Shown piece after piece: positions 1 through 64,000 of a stretch of 64,000 bases of DNA. The stretch comes from Diphasiastrum complanatum (lineage: Eukaryota > Streptophyta > Lycopodiopsida > Lycopodiales > Lycopodiaceae). A program made the position numbers and the translations under genes. The DNA lies in contig CM055113.1 in NCBI GenBank assembly GCA_029204225.1, positions 10,254,364 through 10,318,363 of the forward strand, read 5' to 3'. Within the stretch, counting starts at the first letter, position 1, and the number at the start of each line of letters is the position of its first letter. Under the pieces are notes generated by a model. It did no database searches. It was not told the origin of the DNA and saw only the letters and a list, made by a program, of their open reading frames with translations.

Positions 1-380
1 CTTAGTAGTTGTCATGTCCTCATTTATAGTCGCCAGCTTCGCTTGTTTTGTTTTTTCTATTCAAACGTTCCAATTGAGAAACACATTATGCTTAGCCAAA
101 GGGTTGTCAACTGCCTAGTAGTTGCCAAAGGCAGTTGATGCAAAATGTCGTAGGTGCAAAAGATGCGACATCATACCTTGATGGTCCTCAAAAGACTTCT
201 CCGTAGCATGAAATAACTTTAATAGTCCAAAGATTTGGATGTAAATACGAAAGCACTAAAAATCTACTATATCTTGTCTATCGAAGACCACGAGATCGGT
301 TAAGAGTAAGCATGGTCTGATAAATTGGCTAGCCTAAATATTCAGATTGATTAGTCTTATAAAATTTTAAAATTTGATAG

Positions 381-1568
381 TTGTCATACAACATGGAGGT
401 TGAGGAGCAGTTCATTTCAGAATTTACACATGCCATTACTTCACAAACTTTGCTGTATTCAGATTCTAATGATAGTGAATTTGACTTTCTTGCACAAGAA
501 CCAAGAGTCTCATTGGAGGAAACAATCAATTATCCAAGAGAGGATGAGGGTGGTCCAAATAGATTGGATGCCACGTTGAGTTCGCTTGGTGCGGAGTTTA
601 AAGAGCACACCTCACCTTCTTCTTTACTTTTACCACCAAGACACACCATCTAATGCACACAAGTATCACTACATCCACGTTTCCCTCCTTTACAACTCCT
701 GCTCATAAGCGAATTGCCTATTCTAGTATGATCTTATACAAAAGTGGAAGGATATGCAAGCAAGAATAACTGTTCAAACCAAGTATTCTGGGAGAGAGGG
801 ACTCAGTTTTAAGAGTGATAAGTCTAAACTAATTCCGTATGTAGAACAGTGGTAAACAATATTTTATGGTTGTCATGTCAATGTGGTAGATGGAAAACAC
901 AAGGGTTTGGGCCACATGATGGATGCGATAAAATCCATTTGGGTTGTCCGTATTAAAAAATATGGAATCACAGAGTCATTTGTAAAGGCTAGCTTTGATG
1001 CTTGTTTGGTTTGCCACAAAGTGAAACAAAAATCAACGGACAAATTAGACGTTGTAAAATCGAACCCCTTCACACATGAAAACGTGAGGCAGCTAGAGGA
1101 TCTCCAACAAAAGACTGAGGAGACAACTGTGGAGCATCGAGTGATGCTTGTGTTACTACGGTCTACTGCTGGGGGGGGGATTTTCTATCATGTGATCGAG
1201 GAGATAGAAGAATCTCGCCAAATGGGCCCCATAGAGTGCCCCATAGAAGCTGTAGAGTTGGATGTCCCTTTCGAATGAGGGTGACTATCCCAATTACTAC
1301 GAAAGGTTTGGCACGCATCCAATTATGCGCTGTACATGAGAACCATTGGTCGGGCTCACAAGTGGACATACTACATTTGCATCCACACCCCCTTGTGGTG
1401 CACGAGTGTGAGAGGGATTTACAGGCATATAAGGATGCATCTCAACTCTCCAATGCTTCCATTCAACGTTCAGTGTTCCTACAAGCACAAGTGAGTGAAG
1501 CAGGTCAAACTTGTTATAGGTTCTTCCTCATACCAAAAGAGATATCCCAGTTGTCCTATAGACTATGA
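381..1568 (+). pseudogene. Decayed transposon-type ORF cluster with HHCC zinc motif
   Basis: Three short open stretches in two frames (381-653, 883-1278, 1236-1568) look like pieces of one broken coding region. The frame of the 883 stretch can be followed upstream through a stop to a GCHVNVVDGKHKGLGHM segment, and downstream it reaches ACLVCHK. The H...H...CxxC spacing is that of the integrase-type zinc-binding domain found in retroelement integrases and their domesticated relatives. The 1236-1568 stretch has GCPFRMRVTIPITTKG followed by a HENH, the look of a FAR1/WRKY-GCM-like zinc finger. The family assignment is inference from motifs; no flanking LTR or TIR was seen. It is non-functional as it stands. 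Confidence 0.35.
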
Positions 1569-2492
1569 ACGAGAGGTAACTTGGTGCTTTCATCTATAAC
1601 TAGTTTGCTTCAATATGACATCTTATGTCCATGCTGTATCTTACATTTTTGGCTAAAAATGTAAGATCTCAACAGATGCATGAGCTCCAATGATTGGAGG
1701 AGCTTGAATTTGGAGGCCCGTCAACTGCCTGAGAACAATAAGGTATTGCAAATTGTGATTGAATGTAGTCATGTGCAATTAAATTTGAAATGCTAGGATA
1801 ATTAAGCTCTTATGATATCCTTGACATAAGTCTATCCAACAGGCCATCTTTTATCAATCGTATAATCCTGAACATGTGGAGGAAGGAAAGAGGCCATTTG
1901 TGTAAAACGAATCAATTTGACTTTCCTTTGTTCATAGCTATTATTCCAAACCAGCTTGGTCATGCCATGCCAATTTAGTATGATATGCTCAGATGACAAG
2001 GGCAAGCACCATCAACGCATTCATTGCATTGCAGCGTTGTGATGTATACCATAAATAGATCTATTGAGTCTTTATCGATTATTATACCTCGTTGCTTCTT
2101 GAAACTATCATGTCTAGATGCCCACCTCCTTTCGACTCCTAGCTACTAATTCTTTGACTTCAATTTTGTAAAAAGAGTAGTAAGCATGATCTTTTTTGCA
2201 CATTGCTTCAAATATTTTGAGCAGATGATGGTTTTTTCTGCGCCTAATCCCTCCCTGTCTACCACAACACACAACAACAACAACAGAATGGGACCTGCAA
2301 GGCAGTGCGGAGGTCTGAGGGATGAATATAATAATAAATAAAAACCAAGCAAGCAAGCAGCCAGCCGCATCGCATCGCATCGCATTATATCTATATATAC
2401 TAAAAGAAAAGTGGTTTCTAGGCAGCTCTCACGCATCGGGAGCTGTCCGAAAACCCAAATTTCAGATCATTCAAGATCCAATCCGTGTCCCT
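1569..2492. other. Intergenic, no gene seen
   Basis: No reading frame longer than about 90 codons here has a recognisable motif. It contains short simple sequence (CATCG/CGCAT repeats near 2,367-2,385) and an imperfect hairpin near 2,422-2,446. The last five bases before the Copia element are its left target-site copy. Confidence 0.5.
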
Positions 2493-2497
2493 GATCT
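2493..2497. repeat. Target-site duplication, left copy (GATCT)
   Basis: GATCT lies immediately before the LTR terminus and is repeated exactly at 9,182-9,186. Confidence 0.9.
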
Positions 2498-3112
2498 TGT
2501 TGAGTTCACACGTGTGGGACGCCCTACACATGTACTTTTGATCTTCTAAGCCCAATAATACCATAAAGATCAAACTAGCATTGATTGACAATAGGAAAGC
2601 TGATCATACAAAGAATATTATTGTGTTACAAGCAAGATCTGTCAACAAAACATGAAACTAAGTACAATAAATGCCTCAACTCGGCTAGAGAGAGAATATG
2701 AATGTACAAAACTCGAGTAGAGAGAGAGAGGCATAAAGAGCTTAGTCTCCAAATTTGCATTACACACAAATTTCATCATCTTCTTAATGAGAACACATCA
2801 CATATATATAGATCCATGGACTCTCCTCCTACTTTGAGTTGAATTGGAGTTATGAATCCACCTCTCAAGCTATGTAGACTTATTCAAGCCACCTCAATAT
2901 GTCTAATTGTGCCACCTAGTATTTTCATGCATTAAAAGTGGCATGCAAAGAACAAATGGCACTTCCTATTGTAGCTCAAGTTTCTACTTCTACCTACCTT
3001 GAATATTTTATTCTAAGATGGGTTTTTACTAAGCCAAAAGAGCTCAATTCATCTTTGGCATTTTTAGGACCCCTACTTACAACATTAGATAGATTTTTCC
3101 AATATTTTGACA
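2498..3112 (-). repeat. 3' LTR of Copia A
   Basis: 615 bp, beginning TGTCAAAATATTGG and ending TCAACA on the minus strand. It carries the CACACGTGTG palindrome near its end, a motif shared with the other LTR and with the solo LTR at 6,278. It is directly preceded on the minus strand by the purine tract. Confidence 0.93.
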
Positions 3113-3127
3113 CTCCTCCTAAAAAAG
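3113..3127 (-). other. Polypurine tract of Copia A
   Basis: On the minus strand the sequence CTTTTTTAGGAGGAG abuts the 3' LTR. This is the expected site of plus-strand DNA priming. Confidence 0.8.
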
Positions 3128-3130
3128 TAT

Positions 3131-5013
3131 CTAATGTGGATCAAGCATTGATCTTGAGATAAGAACAAGATTAGATCTATGCTTTGAGAAGGCACTTTTG
3201 CAAAGTGGCTTTGTGAGAAGATCAGCAATACATGAAGATGTGTCGACATGTTCCAAGTTGATTTCACCTCCAATGAGCTTTTTCCTTACAAAATGGTGTG
3301 CCACTTCTACATGCTTGCTCCTTGCCTGAAAAATAGGATTGTTTGCAAGAGCTTGGACCGATATGTTATCACACTTGATCAAGGGGAGATCATCCTCTTT
3401 GATGCACTTTAGCTCCATGATTAACCTCTTGATCCAAAGCACCTCTTTAGTTGTTGTAGTGAGTGCTTTGTACTCGGCCTCACAAGAAGATAGAGATATG
3501 GTATCTTGCTTCTTTGAAAGCCAAGACACAAGATTGCCTCCCAGAAAGATAGTATATGCATTAATGGACTTTCGATCCATATTATCACTTGCAAAATCGG
3601 AATCCGAATAGCCAACAATGGTTAGATCTTCATTCTTGTACAATAAACCATAATCTTGAGTAGAAGATACATATCTTAAAACTCTCTTGGCCATCTTCCA
3701 ATGTTGGATCTGAGGATCTTGCATAAATTGACTCAATTTGTGCACACAATAGCTCAAATCAGGTCTAGTGATAGCAAGACAAATTAAGGAGCCTATAAGA
3801 CTCCTATAAAGTGTGATGTCCTCAAAGGATCTTTCATCACCTTCAATAGGGTATTTTACATGTTTCTCCATGGGAGTGTCTATGCCTTTACAGTTTTGCA
3901 TATTGAATTTTCTCAACATAGAAAAGACATATCTAGATTGACAAATAAAAGCATACTCTTCATGAAAATCAATCTCAAGGCCTAAAATGTAATGGATCTC
4001 TCCTAGATCTTGAATTTTTAATTCTCTTCCTAATGCATCCTTAGTTTCTTGAACTAGCATCAAACAACTTCCACTAAGAATAATGTCATCTACATAGATT
4101 AGAAGAATGACAGTATTTCTACCATCAAACTTTAAGTACATGGAAGGATCATAGTCACTAAGCACAAATCCTAATGAAAGTATAAAGTTGTTGAGTCTTG
4201 AATACCATGATCTAGGTGCTTGCTTCAAGCCATAAAGACTTCTAAATAGCAAACACACCTTAGATTCATCCTTGATGAATCCTTGAGGTTGTTCCATGTA
4301 TATCTCCTCCTCAAGATAGCCATTCAAAAAAGCGTTGGAGACATCAAGTTGATACAATTTCCACTTAAAAAATAAGGCAAGAGAGATTATGATTCTTATT
4401 GTCACCATCTTTGCTATAGGAGCAAAGGTTTCTTCATAGTCAAGGCCATATATTTGTGCAAAGCCTTTAGCACATAATCTTGCCTTGTACTTGTTGATGG
4501 AGCCATCATGATTGTACTTGATCTTGAACACCCATTTGCATCCAATAATATGCATGCTAGGTGGTGGATCCACTCCCATGTGTGGTTGGTGATCAAGGCA
4601 TCATATTCAATCTTCATGGCCTCATACCACTCCTTGGTATTGAGGGCTTCTTGGACATCTTTGGGCTCCTCATGAGAAACAAAATAAGCATAAGTGGAAT
4701 CAAGATCCACTTGTTTTCCTTTGTCATCATAAGTGAGCCTCTTAGGCTCGGATCTCTCCCTCATGGATCTTCTAGGAGTGAAAATCCGAGGACTTTCATC
4801 TTCAAATCTCGACCCCTCCATATGTTGATTTTCTTCAATAACAAAAGGTGATAGATTTTGAGATTCCTTGATCTCGACCCCTCCAAGATTGGACTTTTCT
4901 TCTTTATGAAAAACTACATCTCTGCTTTCAATTACTTTAGAAGTAGAGAGCATGTAGATTCGATAGGCTTTCTTGTTGAATGAATATCCAACATTACTCC
5001 TTTGCTTGCACAA
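3131..5013 (-). pseudogene. pol: Copia A integrase C-terminus, reverse transcriptase and RNase H
   Basis: Two overlapping frames cover this stretch (5,013-4,414 and 4,579-3,131). The first holds the integrase tail and the linker before RT (EEPKDVQEALNTKEWYEAM). The second starts with the Copia RT signature GCKWVFKIKYNHDGSINKYK, then LDVSNAFLNGYLEEE, the catalytic box YVDDIILSGS, and RNase H motifs SLSSCEAEYKAL and the terminal DLLTKPL. Both RT aspartates are present, so the RT frame itself is well preserved. The frame change near 4,500 and breaks upstream make the polyprotein discontinuous. Confidence 0.9.
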
Positions 5014-5150
5014 GGATCATCCTTCTTTCTCGTTTCCAAGGGAATATGGACAAAGCATATGCATTCAAATACCCTAAGGTGATCAACCTTAGGTTTCTTC
5101 AAATAAAGTGCTTGATATGGTGACTTTCCTTCAAGTGCAACATGAGGGAG

Positions 5151-5745
5151 TCAATTGCAAAGATAGTTTGAACAATTGATGGCCTCACCCCAAAAGTCTT
5201 TTGGCAAGGATGCCTCAATTCTAATGGTTTTGGCACATTCACACAAGGTTCTATTCTTTCTTTCAGCCAACCCATTTTGAGATGGTGTATATGCACAAGA
5301 AAACTCCCTTTTAATGCCTTCAAGCTCACAATAATCATGAAATTTATTGGAAGTGTACTCACCACCTCCATCACTTCTAAGAATCTTGATTTTGTATGAA
5401 AATTGCTTTTCAAATAGAGCTTTGAACAATAGACTTTGAAGCTAGAAGATATAACCAAGTAAATCTTGTGAAATCATCAATGAAAGTTACAAAGCAAGTA
5501 GCACCACCCTTGCTTTTTGAAGATGAGAAGTGCACATCCGAGTGTATGAGCTCCAATGGATGTGTAGTCTTAATACATGACTTTGAAAAAAGCTTTTTAT
5601 GAGATTTAGATATGGCACAAGCCTCACATGGATTGAAATTCTTGGAGATAAGATTAGGCAAGCCAATAGCTTTGGCTTTCTTGACCATGGACACCATAGA
5701 TCTATAGTTAGGATGCCCCAACCTTCTATGCCAAAGCTCCTCCAA
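5151..5745 (-). pseudogene. pol: Copia A GAG-pre-integrase and integrase core
   Basis: The frame from 5,745 opens with ELWHRRLGHPNYRS and a CEACAISKSHK zinc motif, then LIHSDV (first Asp) and TFIDDFTRFTWLYLL (second Asp region). The frame from 5,429 continues with ILRSDGGGEYTSNKF and the catalytic Glu region SQNGLAERKNRT. A frameshift near 5,420 separates the halves. All integrase catalytic acids are visible. Confidence 0.9.
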
Positions 5746-5956
5746 AGAAATATGAGAAGCAAAAGCACTATCACAAGAGTTAGCATACTCTTTGGGATCA
5801 AGCTTGTAGATTCCACCTTATCTAGACCCAAATGCAAGGATCTCATCATGCTTCTTGATTGTACATGTATCAACATTGAAATTCACATCTAGTCCACTAT
5901 CGAATAATTGCCCAACACTAATAAGATTTTTTGTTAACTTAGGAACAAAAAGTACT

Positions 5957-6272
5957 TTAGACAGAGAAAGAACTTTTGATGATGAAAGCGTTAAGGACCA
6001 TTTCAATAGCACACTCATGATCATTTGCTGTGTAGATGGACTTCTTGGCTCCTTCATAAAGTGTCATGGATGAAAAAGAATGCTTGGAGCTACACATATG
6101 TGAGGAAGCTCCACTGTCGATGTACCACGAACCATCCTTCTTGAAAGGTAATGAAGAAAAACTCGAGACCATAAGAGATCCCTCTCCATCACTTGCATGA
6201 GCATCTTCATTCTCTTCATTGGAAATGTTGGTTTGCTTGAATTGACTCTTCTTATTGAAGCAATTGGTGGCA
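5957..6272 (-). pseudogene. pol: Copia A protease and knuckle tail
   Basis: The minus strand reads NYATNCFNKKSQFKQ at its start, the second half of the gag zinc knuckle. This is followed by an acidic stretch and the aspartic-protease active site SWYIDSGASSHMCSS. The solo LTR lies immediately upstream. The frame is lost near 5,960, before the pre-integrase region. Confidence 0.85.
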
Positions 6273-6277
6273 TAATT

Positions 6278-7010
6278 GTTGATTTCACATGTGTGGATTG
6301 TCCACAACATGTACTTGTGATCTCCTAAGGTGTGTAGATGCACCAAGATCAAGACTAGATTGAGATTCAAGATCAATATTAGATCCTATGGCAAAAACAC
6401 ACTACTACATGCATTCAATCACTTCCAACTCTCACTCACACATGTGGGAAGTGTTCCAAAAATAATCTAAGTAAAAACAAGTTGCTCTCCTCGGGTAGAG
6501 AGAGAAAATCATCATGAGCTCTCAGGTAGAGAGAGAAAGCTAGAAAACCAATTACTCACAAAATCCACTCAATCTCAAAATCAATTAGATCCAAATGAGA
6601 AGTACAATGATACTAGTAGATCCACAAGCTACCACTATGCTTAACTATGATTGGACCACACTTTGTCACCTCTTAATCTTATTGGACCATTGATCCATGC
6701 ACCTCTTAATTCTATTGGACTATATTCAAGCACACCTCAAATTCCTATTGGACCTCACATGGTTCCACCTCTAAATCCTATTGGACCTCTTAGAATTCAT
6801 CAAACAAAAGCATTACACTTGTCTACACTCTAATTGGCACGAGTTTAGCCTCTTACTCTATTTTGGCTCAATAGTGGCATTACAAGTGGAAATGCATAAT
6901 TTGCCATCTATGCCAAATTTGTTCCTATCAACATCCTACACCTAGATGCTTGATGTAAGAAACATAAGACCCCTATATCTAACATAGATTTTTTTTTTTA
7001 ATTCTTCACA
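6278..7010. mobile_element. Solo LTR nested in the gag zinc knuckle of Copia A
   Basis: 733 bp with TG...CA ends (TGTTGATTTCACATG at the left, ATTCTTCACA at the right). It is flanked by the exact 5-bp repeat ATAAT at 6,273-6,277 and 7,011-7,015. No internal coding region lies between the ends. Removing it and one ATAAT rejoins CFFCGKKGH to YATNC, a canonical CX2CX4HX4C knuckle. It is therefore a full element that recombined to a single LTR after inserting. Its end sequence resembles the host LTRs, so it belongs to a related family. Confidence 0.92.
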
Positions 7011-7055
7011 ATAATGCCCCTTCTTGCCACAAAAGAAACACTTGATGTTTTTCTT

Positions 7056-7816
7056 CTACTTCTTGGATGTGAAAGCTTGAGAGGACTCATCCTCTTCTCC
7101 TTTCTCCTTGGAAATAAGATTGTTCTTGCTTGAAGAGGATTGGTGTTGATTCTTACTTCTTGTCTTGTGCTTGTCTTTGATAAAGAGGGCTTTACCATCA
7201 ATGTTGAGAGACAGTCTTTCCATTTTCAAGAGTTTATACTCTTGTCTTGATTCTTCAGAAATGAGCACACTTTGGAGTGCTTCCAAACTTGGTAGCTCCT
7301 CCTTAATGGCATAAATCTGAACAAGGTTGTCATATTCCTCCTTTAACCCATTAAGTATGACTTGAACAAGTTCATTTTGGTTGATGGAGACTCCTATGCA
7401 TGACAATTCTCTATGGAGGTCTTTAACTCTCATTACATAAGCTGAAGCACATTCATCACTTCTCTGTACACTTTGAAAAATTTGGTTTCTTAGTGTTAGA
7501 AGTCTAGAAGTATTCTTTGCCTCATAGATGGACTGAGAGTATCCCAAGCATCTTTGGCATTAGTACAAGCACCAATTTCTCTTAAGATGTCATTTGAGAC
7601 ATTCATTAAAAAAAAAAACCAAAGCAGAGCCATCCTAGCTCTCTTTTTGTACTTTGGAATTTCTTGAAGAATTTGTGGCTCTTCTTCAATACCAAGTTCA
7701 ATATCCATCACATCTTGTAGAATTAAGACAGATTCCATCCTAACCTTCCAAATTGAGTAATTGGAGGTTGACAATCTTTCACTTGCTTCTAATAGAAAGA
7801 CACCCATTGAAGTCAT
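7056..7816 (-). pseudogene. gag: Copia A gag
   Basis: The likely start is the ATG near 7,816 (MTSMGVFLLEASERL), giving the plant Copia gag pattern STSNYSIWKVRMESVL followed by NAKDAWDTL. A frame change near 7,520 leads into RDECASAYVMRVKDLHREL and LVQVILNGLKEEYDNLV, typical of the UBN2/gag domain. A basic, Ser-rich tail runs into the zinc knuckle CFFCGKKGH just before the solo LTR. The frameshift and a stop before the knuckle inactivate it. Confidence 0.85.
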
Positions 7817-8556
7817 AAAGAATGATGGAAATAAAAAAAGATGGATAAAAAAATTGCTTATCTTCTCATTATAGGAACCAATCAAGGGTTAAAAAACCAA
7901 ATCCTATAAGACTAAGCAAAAAACTGTCAGATAGATCTCACTAGCTTGACAATCTCTCTAAAACAAGATTTGAATCATCAAAAAAGATGAAGTATGGCAA
8001 AAGTTATGGTTCTCTGAATTTCACACGTGTGAAATACTCCAAAAATGACAAATTGACTCAAATACAATCTATTGTATGAAACAATTTGCCTAGAACCTAT
8101 AAATTTTGTCTAAATCACATATAGATGAGATTGGTCAACTTCTGGATGATTTTTGTGATCATTCAAGCAAAAAATGACATGTATTCATGATTTTCCACAG
8201 ATCTTGGCGCCCTACATATGACTATTCAAAAGATTATAACTTTTGATTGGCTTATCCAATTGTCATGATTCAAATTGCATCAGATTCTACCATTTCTAGC
8301 TTTCTAGTGGGCCAATTTGCATGAAATTTGGATCTAAGGTGAGAGAGAACCACCAAACTGAAAATGGGCGGATTTCACATGTGCCTGCACCTGAAATTCC
8401 GTACAGTACCTGATCTGGACCATTCAAAGTGGTTTGAAGCTCTAAATCACCAGAAAACTGCAAACTAGCTAGAAAGCAGAATCTAGACAATCCCTAGCTT
8501 GAAATCTGATCAAATTTGCAAACTTTTAGATTAGATTTGCTTGTAAATCTTAGGTA
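7817..8556 (-). other. Untranslated leader of Copia A
   Basis: About 740 bp between the primer site and gag with no coding motif. It contains another CACACGTGTG palindrome near 8,023. Confidence 0.6.
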
Positions 8557-8569
8557 GGCTCTGATACCA
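8557..8569 (-). other. Primer-binding site of Copia A
   Basis: On the minus strand TGGTATCAGAGCC begins directly after the LTR terminus. This is the standard plant Copia site complementary to the 3' end of initiator methionine tRNA, and it fixes the element's direction. Confidence 0.93.
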
Positions 8570-9181
8570 TGTTGAATTCACACGTGTGGGACAGCCTACA
8601 CATGTACTTTTGATCTCCTAAGCCCAATAATACCATAAAGATCAAGCTAGCATTGATTGACAATAGGAAAGCTGATCATACAAGAAATATTATTGTGTTA
8701 CAAGCAAGATCTGTCAACAAAACATGAAACTAAGTACAATAAATGCCTCAACTCAACTAGAGAGAGAATATGAATGTACAAAACTCGAGTAGAGAGAGAG
8801 GGCACAAAGAGCTTAGTCTCCAAATTTGCATTACACACAAATTTCATCATCTTCTCAATGAGAGTACATCACATATATATATAGATCCATGGACTCTCCT
8901 CCTACTTTGAGTTGAGAGTTATGAATCCACCTCTCAAGCTATCTAGACTTATTCAAGCCACCTCAATATGTCTAATTGTGCCACCTAGTATTTTCATGCA
9001 TTAAATGTGGCTTGCAAAGTACAAATGGCACTTCCTATGGTAGCTCGAGTTTCTACTTCTACCTACCTTGAATATTGTATTCTAAGATGGGTTTTTACTA
9101 AGCCAAAAGAGCTCAATTCATCTTTGGCATTTTTAGGACCCCTACTTACAACATTAGATAGATTTTTCCAATATTTTGACA
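8570..9181 (-). repeat. 5' LTR of Copia A
   Basis: 612 bp, matching 2,498-3,112 with only small substitutions and indels (for example a short deletion near 8,913). It starts TGTCAAAATATTGG and ends TCAACA on the minus strand; the promoter of the element should lie here. Confidence 0.93.
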
Positions 9182-9186
9182 GATCT
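9182..9186. repeat. Target-site duplication, right copy (GATCT)
   Basis: Exact match to 2,493-2,497, directly after the LTR end. Confidence 0.9.
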
Positions 9187-11025
9187 TTGGTTACAATAAG
9201 GAGCAAACCAACAATCCTACCAATGTAGAAAAATCAGCATCTACATACAAAATGAGATGCAAACTCTAAGAGATACTGATCAAACATGAACCAAAATATA
9301 AAATATAGTTTCTATCTATACAATTCTAGTACCCTACTGTATTTGACACGTGTGAAACCAAAAATAACAAAATATGAGCATTCTACACACAAGATTGCAA
9401 GATATCATCAAGACAGTGCACCAATGAGTAGTAGAATCCGAAGAGAACCATGTATAATGATGAAATGAGAGAGAGAAGAGAGAAGATGTGTCTCTCCTTG
9501 AGTTACATCCTTTTATAACAGGTCCAAACCCTATTTGGCCACTTGGTTTTCCCTCCTAACCCTGCTATTTTTGGGTCTAGATTCAAAGTACCATCCATGG
9601 AAGGTCTACCTATGGATGATTCACCTGAAGAAGATAACACAAGATTTTTTATTCTCTCTCGAGCTTGGGGAGAGAGATTTTCATACCAATCTTGTGTATA
9701 TTGCTCGGGCTCCTCACGAATCTTCTCCTTGATGGCCTTCCACTTGATCTTCCACTAGACGACATTCTATCAAACAAAATTTAAAAAGTATGAAAGTGGT
9801 GAAGAGTGAAAGATCAAAAGAGTAAGCAAGAGGAAAAGCAAGGGAGATATAATAAGCAATAGAGTAATCTTGCAAACTATAGAGCAAGAGATTGAGCACA
9901 AGCAAGAGCAATAGAGTAGTTGGAGGCCTAAACAAAGGAAGATGAGCAAGGAAATAGATATAAATAAATAAGAGAAACAATAGCAAATAAAGAGGAACAG
10001 AATGGACGTTGAAATCTGATTTTATTTCCATTCAAGTTTTGCATATATCATCCAAGCAATAGTTATCCATGCATGGATGTTCCATGTGCAATTTTTTTTT
10101 TTTTGCATTTTCACATGTGGGAAGGTCCCCCAAATGGGTTTATATGCTTTAAATGTCATGAAAATCATGACTTGTTCTAGATTTTGTGACCAAATTTTTT
10201 TGTGATATTTGACACCAAATATAAAGAAAAAACATAAAACATATTTTTTTAATATGATTGGACGTATAGGATAAAATCATGGGTCATTATGATAGTACTT
10301 AGTCTTTACGAATCTTTTATTTTTATAAATTTTATTTTTTTGAGATTTGACGTAAAGACAAAATCATGAGATATAATGATAGTACATATTTTTATTACTA
10401 ATTAATTGGAATATCATTTACAATTGTAATAAAGATGTTGAATAATGGTCATCGATAATATGATTGATTGACATTGTTTTGATCATTTTATCGAGCAATC
10501 ACTCGATCATACATATAATCGTCCTATTTGATAATCTATCAATTAGTCAAATAATTGAATATTATATGAAGTGATTGACTCTATGATCGATCAAACTCTA
10601 GATTTGCATCGCTTATTAATCGATCGAGTCATAAACAACAGGTATCTCGATCCGAGTATTAATCGCTTTGTAATAACGTTTCTTAATTCTAACCTTGACT
10701 TTGTACTTATACACTCTACAATTATGACTCGATGAAGGTCATGGGTATCATAGGGACGCAAGATCAATCGAATGACATGGAGATAGTCATATGAATGAGA
10801 ATGGACCTAGACTTTTCTGACATAGTTGTGAGCGAATCCAAGTGTCAGTTGCATAGCTAAATGAGTGGAATTGAATGAGGAACATCATCTTACATACAAA
10901 GCATCAAGAGAGATAAATCTGAATTCACAACCACCTTAATTACCCACACGTAATCCAGAGAGTTGCTTGTATAGGCCTTCAAGAGACTAAACTAGATAGA
11001 AACCCTTGAATCACACTCAAACAAC
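9187..11025. other. AT-rich intergenic DNA
   Basis: No supportable gene. CACGTGTGAAA and TCACATGTGGGAAG near 9,348 and 10,110 resemble the LTR-end motif of Copia A and may be old LTR scraps. From about 10,200 the sequence is AT-rich with many GATC/ATCGAT words and no coding signature. Confidence 0.4.
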
Positions 11026-11361
11026 TTGAGCCAAATGATTAAGGACCCTGAGGAGACTAACTGTAGAGAGTGGGGTGGAACACCCATGCAACATACCTTT
11101 GGTAATGAGAATGTCTTTCTAGCTGATTATGAGGATGTCAACAATGACTATGATATAATTGTGACCAAAGGAACCATCCACATACTAGGATTCACAAACG
11201 AGATGTACCCTTCAAAATCAAATGTAGAAGTAGAATATGTTGATCTTGGTTGTCTTGAGACTAGAAGTATCAAATAGGTTGGCCATGTAATGACACACAT
11301 AATTGCCGAAGCTGAACTCCCAAAGTATATTGCAACTGACCTTGTTACAACATATTGAAAT
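11026..11361 (+). pseudogene. Short unrecognised coding-like relic
   Basis: An 83-codon frame (…PEETNCREWGGTPMQ…) runs to a stop. The same frame then continues in coding-like fashion (VGHVMTHIIAEAELPKY) to about 11,360. No family was recognised. The acidic composition and interrupted frame suggest an old gene or transposon fragment. Confidence 0.2.
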
Positions 11362-12078
11362 TAAAAGTTACTCTGAATCTAGATATCAAGGCGCCTAACA
11401 CTGTTGTGGATCACTCTACCAGTATGAACCGCATTTTAATTGCTTGTTGTGAGATACCATGGCACACTGGGCCAATTCAAGGAGATTTATCACTAAGTAA
11501 CTAGATCTGAGTAGTAATTGATCAAATGAGTGATTGAGTGGGCAATCAATCAACTGAGTATATGACTGATTGTTTGATTTTGATCATTCCATCGTTTGGT
11601 AAAGGTTTGAAAGGAAAAGACAAATATTATGTTAGCTATTTTTATTACTACGAGAAACCATATGGACCATACCATCTTTAGAGCATTTTTATGTGTTGCC
11701 CCACCCAAGCAATTTTTTTGATATCAAGGATAGGTTCCCAAATGCTACTAGAATATTAGATTTTCATTAAGCATAAGTAGAATATACATGGATCCGATGT
11801 TGGCATGTCTTTAACAAATTTTATTATATTTGTTCAGTACATACGATCTCATAATGACTACTTATGATGTGGTATAGAGTAGCTGGCTATACTGTGTATA
11901 TGTAATCAATGATGTCATCATCACCAGATAGCCATTCATCTCATGATTGCAACAACATGTATATATTGTTATTGACATTGACATCAATTGCACTTTATTT
12001 GTTATTTGAATATAATTGTATAATACATTTAATTTTTTTATTTGGTGTTCTCTTGCAAATTTATTCTTACAATGACAT

Positions 12079-12670
12079 TTGAATGGAATTATGAATTTTA
12101 GGAAAATTATCGTACCTCCACGTGATTTAGGGAAAGAAAGAAAAATTGAGATCTATCATAGAAGGAAGGAACAAGAAAGACTAAAGTTCAATGAACAACT
12201 ATTGACTGGTTCATCTTCATCTTCAAGCTCTTCCACCAGTCGACGTGGACCACATGTTGACCACCTGTTGATCCATCACATGTATGTATATTGATTTATG
12301 CCATAATTTTTTTATTTGTAATAGTGGTGTACTCCGATTTGGTTGAGGATAGTGAAATAGTATCTTGCTCTTTGGAAAGCCAAGACACCAATCCCTCACA
12401 AATGAAGATTGCAAATGCAATAAATTTTTGTCACATGCTAGAATTTGTCAATTTCACATGAATGACATGAAAGAATTTGTGGTACAATATCACTTATCAT
12501 TGGCAATTGGATTATTGGACCAGTTTTAGCCAAAATACGATGAGAAGATACCATGTACATGCACATAATGCAAAGGCCTTAGGATTTGAACAAGGAGGAT
12601 TGTCAACCATCATATTTGGGCCAATGGAGTGCACATAGAGGATCCAATAGTACGAGAGGTAAACTCTTAA
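12079..12670 (+). pseudogene. Possible DNA-transposon relic
   Basis: A 71-codon frame (VPPRDLGKERKIEIYHRR, then a run of eight serines) precedes a broken stretch at about 12,535-12,660. With stops and a frame change, that stretch reads CTCT-CKGLRI then TRRIVNHHIWANG. The CxC...CxxC...H arrangement recalls the transposase-associated zinc domain of CACTA elements. The evidence is only motif-level; no ends were seen. Confidence 0.2.
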
Positions 12671-13109
12671 ATCATAAAATATGACATTTACATGAGATTT
12701 TCTTTTTATGCTCAATGTGTATTTTAAACTATGTATGTGTACATGGTCATTAGATTTTTTGTAATGTCATGATGTGCTCGGGTTGATACATCATATTGCT
12801 TAATTGAAATCACATTTGCTTTAAATTTTTATGAGAATGAGATATTAGCTAGTCCTTACTCTTGTCGTTTACATTAGTGGTTTAGAGTTTGTGAGCATAT
12901 TATGTTTTGTAGGTGTGTAATACACCTTGTTCGAAAAGAAACTGATACAACTTTCCTATGTTGCTACTGTCATATGACAATTTAAGTATTTTCTCAACAT
13001 TCGCAGAGATCTTTTCTGGGTTGGCCTTCTTTTTACCCCTGGAAGTGGTAAAAAATACATCATTTTTACTAAAAATAATGAAAAAAATTTGCATTTTTTA
13101 TTCAATTTT

Positions 13110-13172
13110 AGGTCGCTTAAGAGTTCATAAAATAAGCTTTTCGTATTGTATTTTTCATTTTTTAAGCGACCT
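13110..13172. repeat. Inverted repeat AGGTCGCTTAA / TTAAGCGACCT
   Basis: Perfect 11-bp arms at 13,110-13,120 and 13,162-13,172 around a 41-base loop. No transposon ends or gene 3' end are evident nearby. Confidence 0.6.
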
Positions 13173-13379
13173 GATACACAAGTTCTAGCCCACAACTAAA
13201 CCATCATATAAAGTATTGAAGATATCTTTTTCTTAGCATAGTGCATTCTTGAAATATTTAGATGACAATCGAAATATTAATGGTTTTAATGTGTTATATA
13301 AGTATATATAACAAACTCTCAATGAAAAGTACAATAGCTATATGCATTTTATGTTCATTTTTTTGATTGTGTGGTTTTT

Positions 13380-13510
13380 TGAAACTATATTAAAATTGCA
13401 ATGGACATAATTATATAGTTTTTTACTGATTTATTTTTGAAAACATGATATGTCCATTCTCAAGTTTTTAAAAACAGTAAAAAATCACACCCTTAAAAAA
13501 AATAGTTTCA
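13380..13510. repeat. Foldback region with several inverted repeats
   Basis: Outer arms TGAAACTAT (13,380-13,388) and ATAGTTTCA (13,502-13,510) enclose two more 10-bp inverted pairs: 13,400-409 with 13,449-458, and 13,419-428 with 13,475-484. It could be a small MITE-like element; no target duplication was found. Confidence 0.4.
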
Positions 13511-13979
13511 CGCAAAAATGTGCTTTTATTCTTTATATGTGATTTTTGAAACTTTTGGAGGAAATCTTCTTAGGAGAAACCTTTTCAAGTACCCACTCAA
13601 TAGGAAATTGTGTTTTTTGTTTAATTTATCCAAATATGTGAGCCTTGATGGATCTATTTTGTTTTTTCAAAGATCTTCTTGGGGTCCTTGGGTTTTGACA
13701 TTGCTCCTCTTGGATTGACTCCAATCCATCAATCATTTGGATGGGTTGCTAATCCAAGGGTGATTTTTCAAGCTTACATTTCTTCCCTTCATGGAAGATC
13801 AAATCTCTTCAAAATAACAATTTTTTAGTAGATGAAATGTTGACCCTTTAAGCTTTACTTGAAGAGCAATATCCTACAATTTTTTTTGTCATTGATGTGG
13901 GACATTTGTAGTTCTATTATTTAATGGAATATGCACAAGGTAAGTGATTCAAAGATCCTCAAATGACTAAAATTTAGCT

Positions 13980-14225
13980 TCTTTCTTAAGAACATTTGAT
14001 AGTGTCTTTTCGTCAATGGCAACACTAGGCAATCTATTACACAAATAGTTAGCACAAAAGCCTAACCCAAAAATGATTTCGACATTGAAGCATCCAATAT
14101 CAATGTCTTTGCACGTTCACAATGTACTACACATATATGACATGGAAGACTTCAAAGCCATAGATTTACCTAAGGATCTAAGCTTCAAATTATCAAACGA
14201 TAGATGTCCAAGGTGAAAAATGGAG
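13980..14225 (-). pseudogene. Copia pre-integrase/integrase scrap
   Basis: The minus strand reads FHLGHLSFDNLKLRSLGK (pre-integrase pattern), then with breaks GLGFCANYLCNRLPSVA, matching the end of a Copia integrase core. The part between is missing or scrambled. Confidence 0.6.
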
Positions 14226-14429
14226 GAAAATAAAATGTGCAAATATTCATGCCAATCAGTCATTGGCTCACTAATGTATGTTATGATCTACATGTCTTAA
14301 TCTAGCTTTTGTAATCAATACATTATCTCAATATATGTCGAATCTAGGTTTGTCACATTGAAAAGCTCTATAGAGAATTTCGAGGTACATCCAAGACACA
14401 AAGCACTATGCTTTGTGTCATAATGAAAA

Positions 14430-14605
14430 ATTAGTGGATGCACTAATTTTGGAAACCTATTCAGACTTGGAATGGGCTGGAAATGTGGATTGATACCAAA
14501 AAATTCACTTTTGGCTATTTGTGCCTTCTAGCACAAGGACTTATTTCATGGAACAATCGAAAGCATAAAAGTATTTTTCTATCCTCCACAGGTTAAAGGA
14601 TGGAT
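14430..14605 (+). pseudogene. Copia RNase H scrap
   Basis: On the plus strand YSDLEWAGNVD is followed, after a stop and one-base shift, by KFTFGYLCLLAQGLISWNNR and KHKSIFLSST. This is the core of a Copia RNase H (YSDSDWAG...SSTEAEY). It lies opposite in strand to the integrase scrap at 13,980, so two events are involved. Confidence 0.75.
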
Positions 14606-14639
14606 GTCACATGAGTTAAAGGATTCTCTCCTTTAATAT

Positions 14640-14870
14640 CTCTGCATTCTGATTTCACTAACACCGTTCACCCGTGGAAAGTGACATCAATCACAAGAAC
14701 TGGTAGATCATCAGAACTGGTAGATCCTTGGTAGATCAGAAGAACTGGTAGATCCTTGGGTGAACGGGTTGCAAAGAAACAAATTTTTAGGTGCCAGATA
14801 AAATGGGTGAATGGGGGACACGGATCACAAACCCCTAACTCGAAGTGCGGTGTATGGCATACCATGATAA
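14640..14870. repeat. Short direct repeats, related to the arms at 48-49 kb
   Basis: AGAACTGGTAGATC recurs three times between about 14,697 and 14,757. The following text (TTAGGTGCCAGATAAAATGG...AACCCCTAA) resembles 49,052-49,142 inside the inverted arms, so it is probably an old copy of that repeat family. Confidence 0.5.
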
Positions 14871-15376
14871 AAATTCAGAGACTACTCTGAATAACACTGA
14901 GCTGAGAACCAGTGATTTTGGGAGACATATTTTAATCTTTCAGGGATGAGATTAAAAAACTACAAAGTTTTTCTTGCATACCTGAAGTATTCTCAGCTCA
15001 CAACGTTCAACCACTACCTTCTGATCATATGATAGCTCAGAACAGATACTTCTTGCTTCACATCTAATTTTGCCTCAATAGGAAACTTACCGTAACGAAT
15101 ATTTAATTGACGGACGGACCTTGGAAACATTTGAACTTTCTCAAGGTGAAAGAATCAGTGTATAGTTTGTATCGTGGCAAAAGAATCCTCGTTAATCCCC
15201 AAAGAGCTGGGGTTAAAAGTAGTGGGGTAAAACTAGAATTGTAAAAGTGGCTGCTAACTCCTATACTCGTTGTAATCCTAAAATCTGGAACACAGCTTGT
15301 GATTGTCAATTTTTAGCATTTTGACGCCCTTCGATGCTTTCCATCTTGCATAGCTTTCTAGAAGAAGACATGAGTT

Positions 15377-15652
15377 TCAACCAAACCTGCATGGTGCATT
15401 AGATATCAATAACAAAATGTGAATGCAGCATCCACTACTGGAAAGGTCAACACAGCTACAACTGTGACTGTAATACCGAGAGGCGCCATCTTCATCCAAG
15501 AGAGATGGATGGTTGAATGTGCTTGAAAGCTGGTACTTGAAGCTCTCAAACATCCAGCTCCCCTTGATCGAGGTAAGCGCCTTCCTTGCCATTGCAGTCA
15601 TAGTTGCCTGTACGCTGCGCCTCTTAAATATATTCATCATTTGTCCTAACAT
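15377..15652 (-). other. Exon-like 91-codon frame at the kinesin 3' end
   Basis: An open frame (…[19 protein letters not shown]…) overlaps the possible last kinesin exon in a different frame. It may be 3' UTR, an alternative exon or chance. No homologous family was recognised. Confidence 0.2.
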
Positions 15653-18600
15653 CAGGCAGTTGGGACTCTCTTAGTACATCAATCAATCAAGTCATTTCAG
15701 AGACATTGATCACCTAATTTACAACTTGTCATCAACTTAAAGAAAGTACCTTGATCCAACAGAAGAGCTTGCCTTTGTAACTTTGGCACCTGAAAGTCCA
15801 GGAGCCATGGCTATAGGTCTTCTCAATGTGGGATCATGTGTTGTCCATCATTTGACAGTTTCAGAATATTACGAAATGGAGGACGAGGAATTTTGGTACG
15901 ATGCGAAGACCTGAAAGGTTGAAAATGAGTCTTGTTGTGAGCTTTGAGAAGATGGAGTCCTATAATAACTTTAGAAGCTTGTTCAATTGGAAATCATGAT
16001 AAGCTTTACATTTCAGCGAAACTACAGCTATTTTCTTTGATGATTATACTACTATGTCAAGGTCCAAGTAAAGGCATACCGCATTTCTGCGCCTTTAGAC
16101 ATTCGATTATCTGACATGCATGGAACTAATTGTTCACATGATGTCATCAAAGAGACATCAGTGTCAGTTTCCTGAGAAAGACCTGAGAGTTCACTTGATT
16201 TATCGTCAAGGTCTCCTCGCACATCCCACATTTGACAACTACTTTGTAGACCTTCTATTGATACATTGGAATCGTTTACCTTTGTCATGTCATAGCTTTC
16301 ATGAGTGACTGAATACTTTCTCTGAGAATGTCCTTGCAACTGTAACGTACACACCTGTTGAGAAGATAATTTTACACGTCTGTAAGAGTACCCAGAAGCA
16401 CTTTTTGATCTTAAATAAACTGGAGTAGTTTGTGTTTGTGAAGAGTTAGCTAGGTTGGGAGCATTGTAATGAATGTCAATGTTCGGTACATCATTATCAT
16501 CCCATATCTGGAAATCATCATCTCCTTTAGCATTCGAGCTCGTACGTACTCTATGCTTCCAGTCTTTCAATCCGACTTCCCTATTTAATATAAATTTGCG
16601 TTGCACAGTCCTTTGGGCAAAGTTGTTACAAGTGGTGCTTGCAATAGAGCTTTGAGAATCTATTGACACACTTCTTTTGTGCACGACCCTTGGTAGGCCA
16701 AGCTTATCTTCAGTTTTATTGTTTTCCTCAAATCCAGCTTCTGAAGCATCGTGACAGGTGGTTCCCAAAAATAGAGACCTTTTCTGAGTTTGCCTTGTTG
16801 AATTGCTGACAGCTTCTTGGGCCTGTATGCATGAAACTTAAAACCTCAGAACGGCTGTCTTTCTAGCAAGAATTGTTGATTTGTTTACGTCATCTACAAT
16901 AGACGTTTCTCATATGTATGTACTTAGGACATCAGCTTCAAGAAGCAATACATCTTGGATAAGTTCTTTTAAACTTCAGAAAACTGAAAGTTGCCAAATA
17001 TAAAATTTCACACCTCATCTTGTGCCATCATTTCCAACGGATGTTTAGCATTCCGTGGTGTATTTGCTTCGGAGGTCGATATACGCTGACTTGTTGAAAG
17101 GTTTGAGTCTTTGAGACTTTGTTTTCCCAAAGTTAAAGAATGTGAAGTTCCACTCGTACGCATAACCTTCAGAGTTTGCAGTCTTTCTATTTCAGCATCC
17201 CTCTTTCCAATCTCCAGATCCTTTTTGACCAAAGCCTCTAGCAGAGAAGCTATCTGTTTGCGAAGATATTTCAGAAGGGTGTAAGAAGTGAGAATCTGGC
17301 ACAAAGAAGATCTGTAATTAAGAGTCTGAATGAATACTTTGATCTTCCAATCCTTAAGATCTTCAGCTGAGTTTCAAATATTATGGCACCAGAATGTGCA
17401 TGACAACATCTTTTCATTCCAAATACTACTCGATGGGGTTGGCTGAGTTCGTTGGCTTCACATCCCCGTTTGAGCCTTTTGTTGGAAACCAAGAAGCATT
17501 ATAAATACTAAAAAGAAAGCAGAATTTTTTTTTGAAGAGCATGAGAATTATCAGACTGGTGAACAAGAATCAGCAATCAAAACCCTCATTTGGACTTAAT
17601 GATGTTTGGGTAGTTCAAATTCCAAGTTTTCACTTCAACAGAGTATGTGATGCCTTATGACATTCCTGTCCATCTGAATAGATATTATCCAGCCAGCTTC
17701 TATTGGCTCCTCTATTTATTCTCACGCAATAAGATGCCTTGTTTAGAATAGTCTGTAGTTATTGTTAATCTTCATACACTTCTTAGATCTCTTGCTTCAT
17801 CCCCGTCAGACACCAACTTGGTCGTCACAAAGGCATTGTGGTGATTTGTTATGCAGCATAAAAGATATCTTCCTGGTTCTAATGTCAGGAAAATGCTTGC
17901 ATTCTTGATGCGTTAGCATGTGAAACCACTTCTACAAAAAGTTGACAATTTTCTTTCCGGTGCAAGATTTTGAAAATTCCTTGAAAGCTTTTCAGTGGAA
18001 AAAAAGAGTTGAAATGACCTGCTCTCGTAGCTCTCGAACTTCCCAGCTCTCCTTGTTGGAGCAAGCAGCACCAAGTTCGACAGATGCGACTCTCTCTCCA
18101 AATTTTAACGTACTTAGAGTCTCTCCATATGACTCGCTGTCCTGGCTTATGTGTACAAACATGATAGTTCTAGCTTGCCCACCTACAGAAAGCAAAGGAA
18201 ATGCTTACAGTACTTGTAATCTAAATTAGCAGCTTCAATACCAGAATGTGATAAAGGCTGAATAAGTTTATAAGCAATGAAATGTTGATGGAGCTTTTGT
18301 GTGTAGATTTTACAACGAATGTGATCAAAAAGTCTCTTAGAGATGCACTGCATTATATATTTTAGCTCAACTAGGAAGACAAATCGCACTTTCATGTGTT
18401 GTATGGAATGTATCTGATTCCTATGTGTTTGCTGACCTAAGGAATCTTGAAGTAGCTGAGTTAGCTTGCTGTTTCTGTAGGGTATATGTGCACGTTTTTG
18501 TGCCAAAGCTGCAATGACATCTCCTAGGGATGAAAGGGATTTGTTGATATGCTGAGCTTCTTTGAGCCTCTCTCCCGTGGCCTCTGATTTATCCACCCTT

Positions 18601-21600
18601 TCACTTCCAGCAAGGTCAACAAGGTGAAGACAACTTCGTAGGATGGACCGTGATACCAAATCTGTCCCTTGTATATGCACTGTTAGCACACTGCAAATAC
18701 AGTTAATATGAGAATTATTTTGAGTACGGCTAAGAAGAGGACAACCTTAGAGACATCTGTAGTTAATGAACAGTGAATTAGCTCAAGAGTCAACATGAAT
18801 CATGAAGTTCATGACCAACCACAGAAATGAATGAAATTCCTGAACCAGATAAAGGCAAGTTTCTTATGATTGTACACACGTACACACCTATGAGAACGAC
18901 TGCTATGCTCATTCAAAGCTGTCGCACTAACTGTACGATTTTTCTGGCCTACTTTGATGAGCTCCAAGACATCCTCCGTAGATTTGACAGTTACAAGGTT
19001 TGCATCTGGAACATGGAGACCATTGTGCTGCGAGTTGTTCCGAATCTCAAGAGTATGTAAGTCAAGGCTTTATTAGCTTAACATTTTGCATTGTTAAGAA
19101 CTATTATAGAACAGCTAGTTCTGAGCACAAAGTCAACATTCTACAGACTAGCTTAAGAAAAAAGTTCACCATATTGGTCTCAAAAGGATATTTCTTCTTG
19201 GTACCATCGGTAACAAGAAGGTCCCTTATGTGCTCATTATAAATCTCAATCATTTGAACCCCAACTTCATAATGAATGACATCTTTTCTGCTGTAAGAAG
19301 TTTGAAAAAGATCTTTCAATGACCTGTAGTTGATTCCCCAATCCTCTTTTGAGGTGTTGCAGGGACCAGTCTGTCCAGACGAGCATATCAGACCAGTAAG
19401 AATGAAAATATTGGATTAAGACTGGAAATTTGGAATAACCAGAATTTCATGGAAAGGTCAGGTTGTAATGTCAACGAAAATGTTGTATTGCTGGCTTTTG
19501 CCAAACTTTCAAATATAGATCTCAGATTTGTTGCATGGTATATGTCTTAGAGAAAAGTACAAAAAGTAGCTTCAAAGTGTCATAATACTGACCATAGTAT
19601 ATGTCTTTCCAGAACCTGTCTGCCCATATGCAAAAATGCAAACATTGAAGCCATCTAAGACAGATCGTATTAGCTGCCGAGAATTCAAAAAAATTTCCTC
19701 TGCATTCGCCAATTGTAAGCACAAGTCAGAATAAGGTATCAGTTCATAAAGTGTCCATTACTTTAGTAAAAAAAAGAAATCGACCCATATCTTTTAGACA
19801 TGCCATTACGAAAAACAGCGTGTGCTTCATGTCACTGGAAATAAATGAGATTCATGGATCTTAACTTCTTCAATTCACCTTGAGAGGCTGATGCCGGGTA
19901 CACCTTGTTAAAATTAAACAACTTTTGGCCATCTCTCTCCTGCTTAAAAGGATTTCTGATCAAAATGTCTCCATTTTCTCCTATAAAATCCACAATGCCT
20001 TGCGTTGCACTTTGAAAAGGCCTAACTCGACAATATACTCTGATTTTTCCTGTTACACATGGAAGCGACATTGTTATCATTTCATCCTGCAATTGAAATA
20101 ACATATGCATACCATGTTTAATCTCGTTACTCGACAGGATTGTCAGAAATGTCTTGCTCGATTCGTTGTAAAAGTGATCTTTTAAATATTCATCTCTACC
20201 TTTGAGCTCTTCAACTTCGTTGTACAATGCACGATTCTCTGCTTGCATTTGATAATATCCGGCGGCTGCTCCAGTCAACCTTTCAAGCTTAGATTCTGCA
20301 GTCATGATCATAGGTTTTGAGGGAAAAGCTTGATACTCTATACACGTTGTTTGCTATTCAGTGAAAGCCACTCATTTATTACTTCAATATTTCAAGTAGG
20401 ACAGGTGTGGAAGTAAGCTAAGCGACTAGCAAATGGGATGCCTTCAATGTAAGATTTGTCAAACTGGTTATTTGGTACTTACGAAGGGCTTCCATCTCCT
20501 CCTGCCTGCCCAGTTTCATATTCAAAACATCTTGTCTTATGGCATCAAGGATTGCTCTTATATTCTGTGCACACAAACAAATGCAAAACAATAAAATATT
20601 AGCTGTCTGAAATGTATGAATTTAAAGAGAACTGTAACGATCGGAAAATACACACTAGGATATCACCTTGAATGCTGGAATATGTAGGAAAATACGATCT
20701 TGAAACTTCGTATTCTCTTGTTTCAAGTTCCTAAGCTCAGTTGCCATAGTTGCTTGAATCTCCTGCCCATTTTTTACAGATACTTCTAGCTCCAAAATCA
20801 GCTCTTTGATTTTCATCTTTGACTCCAATTCCAGCTTTCTGTGAAACTCTAATTCATGCTTTGTTTCCTTTGCTTCCCTAATACTATATTCCAGATCATT
20901 TTTCAGCTTTTCGACTTCCAGTTGTTGCTCGTCCCTATCCTTTAATAGCTTTTCTACAGATTCTTCATTCCTTTTCTTCTCTTTTTCAATTTCTGCCTTT
21001 TCAATCTGCACATATGTAGATTTAAGTTGAAAGTCATAGCCTTCATGTTACGTCCAGTAACAGCTGCACTTAAAATTTCAAAATCTCAAGGAGATGGAGA
21101 GCTACACAGACATTAAATATTTGGTTAGTAGAGGTCTCTCTGAGAATTATATTTTGAGATTATTAAGTTTCAAATCTTAGGATTCCACAAGCAAATATCG
21201 AATGAAGACTTATGAATCAGAAAGTGTCAAAGTTAAAGAAGTGATAACTTTCACGCTTTGCAAAGCCACGAAATATCGACAAACCTGCCTCAAACATACA
21301 CCAACTGCTTAAATTAATAAGCTGAGTTTGAAGCAAATTGCAAAGTTATAATTACCTTGAAAGGTGCGCATAGAGCAGGAACACTCGTTTAATAACATAA
21401 GTGAACAAATTTGAGATCAAAGTAATGAGACAAGTGATCAAACTGCACCTACTTAAAGGCAACAAGTGTAGACTATCTTTTGATTTCAAGGTTATTTTTT
21501 TACACTCTAATAAAGCTTCGGGACACTAGATATTCCTGGGAAGAACGTCTTAGTATGTTCAGAGAAGCAAATTAGCTCCGTCAAAGCATATTTACAATGT

Positions 21601-24486
21601 CTCGGGCCATAAGCATATAGACTTGTAAGAAACTCCTTACCTTTACAAGCTGAAGATGAGCCGTGTTCAGCTGCAATCAGATAGACCAAGAACTCTCTCA
21701 GCATTCTACAAACTTCAAAGTGTAGTTAACAGCAGGATTCACTGATATTTAGCAACTTTGTCTTCCAGAAACATAAAAAGTATCTTTGCGATCATCCAGA
21801 TATATTACTCTGACAAAATCTGACTGGTTACAGAGACCAGAAGATTCCAATTTTTTTTTGAAAAGTTCATCGTGTATATGTACCTTCATCTCTTCCCCTG
21901 AGCCCATTGCCAAGGCCTCCAATGCCTTTGACCTCGATACAAGTTTATCTTCTCTCCGTAACAGCTCCTTTGAGGCAATCCTCAACTGCAGTAAAATTTC
22001 TGTATCGGGATCAAGAGTTCTGCTATACAGTTTTTAGACATGAGTTGCGCAACAACTATTGCACCACGGAATCATAAATCGCCTCTTTTATTTCAAGAGG
22101 AAGGCTTCTTTATCAGGCTTTGACAACCCAGAATTCACTTGAGCCTCACATTGTAGTCTACTGGCCATCAAACATGTTATGCATTTCTCATCACTTATAA
22201 GCTCTGATTCCTCAAAAATATTTATGGTACCGATCACATCCAGGTGCATAGGCATTAAATTGAAGCAAGATAAGTTAAGTGCATCAATAATACAGTGAAA
22301 CTGTGAACCTTTTTCAATTGTTCTCCCTGCAGTATCAGTCGATGTTCAAACTCGTCCGTGGCATTCTTCAGAATAAATTCCACCAGCTGCTCCAGGGATG
22401 CAAATGAAGAATAACTTTAACTCTTTAGATAGCTCACATATACGGCATTCTAGATTAGATAGGACGTCCAGAGCAAACATGTACAGCAGCAAGAAGACTG
22501 GGCTTGCTTTGAATGTTTTATGTAAGTACTATGGAGACACTAATTATATATAACATTTGGAACTTAGCAGTTGAGGCAATTTACCACTGGCAACTCTTCG
22601 AATCTTCTTCCATCAAGGAGTGTTCTCACAAGGTTTGGAAAAGAATGTGAATCTGCCTTCTGCATGCAGGACCATTAACTTTTTATACCAGTTAAATTTG
22701 TGTCTGTACATGGTAGCCACTGTTTTCTTATCCTTCCAAAATCAAACAATTCATTTCCTCTTTTTGCAGGTGAATTGCACATGGCTAATCAACAACTACC
22801 GTAAATCTGCACGAGTTACAAACTTGAAATTTATATATAGATTACGCTAATCTACATTCTCTTTCTTGAAAGCAGAAAACTTTGAAAGCGTCCAGCTTTT
22901 GAGCTTTACTTGTAAGGCTTCAAGAAACTTCTGACCAGTTTGATGAATCCAGGTTGAATTTGAATCTGTCACCAACATAAAGAGGTCATCGGATCGAAAC
23001 CCGATATTCTCAATGGTCAGCTTACACTACGAGGGCTATTTTCTTTCTCCTTGAAAGTAACATGAATAAGAAACAATGGGATCGTTTGTACTTTTGAACA
23101 AAAGATCTGCGATCAAGAATAACGTTGTGCGAGGTTCGAGTATAAGAGAACAGCAGACGTGCAACAAGTCTAGCTTATCGTAAACAATAGTACTTGCAAT
23201 AGCAAAAACTTCTTCAGCCCTTGTATTTGGTACGGAAAAACAGAGAAACATTAGATTAATGGGATAGCCAACAAGCCAGCCTCTGGCACTAGGCGAAGAA
23301 AGTTGATGTGCAGCAGGTCTCTTTTCAGACGGTAATCTTTTCATTGAGGCAATAGCAGGAACTTCTCTAATCCTTGTATTTTTCTCAAAAAATAACATTT
23401 AAATTCGATTCCACAAGTCAGCCCCCAGCATTACACGTACCTGATAAACTTAAACCACAATTCTCCGAGTGGATCGAACTTTGATTTATTTCCTTTATCT
23501 GAGTTTTGTCATTCCTGGTTGACATGTCATCGTTGAGATCGTCTCCTTTGCACTCCAGCTTACAGTCACAATCAGAGGTATCTGAATTGATGGATGAGTA
23601 AAGATCAGGAAAATTCCAGGATTTCTCCGATTGGTGTTTAACGTTGGAAGAAAGTCCAACGAATACTTTGGGGGAAGCCTTGGGCCCATACTTTGACGTG
23701 CTTCTATATTTCCACAATCCCATAGCTCCACTCTCCTTCCACTCAAAATAGGACTTTAATGCCAATATACAGTCAACAACTTTTTTCATAGAACCTGCTA
23801 CCAAACTGCTCTGAAGGAACGAAAGAAAAGTCTAGAGTTAATTTTGATATATTATAATAACATATACAGATTATGCAGATCAAAGAGCCAAGATGAACGT
23901 GCCTGCTCCAAATCAGAAGCTTCGAAAGAAGGCAACTTTAGTTCTTCCACAGCGACCAAAAAGTTTCTGACATTCTCGAAATATTGGTAGACAAAATGTG
24001 CGCCATCCCGAGGGCTAAGTGCAAGAGGATTCTCGACGATCTGTTGAAGCAAACGTCAGCTTCTGTAAAAACATCGCAAAACAAGAGCAAGCAAGGAAAG
24101 GAAATGCACACGAACAGCAAATGCAGAAATATTGACAAAGTGAACAGGATATAGAAGACGAGATGTACTGCACCTTTGGAATGGCCCCCGGGTGAATTCT
24201 GTTCATGAGGTTGCATAAAATCAGACCATTTCTGAGGAATAATCGAAGCTCTTCTTCACTAGGCTCGTCGGATATGTCCAAGTACCCCACTATGTTTTGC
24301 AGCCAGGAGGCTGCTTGAAAGCGTCTGTTAGCTGCAGTAGTAAAACAGCCCGGTAAGCAGACTTTAGCTAATCTAATTGAGATCCAGGTGCAAGTCAATA
24401 AATCTATTCTGAAAAGCTCTATCTAATTGAGATTCACATATCAATCAGCAAATCTGTTTGTCTGTCTGTCGCCCCCCCTCTTCCCC

Positions 24487-24537
<51 letters not shown>

Positions 24538-24794
24538 GAGGCTGAGACGTGATGCCAACCTGATTCTTCTGCTTTTCGAGAGACTCGGTGTACATCACTT
24601 ATGGTAACGCCTGTTAGACGATCCATTCGGCCATCGATTTTACAATAATCTAGAGACTTAAAACCTTCTGACTTTCCCAGAACTTCCGCTTCGACATTAT
24701 TTGATGCCTCATTTCTCTGCTCTATAAGTACTAAGTCGCCATAAAGCAATTCCTTACTTAAAACATTACAATTGCTCGAAAATGACGAATTCAT
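15624..24794 (-). CDS. Kinesin-14 with calponin-homology domain, about 20 exons
   Basis: A minus-end-type microtubule motor of the plant KIN-14 group. Exons with consistent phase are 24794-24560, 24331-24174, 24040-23903, 23810-23441, 22652-22585, 22386-22309, 21985-21884, 21670-21641, 21005-20667, 20564-20483, 20295-20200, 20049-19879, 19699-19593, 19370-19170, 19045-18888, 18690-18437, 18182-18019, 17253-17014, 16822-16080 and 15910-. The calponin-homology domain (about residues 82-200) should bind actin. Charged coiled coil occupies 394-506. The motor (about 566-900) starts [12 protein letters not shown] and has P-loop GQTGSGKT (648-655), switch I NEHSSRSH (770-777) and switch II DLAGSE (803-808). 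All catalytic motifs are intact. The start is the ATG at 24,794. Two C-termini are possible: stop at 15,825-15,823 (1,273 aa), or a 62-nt intron and a last exon ending 15,624 (1,292 aa). The third intron (23,902-23,811) has a GC donor. The 5' exon border and the exon 14/15 junction are the least certain. Confidence 0.94.
24494..24536. repeat. (CT)n microsatellite with C-run, inside kinesin intron 1
   Basis: A pure CT tract preceded by a run of about 14 C; it lies between exon 1 and exon 2. Confidence 0.95.
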
Positions 24795-24800
24795 GACCAA

Positions 24801-25426
24801 AAATAATTCAGTACCTGTAAGCTGTATCTTGTTTTTGAAATTGTGAAACGTTTGCTTACTATGTCTAATTAGCCTGCGAAAAAGCTTTAGATCTGTTCGA
24901 TTCTTCGCAGGCAGCTAATTGTGAATCAGTAAGATCTACATTGTACAGTATAACTTTCTTGCTATATTGAGTCGGGATAATTTAAATTTACACTATAAAG
25001 CTTTTCTCAGCGATAACACGGGAAATGAAGCGACGAAACTTCGGTGACAAGGTTCACAATCACATCAACAGTGATCGAGAAGTTATTTTTTGTTGACATG
25101 TCCAGATAAAATCTATATCCAAAGATGGTGCCAGATTATCATAGGTCAAGGATTCCTTCACACATAGAGAATGTTGTTGATTTTCACGTGAAACCCCTGA
25201 CTAAATAGCTATATTGGATTCAAATGTTGCAGATCTTCTTGTTTATGTTAACAGTGATCATCAGCTTCTTTCGAATCAAGCTAGCAGTCATGCAGCTGCA
25301 GCTATCGTAGGGCCACCACGATTCGAAAATCACAAATTATTATAAGACTCAACAACACGTACCAAAATACACAACAAAACAAGGATCCACGAGGACACTG
25401 TTTCTCTTTGCCAAAATCTGCCATGA

Positions 25427-25433
<7 letters not shown>
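24801..25433. other. Presumed kinesin 5' flank
   Basis: No gene. CTTACAGGT on the minus strand about 30 bases before the start ATG could be the acceptor of a 5'-UTR intron. No clear TATA box was identified. Confidence 0.4.

Positions 25434-25486
<53 letters not shown>
25434..25486. repeat. (CT)n microsatellite
   Basis: An uninterrupted CT dinucleotide tract of about 53 bases. On the minus strand it is a GA tract upstream of the kinesin, where such tracts are common in plant 5' regions. The apparent Arg-Glu repeat protein here is an artefact of it. Confidence 0.95.
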
Positions 25487-25489
<3 letters not shown>

Positions 25490-26017
25490 CATCGGTGGAG
25501 AAGATCCAAACCAAAAGGCTAGGGTGGTGGGTCACACGATCTCACAACATTAATAACAATTAGTATAAGAATAATAAGACATGACCTCAAAGTGAAACAC
25601 ACATGAATTGTGTGACATGTCTTAGTGTCTATTTTTCTTTCATATCAAACTAGCGAAGTGTGCTTGTCGGATGGCGGGCGGCCGATGGTGGGAGTGTGTG
25701 TGTGCGCGTGCGAGAGAGAAATAGAGGAGTGGGAGTAGGTGTGACTTATGGGGGGAGTAAGAGTGACATAGGGAAAGAAAGAGAGGAGAGTGGTGAGTGT
25801 AGGTGTGACAATAGGTGTGCCAGCAGGCTATAGGTATGTGTACAATATCTCTCTAAAATAATTTTAGTTATATAGATTTTAAAGGGTGTACCTTATGTTT
25901 ATGTGTGAGTGTGTGTGTTGATGCGGGGATTTATGATTGGGCATATGTGAACAAAATTGGAGAGATGATTTTTGTATTGGTGAAAGGATAAAGCAAATGT
26001 CAAATGATAGTGAGATC

Positions 26018-26280
26018 ATTGAGGGGGGGGGGGGGGGAGAGAAGGGCGCGCTCCGAGGCCCTTCTTTCTTGGAAGGCCCTCGGGCGTGGTGCCTTCCACG
26101 GGCGGAAGGGCCGAGGAGCCGGCCATTCCTCTGTGTGAACTCGGTTTTTACATTTTTTTTTCTTTTTTTTAGGTAATTTTTTTTTACACGCACCTTTTGA
26201 GAGGAAGGTGTGTGTAAAAAAAAAAAGCAAATTTTTTTAAGTGCACCTTCCGGCATCCGGAAGGTGCCTATAAAAAAAAA
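26018..26280. repeat. Poly-G tract and GC-rich hairpin block
   Basis: A run of about 18 G (26,021-26,038) is followed by a GC-rich stretch containing several GGAAGG/CCTTCC inverted pairs. A perfect hairpin at 26,243-26,267 has an 11-bp stem GCACCTTCCGG, 3-base loop and exact complement. A looser hairpin lies at 26,187-26,212, with A/T homopolymers between. It is compositionally unlike its AT-rich surroundings. Confidence 0.75.
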
Positions 26281-27249
26281 TTGTCATAAAAAAATTACAT
26301 TCTGTGAGGCTGGTCCATTTTCTTTGTAAAAATGTCAAAACCGATTTTCTCTTAAACTTGGTGAAAAGATCACTAAAAAATCCATTCTCATGTGTAAAGG
26401 ATGAAAAGGCCAACCCTATTCATGCCTCGGGTCGACTTTTCATAGGCCACACTTTTTGTATGAGCTCTATTATCCTTCTGAGTCTTCTTATGGACCTTCG
26501 AAGCTTTTCTCTGAACTTTATTAGTATTTCCGTGTTGGTAGAATGAGGACAAGTTGCTTTCAAAACTCATATTCTTGCCTTCAATTTTTAGTTGCATGCA
26601 CTAACACTACTTTTAAAGAAAAACAAAACAACCTTATTGCCCAATGTCATTTGGTTTATGATTATGTCCTTAGGATGCCATTCTTCTCCAAAGTTTAAAG
26701 TTTTAGCGGAATCAACAAGAGGACAAAGGGAACATTTGAAAGTTGAGAATTATTAGATTCGAATGTGTACTATATGTGATAAATATACACATCTTTTGAA
26801 AATGTAACTATTGACTCTTACATCTTTGGCCAATAGTTTATAATGAGGTTGAATATTAGCTTCGAGTGTACAACTAATTCAAAATTATACAAGTCCAAAC
26901 ATGTGATCCAGATCTATCCATTTGTTGCGATTATTAAAAGAAGATATCTTAATTTTAATTCTTATTTATTACTTTGTGTGAAAAAATGCATATAATAGCT
27001 TGATTGAGTGGTTCCACATGTGTGAAGCCTATTCTCACATGTGAATGATAGGGCTAAGTAGGCTAGTACCAAATCTCATGAATAGATATGGCCAATTGAC
27101 AACTTTCTATAAGTTCTTGAATCTAGGAATCTTGGAGAGGTGCAATTTGATTGGTTGCCTCTAATTAAGGGTAGGATTTAGGAGTACGTTAAGGATTGAT
27201 CACATGGCACCCTCACACATGTGAGATCATCTTAGACTAGCATGAGCTC
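26281..27249. other. Intergenic, no gene seen
   Basis: AT-rich, without coding motifs. Two CACATGTG palindromes near 27,016-27,046 and one near 27,213 resemble LTR-terminal sequence of the Copia A family and may mark old LTR pieces. Confidence 0.4.
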
Positions 27250-27359
27250 CATCACTTTTTGTATATGCTCTTTTTAGAACTCATTCTACACATAGCAAAT
27301 TGGAGAATTGAAGTTTTTTGGAGATTTCTGATACAACTTTGTGTTAATCTAAAGAAAGA

Positions 27360-28440
27360 TAAGACGATTGTGGAACAGTTTGCCATTTGAGATGGATTGC
27401 TATTTCGAAATGGAAAAGTCTGTGTACCAAAGGATGATGACCTCAAACATAATATTTTTTTTGAATGTCATAACATACCTTGTGCAAGACATTTCGGTAT
27501 ACAAAGGACTCTTGATTTGGTCAAGAGAGAGTTTTACTGGCCAAAACTCAAGCCATATGATGAGTCATACGTGATTAAATGCAAGCCTTGTCGACTGGTT
27601 GAGGTTGAGGGCCTTAAAGATGGTGGTTTGTTGCATCCATTGGATATTCTTGATAAGAGATGAGAGAATATATCGATGGACTTTGTGGGTGAACTTTCAA
27701 AGATCCAATGGCAAAATGATTCTATTTCAATTAAAGTGGACGGGTTAATTAAATTAGCTACGCTCATAGTAATTGATTTGACTATTAAAGACGACTATTA
27801 AGGCTTTTGAATTAACCCAGATCTTTGTTGAAAGATTAATTTAGTTGAATGGACACTGTTAGTGATAGAGATCCTAAGTCCACAGGTCACTTCTAGTCAG
27901 TAGTATTCCACAAACTCGAGACTTCTCTTAGTTGATCATCCTAAATCAAATGGCCAGGTGGAAAAAACTAATCCGACCATGGAAGATACATTGAGAACAT
28001 ATGTTTCTCACATGTGATCCCATTGGGAAGATTACATTCCTTTGATTGAGTTTGCATACAATATATTAGAAAGTATTATGCTACATGTTATAGTCCTTTT
28101 ATGTTAATGTATGGTTTTCAACCTAGATCTTCGATTAATGTCGAAACAAAATCTGTTAAGATCCATAAGGTGGCAGATTTCCTACATGATATGCAAGAAA
28201 TAGTGCAAATGGCAAAGGTAGTATTTTTAGTGCTCAGAATAGAGCTAAGCACTATGTTGATCTTAAGAGATATTCCAAAGATTTTAAAGTTAATGACTGG
28301 GTGTATCTTAGAATTCCAAAAGATTCTAGGACATTACATACAAACAAGCATTATAAACTATTTATTAAACATTGTGGATTGTTCAAGATTATATGAAAAA
28401 TTGGTTTTTTACCTTTATGAACTAAATCTCTGAGAAAAAT
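27360..28440 (+). pseudogene. Ty3/Gypsy integrase relic, copy 1
   Basis: The plus strand reads LLFRNGKVCVPKDDDLKHN, then a HHCC zinc region with ARHFGIQRTLDLVKREFYW and CKPCR. After a stop it continues with integrase-core text ENISMDFVGELSK, then SNGQVEKTNPTMEDTLRTY and FAYNILE, ending with the C-terminal FMLMYGFQPRS and ADFLHDMQEIVQ. Stops and shifts are frequent, so it is dead. A second closely similar copy is at 44,053-45,000 in the same orientation. Confidence 0.8.
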
Positions 28441-28827
28441 CTACTACATGCCCAGTATTTCATGTAAGCTAGTTAAAATAAGTTTACATGAAGGTGATGT
28501 TGGGACAAATGATAAGCTCAATTCGATGATGAGCTCTAATTGCAAGGATCGGTACAATTGATTCCGTAGAGATACAAATTCATTCAAAAGCAGACATATG
28601 AAAAGGTCAGATCAGATGCATTAAATCAACATTCACATTCGGTCATAAACGGTTCAATCTGTGATTCATTCACCTACAATAACTTGACTCATGCAAAATA
28701 GAACTTATATGAGTAATGTGACATGACACGACACAGTGTCATTTTGGAAAGAATTTGGTTAGATAAAAAAAAAAGTGTACATGTCCTGTTGCTTGCAGTT
28801 GTGCGATTCTCTGAGTCTATTATATGG

Positions 28828-28831
<4 letters not shown>
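28441..28831. other. Intergenic, contains an inverted copy of 45,866-45,935
   Basis: No gene. The stretch around 28,563-28,632 is the reverse complement (with mismatches) of 45,866-45,935. Confidence 0.6.

Positions 28832-28917
<86 letters not shown>
28832..28917. repeat. (GA)n microsatellite
   Basis: A pure GA tract of about 86 bases immediately upstream of the outer Copia relic. Confidence 0.97.
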
Positions 28918-28919
<2 letters not shown>

Positions 28920-28965
28920 AACTTCATATGACGCTCTGTTGGTGTGATCATTAAGAGATGTAACC

Positions 28966-29099
28966 TAAAAAGTATGAAGCAAATCATGCTCTTTTCTTAA
29001 ATATCAACCAAAGCAGGAAACCTTTTACTTTTGAAGAGGCTAAGGATGATGACATATGGATCAAGGCTATGCAAGATGAGATTGATTCGATTGCCAAAC
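28966..29099 (+). pseudogene. Outer Copia relic B, 5' part (pre-RT linker)
   Basis: Reads YEANHALFLNINQ, FEEAKDDDIWIKAMQDEI and DSIAK, the segment between integrase and RT of a Copia polyprotein. It stops at the LTR of Copia C. The reading frame resumes at 42,569 as HDTWDLIKPLFDKNP, so the two pieces were one gene before insertion. Confidence 0.88.
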
Positions 29100-29373
29100 A
29101 GTTAGAGTTAAAGTAGAATCACTGTGCTACTGTATTGTGGGTCCTATCAGTTGATAAGGATCAGTTGGCCTCGCCACGAGGCAAGTCGACGGGACACGCG
29201 TCCCGCCAACGACAACCTGGGTCATGCATGGGTTGCCTGAGTGAACAACTATATGTACAGTGTAATTTCACTTGGAGAAATATAGTTGCTATGTGAGCTT
29301 GCCGTGGAGAGTGTTTTCTGTCTGTGTTACTGTGTAGCATGATCTATGTTCCTGTTCGAAGCAAATTCTAAGG
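29100..29373 (+). repeat. 5' LTR of Copia C
   Basis: 274 bp, starting AGTTAGAGTTAAAG. It lacks one copy of a 21-bp unit (CAGTTGGCCTC-CCACGAGG) that is duplicated in the 3' LTR. It is directly followed by the primer site. Confidence 0.9.
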
Positions 29374-29386
29374 TGGTATTAGAGCC
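29374..29386 (+). other. Primer-binding site of Copia C
   Basis: TGGTATTAGAGCC, one base different from the usual initiator-Met-tRNA site TGGTATCAGAGCC, immediately after the LTR. Confidence 0.85.
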
Positions 29387-30648
29387 ATATAGGGAGTGTA
29401 CACAATACAACATCGCCATTGAAGAGAGCTTTGGGAGAACTGTCTTCGGAGAGTTCGGGGTTTACGGCGGGTTGAAGACGGAAGGAGAAACACTAGTGTA
29501 GAGAGTTTGGCACACAGAAGCTTGGTGAGCTTGAGACTGTGTGAGGATTCAGAGACAAGGGTTGTCGGCTGAATCAGAACCTCAGCAAACAAAATTTTGA
29601 AATTTTGAAGCAGGCTCTTTGGTGTTTGCAGTCAGTGTGCATTCAATCAGACACCGTTTGAAGCATTAGCTTTCCAGCAATTGGACGATTTTAGAGGAAG
29701 AGGATTGGCTAGCCAGAGGGCTGTGAACAGTCAATCAAGATCAGTAATTCCAAGGAAAACCCTGGCCTAGGGTTTGGAAGAACAAAAGTTTGGTTTGTTG
29801 AGCTATAGGAGACCATTCTCTGAGCTGTAAAAGCAAGAACAAGGGTGCCCTAGTGCAAAGAAGAAGATTTCCAGAGGTCGTGAACAGCCGTGTTACATTT
29901 GAGTAGCTGGAACGAATTTAATCTGGCATCCATAGCCTTGAAAAATCAAGAAAGGGTGCGGAGGAGGTCGCAACTGAGTTCGCACGCCCAAACCATTTTG
30001 ATGCCCAGTGCTTCGTAGTGTCTAGTGGCTGCAAGGGTGATCATCAGCACGCGAATCGGCCAGAGGCAATTGGATCGACAACTAGTATGATCAAGGGTCA
30101 GGATAACATCCTTAAGAAGTACTGTGGGCCATTGGTTTGAGATAAACCATTGGATTGGTTTGAAAGGAGTCTTGAAGTGCATTCTGGCCTTCAACTTCAG
30201 TAAAAATTTTCATACAAAAATTGGAGTTGGGTCCCTTCACAAGTGAAGCGTGAAGTTTCTTCAAGTTGAAGAAATAGTTCAAAAACACGAAAAGCCCTTA
30301 ATTTTGTCTCCTTTATCCGTTTTGACCCAAACGAAAGGCTATAACCTCCAAACGAAGGACACCCGAACTGTACCTACAAGTACGGCACCACAAAACAGAG
30401 TGACTGCAGTGGAGAAAGTGTTCGGAGTGCGCCAAAATTGATTTCACCATTCCATTGGGCACGTAGTTGGGAGTTGACGACTGAGTGCAGTTCGAAAGGC
30501 GACGCCGATTTGGCTTTCAAATTGGTGGAAAAGCGACGAGTGGCCTAGTAAGCGAAAAAGTGCAGGTCATTATTTTCAACTTTTGATATCACAGTTGGCC
30601 TCGACATACTGCTTTTAGCCTACGACAGAAGTTTCAAGCAGTTTTGCG
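29387..30648 (+). other. Leader of Copia C
   Basis: About 1.26 kb without a coding motif between the primer site and gag; unusually long for a Copia leader. Confidence 0.6.
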
Positions 30649-31425
30649 ATGGCAAACATGAGAGAGTCCATTTTGAGTGAAAGTAGCAAATTGGACGGGA
30701 TTTCCAACTATGAAGTGTGGAAATTCAAAATGAAAAACATACTGATGGAGAAAGACGTGTGGGAAGTCATCACAGGTGACGAGAGAAGGCCGCCAAATGA
30801 AGCGGATATCAAAGTGTTTGACAAAAAGATGAGGAAAGCTTTGACCTTCATTAACTTGTCAGTGAAGGATCACATCATTACCCACCTTTGTGATGTTGTT
30901 ACACCCAGAAGGCATGGGATGTGCTAAAGGAGCAGTTCGAGACGTCAAGTTTGTCAAGAATCATGTTTCTGAAGTCAAAGCTGAATAGTGCCTGAATGGA
31001 ACAAGGAGAGCACATTCAGACGTACATGACCAGAATCAAGACAATGAGGGATGAATTGCATTCTATTGGTGAGTGCATATGTGATGTGGAGCTGGTGCAC
31101 AATGCATTGTGCGGCATTGCAGAACCCTATCAGATGTTTGTGAGTGGAATAGCATCAAGAGAAAGATTGCCAACCTTTGACGAGCTCATAGGAATCTTGA
31201 TGCAGGAAGAGCAACGGCGAGAAATGGTGAAAGTTAGACGTCAAAATACTAACGATCAAGCACTTGCAACACGCCAAAAACAAGGCAAGGGCAAGGGCAA
31301 GAAGAAATCTAAGCAGCAATTTGCCAAGACTTAGGAGGATGAGGGATCTTCCAGTAAGACCAAGAAGAAAGACAAGTGCTTCCATTGTGATTAAAAGGGC
31401 CATTGGAAGAGTGAATGTCGTAAAT
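30649..31425 (+). pseudogene. gag: Copia C gag with zinc knuckle
   Basis: Starts MANMRESILSESSKLDGISN and continues YEVWKFKMKNILMEKDVWE. A frameshift near 30,905 and a stop near 30,995 interrupt it before EHIQTYMTRIKTMRDELHS and LPTFDELIGILMQEEQRRE. A basic tail leads to the knuckle CFHCD-KGHWKSEC at about 31,375-31,420, which has an in-frame TAA between the second Cys and His. The domain order is normal for Copia gag; the breaks make it a pseudogene. Confidence 0.88.
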
Positions 31426-31516
31426 TCCTGGGGAACAAGGCAAGGGGAAACCAAAGCAAGCAGGTAACCTTGTCAATGAGGGTGAGATTGAAGACTCTAG
31501 CATCTTCATATCTGCA

Positions 31517-31894
31517 TTGTCATCTAATCAAGATGATCAAACGTGGTATATAGACTCGGGAGCCACAAGACACATGACAGGTAACAAGAATTGGTTCAGT
31601 AGCTTGAAAGTGTTGGATAATGGAACATCGATTTCACAAGCAAATGGTGAGGTGTGCAAGATCAAGGGGATAGACACTGTTTCAATCCAACTACCTGATG
31701 GCAAAAGCAAGACGATCAGGAAGGTACTTTACATACCAGGTTTGAAGAAAAATCTACTTTCTGTTGGAGTCATTACTGATGAAAAGTTGAAAGTAGAATT
31801 TGCCCATGATTGTTGCTTTGTGAAGGATGTGAGCCAAAAGTTCAAAGTTATTGCAGATGGAGTAAGGGAGCCAATACAAAATGGTGCAGGTTGA
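31517..31894 (+). pseudogene. pol: Copia C protease
   Basis: Contains the aspartic protease site TWYIDSGATRHMTGN, then VLYIPGLKKNLLSVG typical of the Copia protease/pre-integrase junction. The frame is open but ends where the DNA transposon is inserted (31,897/31,898), so it is cut from the integrase, which resumes at 39,337. Confidence 0.9.
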
Positions 31895-31897
31895 ATC

Positions 31898-31925
31898 ATT
31901 AGAGGAGTTCTCAATATCAAAAAGA
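31898..31925 (+). repeat. Left terminal inverted repeat
   Basis: 28 bases beginning ATTAGAGGAGTTCTCAATAT; perfect complement of 39,309-39,336. One further flanking C/G pair would extend it to 29. Confidence 0.95.
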
Positions 31926-32422
31926 CCCTTTAAGGAATGCCATGTAGGATATACAAAAATATCAAAATAAATAAAACAATATTGTTTTTTTGCTTGCCCA
32001 CACCACTCCCAAGGCCTCCCCAACTCCCAATGATCTAACCACAGTGTCTATAGTCACAGTTAAGAACTGTTAACAGTTCGCAGTATAACTTGACTAAATT
32101 CAAAAATATTCCCTCCATTGGTTACGAAAAGGGCAATATTTTCACTGGATCTAGAATATGACCGCCATCCCCAAATTCGAATCAGGAAAAATTGCAAAAT
32201 GTTTACATATGCATGCCTTCCACGAGAATGGAAATATGAGCGTTAACTACCTATTGGATTGAAAAAATGAGCGGCATTTCCAAATTTGAATCAAGCATAC
32301 AAGCATGGAGATTGGATTGATCGTACATAGTATATAATATAATCAAAGATGAGTATTTTGTTTTGCTTCATAGAATCTGGTCATAGTACTTTGATGCAAC
32401 TGATTACTCTATTATTTTTTTG
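31926..32422. other. Transposon left subterminal region
   Basis: About 500 bp, AT-rich, with no coding motif. It should hold the promoter of the transposase gene and transposase-binding sites, but none can be singled out. Confidence 0.5.
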
Positions 32423-35069
32423 ATGATGACATTATATCATCTACATGTGGATATCCCTACTGATTTGGCACCTTTGCAGAGAAGAGGAGGCAAAGGAGTT
32501 CAAATATCTGTTGAAGATCGTTCTCGTTACAGGGCATAAGGAAAGAAAAACGTGGATTTGTGGACAGATGGAACATTATATCCACAAGATCCAAGCACTT
32601 TGACACATCCCACATTCTCTTCAATAACTCATTTAGTTACATGGATATGCAATGGGCATAGTGAATTACTAGGATATTGTGAAAGATTGCAAAACCATGG
32701 AAAACAACTTTATATGAATAAAGTTCACTTTTTAGAAGGTGAGTTAATTCGGATATCCTCTTATTGTCAGAATAGAGATTGTCATCTCCAAAAGATGTTA
32801 GAAGAAAATGAACAACTTCAAAAAAATAATGAATCATTATAGAAGATAACAATCAATATCAAATCAAAACTAGAGCAAATGCAATCAGTCTTACAGTCTA
32901 TTCGTATTGAAAACTTACAATTACTGAAGGATGTGGATTTGGTAAAAGAAGAAGGCTGAAAGTAAGAAGCGAAAGCGACAAAGTTGCAAGGATATTCAAA
33001 CGCTTTCAAAATGAGGTTATCGAAATAGAAGGACCCATGCATTCAAGTAAGCATATTCTAAATTTTGTAAGTTTTTCAATGACATTTGGATTTAATTTCA
33101 GCTATGGTGATATTTTGTTAACTATCTATTTTTTTTGCAGATCTGCATTAGTAGCTTTTCGGAATATTAAAGACAATGCTTCACTAGGAATGTCATTGGA
33201 CACAATATTGACTTGCAAATCCACTGAGTGTATCATGATGAACAATAGGATTTCAAATGTAAAGTGTAAAATAGCAGAGTCTTTGATGGTGGACATTCAA
33301 AATATTTTAGATAAGACTATAGATCAAGGTGCTTGTGATTTTGCAGGTATTAGTAGGGAAGCATATGCAACAATATTTAAACTAATTAGAGAAGCTTTTA
33401 AGCAAGTTCAAATTAGAAAAGTCCCAATCCCTAGGAAATATCACTTGAAGAAAGAGAGGGATACATTAAACATAGGTATGCATAAGATCACTGGAACTCC
33501 ATTTCATATTGAGGAGGTGTATGAAACTGATGGAAGATCGATATTCTATAATTCATCAAACAATTTATTTGTTGATCTAAATTACTTGCTGAGATACATT
33601 GTCACATTCTATGATATAACCTATGAAAAGGTGAATGGCAAAATAATCATAGTACTTAAGTTAGATGAGTCAGAATTGTGAAAGGATAGAAGATGGAAAG
33701 GGTTAGTATAACTCTCATGAATGGTGCTCTATCACAAACAGAGAACCAAGAAGATTTCAAATTCAGTGTCCAGTCAGAAAATGATATATGGTGGTTGGCA
33801 GCATTTCAAGTAACTAGCCTCATTATTACATTACATTCATTGAATAGTATTAATACATTGTAAACTAAGTATGATTAATTCTTTGGATAGGTGCTGAAAG
33901 AGGATCATGATATATTATCATGGATATTCTCAAGGACATCTTATCCTAGGATCATCAAGGACCATATGGATGGAGGACTTCTCAATGTTCCAGGAGTTGG
34001 AGACTTCAATGTTGAATGGCACTTAGCAGGTGATTTGAAAACATTGAAATGTATGTATAATGTCTCTCACAATGATACATCAAAACACCCTTGTTTGTAC
34101 TGCATGAAAATGGCAAAAGATGTAACTAGGAGTACAGGAATTACTAGAGAATATGCAGATCCAAAATGGAAGCCTGTGCTGCCTATCCCCTTAAAAAATG
34201 TGCATGTTTGCACTCTTCATGCAGAAGTTAGATTAATAGAAAAGATCATTTATCTTCATATAGTTTTTGCTTGGAATACTAAGCCAACATCATTAGCAAA
34301 GGAGGTTATCTCTCGATTAGAAGATGTTTTATCAAAAGCAGGACTCCATAAAGGACATGTCAAAATTCAAAAAGATGAAAAGCTTTCAGAAAAGAATGGG
34401 AACATGCCAAGTAAGCCAAGCATAGGAGGATCAAAAACATGTCGTTTTCTATCAAATCATACTGGTAAGGCTTCTAATATTCAACACTCAGTCTGGACAG
34501 ATATTATTGCTGCCACTCAGGACTTCAAGAAAGATGGCAAAACCAGAGTACTAAAAGTTGATGTATGGAAAAAGCTTGATAGTATGATTGCTATTTTAAA
34601 AAGAAAAATACTCTGATATTGATAAGAAAGCTGTCCAAAGGACTTGTGTTGAGTTTGTTAATGCAATATCAAAAGCATGGGGAGAAGATCACATCACTCA
34701 TTACATGGTTAGTATAAAATTTTCAAAATGCTTTCAAATTTTCATATATATTTAGATCCAAACATAAGACTAACATTATGATTTTGACATATGCAGCACA
34801 TACTAAGAGATCATACAGTATTTTTTGCAAATACATATAGAAACTTGAGTGTATGGTCATGACAAGGGATGGAGAAGTCACATTGGCAAGCACGAGCAGC
34901 ATTTCATCAAAATACACAACATGGAAGAACCAATGAAAAATGAAACTACATTTGTCAATTGTTTCAGTGGTTCTACCGCAGAGTTCAGTTGAATTTGAAA
35001 GTCATGCTAAGAATTGTACATATATTTGTTTTGTTTGATATTGTATATAGTAATTGCAGGCACGTGTGA
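32423..35069 (+). pseudogene. DDE-type transposase, decayed, spliced
   Basis: A proposed start at 32,423 opens a frame with CDLHVDIP-like text, a coiled-coil-like stretch (LQKMLEENEQLQKNNESL) and a basic patch KKAESKKRKRQ. GT-AG introns join THAFK to SALVAFRNIKD (33,136), WWLAAFQ to VLKEDHD (33,810/33,891) and HITHYM to HILRDHT (near 34,708/34,797). Candidate catalytic acids are the Asp in VLKLDESEL, the Asp in WHLAGDLKTLKCMY, followed by a zinc-type HPCLYC, and the Glu in QGMEKSHWQ. The pattern GD-K-L...CxxC...QQGxEK resembles a family I recall from uncharacterised cnidarian and fungal proteins; that link is from memory. At least five in-frame stops and two frameshifts inactivate it. Confidence 0.65.
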
Positions 35070-35280
35070 GATGACACCTGCACACATGTGAAATGACACC
35101 TGAACACGTGTCGCGTGTTCATTCGATTGCTCATAAACATGTGTCGCTCTCGCATTCGATCATACAAATCCCACACGTGTAATGTGACAGGGTGACATGT
35201 GTCGCTCTCGCATTTGTCCATACAACTCTCACACGTGTGACAGAACGTTCTTTTGCACGTGCGAACCCTGATATAAAATC
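35060..35280 (+). promoter_or_regulatory. CACGTG-rich putative promoter of the H3-Ulp1 gene
   Basis: Eight CACGTG or ACATGT cores occur in about 200 bp, including a 58-bp unit present twice in tandem (35,137-35,194 and 35,195-35,252) that contains GTGTCGCTCTCGCATT. A TATAAAA lies at 35,272-35,278, about 315 bases before the ATG. CACGTG is the G-box core bound by plant bZIP and bHLH factors; actual use is inferred. Confidence 0.5.
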
Positions 35281-35591
35281 ACAAATTTTGATGAATTTTT
35301 TTCACTTTTTTTTTTTGCTCCTCATATCGCATTTGTGCGCGCCCTTCACAATCAAAATTCCTCCTACTGCCTTCCATGCGCACAGGTCCGATACGTCTGC
35401 CTACGTGTCACCCCATATCGCACTTGTGCGTCTTTCCTCAAATCTAATAATTCTCTCTGATATTAGGCTCGCATAGGTCCGATATACCGTACATTCTGTC
35501 TGTACATAGCGGTCCTCTGCGAGTTCTTTATCATCTCTCCCTTCTCATCCTAACCTTCACGCACAAGTCCGCTATCACATAGTTCACGCCC

Positions 35592-37344
35592 ATGGATAGG
35601 AGAAAGCAGACAAGGAGGGACTTCTTCTCTCCTGGCTCATCCTCATCTCCTGCGGTTGCCATCACACCACCTGCTAGACCTAGAATGCGCAACCGCAGCA
35701 GGTGGCTCTCTGAGATACGCAAGTATCAGAGGTCAACAACTCTGTTGATCCCAAGAGCTCCATTCTACCGTGCTGTCCGGAACATAACAAGAAATGATCT
35801 CGAACAGCACGTTAGATTCACACCGAGTGCTCTTCAGTGCCTTCAAGAGGCAACTAAAGATTATATTATTCTTTTTTTTGAGGATTCTTTTTTGCTTGCC
35901 ATCCATTCCAAGAGGGTTACCATAATGCCCAAGAATTTTCAGCTTTTGATGAGAATGAGGGATAGGTACTATAGGTTACATGTATCTCAGCCTGCTGCTC
36001 CTAAACCAACTCCTGTAGGCAGGACTAATCTTCCTACGAAGCATCCTAGGAAGCAAACAACCCCCAAGCGTGCTCCTAAGAAAGTGAAGCCTAACCCTTC
36101 AGATTCTCTAAAGCCTATCCCAGAATCCATTGTAGATAATGCTATTCTTGATAATGCTGCAAATATAGCTACCTCTGTTTTGGATACTACACATCCACTT
36201 CTCCTCCTCCTCCTGCCAATTTTTATACATATATAGATTCGGATGATTATCTTAAATTTGAGAAAGACATATCGGATGCTATAGGTACAATTGGTACTCC
36301 TTTTGTTTTAGAGTATATGAACTTGATTTATTTATTAGTTTTAGAGTTCTAGATTGCCTGGATCTCAAAGACGGACGAGCTTCTATTAGTGATCCTGTGA
36401 TAGAGTCCGGGCTTACACTCTTGCAATATGACATTGCAAGAAATTCATCAAATGAGTTGCTGGTGCAGAGTAACTTTCTGCTTCAGGCCTTCAAGGAGAA
36501 CAATGACACATTGTCACAGTGTCTGACAAGTGGATCCACACCAGCAACAAAGTATCTGCTCATACCTTATCATACGAAGTAAGTTATATTAAATGCTTCT
36601 TGCTGTTTTATGCATAAACATTGGCATTGTCAATGAAAATAGTTCTCAGAATTGCAACTAAAGAAATTTCAATCTTATTTTGCAGTGACCACTGGAGTTT
36701 AAACCTGATCTCTATTAAGAGATCTGTAAATAATACTATTAAATATTTTTGTGTCAAGATGAATTCGGTGAGAAATACGCATAAGGATGTAGATATATAC
36801 ATTCCATATCTAAGTAAATATATTCCTACAGACGTTCCCCATTCCGTAAACTGGCAGATCGTCAGCTTGGAGGTAAACTCTGTCTTTCTTAATAGCATTT
36901 TGAAATCAGTATTCTAATGAAATATTTTCAATCTAATTCATTCTGTTTCATAATTGATTTCTTGTGTGCTGGATTATTTTGCAGTCACCCCAGCAAAATG
37001 ATTCATTCAGCTGTGGGTGGTACACATTATACAATGCCAAGTTGTTTTTTGAGTGGTTCATCCTTCAACAAGATGTTGATATTTTTAAGGTAATAAATTC
37101 TGTTTATTCTTATTTTGGAATCATGATTAGTTTTCTATTCTGGTGATGTTATTGGCCATTACTAATACATGAATGTTCTATTTTGCAGTTTACACTTCAT
37201 GAGTACACATCAAGCCAGGTGTACAAATTTAGACAAGAAATTATCCTGAGTATACTGGCTAGGACAAGGCTTCAGTCTCCCGTTATTGATGATGGTGCAA
37301 AGGATGATGTAGTTGTACTAAATCAAGATCAGAAAAAAATATAG
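35592..37344 (+). CDS. Histone H3/CENH3-like domain joined to Ulp1/C48-like protease
   Basis: The start ATG at 35,592 gives an N-tail (MDRRKQTRR...) recalling the H3 tail, then a histone fold at residues 38-125: EIRKYQRSTTLLIPRAPF, VRFTPSALQCLQEA and AIHSKRVTIMPKNFQLL. LLIP-APF, TPSAL and a loop 1 one residue longer than canonical H3 favour a CENH3 origin. A Lys/Pro-rich linker follows. A CTC-repeat frameshift near 36,195 breaks the frame, which resumes as TYIDSDDYLKFEKDI. Exons then run 36,347-36,578, 36,686-36,872, 36,985-37,089 and 37,189-37,344 with GT-AG borders and consistent phases. They encode a C48-type fold: DLKDGRASISDPVIE, NDHWSLNLI (His), KMNSV (Asn where Asp is usual), SPQQND (Gln) and SCGWYTL (Cys). 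About 455 aa in total. One gene is the simplest reading; two adjacent genes cannot be excluded. Confidence 0.85.
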
Positions 37345-37780
37345 ATAGCATAGAACAAAAATACATGTATAGACTTCATAGAAAAATATACATTGATATA
37401 TCAAATGCTGCTCCAGTTTATGAATTTAGGAGCACAAAATACATGTACAGATGCCCAACTTGGGCTTTCATTTACTGAATGAAAGAGTGTATACACAGAT
37501 TTTTACTAAAGTTTATTTGAAACTATTGTTCTCCCACAATGGTGATTGTTGTAGGTAGATCTTTGCAGCACGTTATCAGCTCCAGTCTTTTTTGCATATG
37601 TGACATGGCAAATATTAGTGAATGTGCAATTGTAAATGGTGACATTTTCTATTATTTTGTTCTATTTTGAAATGGCAATAAACATAAAGTAGTTACGAGT
37701 CTTCCGTTGATGATAAATCTGAAATATGTTGGTAGATTGGTTTGTAATAGCATGAGCTCTGTTCTGATAAAATCAAGCTT
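37345..37780. other. Convergent 3' intergenic region of the transposon
   Basis: 436 bp between the stop of the H3-Ulp1 gene and the stop of the minus-strand gene. No coding motif; both polyadenylation regions should lie here. Confidence 0.6.
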
Positions 37781-38895
37781 TCAGTGCTCTTCCACCTCAA
37801 CCATAGTCAAATATTCCTCATTATAGATAATTCTTATCTCCATTCGGTTTGTGTGACCATTTAGTTCAAAGTCTTGATCCAGTGGTAGCCATGTACCTTC
37901 AATTCTCTTGTATCTCTGGTAGCTAAATGTGAGACTGAGCATTTGCTTTTCGATATGATAACGAAAGATCATTGAGGACTTTTTAATCCTGCATTCTATG
38001 TCATTATTTGTTTTACTATCCCAACTTTGATCCATGAGATCTGACAAAGTCTCATCTGATAAATCCTTGCAAACAAATAAAGTTGGTGTCCTACGGACAC
38101 TAGCACTCGAGAAAAAATCAACAAATGTATGCAATGAGATAAACCAACTTAGGTGAACAATTTTTGAGCATGTGCTTATCTTCATAGCATTTTTAATATC
38201 AATGAGTAGCTTGCATCTCAAGGATTCAGAAACAATGCTATCAGGAGTAGGCCACTCATCACTTTGAAAACTAGGCAATGGAATTGCTTCGAGCTTGCCA
38301 AAACCTCCATCTGTTTGTGGCGTATATAAAGATTCATAAAAATAGATACCACAATCTACAAGTTCCTTTGGACTTCTTCCTTTGTATTGTAACTTTCCAA
38401 CATCAGAGTGAATCACGTCTAATAATCCTGCAAGTGATTGTGCGGGCTCCCATTCACTTATGCATGATGGATATAAATCTGAAAGAAAAAAACAATGTTG
38501 AAGCATTTAAATCATAATTTGAAGAGCATCAATAAAGAAAATCACCTATGATTGCTGTAGAGTGCATATGTTTTGATATACTTACAATTACATTTTTGAT
38601 GATCATGAGGATTGATATCATGTACTTTGATTTCTGAATGCATATATACGTGTTGCACTAAGACTTCTGATATCGATTGACCTCCTGGAGTAGTCTTAAA
38701 CTCCAAAATTTTTGCTTTCCAATAAAATTTGTAAGTCATTTTTGCTCTTTTCTTTTGTTGAAAATTTTCCTTTGATGATGGATGCAGCAATACCCATGAG
38801 TTCTTCGTATATTTTGTTGGCTTCTAGTTATCAGCTTCATCTTTCTCATTGTAAAGAATCATAGAATCAATTGTAGATCTGGGTCTGCTCGCCAT
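37781..38895 (-). CDS. Unknown transposon gene, possible BAH-like N-terminus
   Basis: Two exons, 38,895-38,592 and 38,478-37,781, joined by a GT-AG intron in consistent phase, encode 333 residues. An in-frame TAG at 38,826-38,824 (codon 24) would stop translation unless the true start is later, for instance at the ATG in KRAKMTYKFYW. The first half (KNSWVLLHPS, FYWKAKILEFKTTPGG, VLVQHVYMHSEI, DLYPSCISEWEPAQSLAG) has the strand pattern of a BAH domain, a chromatin-binding module; this is a weak call by eye. The C-terminal half (LPLPSFQSDEW, FVDFFSS, DLMDQSWDSK) is unrecognised. It is transcribed toward the H3-Ulp1 gene and starts about 440 bp inside the right TIR. Confidence 0.6.
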
Positions 38896-39308
38896 TGCTA
38901 TTTTCAAAGCTCGAGCGCCCTGATATGTTACTTAATTTTAATTTTTATATCACATTTAATCTTATGTGAATGCCAACATAGTCACAGTTACTGCGTATAC
39001 CATATTTTATGTAACTGTACATACTATATTTCTATAACTGTAACTAGTATAGTTAGAAAATTTCATTATACTAACCAGCATAGTAAAGTAAATTTAACTT
39101 GAGATATTGACGTTGGGCAGATTAGCACGTGTCGGGCAAGAAGAAGAAACCAATGGGATACGTCCATGCTGCCCAGACACAAATTTCAAAGTTTTCTATA
39201 TTGCATTTTTATTTTTTAGTTAATTTGAACTACGTTACGTAGATTTCAAATCTGTGCATTTTGATTGGGCCTGGTGACGGTCGAAACTAAAGAAAAAAAA
39301 TAAAAGTA
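38896..39308. other. Transposon right subterminal region
   Basis: About 410 bp, AT-rich, no coding motif. It contains one CACGTG (near 39,127), like the internal promoter, and presumably drives the minus-strand gene. Confidence 0.5.
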
Positions 39309-39336
39309 TCTTTTTGATATTGAGAACTCCTCTAAT
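39309..39336 (-). repeat. Right terminal inverted repeat
   Basis: 28 bases, perfect complement of 31,898-31,925. Confidence 0.95.
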
Positions 39337-40170
39337 GGCTACAATCAAGGGGCAACATGGACTCGTATCGTCCATTCCATCGCAAACTGAGTTGTGGCAT
39401 AAGAGGCTTGGTCACTTGAACTTGGAAAGCCTTAGTTTGATGAGAAAATTGGAGATGGTAACAGGATTGCCTACTATAGAAGACCACTTGAAATTGATGT
39501 GCGAATCATGTGTATATGGGAAGCAACATCGAGAGAAGTTCAATAAAAGTGGTGTTGCAAGAGCAAAGAACATCCTGGATTTAATCCACACATATTTATG
39601 CGGGTCTATGAGGACCATGTCCTTAGGTAAAGCCTTATCTTTCCTGACCTTTATTGATGATATGTCACGTAAGACGTGGATCTACTTCTTGAAGAAGAGA
39701 TCAGATGCATTTGACAATCTCAAGAGCTTCAAAGCATTGGTCGAAAATCAGACAGGTATGAAGATCAAAGTCCTAAGATCAGATAGTGGAGGTGAGTACA
39801 AGTCCAATGACTTCAATGATCTTTGTGATCAGTGTGGGATTAAAAGACAATTTATGCAAGCTCATACTCCTGCTCTCAATGGTTTAGCTAAGCACAAAAA
39901 TCGTACGATTGTGGAAAGTGCCAAATCTATGCTAGTTGAGATGAAACTACCAAAAGATTTTGGTCAGAAGCATGCAGTACGGTAGTCTATCTTCAAAATA
40001 GAAGTCCTACCATTGCCATACCAAAGATAACACCTGAGGAAGCATTCACGAAGAAGAAGCCAAAGGTGAACCACTTGCAAATCTTTGGATGTAAGGCCTT
40101 TGTACACATTCCAAAGAAAGAGAGACGTAAACTTGATGTGAAAGCTATCAAGTGAATATTCCTAAGATAT
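39337..40170 (+). pseudogene. pol: Copia C pre-integrase and integrase
   Basis: Reads ELWHKRLGHLNLESLSLM, then a C-x2-C zinc half (CESCVYGKQ), LTFIDDMSRKTWIYFL and VLRSDSGGEYKSNDF. The catalytic Glu region reads ALNGLAKHKNRT, where a functional element has GLAERKNRT-type sequence, so the active-site Glu has become Lys. The frame shifts near 39,980 and meets a stop near 40,155. It continues the polyprotein cut at 31,897. Confidence 0.9.
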
Positions 40171-40179
40171 GATGAACGT

Positions 40180-42214
40180 GTGAAGGGCTATAGATGTTTT
40201 GATCCAGTGGAAAACAAAATCCATGTAAGCTGTGGTGTTATCTTTGATGAATCCAAGATGTATGAAGATGAGGATGCTGAGAAGATAGACACATCCATTG
40301 GAAAAGATGGTATAGTGATGATACCTTTTGATAATGATCCATTCATTGACCTTCCAAGTGATGAACATGACGATACATCTCAAGATACTACTACTCAACC
40401 TCAAGAGACAGGTTGGAGAGGTAGAGACAAACTTTTTGGTGCAAGAAGGATTGAAGTTGCAGGTGACAAACGCAAGGAGAAGGATGTACCGTGGGAAACA
40501 TTTTCACCAGGAAGCCGATCACCTGACAGGAAGCTCCCTAAGTGGTTTGAGAGATTGTTGGAGAGCCGCGACATGGATGACTTTCCAGGATCATCTAGCC
40601 AGGGAGAGCTACAAAGATCAACAAGAGAGAAGACACAACCTGAAAGGTATGAAGCAAATTATGCTCTCTTATCTAGCATTATTCAAAGCAAAGAACCTTC
40701 GACTTATGATGAAGCAAAGGATGATGAAATTTGGGTCAAGGCCATGGGAGAGGAGATGGAGTCAATTGCTAAGCATAGCACATGGGACTTAGTAGAACCA
40801 CCAGTTGGCAAGAAACCCATTGGTTGCAAATGGGTATACAGGACTAAGTACCATGCAGATGGAAGTATAGCAAAGCACAAGGCAAGATTGGTGATCAAAG
40901 GGTATGCACAAAGTAAAGGCATCGACTATGAGGAGACCTTTGCATCAATATGTAAGTGGAATACTCTACGTCTACTTGTTGCTTTAGCTTCACATTTTGG
41001 TTGGCTTTTGCATCAGATGGATGTGAAATCTGCTTTTCTAATGGTGAGCTAGAAGAAGAGGTGTTCATGGATCAACCTGAAGCCTTTGTAATGAAGGGAC
41101 ATAAAAATAAAGTATGTCGCTTGAAGAAAGCTTTATGGTCTTAAACAGGCACCACGTGCATGGTATAGTAGGATTGATGCCTACTTTCGTTCAAAGGGGA
41201 TGGTGAGAACACATTCTGATCCAAATCTATATGTCTTATGTTTTGATGGTATGGTTGATTTGATTGCTCTTTATGTTGATGACTTGATTATTATGGGAAA
41301 TAATCAAGAGATGATAGATATGATCAAGAAAGACCTCATGGAAGATGACAGATCTCAGCTTGATGCATTATTGCCTTGGAGTAGAGGTGTGACAAAAAGG
41401 ACACGAAGTGGGTTTAACACAGGTGAAGTATGTCAAAGAGTTGCTGCACAAGTTTAGGTTGCAGGATTGCAAACCAGTGAATACTCTTATTGAACCAGGT
41501 AAAAAGCTTTCTAAGCTTGATTAGTTACAGTCAGTTGATGCTATACTGTATAGGCAGTTAGTAGGGAGCTTGATTTACCTTACCACAACTAGACCAGATA
41601 TATACTATGTTGTTGGCATTGTACGTCAGTTTATGGTAGCACCTACAGAAACACATTGGAAGGCAGCTAAATGCATTTTGCGTTATGTGAAAGGCACTTC
41701 AGATTATGGCTTGATTTACAGGAAGCATGATGGTTTACCTGAGTTGTGTGACTATGTGGATGCAGATTGGGGAGGTGACTATGATGATCGTAGATCCTCC
41801 ACAGGGTATGTATTCCAGTTTTGTGATAGTTGCTTTTTCTGGTCTAGTAAGAAGCAAAGTACAATTGCTCTTTCCACCACAGAAGTAGAGTATAAGACAA
41901 TGTGTAGTTCAGCACAAGAAGCTATATGATTGAGACAAATCTTGGAAGAAGCTGGCATGAAATAGAAAAATCCCACGACATTACATAGCAACAGTCAGAG
42001 TGGCATTCAGCTAGCAAAGAATCCAGTGTTCCATGCAAGAACTAAACACATTGAGATTCAGTATCACTTTATATGTGAGAGGCTGTTGAGTCGTGAAATT
42101 CATGTTGTTCATTGTAGCACAGAAGAACAACTAGCTGATATTTTCACTAAGCCACTTGTTGGAGAAAAGTTTGATAAGTTTAGATCAAAGCTTTATGTAC
42201 TTAAAGTTTGTTGA
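40180..42214 (+). pseudogene. pol: Copia C reverse transcriptase and RNase H
   Basis: The first open part (40,180-41,052) has the pre-RT linker and the RT start GCKWVYRTKYHADGS, IDYEETFASI and MDVKSAFL. Frames at 41,200-41,457 hold the catalytic box ALYVDDLIIMG. RNase H lies in 41,570-41,929 (VDADWGGDYDDRRSSTGYV, ALSTTEVEYK), and the end at 42,026-42,214 has RTKHIEIQYHFI and QLADIFTKPL. Frameshifts near 41,050 and 41,450 and several stops break it; the two RT aspartates remain. Confidence 0.9.
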
Positions 42215-42258
42215 CTTTAAAGCTATGTATATGACTGTATAAAAAGTAGACTCTACTT

Positions 42259-42268
42259 TAAGGGAGAG
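42259..42268 (+). other. Polypurine tract of Copia C
   Basis: AAGGGAGAGA-type purine run directly before the 3' LTR. Confidence 0.8.
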
Positions 42269-42563
42269 AGTTAGAATTAAAGTAGAATCACTGTGCTACT
42301 GTACTGTGGGTCCTATAAGTTGATAAGGATCAGTTGGCCTCTCCACGAGGCCAGTTGGCCTCGCCACGAGGCAAGTCAACGGGACACGCGTCCCGCCAAC
42401 GACAACCTGGGTCATGCATGGGTTGCTTGAGTGAACAACTATATGTACAGTGTAATTTCACTTTGAGAAATACAGTTGCTATGTGAGCTTGTTGTGGAGT
42501 GTGTTTTCTATCTGTGTTACTGTGTAGCATGATCTGTGTTCCTTTTCGAAGCAAATTTTGAGT
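42269..42563 (+). repeat. 3' LTR of Copia C
   Basis: 295 bp, starting AGTTAGAATTAAAG. It differs from the 5' LTR by scattered substitutions and by a tandem 21-bp duplication near 42,332-42,373, which explains the size difference. Confidence 0.9.
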
Positions 42564-42568
42564 CAAAC

Positions 42569-44050
42569 ATGATACATGGGATTTGATAAAACCTCTTTTT
42601 GATAAAAACCCCATTGGCTATAAATGGCTGTATAGAAAAAGTACTTTATAGATGGAATCCATCCAAGACACAAAGCGAGGTTGATGCTCAAAGACTATGC
42701 TTAAAGAAACCGTGAGGACCATAAGGAATTCTTTGCACCTATTTGTAAAGGGAACACTTTACTTCTTCTTATAGCTTGAGTTTTCCAATTTGGATAACTT
42801 TTTATATCAAGTGGACATAAAGTCTACTTTTCTTAATAGTACTTTTGAAGAGGAGGTTATATGTATCAACCAAATGGGTTTGTTGAGAAAGGGTAGGAGG
42901 ATAAAGAATGTCAAGGCACTTTTTGGCCTAAAACAAGTACCACATGTGTGGTACAATAGGATTGATGCATATTTTTTATCTCTATATCTTATGCTTTGAA
43001 GATGTAATTGCTTTGGTTCCTCTCTATGTTGATGACTTGATTTTTGCAAGAAGTAATTAAGATGTAGTGTAAATGATCAATATGCATTCTAGAAAAATTA
43101 ATTTGAGATGATTGATCTTAACCTAATGCATTATTGTCTTGGAGTTGATGGCGAAAAGGAATGAGATAGACTTAATACAAGCTAAATATGTCAAAAAGTT
43201 GTTGCACATGTTCGGGTTACAAGATTATAAGCCAATGAACACTCCTATTGAGCCAAGCCTTTCTTAAAAACTTTTTAAATTTGACAATTCTGAACCATTT
43301 GATGCTACTTCATATAGCTAGTTGGTAGGAAGCTCTATTTATTTCACCATGGCTAGACCAGACATATGTTAGGTTGTTAGGATTGTGAGTCAATTTTTGG
43401 CAGTACCTAATGAAGTACATTGAAAGATAGCTAACCTGATCTTGAGGTGTGTTAAGGGCACTTCCAAATATGGTCTAGTATATAGGAGGGAGGAGATTCT
43501 ACCCAAGATATAAGGCTATGTTGATGTGGATTGGGGAGGCGACTATGATGATCAACAATCCACCACCACAAGGTATGTGTTTCAGTTTAGTGGTATGTTA
43601 GGGGCACTTCCAATTATGGTCTAATATATAGGAGGGAGGAGATTCTACCCAAGATTTAAGGCTATGTTGATGTGGATTGAGGGAGACGACTACGATGATC
43701 AACGATCCACCACCACAAGGTTGTTTTTCTTGGTCTAGTAGAAATCACAATATAGTTGTTTTATCCACAACAGAACTCGAGTATAAGGCAATATGCAGTG
43801 CATGTACTCAGGAACCATTTGGTTAAGGCAATTCATTAAGGAAATTGGTTTGGAAAAGGAAAAACTGACCACCTTATATAACGACAGTCAGAATGCCATT
43901 CAGTTGATTAAAAAGCCAATGTATTATGCTAGGACAAAACATATCAAGATTGCGCTTTGGTCTTTGACCATAAATGCGTCTTTGTCCACTTCGAACTGGG
44001 GAGATGATGTAACTGTATTTGCTTGTTGATCAGGTTGATTGGCTGATACC
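42569..44050 (+). pseudogene. Outer Copia relic B, 3' part (RT and RNase H)
   Basis: Resumes the frame broken at 29,099: HDTWDLIKPLFDKNPIGYKW, then RT fragments (FGLKQVPHVWYNRIDAYFL, PLYVDDLIFAR) and RNase H (TTLYNDSQNAIQLIKKPMYY, ARTKHIKI). It is much more decayed than Copia C, with stops in every frame. A stretch of about 140 bp of RNase H is duplicated in tandem (43,447-43,588 and 43,590-43,722). No LTR of this element was found, and it ends abruptly at the Gypsy relic. Confidence 0.85.
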
Positions 44051-44052
44051 CT

Positions 44053-45000
44053 GTGCAAGACATCCGGATATACACATGACTCTTGATTTGGTCAAGAGAG
44101 AGTTTTATTGTTTGCTCAAACTCAAAGCTATATGTCGAGTCATACATGATTAAATGCAAGCCTTGTCGACTGGCTAAGGTTGAGGGCCTTAAAATGGTGG
44201 TTTGTTGCATCCATTGGATATTCTTGATAAGAGATGGGAGAATATATTGATGGACTTGGTGGTTGGACTTCCAAAGATCCAATGGCAAAATGATTCTATA
44301 CAGTGGACGAGTTAATTAAATTAGCTACATTCATACCAGTTAAGTCGACTATTAAGGCTTTGAATTAACCCAGATCTTTGTTGAAAGATTAATTTAGTTG
44401 TATTGGCATTGTTAGTGATAGAGATCCTAAGTTCACAAGTCACTTCTAGTCAGCAGTATTCCACAAACTCGAGACTTCTCTTAGTTTTAGTTCTATTGAT
44501 CGTTCTGAATCAGATGGCCAGTTGGAAAAAACTAATCCGACCATGGAAGATATATTGAGAACATATGTTTCTCACATGCGATCCCATTGGGAAGATTACA
44601 TTCCTTTGATTGAGTTTGCATACAATATATTAGAAAGTATTATGCTACATGTTATAGCCCTTTTATGCTAATGTATGGTTTTCAACCTAGATCTCCGATT
44701 AATGTCGAAACAAAATCTGTTAAGATCCATAAGGTGGCAGATTCCTGCATGATATGCAAGAAATAGTGCAGATGGAAAAAGGTAGTATCCGTAGTGTTGA
44801 GAATAGAGCTAAGCCGCCTATGTTGATCTTAAGAGAAATTCAAGAGATTTTAAAGTTAATGACTGGGTATATCTTAGAATGCCAAAAGATTCTAGGACAT
44901 TACATACATGCAAGCATTATAAACTATCTATCAAATATTGTGGAACGTTCAAGGTTATACAAAAAGTTGGTTCTTTAGCTTTATGAAATAAATCTCTAAG
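44053..45000 (+). pseudogene. Ty3/Gypsy integrase relic, copy 2
   Basis: Closely matches 27,478-28,435 in the same orientation, starting at TGTGCAAGACAT. It has the same zinc region, stops, DNPTMEDILRTY-like segment and C-terminal tail with small differences. It lacks the first 120 bp of copy 1. Confidence 0.8.
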
Positions 45001-45019
45001 AAAAATTTACTACACACCC

Positions 45020-45578
45020 AATATTTCATGTAAGCTAGTAAAATTAAGTCAATGTGCATGTGTAAATCGGTAATTAGACCTAAATATATCTAAACCTATG
45101 ACATTATGCCAGCCATAGAGTTAAGCGAGAGGTAATGTCATTGAGAAGGCCATTGTCTCATGTAACATGGAATCCTACACCAAGTGGTAGGAGCCACGAA
45201 TTTTGAGAGATGGCATAATCAATGACCATTATTTAGTAGCCATGAATTGTGAGGATGGCCTAATCAATGACCACTATTTCACATAATTAGATTTAGTTGG
45301 ATTTTTTGAACCTATTTTTAATGTTGGTGAAAATTGTGATCCAAGGTGGTCTCAAAAACGCGCCAATCCAAGTTGGTCGTAAAAAAGGCAAAGAGTGGTG
45401 TTGTTGCTAATATTTTGCATCCAATGCAAAAAAAAATGTTGCAAGAGAAATTAGAATAATGTATATCTAACATATCAAAAAGACGAACTATGGGATAAAA
45501 TCTAGCCTCCTAGAAGAGACATCTCAAAGCTAACTACATAATCAAGATCATGAATCATATATTCTATTGACATTAAAG

Positions 45579-45613
<35 letters not shown>

Positions 45614-47966
45614 GCACAAGACTTGATCTAACGACATAGAGGTCTCATAATTCAATAGAATCAAAGACATGCCTTGTCGAACGATGGCCAGATTTAAAGT
45701 CACACATTTACAAGAAAAAAAGCATTAAAAACATAAATTATCCTAGGTAAGATGTGCTTTTTGTACAAAAATTGTGAAAGAGCATACTTGTCTTGTGACT
45801 AAGGATCCCCACTCTCATCAAAGAAATGAAGAAGATTTCATCATAGGGGATATATCATGATGCCACTTTGGAATCGTGAATGTTGATTTAATGCATCTGA
45901 TTTGACCTTTTCATGTTTCCGCATTTGAATGAATTTTGTGTGTCTTTTCAACTATTTTTAAACGCCTTTCAAATACATTTTAAGGCAAACTTGGACCAAT
46001 GAAAAGCTGTAAACACGTATTCTCTAACACAACATACATTTATGAGAGATACATTCTTCTCTCTCAGGTATGTGGAACCCCTAGATCCAAAACCCTTGCT
46101 TCTCTAGAGCTCTTTTAGTTTTAGTTTTCATCCATTGTTTTCTTTCTGCTTTGAGCTCTGCCCTCGGCCTCGACGGCCCTCGAGGGCGGTACGCTGCAAT
46201 GCCCTACTTTTCTCTCTTCCGTTTAGCTTCCTCAACTTTTGCTTTTTTCTCGCAGCTCTCTTCCGATCGTGTAGCAGCCCTTTGTTCAGGGTGTTGTTTG
46301 CTGTGGTTGTGCTAATGCTTTGCTATTTAGTGTCAGATTTGCTCTAATAGAAGGCTTATCTTTCATTGCAGTCAGACTGGAACCCTGCGATTTTGGAACG
46401 TCTTTTCTTTGTGGTCAGGTTTTAACAACAACGTGGCCTGTCAAGGGCTCCCCTGAGTCCAGCATAACCTCATGGTTTTATGCAATACGATATTCGTAAG
46501 TAGTTAGCTGTACGTGTGTAAATCATGCGGCAGTTCTTTTCGATTCATTAGTTTGTCCCCATGGATCTAAACATTAAAGTGTTAAGTGCGACATAAAACT
46601 TTGCACATAACACCTGTCAGGATCTCTTGGGTATATCCTCTTATTAATATAGAAATTTTAGTCAGACTTTTCATTTGTGCAGCAGTAGCAACAATGAAAG
46701 GGCGTGCAGTTTTCGTTCAACTCATGAAAATCAGCTGAATATTCCTTTTTAGTGAGCGGTAGATTCTTTACCGCTTTGGGACTTATGTAGGTTATTTTTC
46801 TATTAAGTCTTCATTCCATGAAACCCTTCTTATTTATCGGACGTTGCCTATTTATGCAGGACTGAGATCTAGAACTTTCTTCCTCTATATGATGCGGTTG
46901 GCTGTTGTTCAAATTGTAATTTGAATCGTTTCGAGTTATAGCGGCTGTGAGTGATCGTCACTCGCGTTAACGCCTTTATGTTTGGCTTGAATGTCGTTGC
47001 CGTTCTGTCGATAGACTATCAAGGATTTTGTATGGTAGGCTTGATACACTGGAAGGTACGCGTCATTAATCTAATTCTTGATTTTGGTGTCATAAAGTAC
47101 AATGTCCTGATTTTTGCTAAAAAGTACTACAGTGCAGGCGTTCTTTATAAACTGTCACAAGTGAAGTAAATTTCCATGCTGTAGTGCTCGGAGGATTTAT
47201 TTCAGAGCAACTTTAGTTTTTAGTATTGAAGTCTTGTTGGTCTTAGGAGTTTTCAAAATTGTGTTTGTAATTGTACAGTTCCGTTTGCATTCATGACTTT
47301 GATCTAGTCTTAAAACATCATTGATTGTGCATTAGTTTTTCCATAAGTCAGATGCAAACCAGAATTAGAAAAGTCGTTTCAACTATTGCGAAATTTGAAT
47401 ATCTATTACTATGAATGTCAGCATCTATCGGTGAAAATGGCTATTTACTAATGTAACTAGTCACGCTGAACGGATGCCATATCAAAGTTGCAGTTGAATT
47501 AGTTAGCACGGTAATAGTGGTGCTGACTTCAGACACTGCAATATATCATCCTGTTCTCCAATACATATCTCTACCCCCTCCCCATCCGTTGAGGCAATTG
47601 CGGCAGTGCTCGAAAATTTCATTCCAACAAGTTTCAGGTTATCGATGGAGGTTGTTCATTTCTAGCAACCATTTGCTCAAGTTTATCTGGCTGCTTCCTG
47701 TGGAATCAAAACACCCCTCTTCCAAGACTTCTCACAAGCTGCAAAAGATCCAGTGCTGTTAGAACACGGAAGTAATAAGTGGCATGGCATAATTAGAGTT
47801 TCAGAGCACCATTGTGACAATAGTTCCATTGACATGCAGTGATTCTTTCAGTCGCTCTTTGCACTCCATCAATTCTTTGCAGCTTTTCATTCTGATGTGC
47901 ACCTATCCACTTGATATGGTTCTTTTAATCCATACATTTTTGCAAGCATAAGCAGTTTAGTGATTT
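45020..47966. other. Intergenic, no supportable gene
   Basis: Contains a (CT)n tract at about 45,582-45,611 and the inverted partner (45,866-45,935) of 28,563-28,632. From 46,000 to 47,900 composition is less AT-rich and splice-like sites occur, but no frame above about 80 codons carries a motif; an untranslated or non-coding transcript is possible. No tRNA-like fold was recognised. Confidence 0.4.
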
Positions 47967-49527
47967 GGGCCAGAATCCAGTCACCATGCCCAAATGAATG
48001 TGTTGCATTTAGTTGTTGTGTTGATGAGAACCTTTTAGAAGCATGTAAATTATTTTACACTGAATTCGAGAATTGTAAAAACATCTAAAGGTTATACAGA
48101 GTCAAGCCCGAGGTTACCATATCCTTTCCCAAAATACTTCTCAAAAATGTACATGTCATCACCGAACGAATATGCAAGCAAAAATATGTTCCTCGTGTAC
48201 AAAATGCGAGTAGGAAGTTGCCTTCCTCTCTTATGCTAATGAGAAATAGATAAATATCTCGCCCTCCCTTTGCAAAAGATGAGTTGTTAGCGACTTGTAT
48301 TTGCTATTTCATTGAAAAGCAAGTTCTTTAACATGTCTCTCCTATGCTAAAGAGTGAGTTTTTACCAAATCTTTTGCAAATGAAAGGTGGGTAAAAACTC
48401 ACCTTTCCTATGTACATGAGAGACATAAATACTCTTATCTTAATGAGGTGCAACTAAACAACTCCTTTACAAATGCAAAATGAGTAAAAACTTGTGTCTC
48501 CTATGCAAAATGAGAGGTAAAAACTCGTTCATCCTAATGTAACGATGAGAAATATTTACCCATTTTAATAAGAGGGATGAAATTATTTCTCAAAATCGGA
48601 TAGGAGGGATGGAAAAAAAAGTCATCCCTCCTTTGTGATAAAATTAAATAATACAAACACGACAAATGTTGTACATGTATCACCAATTTGCAAATGTTTA
48701 TGAAAGTTGTGAAAACAAAAGCAATTAATTTTGCAATGATTAATTGTGCACATTTTTTTTCTCTATCTAGATTAGTAGAGTCGTAGGGCTAGTGGTTAAG
48801 CACAATGCCCTAATCATTATTAAGCTTGCAATTAGGCTTCTTGAATTGGTACAATTCATGAGCTTTTTTGGAATGTTTGTCTTTCTTCTTTGTTTTGGAT
48901 GCACTTGATTGCAGGCGAGTTCTTTGTCTTGTTGGATTGTGAACTTGGTATTCGAGTATGAGGTGGATTTAGTTAGTGAGAGGACTCACCCACACACGTT
49001 TACTCGAGAAGCTGACGTAAATCAGAAGCATGAGTTTACACAGAACTCAAAAATTAGGTGTTGGATAAAGTGGGTGAACCTATTCAGCCAAAAAATGGGG
49101 ATGTTGTGCTTGGGGTGAATGGGCCACATGGAAAGAACCCCTAAGCATGGTGGAGAATCAAATTTGAAAAAACATGAGAGATAATAGTGACAATTTGGGT
49201 AAGGCATTGGAAAAGGCTAGTGAATGAATTTCTCAATCACTCAGAAGCTACAATATTATATATTCCTAAGGTTATGCAACATGTTACTTGAGGTGACGGT
49301 CTTGTTATACGGGACGAGAAGTTGGTCTAGAGCTATAGGTGTTTGGTTGTCACGTGCCAATGCACTATTGATGTAGGGTAACCCAAAGTTATTGCCTCGT
49401 GGCAGTGCACGCAATTGATCCATGTCAATGGTTATGACGAGACCATGTTGGCCAGGGTGGTCCCACAAGTGCTATGTACTATAGATGTGGATCTCCATGA
49501 GCTTGATGTGCATTCTCTCATGGAGAA
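47967..49527 (+). repeat. Inverted repeat, left arm (1.56 kb)
   Basis: Reverse complement of 55,179-56,752 with only scattered differences. It contains internally repetitive text (ATGCAAAATGAG-AAAAACTCG variants, 48,230-48,620) and a 70-codon frame preserved in both arms because the DNA is nearly identical. The right edge is the exact terminus of a Copia LTR at 49,529. Confidence 0.9.
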
Positions 49528-49528
49528 G

Positions 49529-50315
49529 TGCTCGACTGATAATTAGTCGAGAATTGTTCGCGAAAGACGAGACTAAAAGTTGATCGTCTATTACCAAAAA
49601 GATCAACAAGAAAGATCAGACAGAATGAAGAATAAGCATAGCAATATTGACAGATCTAAAACGCAGAACAAATGAACTGTGTCAGATTAAGTATATCAAG
49701 TATACAAGTCAATTATGCGGTAGAGCACAAGACTGTAGTGGACGAAACCGCGTGCCGTACAAAGCTTATTTCTATCTGTAATGAAGAATGAAACCTCTTC
49801 TCTTAGTCTCTTCTTAACTCACTTGATCATCTGATCATCATCATCGAATACGCAGATGATATCCAATATATATACATAATATTACAAGTGTGCAGATGCG
49901 AAAGTACAGAGTGGATGTGTTGTCTGTAGGAGATCGTGGGTGGCTGCAATCGTTGTCCAATCTCTTAGCACAATTGCATGGGATGAAGGTGAAAATGGTG
50001 CGACGTCAACCTGTACTGAAGTGAACGTTGGTGATGACGCAAAAGTGTGTCACTCTTACGAATGGCCTTAGGATAAAATTTACAAGGTGCCTTATCTGTT
50101 AGGGCACCTTTGACATTCAGTAAGGTAGTGTCCCCTTTTTGCATGTCACCATGACCTGTGTAAGAACACAGTGTCGCGATTCATTCGCTTTTTCTTCGTC
50201 TGTGCGAATTTGCATGTAAAGATGCAGACTACGTGACAACGTTAGAAAAATATGCAGCATGAATGGAGGCAGATTAAAATTGGGATTTAGGATAGTAGGA
50301 GGAGTAAATCCAACA
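49529..50315 (-). repeat. 3' LTR of Copia D
   Basis: 787 bp with TGTTGGATTTAC at the start and GAGCA at the end on the minus strand. It is preceded on that strand by the purine tract AGATTAAGAGGGAG (50,316-50,329). It includes the small palindrome CTCGACT...AGTCGAG at its end. Confidence 0.8.
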
Positions 50316-50322
50316 CTCCCTC

Positions 50323-51603
50323 TTAATCTGGATCCGTGAATGCCTTGATCTTCAGACTTAGCAATGCACAAAATCTGCTGTGTGTATTAATACCGAGTGC
50401 TTTCGTAAAAATGTTTGCAACCATGTCTTGCGTTCTGCAGTACCATAAGCTCACCTCTCTGTCGAGAACCTTGCCCCTGATGTAGTGATATTTTATCTCA
50501 ATGTGCTTACTCCTAGAATGAAATCTAGGGTTGGCTGATAAGGCAATAGCACTTTGGTTATCACAAAACAAAATTGTAGGGTTGTACTGATAGAGATTGA
50601 TGTCTGACAGCAAATTTCTCAACCGAAATACTTCCTTAATAGATTGAGAAGCAGCAGCAATATATTCTGCTTCAGTAGAAGAAAGTGCGATAGAGGTTTG
50701 CTTACGACTGTTCCAAGAAATAGGACCGCCATTGAAGAAGAATGTAAATCCAGATGTGGACTTACGATGGTTTGCATCTCCTCCCCAACTTGCATCAGAA
50801 TATCCATTGAGCTGATGAAGATTGTCGTTGCTGACATCTCCATAGCAGATGCAGTGGTCCATGGTAGTTCGAATATATCTCATGACTCGAATAAGAGCCT
50901 TCCAATGGGTAATTCCAAGATTAGCCATGTATTGGCTTAGTGAGCTAACAGCAAAAGAGATATATGGCCTTGTATAGACCATTGCGTACATGAGAGATCC
51001 GAAGATCGATCGATACGAGTATTCTCTCATTTGCTCCTCTTCTTGCTTTGTCGGGGGACATTGGTCCTTTGACAAATGCAGGCCTGGATCCATTGGTGAG
51101 TGAGCTAATTTACAATTCATCAAATTGTATTTGTTAAGAACATTATGAAGATACCTTTGTTGAGTAATGTAAATCAGTCGATTTGCTCTATCTCTGTGGA
51201 TTTGAATTCCAAGACAGAAGTGAGCTTCGCCCAGATCAGTCATGTCGAATTTTGAGAACAACATCTGTCGAATAAGAGCAACGTCTCATCAATATACAAG
51301 GTGATGATAATGAAGAATTGCAGCACTGACTTTGAATAAACGTTTGCAATCAGCAGTGCTTGGTTTGAATCCTTGTTCAATGAGGAACATGTTGATCCTC
51401 TGAAACCAAGCTCTGGCAGACTGTTTCAAGCCGTACAGTGCTTTATGGAGTTTACAGACATGATTCTTAATGCCTTCCAGAACGTATCCTTCGGGCTGGA
51501 TCATGTAGATATCTTCTTGTATAACTCCATTCAGATAGGCTGTTTGTATATCGAGTTGATGTACTTCGAGGTCGGTAGCTGCAGCATAAGACAGGAGCAT
51601 TCA
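50323..51603 (-). pseudogene. pol: Copia D reverse transcriptase and RNase H, truncated
   Basis: The frame from 51,600 holds VHQLDIQTAYLNGVIQEDIY and LYGLKQSARAW. A frameshift before 51,289 removes the normal box: the relevant frame reads LYIDETLLL where LYVDDxLL is expected, so the second catalytic Asp is Glu. The long frame 51,264-50,323 has MTDLGEAHFCLGIQIHRD, RNase H (SDASWGGDANHRKSTSGF, ALSSTEAEYIAAA) and NIFTKALG at the end. Everything upstream of RT is missing; the junction at about 51,603 runs into unrelated DNA. Confidence 0.88.
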
Positions 51604-54600
51604 GATCGACAAATGTTTGACGATCAAGGAAACCGTGTTGTCATGAGAGCCCTAGTCATGAATGCCGAAAAAGTCAACCATAGAAAAAAAAACCGAGAAA
51701 GAAAAGTTCCGGATAAAAACGGGATCGAGAAATATGGATTCAGTGTCAAAGAGTCACAAAAATCCTAACGACAAAGTTTGGTCAATTTACGGGCAATTAA
51801 CGAAATGTGTGGGCCAAGTGGTTACCCAACAGGACAACAACCCAGACGAATGAGCAGTAGGCACACGGCCCTTGAAAAATTGAAGAAAGGCCAAAAACAT
51901 AGGTACCCAAAGAAAAACGAAGGTCGCCTACTAAAAATAGGGGTTGAAAAAGGGCCTCACTTAAAATTTGGATAATAAATGCTAAAACACCTTGGAGGCT
52001 ATAAAAATTGGGAGGTACACCCACTAGCCATTGACATTTTGGGCTTCTAGGGTGTACAAAAGGGGAAACTTGAATGGCCTCCCTAGGGAGCCTTTGACAA
52101 AAATGGCATCTTGGCTAGTTTTGGAAGAGAGCCTTGAATGCACCACTCCCCCACTCTCTTATGGAGGCCACTAGGTGTACTATCAAATGGGTTGGGGACA
52201 AATGGCAAAGAGAGCTTGAAGGGCATGAAGAATGACAAGATGACATTGTGAAGGGGATGCATTGAATTTTCCTATAAGAAGGAGCCAACTCCTTGTATTT
52301 CAAATGTTAGAACTTTTGTATGTTAGTGCTTTTGTGATTTAGTGTTTTTGTATGTTAGTACTTTTGTGAGTTGGTATTTTTAGGAGTTGGTACATTTGGG
52401 AGTTGAATGTCGAGAGCTTGTTTGTTTGAGAGAGAATGTTGGTTAGTTCCCCTTTGTTATTGTCAATGCTTGTTGCTCAATGTTAGTGTTTGAATGGATG
52501 TTTGAGGTTAGTTCCAATTCGTAGTTAGTTGTATGATGTTAGTAACACCTCATTGAATAAGGAGGCTTTGTAATGATGTGAATGAAATAATGTTTGATTG
52601 AGAGTGGAGTGAGGATATTCACTCCTTATTGTGGTTGGATGCTTCATTGAGAAGTGATTGATGGATGTTTGCCAAAACCCTTATGCTTGTTTGCTGCCTT
52701 GTCTAGGTAGCATTTGTAGAGTGATTGTTGCCTTGTCTAGGTAGCATTTGTAGAGTGATTGTTCGATAAATGATTCTTCAAATTTGTAGGATGGTGTCAT
52801 TTCAAGCTTGGAGGATGGTTAAGGGTTTTGTTTGGATGCTATTCAAAATTCATAACATTTTGAAGAGTAGTGACTTTGTAAAACGATGGGTACTTGTTGC
52901 CTGAATGCCTGATGATTGGTATGCTTACACTTTGTAAGTGATGGAAGCAGCTCTCATCATGTGTGCTTACTCGTTATGTGTGTGTTGTTTGGCTTGTTAG
53001 TTTTCCATACCACATTGGGTTGAATATGCATGTGAGTATCTCTACCTCTGTTTCAATCCCTGCTAGGATGTGTGTGAAGGAAGAGGTCATTGGTTGGAGT
53101 TGTGTCTTTCAGTGGTATGAGTGTCTTGTCATGTGTTAATTGAATGATGATTGTTGGTTGAGGTCATTGCTATGAGCACATTGTTGGTGAGGTGATTGCT
53201 CGTTGGTAGTAGTCCTGATACACCTTCGTTTGCATTGAATGATTAAAAAACCAATGAGGGTTAATCAGTTCCAAGATCATGTGTCAGTGAGAGATTGCTT
53301 GAGCCCATTTTGAATGGGAAACCCTAATGCTATGACAAAGAGGATCCGCAAGCCCTACTATTATAGTATCAATCAAGGTTGGAGCCTTCTCGGACCTACC
53401 TGCAACCTACAGCTCTGCCTACGCCTTCTATGAGCTATTGTCAGTCAAAAACCAGATCTACCAGTGCAATAACAGTCTGATTTGCGACCTCACCGACTTG
53501 TCTAGGCAAAGAACCAGATTTTGGAGAGAAAAACCAGACCTGCACAACCTATTGCAACTTGTTTGCTCCACCTGCGGCCAGTATACTCTGCCTGCGACCT
53601 GCCTACTCATTTGCCACCTGTCTACAGGTTGTTACCACAATTTTAAGTCTGTATCAGGCTTTCTAGCGACTAGAGCTCTATCTGCGACCTGTTCCAAACC
53701 TATTGGCAGCCCCCACAGTCTGTCTGCAGTCCTCTATCTCTGTTTTGCGGCCCCCAACCTCTGTCTATGGACCTAACAGGCTCATCTACACATTCTTCTG
53801 AGCAATGTTAGTTCAGTCAGCGACCTGGCAACCTGCCAACGATTTCAAAATCCTAACTTCGGCCAAAACCAGTCTATCGCAACCTTCTGAGGGCTGTACC
53901 AATAAAAAAAAAATCAGTTTATCGGGTGTATTTTCAGCCTTCTACACAAATTTTCTGGATCAAACAGTGTTGTGACAGACCTGACAAAGTGATTGCGGCT
54001 TCTGTGGGTTATTTACAGTGTGGGATCATCTTCAAATTCTATCTGCGGCCAAAAACAGAGTGATTGCGGTCTTCTATGGACTGTTTCCAGGGTCTTGGAA
54101 AGAGCAAGTACCTATCTCAGTGTCTCGTTACATGTCTGTGACAAATGGTACATAACACATGCTATGGAACTCATGGTGGAGGCCTCTATCTATACCCACG
54201 AGCTGTAGAACCCAATTGTATCATAATTTGGAGTCCACCTTTTGCAACTGAGTGAACCCCAATCTATAATGATTTGAGTTCCACCTCTTACTAGATAATA
54301 AGAGGCCTCTTTATTAAAAACATAACTCAAGTGGAGAGAGTCTAAATTACTAGCTCCCACATGGCTATCCATCTTTCGAGAATTACCATGGGGCTCACAA
54401 AATATTCATTTAGCCTAGCACTAATAATTCTCATGCTCTCAGACTCGGCTCTCAACTTCATCTCTGCTGGAAACCCTTTTTGGGTGATGAGACACTGCAT
54501 CGACACGTCAGGGCATGGCATCAGCTAACATCTTTAGAGCTAGAACTTGAGATTTCTCTATATGGAAGTGAGAATACTCATTGTACTCTTTACACTTTTG

Positions 54601-55178
54601 GGAGATGGATTATTTCTGGAGTCATAACTTTTGTGTACTTTCTCTCCCTTTCTCTCTCTACCCTAGTGCTAGATGTTGGTTTCACTCTTTCATCAAGAAA
54701 AATCTTAGTTTTTCCAAGGATGAGTAAGAAACTTGCTTGTGTTTGAGTGGTGATTACTTTTTGTATGTAAGAGTTGTTGTCTAGATTCAAATCATGTTTG
54801 GTAGCTCTCAAAAATCCGAGTTGACCGATTCATATTTGGTAGTGTGCAATCTCTCATGCATATAGATCTTGATAGATCTTTGAAAGGTCCATAGATGCTC
54901 AGTTTTAACACTTTAAATACGATGATCAATGGCTCTGACACCAAATGCTAAAAAGCTCATCATTAAAATCGATCAAAGTAATAACAGAATAAAGTGATGA
55001 AGTTTTATAACCATCCATTAATAGAATATTACCATCACACCCACGTACACTAGAGCTGTAGACCACAATCATGCTCAGGCTTCCACCAAGCTAGGATGTC
55101 CTGTACCAATGCATTCTAGGTTTGTCCTTCACATACCTACATTTTGAGGCAAAGATATTGTCATGGCCTAACTCTTCA
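51604..55178. other. Unclassified repeat-like DNA between Copia D and the right arm
   Basis: No supportable gene. It includes a 34-bp unit twice in tandem (about 52,695-52,762), TGTTAGT-CTTTTGTGA variants at 52,315-52,400, and degenerate CTGCGACCTG-type units at 53,400-54,080. It is probably old LTR-retroelement non-coding DNA, with a primer-like site at 54,931. Confidence 0.5.
54931..54943 (-). other. Possible LTR primer-binding site
   Basis: TGGTGTCAGAGCC on the minus strand, one base from the Copia Met-tRNA site. An LTR would have to end at 54,944, but its other border was not found. Confidence 0.4.
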
Positions 55179-56752
55179 TTCTCCATGAGAGAATGCACAT
55201 CAAGGACATGGAGATCCACATCCATAGTACATAGTACAAGTGGGGCCACCTTTGCCAATATGGTCTTGTCATAACCATTGACATCGATCAATTGCACGCA
55301 CTGCCACGAGGCAATAACTTTGGGCTACCCTGCATCAATAGTGCATTGGCACATGGCACCCAAACACCTATAGCCCTAGACCAACTTCTCGTCCCGTATA
55401 ACAAGACCGTCACCTCAAGTAACATGTTGCATGGCCTTAGAAATATATAATATTGTAGCTTCCGAGTGATTGAGAAATTCATTCACTAGCATTTTCCAAT
55501 TCCTTACCCAAATTATCACTAATTTCTCTCATATTTTTTCAAATTTTATTCTCCACCATGCTTAAGCGTTCTTTCCATGTGGACCATTCACCCCAGGCAC
55601 AACATCCCCATTTTTTGGCTGAATAGGTTCACCCACTTTACCCAACACCTAATTTTTGAGTTTTGTGTAAACTCATGCTTCTGATTTACGTCAGCTTCTC
55701 GAGTAAACGTGTGTGGGTGAGTCCTCTCACTAACTAAATCCACCTCATACTCGAATACCAAGTTCACAATCCAACAAGACAAAGAACTCGCCTGCAATCA
55801 AGTGCATCCAAAACAAAGAAGAAAGAAAAGCATTCCAAAAAAGCTCATGAATTGTACCAATTCAAGAAGCCTAATTGCAAGCTTAATAATCATTAGGGCT
55901 TTGTGCTTAGCCACCCACTAGCCCTACCAATTTACTAATCTAGAGAAAGAAAGAAAGAAAATGTGCACAATTAATTATTGCAAAATTAATTGCTTTTGTT
56001 TTCACAACTTTCATAAACATTTGCAAATTGGTGATACATGTACAACATTTGTCGTGTTTGTATTATTTAATTTTATCACAAAGGAGGGATGACTTTTTCT
56101 CCATCCCTCCTATTCGATTTTGAGAAATAATTCATCCCTCTTATTGAAACGAGGGGTGGGTAAATATTTCTCATCATTACATAAGGATGAACGAGTTTTT
56201 ACTTCTCATTTTGCATAGGAGACACAAGTTTTTACTCATTTTGCATTTGTAAAGGAGTTGTTTAGTCGCACCTCATTAAAATAAGAGTTTTTATGTCCCT
56301 CATGTGCATAGGAAAGGTGAGTTTTTACCCGCCTTTCATTTGCAAAGGATTTGGTAAAACTTCATTCTTTAGCATAGGAGAGACATGTTAAAGAACTTGC
56401 TTTTCAATGAAATAGCAAATACAAGTCGCTAACAACTCATCTTTTGCAAAGGGAGGGCGAGATATTTATCTATTCCTCATTAGCATAAGAGAGGAAGGCA
56501 ACTTCCTACTCGCATTTTGTACACGAGAAACATATTTTTGCTTGCATATTCGTTCGGTGACGATATGTACATTTTTGGGGAGTATTTTGGGAGAGGATAT
56601 GGTAACCTCGGGCTTGACTCTGTATAACCTTTAGATGTTTTTACAATTCTTGAATTCAGTGTAAAATAATTTATATGCTTTTAAAAGGTTCTCATCAACA
56701 CAACAACTGAATGCAACACATTCATTTGGGCATGGTGACTGGATTCTGGCCC
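55179..56752 (-). repeat. Inverted repeat, right arm (1.57 kb)
   Basis: Reverse complement of 47,967-49,527. It ends exactly where Copia E coding sequence begins (56,753). Confidence 0.9.
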
Positions 56753-58537
56753 GATGCTATCAAAGCCAGACCAGAAACCAGCTCAGCACAAGGAACAGTC
56801 GAATCTGCAGACAAAGAAGAAGCTTTTCTGCAGATACTGCAAACGAAACAACCACGAAATTAAAGACTGCCGAATACTTCAAACGAAGAACAACAACAAA
56901 GGGCAATCGAATCAAGTGGCAAATGCAGCTACAGAAGCTCCACAGCCCCTTCAAGAAGCGGATCATGATGCCTTCATGACCAACCATCAAAGAGCATATG
57001 GCGACAGTTCATGGTTCCTGGACTCCGGAGCCACTCAACACATGACTAGCCTGATTGGCTATTTCGAGTCCTATACACCTTACAGTACCCAGAAATTCGT
57101 TCATCTTGGCGACAATAGCACACAAGCTATTAAAGGTGAAGGAACTGTAAGATTATGCTTTGCAAATGATCAATCTAAGCTACTCTCCAAAGTTCTGTAT
57201 GTACCTAAGATATCCACGAATTTGCTCTCTGTAAGCAGAATTACAGATCTAGGACACAGAGTAAAATTCAAATGTGATCAATGTAAAGTAGTTGATAGGA
57301 CAGACAAGATTCTAGCACTCGGAAAGAGACATGAATACTTGTATAAATTAAGTCATTGCTTTTCTGCCTCTAGTCAGGCTCTCAGTACTTCAATTCAATC
57401 AAATAAAGGTTTACTTTGGCATTATAGACTTGGTCATTTAAATTATGTTGTTGTACAACGAATGTCTAGACAATCTCTATTGTTCTTGATCTCGACTATC
57501 ATCACGAAACAATCGAACTACCTGTCTGTCAAGACTATCTAGTTGGAAAACAGACTAGGAAGCCATTTAAGTCAAGCCATCAGCATGTTGTTAGAGGATT
57601 GCTAGATGTTGTACATTCAGATATTTGTGGCCCGATAAAAAATCCTTCGCTGAAGGAAGCCAAGTTTTATATAACCTTTATTGACGAATTTTTGAGAAGA
57701 ACGATGGTGTACTTCATAAAGAAGAAATCAAAAGCCTTCAACTGCTTTAGAATCTTCAAGGAGCGTGCAGAAAAGGAGACTGGAAGGATGATCAAGGCCC
57801 TAAGGTCAGATAACGGTGGAATATATCTCTGTCGAGTTCAAGGAGTACTACCAAAGCCAAGGCATTGAGCAACAATTCATCACTCCTTACAGTCCTCAGT
57901 CTAAAGACCATCCTGATCGGATATACTTCGTCTGATAACACCTACAAGCTGTACGATCCTGATACCCAACAAATCTTGTATAGCCGGGATACAGTCTTTA
58001 TCGAGGATCAGTTCGTCGACCTCAAAAGCAAGGATATTGCTCAAGAAGAACCTTTATCATCTGCCATTGACACGACAATCCAAGCTTCTGGCTCAGGAAT
58101 GTCTATCGTCGACCCACTTCGAGACAACGAATTAGACGAAGATGTTGCTCCTACCCAACAATATATCCCAAGAGCGGATCATCAGTCAAATCCTCCCAGA
58201 AGATCAAGCCGAGTGAGCACACAGCCCACAAGGTATAATCATGAGTCTGTCTGTCTTTTAATGCAGGAACCGACGACAGTCGAAGAGGCACTTAGCCAAC
58301 CAGACTCTGATCTCTAGAGAGAAGCTATGGACAGAGAGTATTCCTCTCTGATCAAGAATCAAACATGGTCATTAGTCGAAGCTCCTATTGGCTGCAATAT
58401 TATTGATTGCAAATGGATCTTTAAGATCAAATGTAATGCCAACGGAGCGATTGATCAAAGGAAGGCTAGACTGGTAGCACGAGGATTCACCCAGATCTGG
58501 AATGTCGACTACAGTGAGACTTTTAGTCCAGTGATTC
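56753..58537 (+). pseudogene. Copia E gag-protease-integrase-RT fragment
   Basis: Opens within gag at the knuckle FCRYCKRNNHEIKDCRI, then protease SSWFLDSGATQHMTSL, LLSVSRITDLGH and pre-integrase LLWHYRLGHLNYVV. The integrase has VVHSDICGPIK, FIDEF and ALRSDNGG. It then jumps from TPYSPQ directly to a C-terminal segment (IGYTSSDNTYKLYDP), so the part with the catalytic Glu is deleted. The pre-RT linker and RT start (IIDCKWIFKIKCNANGAID, YSETFSPV) follow before truncation at 58,537. No LTRs are attached. Confidence 0.88.
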
Positions 58538-59150
58538 CTGATCAAATGCATCAGGTGGGGGTTCATGATTTTTGTCGTTTTCTTGCTTCGTTACACAGCA
58601 GCCTATGGATCTAGTTTTAGGGGGGCAATCTGCAAGGGCTGTCCATACTATGTCATGTACTTCTGCATAGTCTAAGTTGCCTTCACTGTCCTCATCAGGA
58701 GGTACAGCTTGGTCATGCTGATTAACAACAAATGCGAACGCTATCAGCTCCTCAGACTTAGTGGACTTTCCAAGACTTACCTTCTGATCACACTCTTCCA
58801 TCCACTCTTTGCTAGGTGGGTCTGTCTGTAACCTACTTTGGAATACAGTCAGTACTCTCGCCCTAGTCCCCTCGGGGATGAGTGTTCTTATTGAGTGTTG
58901 CGAGGGTCTTTTGCCATTGGTCTTGTCTCGTCTATCCTGAGGAATTGCATTAAACTCGTTAGTCTGTAGATTTGTATGATTGGCTAGCCCATAACCTTGC
59001 AGATCTAATCCAACCCTTTGTATCTGATGTCCATGGCTTTGTATACTTGTAGATCCGGGCTTGTCACCAAAAGCTACTTTCTTTGCAGGATTGCATTCCC
59101 GAATCCTAGTCTGTATAATCCTAAGGAATAATTGGATCCTGACAGGTTTC
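58538..59150 (-). pseudogene. Downstream part of the Gypsy gag region, broken
   Basis: The minus strand carries a 92-codon frame (EECDQKVSLGKSTKSEE...) and upstream text with interrupted coding character that continues from the gag at 59,153. No protease or RT motif is seen before the junction with Copia E, so the element is truncated here. Confidence 0.5.
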
Positions 59151-59152
59151 CT

Positions 59153-60565
59153 TCAAAGTATAATCCCTCTGGTTTGTCTCAATTCCAAGGGGAATGGCCT
59201 CATACCAACTTCTGAGGGAGTTGGTTCTTTATCTATACGGCTTCCAATCAAGGGTACAGGTTCTTTTATTCCAACAATAGCTATTAAGGATGATCCGTCT
59301 CTAGGTTCAGTGTCTTTGGAGTCTACCAGCCACTTACTTGCTCCCTCACACTCTTCATTAGAGATATCTATTCGTACCCTATCTTGGGTTACCCTCTGCC
59401 ACTTCTTCTCTATGAGTGTTTCTGCCAAGTTTATCGGGGGCTTGTCTCCTTCCGTTCTAGTCACATCACCCTGAGAGGTCACTCTACAATCTATCTGTGG
59501 TTGACTCCAAGTTTGGTAGGTTCTAAGTAGTTCATCATCCACGACATCATGGCTTATCGATTCTTGCCTTCGATTTCTAGTATTGAAATCATTCTCTTGT
59601 GACCAACATCCATCCTCTGAATGGCCACGCTCTCTATAATATCTGAAAAAGGCACTGGGATATGCAGGTGAAACACCTCCTACAAAAGTGGGACTATTAA
59701 GTGGTGATTTACCACGTTGTATTGGCTTGGTGTCCCCTTTCAATGGTACTGTATGATTTACGGTTTTCATCATGGCTAAGATGGTTTGGCATTCATTTGT
59801 AGCAAGAAAGACTTCTTCTATGGTTCTGGCTCTACACACTGTTTCTTCAAATGATGTCACCCCAGATTGGCGTACTTCTAGCTGGATAGCTGGTTGTAGG
59901 CCCCTCAAGAAAAACGTGAGTACCAATTGAGATGATACCTCTGTCGCTGGCCCTATGTTCAATTGGCAAACGAGCTCCTTGAGTCGTTTAACATATAGGC
60001 GTACTGATTCTCTTGGTTCTTGTTGTATCGTGGTCAAAGCGAACATCAAGCTATCAACATTGTATTTGAGTCCAAACTCTGCTATAAACAATTGTAACAG
60101 TTTTTTCAAGGTGGTAATGGAAGCTTTGGGTAAATTATAGTACCATCGTCTAGCTTCCCCTACTAGAGTTGTGGAAAACAACATCATTCTATGCATTGGA
60201 TTTATGACAGTGTTGGTGAACATCAACGTGTCAAATTCTTGGATATGTCTATGGGCATCTTCATCAGTGCTTCTGTGAAACTGAGGTAGGGAGCCTACTA
60301 TTCTTGGTGTCCTTCTGATATCATCAGGAATAACTATTGGCTGAGTGACTCTTCGTGTCAATGGTACGATAGATAGAGGGCTAGGTGTTTGCACAGTCAG
60401 TTGTCGATGGTCATCTTCAGCTAAACTTTCTACTTCCGTGTTCTGGTTAGTGTGATCCTCGAGGCCCATGTCTAGCTCAACTTTACTTTCTACCATCGGT
60501 CCCTGTTTTGATAGTATGTCATCATCCATCATCTCTTCGTCACTTTTTGCTTCATCATCCGCCAC
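59153..60565 (-). CDS. gag: Ty3/Gypsy-type gag (470 aa)
   Basis: A long intact frame. The N-terminus is acidic (DDEAKSDEEMMDDD). The retrotransposon-gag domain spans about residues 90-250, with FHRSTDEDAHRHIQEFDTLM, VGEARRWYYNLPKASITT and QEPRESVRLYVKRLKELV, the typical WY-L and RxxFxxLKQ-like pattern of capsid proteins. Near residue 310 a degenerate knuckle reads RYYRERGHSEDGCW, which lacks the first cysteine. No frame break occurs within it. The protein would form virus-like particles if expressed, but pol is absent from the window. The ATG near 60,565 is chosen as the first in frame; upstream acidic frames may belong to the same protein. Confidence 0.8.
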   Translation of the reverse strand: MADDEAKSDEEMMDDDILSKQGPMVESKVELDMGLEDHTNQNTEVESLAEDDHRQLTVQTPSPLSIVPLTRRVTQPIVIPDDIRRTPRIVGSLPQFHRSTDEDAHRHIQEFDTLMFTNTVINPMHRMMLFSTTLVGEARRWYYNLPKASITTLKKLLQLFIAEFGLKYNVDSLMFALTTIQQEPRESVRLYVKRLKELVCQLNIGPATEVSSQLVLTFFLRGLQPAIQLEVRQSGVTSFEETVCRARTIEEVFLATNECQTILAMMKTVNHTVPLKGDTKPIQRGKSPLNSPTFVGGVSPAYPSAFFRYYRERGHSEDGCWSQENDFNTRNRRQESISHDVVDDELLRTYQTWSQPQIDCRVTSQGDVTRTEGDKPPINLAETLIEKKWQRVTQDRVRIDISNEECEGASKWLVDSKDTEPRDGSSLIAIVGIKEPVPLIGSRIDKEPTPSEVGMRPFPLELRQTRGIIL

Positions 60566-60707
60566 CTCATTGGGCTTTGGTTCAATTCCATTTTCAAATA
60601 TGGTCTCCCACTCAGATTCACCACTATAACTCTCAACTGGATTAGATATCTCACCTTTATTGTCATATCGAGTTGGACACTCTCCTAATTCTATTTATGA
60701 TTGGATG

Positions 60708-61672
60708 TCATCTATGTGGATATCTGAAGGTGTTTCCCACTCTTGCAGTGAGAGTGCTATTGCTATTTGTAGATCGACAGCTATTTGTGGCTAGACTTGG
60801 TTCTCTAGGCAATAGGTTGGCCTCTTGCAAGTCTAGTTCGGCGAATGAGAATCCATCTAGATCTAGTTGCGGTCCTTCAACTAGATGTGACTCTAGTTGA
60901 GGTTCGATCAAAAGGTCCTCTAATATGACATGTTTTTCTTCGATGGCATCTAGTTCTGATGGTGTATGGTCTTTCCTTCACCCTCATTCTGTTCAAGAGA
61001 CTCTAAGAATGCATCTATGGCACTGGCAAGTCCTTTTTTGATCATTACTTCAGGTGTCTCTATCGACCTATCGTGCTCATAGAAAATTCCCTGCTCCTCT
61101 AATTCTAGAGGAGGCATCTCAGTATCGTGCATAAGATCTGCAAAATACAAGCTGATAGTTTCATGGGACTCCTCCTGTGGGTACTCCTCTACCATATTGT
61201 CAAAAGATCCTAAGCTCTCATCATCGCTGATGGGTTGATATGGGCTTGTGCCTCCATCATTCATGGACATTCGGTCAACATCAAGTGATGTACTTAGTTG
61301 GTCAAAAGATAGTTCACTCCACCCATTTGTTGATGGCTCACTAGTCACACTAGTGGATTGGTCTATCCCATCAAGGAGGGGATCATATATGTTATGTCTC
61401 AAGGGGGTATTCAATATTCTTTCTCTCTCAACCTAATCTGACGTTCTAGATTCATGGCCCACGAGCGCCAGGTTTCCGTCACTATTCTCTCTGTTGCAAT
61501 TATTTCTACATGCAGGGGTTGGCATATGTGGCCTTTTGATTATTGCCCTATCCTTTACAATGCCGAACAACCATTTGAAACTCCTGTAGGTGGAATTTGT
61601 TCTACTAGGTGTTGGGTACGTAGTTTCTACACCTATGTATCCAAAATGCTCATATAGTAGGCCCTCATCCAT
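60708..61672 (-). pseudogene. Acidic gag-leader frames of the Gypsy element
   Basis: Three minus-strand frames (61,672-61,433, 61,414-60,950, 60,911-60,708) are rich in Asp, Glu and Ser (PISDDESLGSFDNMVEEYPQ) and lead toward gag. They are separated by stops and shifts. Composition resembles the acidic N-terminus of the gag frame. No domain was recognised. Confidence 0.45.
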
Positions 61673-61812
61673 GGCTCTTCCTATGTGATAATCGTTTGTG
61701 GTATATTTCGAACAACAAGTGTAATTGTAAGTTCAAATGATCATCGTTGGACTCTATCTACCTTTACGGCTAGAACTCTTTGGACTAGTTTCCCCCTACG
61801 CTTCTCATCTTT

Positions 61813-61920
61813 CTACTGAATTCGACAAGTTCCTTTTAGATGGCCTACCCTATCGCAGTATCCACATATTGTATTCCAACAATCATTAGTGGCATGATCT
61901 TCTTGGCAATACCGACACAA
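61813..61920 (-). pseudogene. Tandem CCHC zinc knuckles upstream of gag
   Basis: The minus strand reads CRYCQEDHATNDC then CGYCDRVGHLKGTC and stops (TAG, 61,815-61,813). The second is a canonical CX2CX4HX4C retroviral-type knuckle; the first has one residue less before His. They lie 5' of the gag domain, the reverse of the usual order. Confidence 0.65.
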
Positions 61921-62463
61921 TGGTATGGACTGATGGGCATAGTGGACTGATCAACTCTTGTTGATTCCGAAGTCGTCTTACATCTAGAGTCAAAGCTAAC
62001 AATGTTGCATGCATATCTCTCAAATGGATCATCTCCACTAATTCACGACGCTCAAGCTTAACCTTTTCATCAGGGTTCGTTGAATTGCCTTGCCTAAAGA
62101 GGTACCCACGTAAGAGTACCCCTAGCCAGGTGAAGAAGTCGATTGATCGTAGGCCTATATAGGGTCCTCATCTGGTTAGGAGCTATTGCCTATAAATTTG
62201 TTGGGCCCGTAGGATGCCAACCATAATTGTTCTAGATCAATACCACATCTATGATCCTCGCTATCAATTTCTCATAGTAATGGCTCATCCAACACAGGTG
62301 GTATTCAATCATCAACTCAAAGAATGCCCCTGACAATTCATTTGTGGGACCAACACACATCATTGTGTGATGTTAACCACCTCGACATTCAATACCAAGG
62401 TTGACGGTCTTGACAATACACTCATTCAACCAGCAAATTTCTAATACATCTTCATTGTAGGCC

Positions 62464-62657
62464 TTCGTCTTTCAAACAATACTCCCTTATCAAATTACTC
62501 TCGGCGGACGCACCAATGTTAGGCGTCTGGCGGGTCAAATAACATAAGCAACTTGCAAATGGCTAATCTGTACAGTTCACAACCCTATGTATAGATAATC
62601 GCCTTTCAAACAATAGCCCATTATCAAATTCCTCTTGGCAAACGCAGCAATGTTAGG
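62464..62657 (-). repeat. Two direct copies of a probable LTR/primer-site junction
   Basis: About 60 bp (CTTTCAAACAATA-CCC-TTATCAAATT...AATGTTAGG) occurs at 62,464-62,524 and again at 62,588-62,657. On the minus strand each copy reads CCTAACA then TTGGTGCGTCCGCC (or TTGCTGCGTTTGCC), which looks like an LTR end followed by a primer site. Confidence 0.5.
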
Positions 62658-64000
62658 GCCATTTTCGGCAGGGGATTGGTCCAGCCAAAACGTCCTAAAA
62701 GGGTCAAGGGGCCCCACCTCTAATGGCGGTTGAGCCCTACGTGAGCAACAGAGGATTTTCCACTTCCAACCCTGATGGCCTTCTCTATTGCCCCGTGCTC
62801 CCCAACCGATGAGAGTTTTCCAGGCTCTCAGAGATACGGTTGCAAGGAGGGGTGCTGTCACTTTTGGTGCAATGATTCACTAGCTTTCTAGGGTTACGGT
62901 GGTTCTGTAAAACTTCTGATCACTAATTCGCGTTAGGATCTTGCTAACATCTCTTTCCCCATTGAATTCGGCTTACAACTAGTAAAAATCTCACATGGGC
63001 TGGAAACCGATTTATTGTCTATGATGTGCTCGTGGGGTGCAAGTTATATGCACCGCTTTGTTTGCTAAGCGGCAGTATTTTCGCCGACCATCAGGTCTAG
63101 GTATTTCGCTAGACAGAACCGATGGCGGGTGTGACTCGTGTGACGCTTAACCAAGGCGGTGTTTTTCAATCGTGGATGGTAGACAACCCGCTCTGGTGTT
63201 TCACAGAGGTCGGGTCCAAATGATACGTTTCATAAATGACGAACAAACGATTCCAAGTTAACGATTTCCACAACTTATCAATCATGCCGTATGTCAACTA
63301 GTTTATAGACCGACCAACAGCCACATGCAGTTCCTATGAAAAAAAACCAGGCTCCCCTACTAGCAATGTATGATCTACTAGTAGAACATTGTTTTAACTT
63401 TAAAATAAAGAAGCGATTCCTTACTAAGTACAATTCAACTCATGAACCCATTGTCTCCTCCCCTCTTACCTAACGGAAAACAATTCCATCGTCAGTCTAG
63501 TTCAAATCATTCAAAAATAGCAATTATGGCGTAAATATTGATACCCTAGATGACGCATGGAGTAAATGGAAAACCTCAATAGGGCTTACCCTATCCGGCC
63601 AAAGTCACAACCGATTTTATCATGTCAAAACAATAGCAAGTACGGAATCTTTGGAGTGCCTAGTTCCTGAAACACTTCACACCGGCAAACTACAACTTTG
63701 GTTCTAAAATTTTTAGTACGATTCACTATAATATACAATCGACCCATAGTCTACGACAGTGTGTTCACTAGTTAAATAATTTGAGTACTGAATTCAAACA
63801 AACAAAAAATTTATTTCAAGCAAATGATTATGAGTCCATACTACCGAAAAACCAACAAATACGAGGTCAAAGATTTAGAACCGTCATACCTCAATGTCCG
63901 TGTAGGTAGCCAAATGCCGGGGATACTCTAGTCATGAATGCTTCTACTAATTTGATTTCAACATTCGCTTCTTTGGCCTCACCATTTGTAACGAGACACT
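62658..64000 (-). other. Probable Gypsy LTR or leader, no gene
   Basis: About 1.3 kb without coding motif up to the window edge. It is placed where the 5' LTR of the minus-strand Gypsy element should be; the outer border lies outside the window or was not recognised. Confidence 0.35.

Follow-up and report, generated by a model that had tools for sequence, protein, structure and literature searches.

Evidence for a histone H3-type fold and a Ulp1-type protease domain in one gene of a clubmoss DNA transposon

It has been reported that a hAT transposon in the fungus Pseudocercospora fijiensis and its relatives captured a histone H3 sequence and carried it to hundreds of copies, all of which except the original were inactivated by RIP (PMC6710886). 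The locus described here, in the clubmoss Diphasiastrum complanatum (Lycopodiaceae), resembles that system in that an H3 sequence has been amplified by a DNA transposon (PMC6710886), but the clubmoss histone is diverged, is fused to a protease domain, was present before three families diverged, and is under selection. In plants, the Kaonashi (KIU) genes with a Ulp1 domain are described as members of the VANC group of Vandal MULEs, and it is the family to which a VANC gene itself belongs that VANC makes hypomethylated (PMC13317346). The likeness to our locus is a Ulp1 domain in a plant DNA transposon that is tied to escape from DNA methylation (PMC13317346). The difference is that those transposons are MULEs, whereas the clubmoss element gave no match to a MULE transposase in Pfam and the predicted fold of a homologue of its transposase is RAG1-like. 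The review of the KIU genes gives the function of their Ulp1 domain as unknown, and the word "histone" is absent from its main text (PMC13317346). KIU is the closest precedent for the function, and the fungal hAT H3 the closest for the capture. In the open-access literature searched, no report was found of a histone-Ulp1 fusion in a transposon.

The window, by which we mean the whole 64-kb stretch of DNA that was analysed, contains a DNA transposon with the following features.

31,897-39,337 (no strand assigned): whole DNA transposon, an internally deleted copy of 7,441 bp, delimited by 35-nt inverted repeats and by ends common to other copies
31,897-31,931 (+): left terminal inverted repeat, beginning CATTAGAGGAGTTCTCAATATC
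32,470-34,930 (+): transposase gene, broken in the window copy, recognised from reading frames, 49 homologues and the predicted fold of a homologue
34,988-35,056 (no strand assigned): internal-deletion junction, where other copies have about 1.9 kb extra, including the minus-strand gene B
35,592-35,693 (+): histone tail, 34 aa, beginning MDRRKQTRRDFF, in register with H3 MARTKQTARKST
35,694-35,978 (+): histone H3-type fold, alpha-N to alpha-3, from Pfam and PDB matches
35,979-36,351 (+): Lys/Pro-rich linker, with a frameshift near 36,185-36,213 in the window copy; where copies are intact, it is read in a single open frame with histone and C48
36,352-36,578 (+): first part of the C48 domain, in an exon common with the histone
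36,686-36,872 (+): C48 exon with the catalytic His (NDHW) and an Asn (KMNS)
36,985-37,089 (+): C48 exon with the Gln (PQQ) and Cys (SCGW)
37,189-37,344 (+): C-terminal C48 exon and stop
37,781-38,823 (-): gene D, no known domain, as ORFs 38,823-38,542 and 38,506-37,781, with diverged relatives near other copies
39,303-39,337 (-): right terminal inverted repeat, 94% complementary to the left repeat over 35 nt

The preliminary description had already placed the histone-protease gene inside a transposon, and this setting stands, although the element proves larger than the stretch given there. Its termini, CATTAG..CTAATG, are of the 5'-CA..TG-3' type. The copies compared were 10-kb stretches around 20 other copies, together with six shifted stretches of some of these; L009/L010, and perhaps L014/L017, look near-duplicate or allelic, so that the independent copies are fewer than those counted. 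Complete copies are about 9.3 kb long (L030, L031) and hold the remains of four genes, namely the transposase (+), gene B (-), histone-C48 (+) and gene D (-), a layout read from the frames in L020, L028 and L010, the last of which is without its left end. Neither gene B nor gene D matched a Pfam family above cut-off. As diverged relatives of gene B are present in L034/L023 and of gene D in L014/L017, both genes are seemingly parts of a conserved four-gene set. We note that L024:8500-10000 carries a diverged transposase, with 69-70% nucleotide identity to that of the window, in the opposite orientation to a window-type copy.

Both halves of the fusion were recognised by profile search, in agreement with the earlier alignment by eye of the histone from alpha-N to alpha-3 and with the C48 fold, with His, Gln and Cys, assigned downstream. 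In the frame 35,592-36,233, residues 21-123 match the Pfam Histone family (PF00125; 98.5 bits, E 4.2e-28, cut-off 26.4), and residues 17-124 of the same frame match histone H3 chains in the PDB (E ~1e-22). An AlphaFold model of the histone ORF is poor, with a mean pLDDT of 46.9; it has helices at the alpha-N to alpha-3 places, where block means are about 55-76. The positions of H3-H3' and DNA contact are retained in 17-21 of 21 copies. R2, K4, Q5, T6 and R8 of H3 are retained in the tail, with Lys at the K4 place, and the K9 place is Asp in 20 of 21 copies; in two other families of this genome the K9 place is A (TE2) or P followed by a Lys (TE4). The four C48 exons, when joined, match Peptidase_C48 (PF02902; 40.2 bits, E 4.3e-10, cut-off 20.7), and exon 36,985-37,089 alone falls just under that cut-off (19.2 bits, E 1.2e-3). 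In the PDB the joined exons match a Ulp1-like SUMO protease (E 1.1e-3), the ULP1 protease (1.5e-3) and SENP2 (0.053), and the three catalytic residues line up with those of Ulp1. Across copies the His is present in 17/17, the first Gln in 14/17 (the other three having stops) and the Cys in 16/18. The acid position, Asp in Ulp1, reads Asn in KMNS in 17/17 copies, at a point where the alignment is loose, and the protease activity of the C48 domain is therefore uncertain.

Histone and C48 lie in one frame in intact copies but not in the window copy itself, in which the frameshift near 36,185-36,213 separates them. The frame of the window copy changes again before 36,351, so that further frame damage in the linker is likely. 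Among 22 copies (the 20 fetched, the window and L043+L045), histone and first C48 exon lie in a common frame in 18, as against about a third expected by chance, and therefore no intron is needed between them. The histone-to-C48 span in these 18 copies takes seven lengths, from 837 to 909 nt, all of them multiples of three; the four out-of-frame spans, that of the window copy among them, are 883, 883, 890 and 899 nt. The interval between histone and C48 is free of stops in 12/22 copies, and a stop or a frame change occurs there in 10/22. A splice joining the two parts at 36,150-36,350 was ruled out, as intact copies read through in one open frame. The sequences thus support a single gene, inside a DNA transposon, to which both the H3-type fold and the C48 domain of Ulp1 type belong.

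In the genome of 1.74 Gb there were 7,507 first-look candidates, and 150 places, the window included, were scored, with at least 78% identity. Every one of contigs C1-C24 carries scored copies, as do small contigs, and several copies sit inside copia elements; by our count by eye the matched histone part is free of stops at 29 of the 150 places. Given the E-values and this copy number, chance or biased composition was ruled out as the source of the matches in the fusion. The stops in decayed copies are mostly TAG, as would be expected from loss of CAG by deamination at methylated CHG sites, which suggests that the element may be under heavy CHG methylation. Diverged families carry related sequences. 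In TE2 (L034, about 2,100-3,120), histone and linker are 44% identical to those of the window, or 52% over 75 codons, and behind the histone, at 2,928-3,116, there is a relative of the first C48 exon (score 72; none of 2,000 shuffles reaches this, the maximum being 44), which a tblastn search at E 1e-3 had missed. In TE4 (L042+L046) the histone is diverged and an SCGW exon is present (tblastn E 1.2e-9), with a weak match to the first C48 exon (score 39, against a shuffle maximum of 37). In TE3 (L040, L041, L044), which is H3-like, no C48 match was found within 1.2 kb downstream. The C48 parts in TE2 and TE4 indicate that the fusion, in the order histone-linker-C48, arose before at least three diverged families separated. 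A relative of the fusion in other species was found neither by an exact-word protein search nor among 120 listed of 3,279 histone matches; the former listed nine proteins, for which the precomputed Pfam assignments are to histone and CENP-T models and include no C48.

Selection was assessed by comparing the window copy with the diverged subfamily L043/L045, over a distance that is unsaturated, as pN/pS with Fisher p. The histone core has 17.5 non-synonymous changes over 221 sites (pN 0.079) and 23.5 synonymous changes over 61 (pS 0.387), a ratio of 0.20 (p 3.3e-8). The three C48 exons gave 0.38, 0.24 and 0.20 (p 0.04, 0.003 and 0.03), the histone tail 0.54 (p 0.29) and an intron, taken as the control, 0.67 (p 0.5); the linker is also below one (0.48, p 0.01). 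In 21 close copies the three C48 exons have median dN/dS values of 0.30, 0.51 and 0.20, the histone core 0.46, the tail 0.60 and the linker 1.39. Restricting the count to variants common to at least three close copies put the C48 exons at 0.14, 0.42, 0.04 and 0.59, the linker at 1.04, gene B at 0.48 and 0.39, and gene D, in its longer part, at 0.37. By the same test the histone core has 0.35, which beside shifted-frame controls of 0.68 and 0.44 is weak as a sign of recent selection, so that it is the subfamily comparison that carries the case for the histone. For the transposase, the second part has a ratio of 1.51 (11 N, 2 S), with no constraint, and a shifted frame gave 0.05, from which we conclude that counts as small as these are unreliable; the first part of the transposase and the shorter part of gene D have too few synonymous changes to be scored. 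Between subfamilies, purifying selection acts on the histone part and probably on the C48 part as well.

The transposase exons, placed roughly and by eye, are 32,470-33,046, 33,141-33,809, 33,891-34,616, with a frameshift near its end, and a last one from 34,797 to about 34,930. They contain the motifs D (LKLDES), D (AGDLKTL), C(2)C (HPCLYC), H(4)H and E (GMEKSHW). By sequence, the transposase gave nothing above cut-off or convincing against Pfam and the PDB, and no Pfam transposase family was matched. It has 49 homologues, with relatives in other species, and the predicted fold of one homologue matches RAG1 and Transib; the relatives of this transposase are thus predicted to have a DDE fold of RAG1/Transib type. 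CMCT transposons are described as similar in their DDE fold of RAG1 type, in their C(2)C and H(3-4)H motifs and in their 5'-CA..TG-3' termini.

The clubmoss element was mobile in the past, and its manner of insertion sets it apart from CMCT transposons. A flanking direct repeat of at least 2 bp was found at none of the six two-ended copies, a single shared base being present in two. The window copy lies in a copia retrotransposon, which it splits into two parts, with a copia-like ORF before 31,890 on the left, judged by eye, and GAG-pre-integrase and integrase domains (Pfam) after 39,300 on the right. The copia frame continues over the joined flanks in three of the six two-ended copies (L016, L030 and L029/L020); at the junction of the window copy a stop ends the copia frame that comes from upstream, and no such forward frame is present in L022 or L031. 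The joined flanks of L029/L020 align with a copia copy of the window at about 5,300-6,000 (minus strand; 77% over 287 columns), and L016, read as a joined frame, aligns elsewhere in the same copia (37% over 71 residues, E 4e-12), the junction being free of gaps in both. An empty-site partner for the junctions of L030 and of the window copy was not found within the window. CMCT transposons, by contrast, are described as making target site duplications of 2-5 bp, which compares with 0/6 in the clubmoss element and its two junctions that are gap-free against unoccupied copia, and a 5-bp duplication is reported for Transib and RAG-like transposons (PMC7204232), against none here. Spy is reported to insert without target site duplication, as this element does, but with a PIF/ISL2EU-type transposase and a preference for AAATTT (PMC4482050) that were not seen in the clubmoss element, AAATTT being formed at none of the six two-ended junctions.

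As the histone part is kept by selection, the element may supply a histone of its own with which it acts on the chromatin of the host. It is established that H3 carrying a C-terminal fusion can enter chromatin, that chromatin proteins are among the targets of SUMO proteases, and that plants silence transposons by way of H3K9me2 and CHG methylation. The explanation that we regard as best, tentatively and as somewhat short of probable, is that the element encodes a selected histone-C48 protein that works as an anti-silencing factor on chromatin; the inferred step taken alone, that this protein is an anti-silencing factor, seems to us possible rather than probable. The histone fold would enter nucleosomes, or bind H4 and its chaperones, and would anchor the protease on chromatin, ideally at the element's own copies, where the C48 domain would strip SUMO, or a similar modifier, from silencing proteins. 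A tail with the H3K4 register and Asp at the K9 place would make such nucleosomes unable to receive H3K9 methylation, from which plant CHG DNA methylation is fed. K9 is also missing from the CENH3 tails of mosses and liverworts (four were compared, which start MAR-K), and its loss may therefore be inherited rather than adaptive. The fullest form of this proposal, that of a selfish RAG1/Transib-like element, inserting without target site duplication, whose own K9-less H3 variant with a C-terminal deSUMOylase makes its copies unsilenceable by the host, is rather unlikely to hold as a whole.

The histone fold might instead act outside nucleosomes and serve transposition itself, as a DNA-bending dimer of the H3-H4 or CENP-T/S kind that helps to assemble the synaptic complex or tethers the transposase to chromatin, with the C48 domain controlling SUMO on the transposase. 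The presence together of transposase and histone-C48 sequences in the six two-ended copies, and secondary matches of the histone part to CENP-S and CENP-T models that are weak and below their cut-offs, would fit such a role, which is unlikely on balance, as the retained H3-H3' positions and H3 tail register would be needless for a simple DNA-bending dimer.

The preliminary description had read the histone as a captured CENH3 that would target centromeric or replicating chromatin or disturb CENH3 loading. The window histone shares LLIPR-PF with moss CENH3, and loop 1 of the window family has 26 residues, as in Physcomitrium CENH3, against 25 in H3; further likenesses to plant CENH3 are the K at position 4 and the lack of K at 9. 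However, loop 1 has the H3 length in the other families TE2, TE3 and TE4, and at the end of loop 1 and start of alpha-2 there is a Phe in 21/21 copies, where moss CENH3, like that of rice and Arabidopsis, has Trp; among the element families Trp occurs there in TE4 only. The C48 fusion and the thousands of first-look candidates are also unlike plant CENH3. In a 26-row tree with long-branch warnings, and with reference rows that include Arabidopsis and rice CENH3, human CENP-A and canonical H3, TE1 (the window family), TE2 and TE4 lie outside both H3 and CENH3, and TE3 joins the H3 rows; one origin for all element rows (p-AU 0.52), a grouping with CENH3 (0.29) and a grouping with H3 (0.24) are none of them rejected. 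With land-plant references and eight rows left out, the element rows form one group (84/86, 88/87, not starred) outside H3, where H3 is three near-identical rows only, and a grouping with H3 is again not rejected (p-AU 0.24 and 0.105). A host CENH3 was not found, the five non-element candidates fetched from 150 listed being canonical-H3-like exons or pseudogene-like pieces. A plain CENH3 label was not kept, given the Phe for Trp, the H3-length loop 1 in TE2-TE4 and trees that reject neither origin; the motif and the extra residue stand, and an origin of the histone from CENH3 is possible. A captured CENH3 acting at centromeres or on its own loading we consider improbable; the spread of copies over each of C1-C24, several in copia, gives no sign of a centromere focus as judged by contig.

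Another reading is that the fusion acts by dominant interference, soaking up H4, ASF1 or HIRA and so loosening chromatin generally, such that the element is expressed. The tetramer and DNA positions retained in the histone fold are consistent with this, but it leaves the conserved C48 domain unexplained and is quite improbable. That a host histone was copied into the transposon and amplified without use, as known for H3 in fungal hAT elements (PMC6710886) and in keeping with the many broken copies (in 10/22 a stop or a change of frame separates histone from C48), is very improbable, being disfavoured by a pN/pS of 0.20 over an unsaturated distance, by a frame kept in 18/22 copies despite length changes, and by the same fusion in three diverged families.

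The remainder of the window holds exons of a host kinesin gene at 16,052-24,422 (-), with kinesin motor and microtubule-binding matches and a calponin-homology match just under cut-off, which is probably a KIN-14, and copia-type elements (RVT_2; GAG-pre-integrase) and Ty3-type gag at 3,131-7,888 (-), 56,739-58,317 (+) and 59,153-60,694 (-). Elsewhere in the D. complanatum genome, a search for H3-like sequences gave 6,076 first-look candidates, of which 150 were scored, and 13 full-length canonical H3 matches. TE3 is a second dispersed H3-like family (FLIPRAPFVRLVKEIVDEF...) that is partly annotated as genes (O6H91_13G100400, 05G054700 and 07G108800; P0067-P0069), in which no C48 domain was seen.

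A genome in which first-look candidates for H3-like sequences number in the thousands, against 13 full-length canonical H3 matches, calls for caution in the annotation of lycophyte histones. A plant transposon with a predicted RAG1 fold and clean insertions without duplication may inform work on the variation in strand transfer among RAG-type recombinases. If the histone-C48 protein is indeed an anti-silencing factor, this would be a transposon that deploys a dedicated, selected histone variant together with a SUMO protease against host chromatin, and the arms race over transposon silencing would become testable with one protein.
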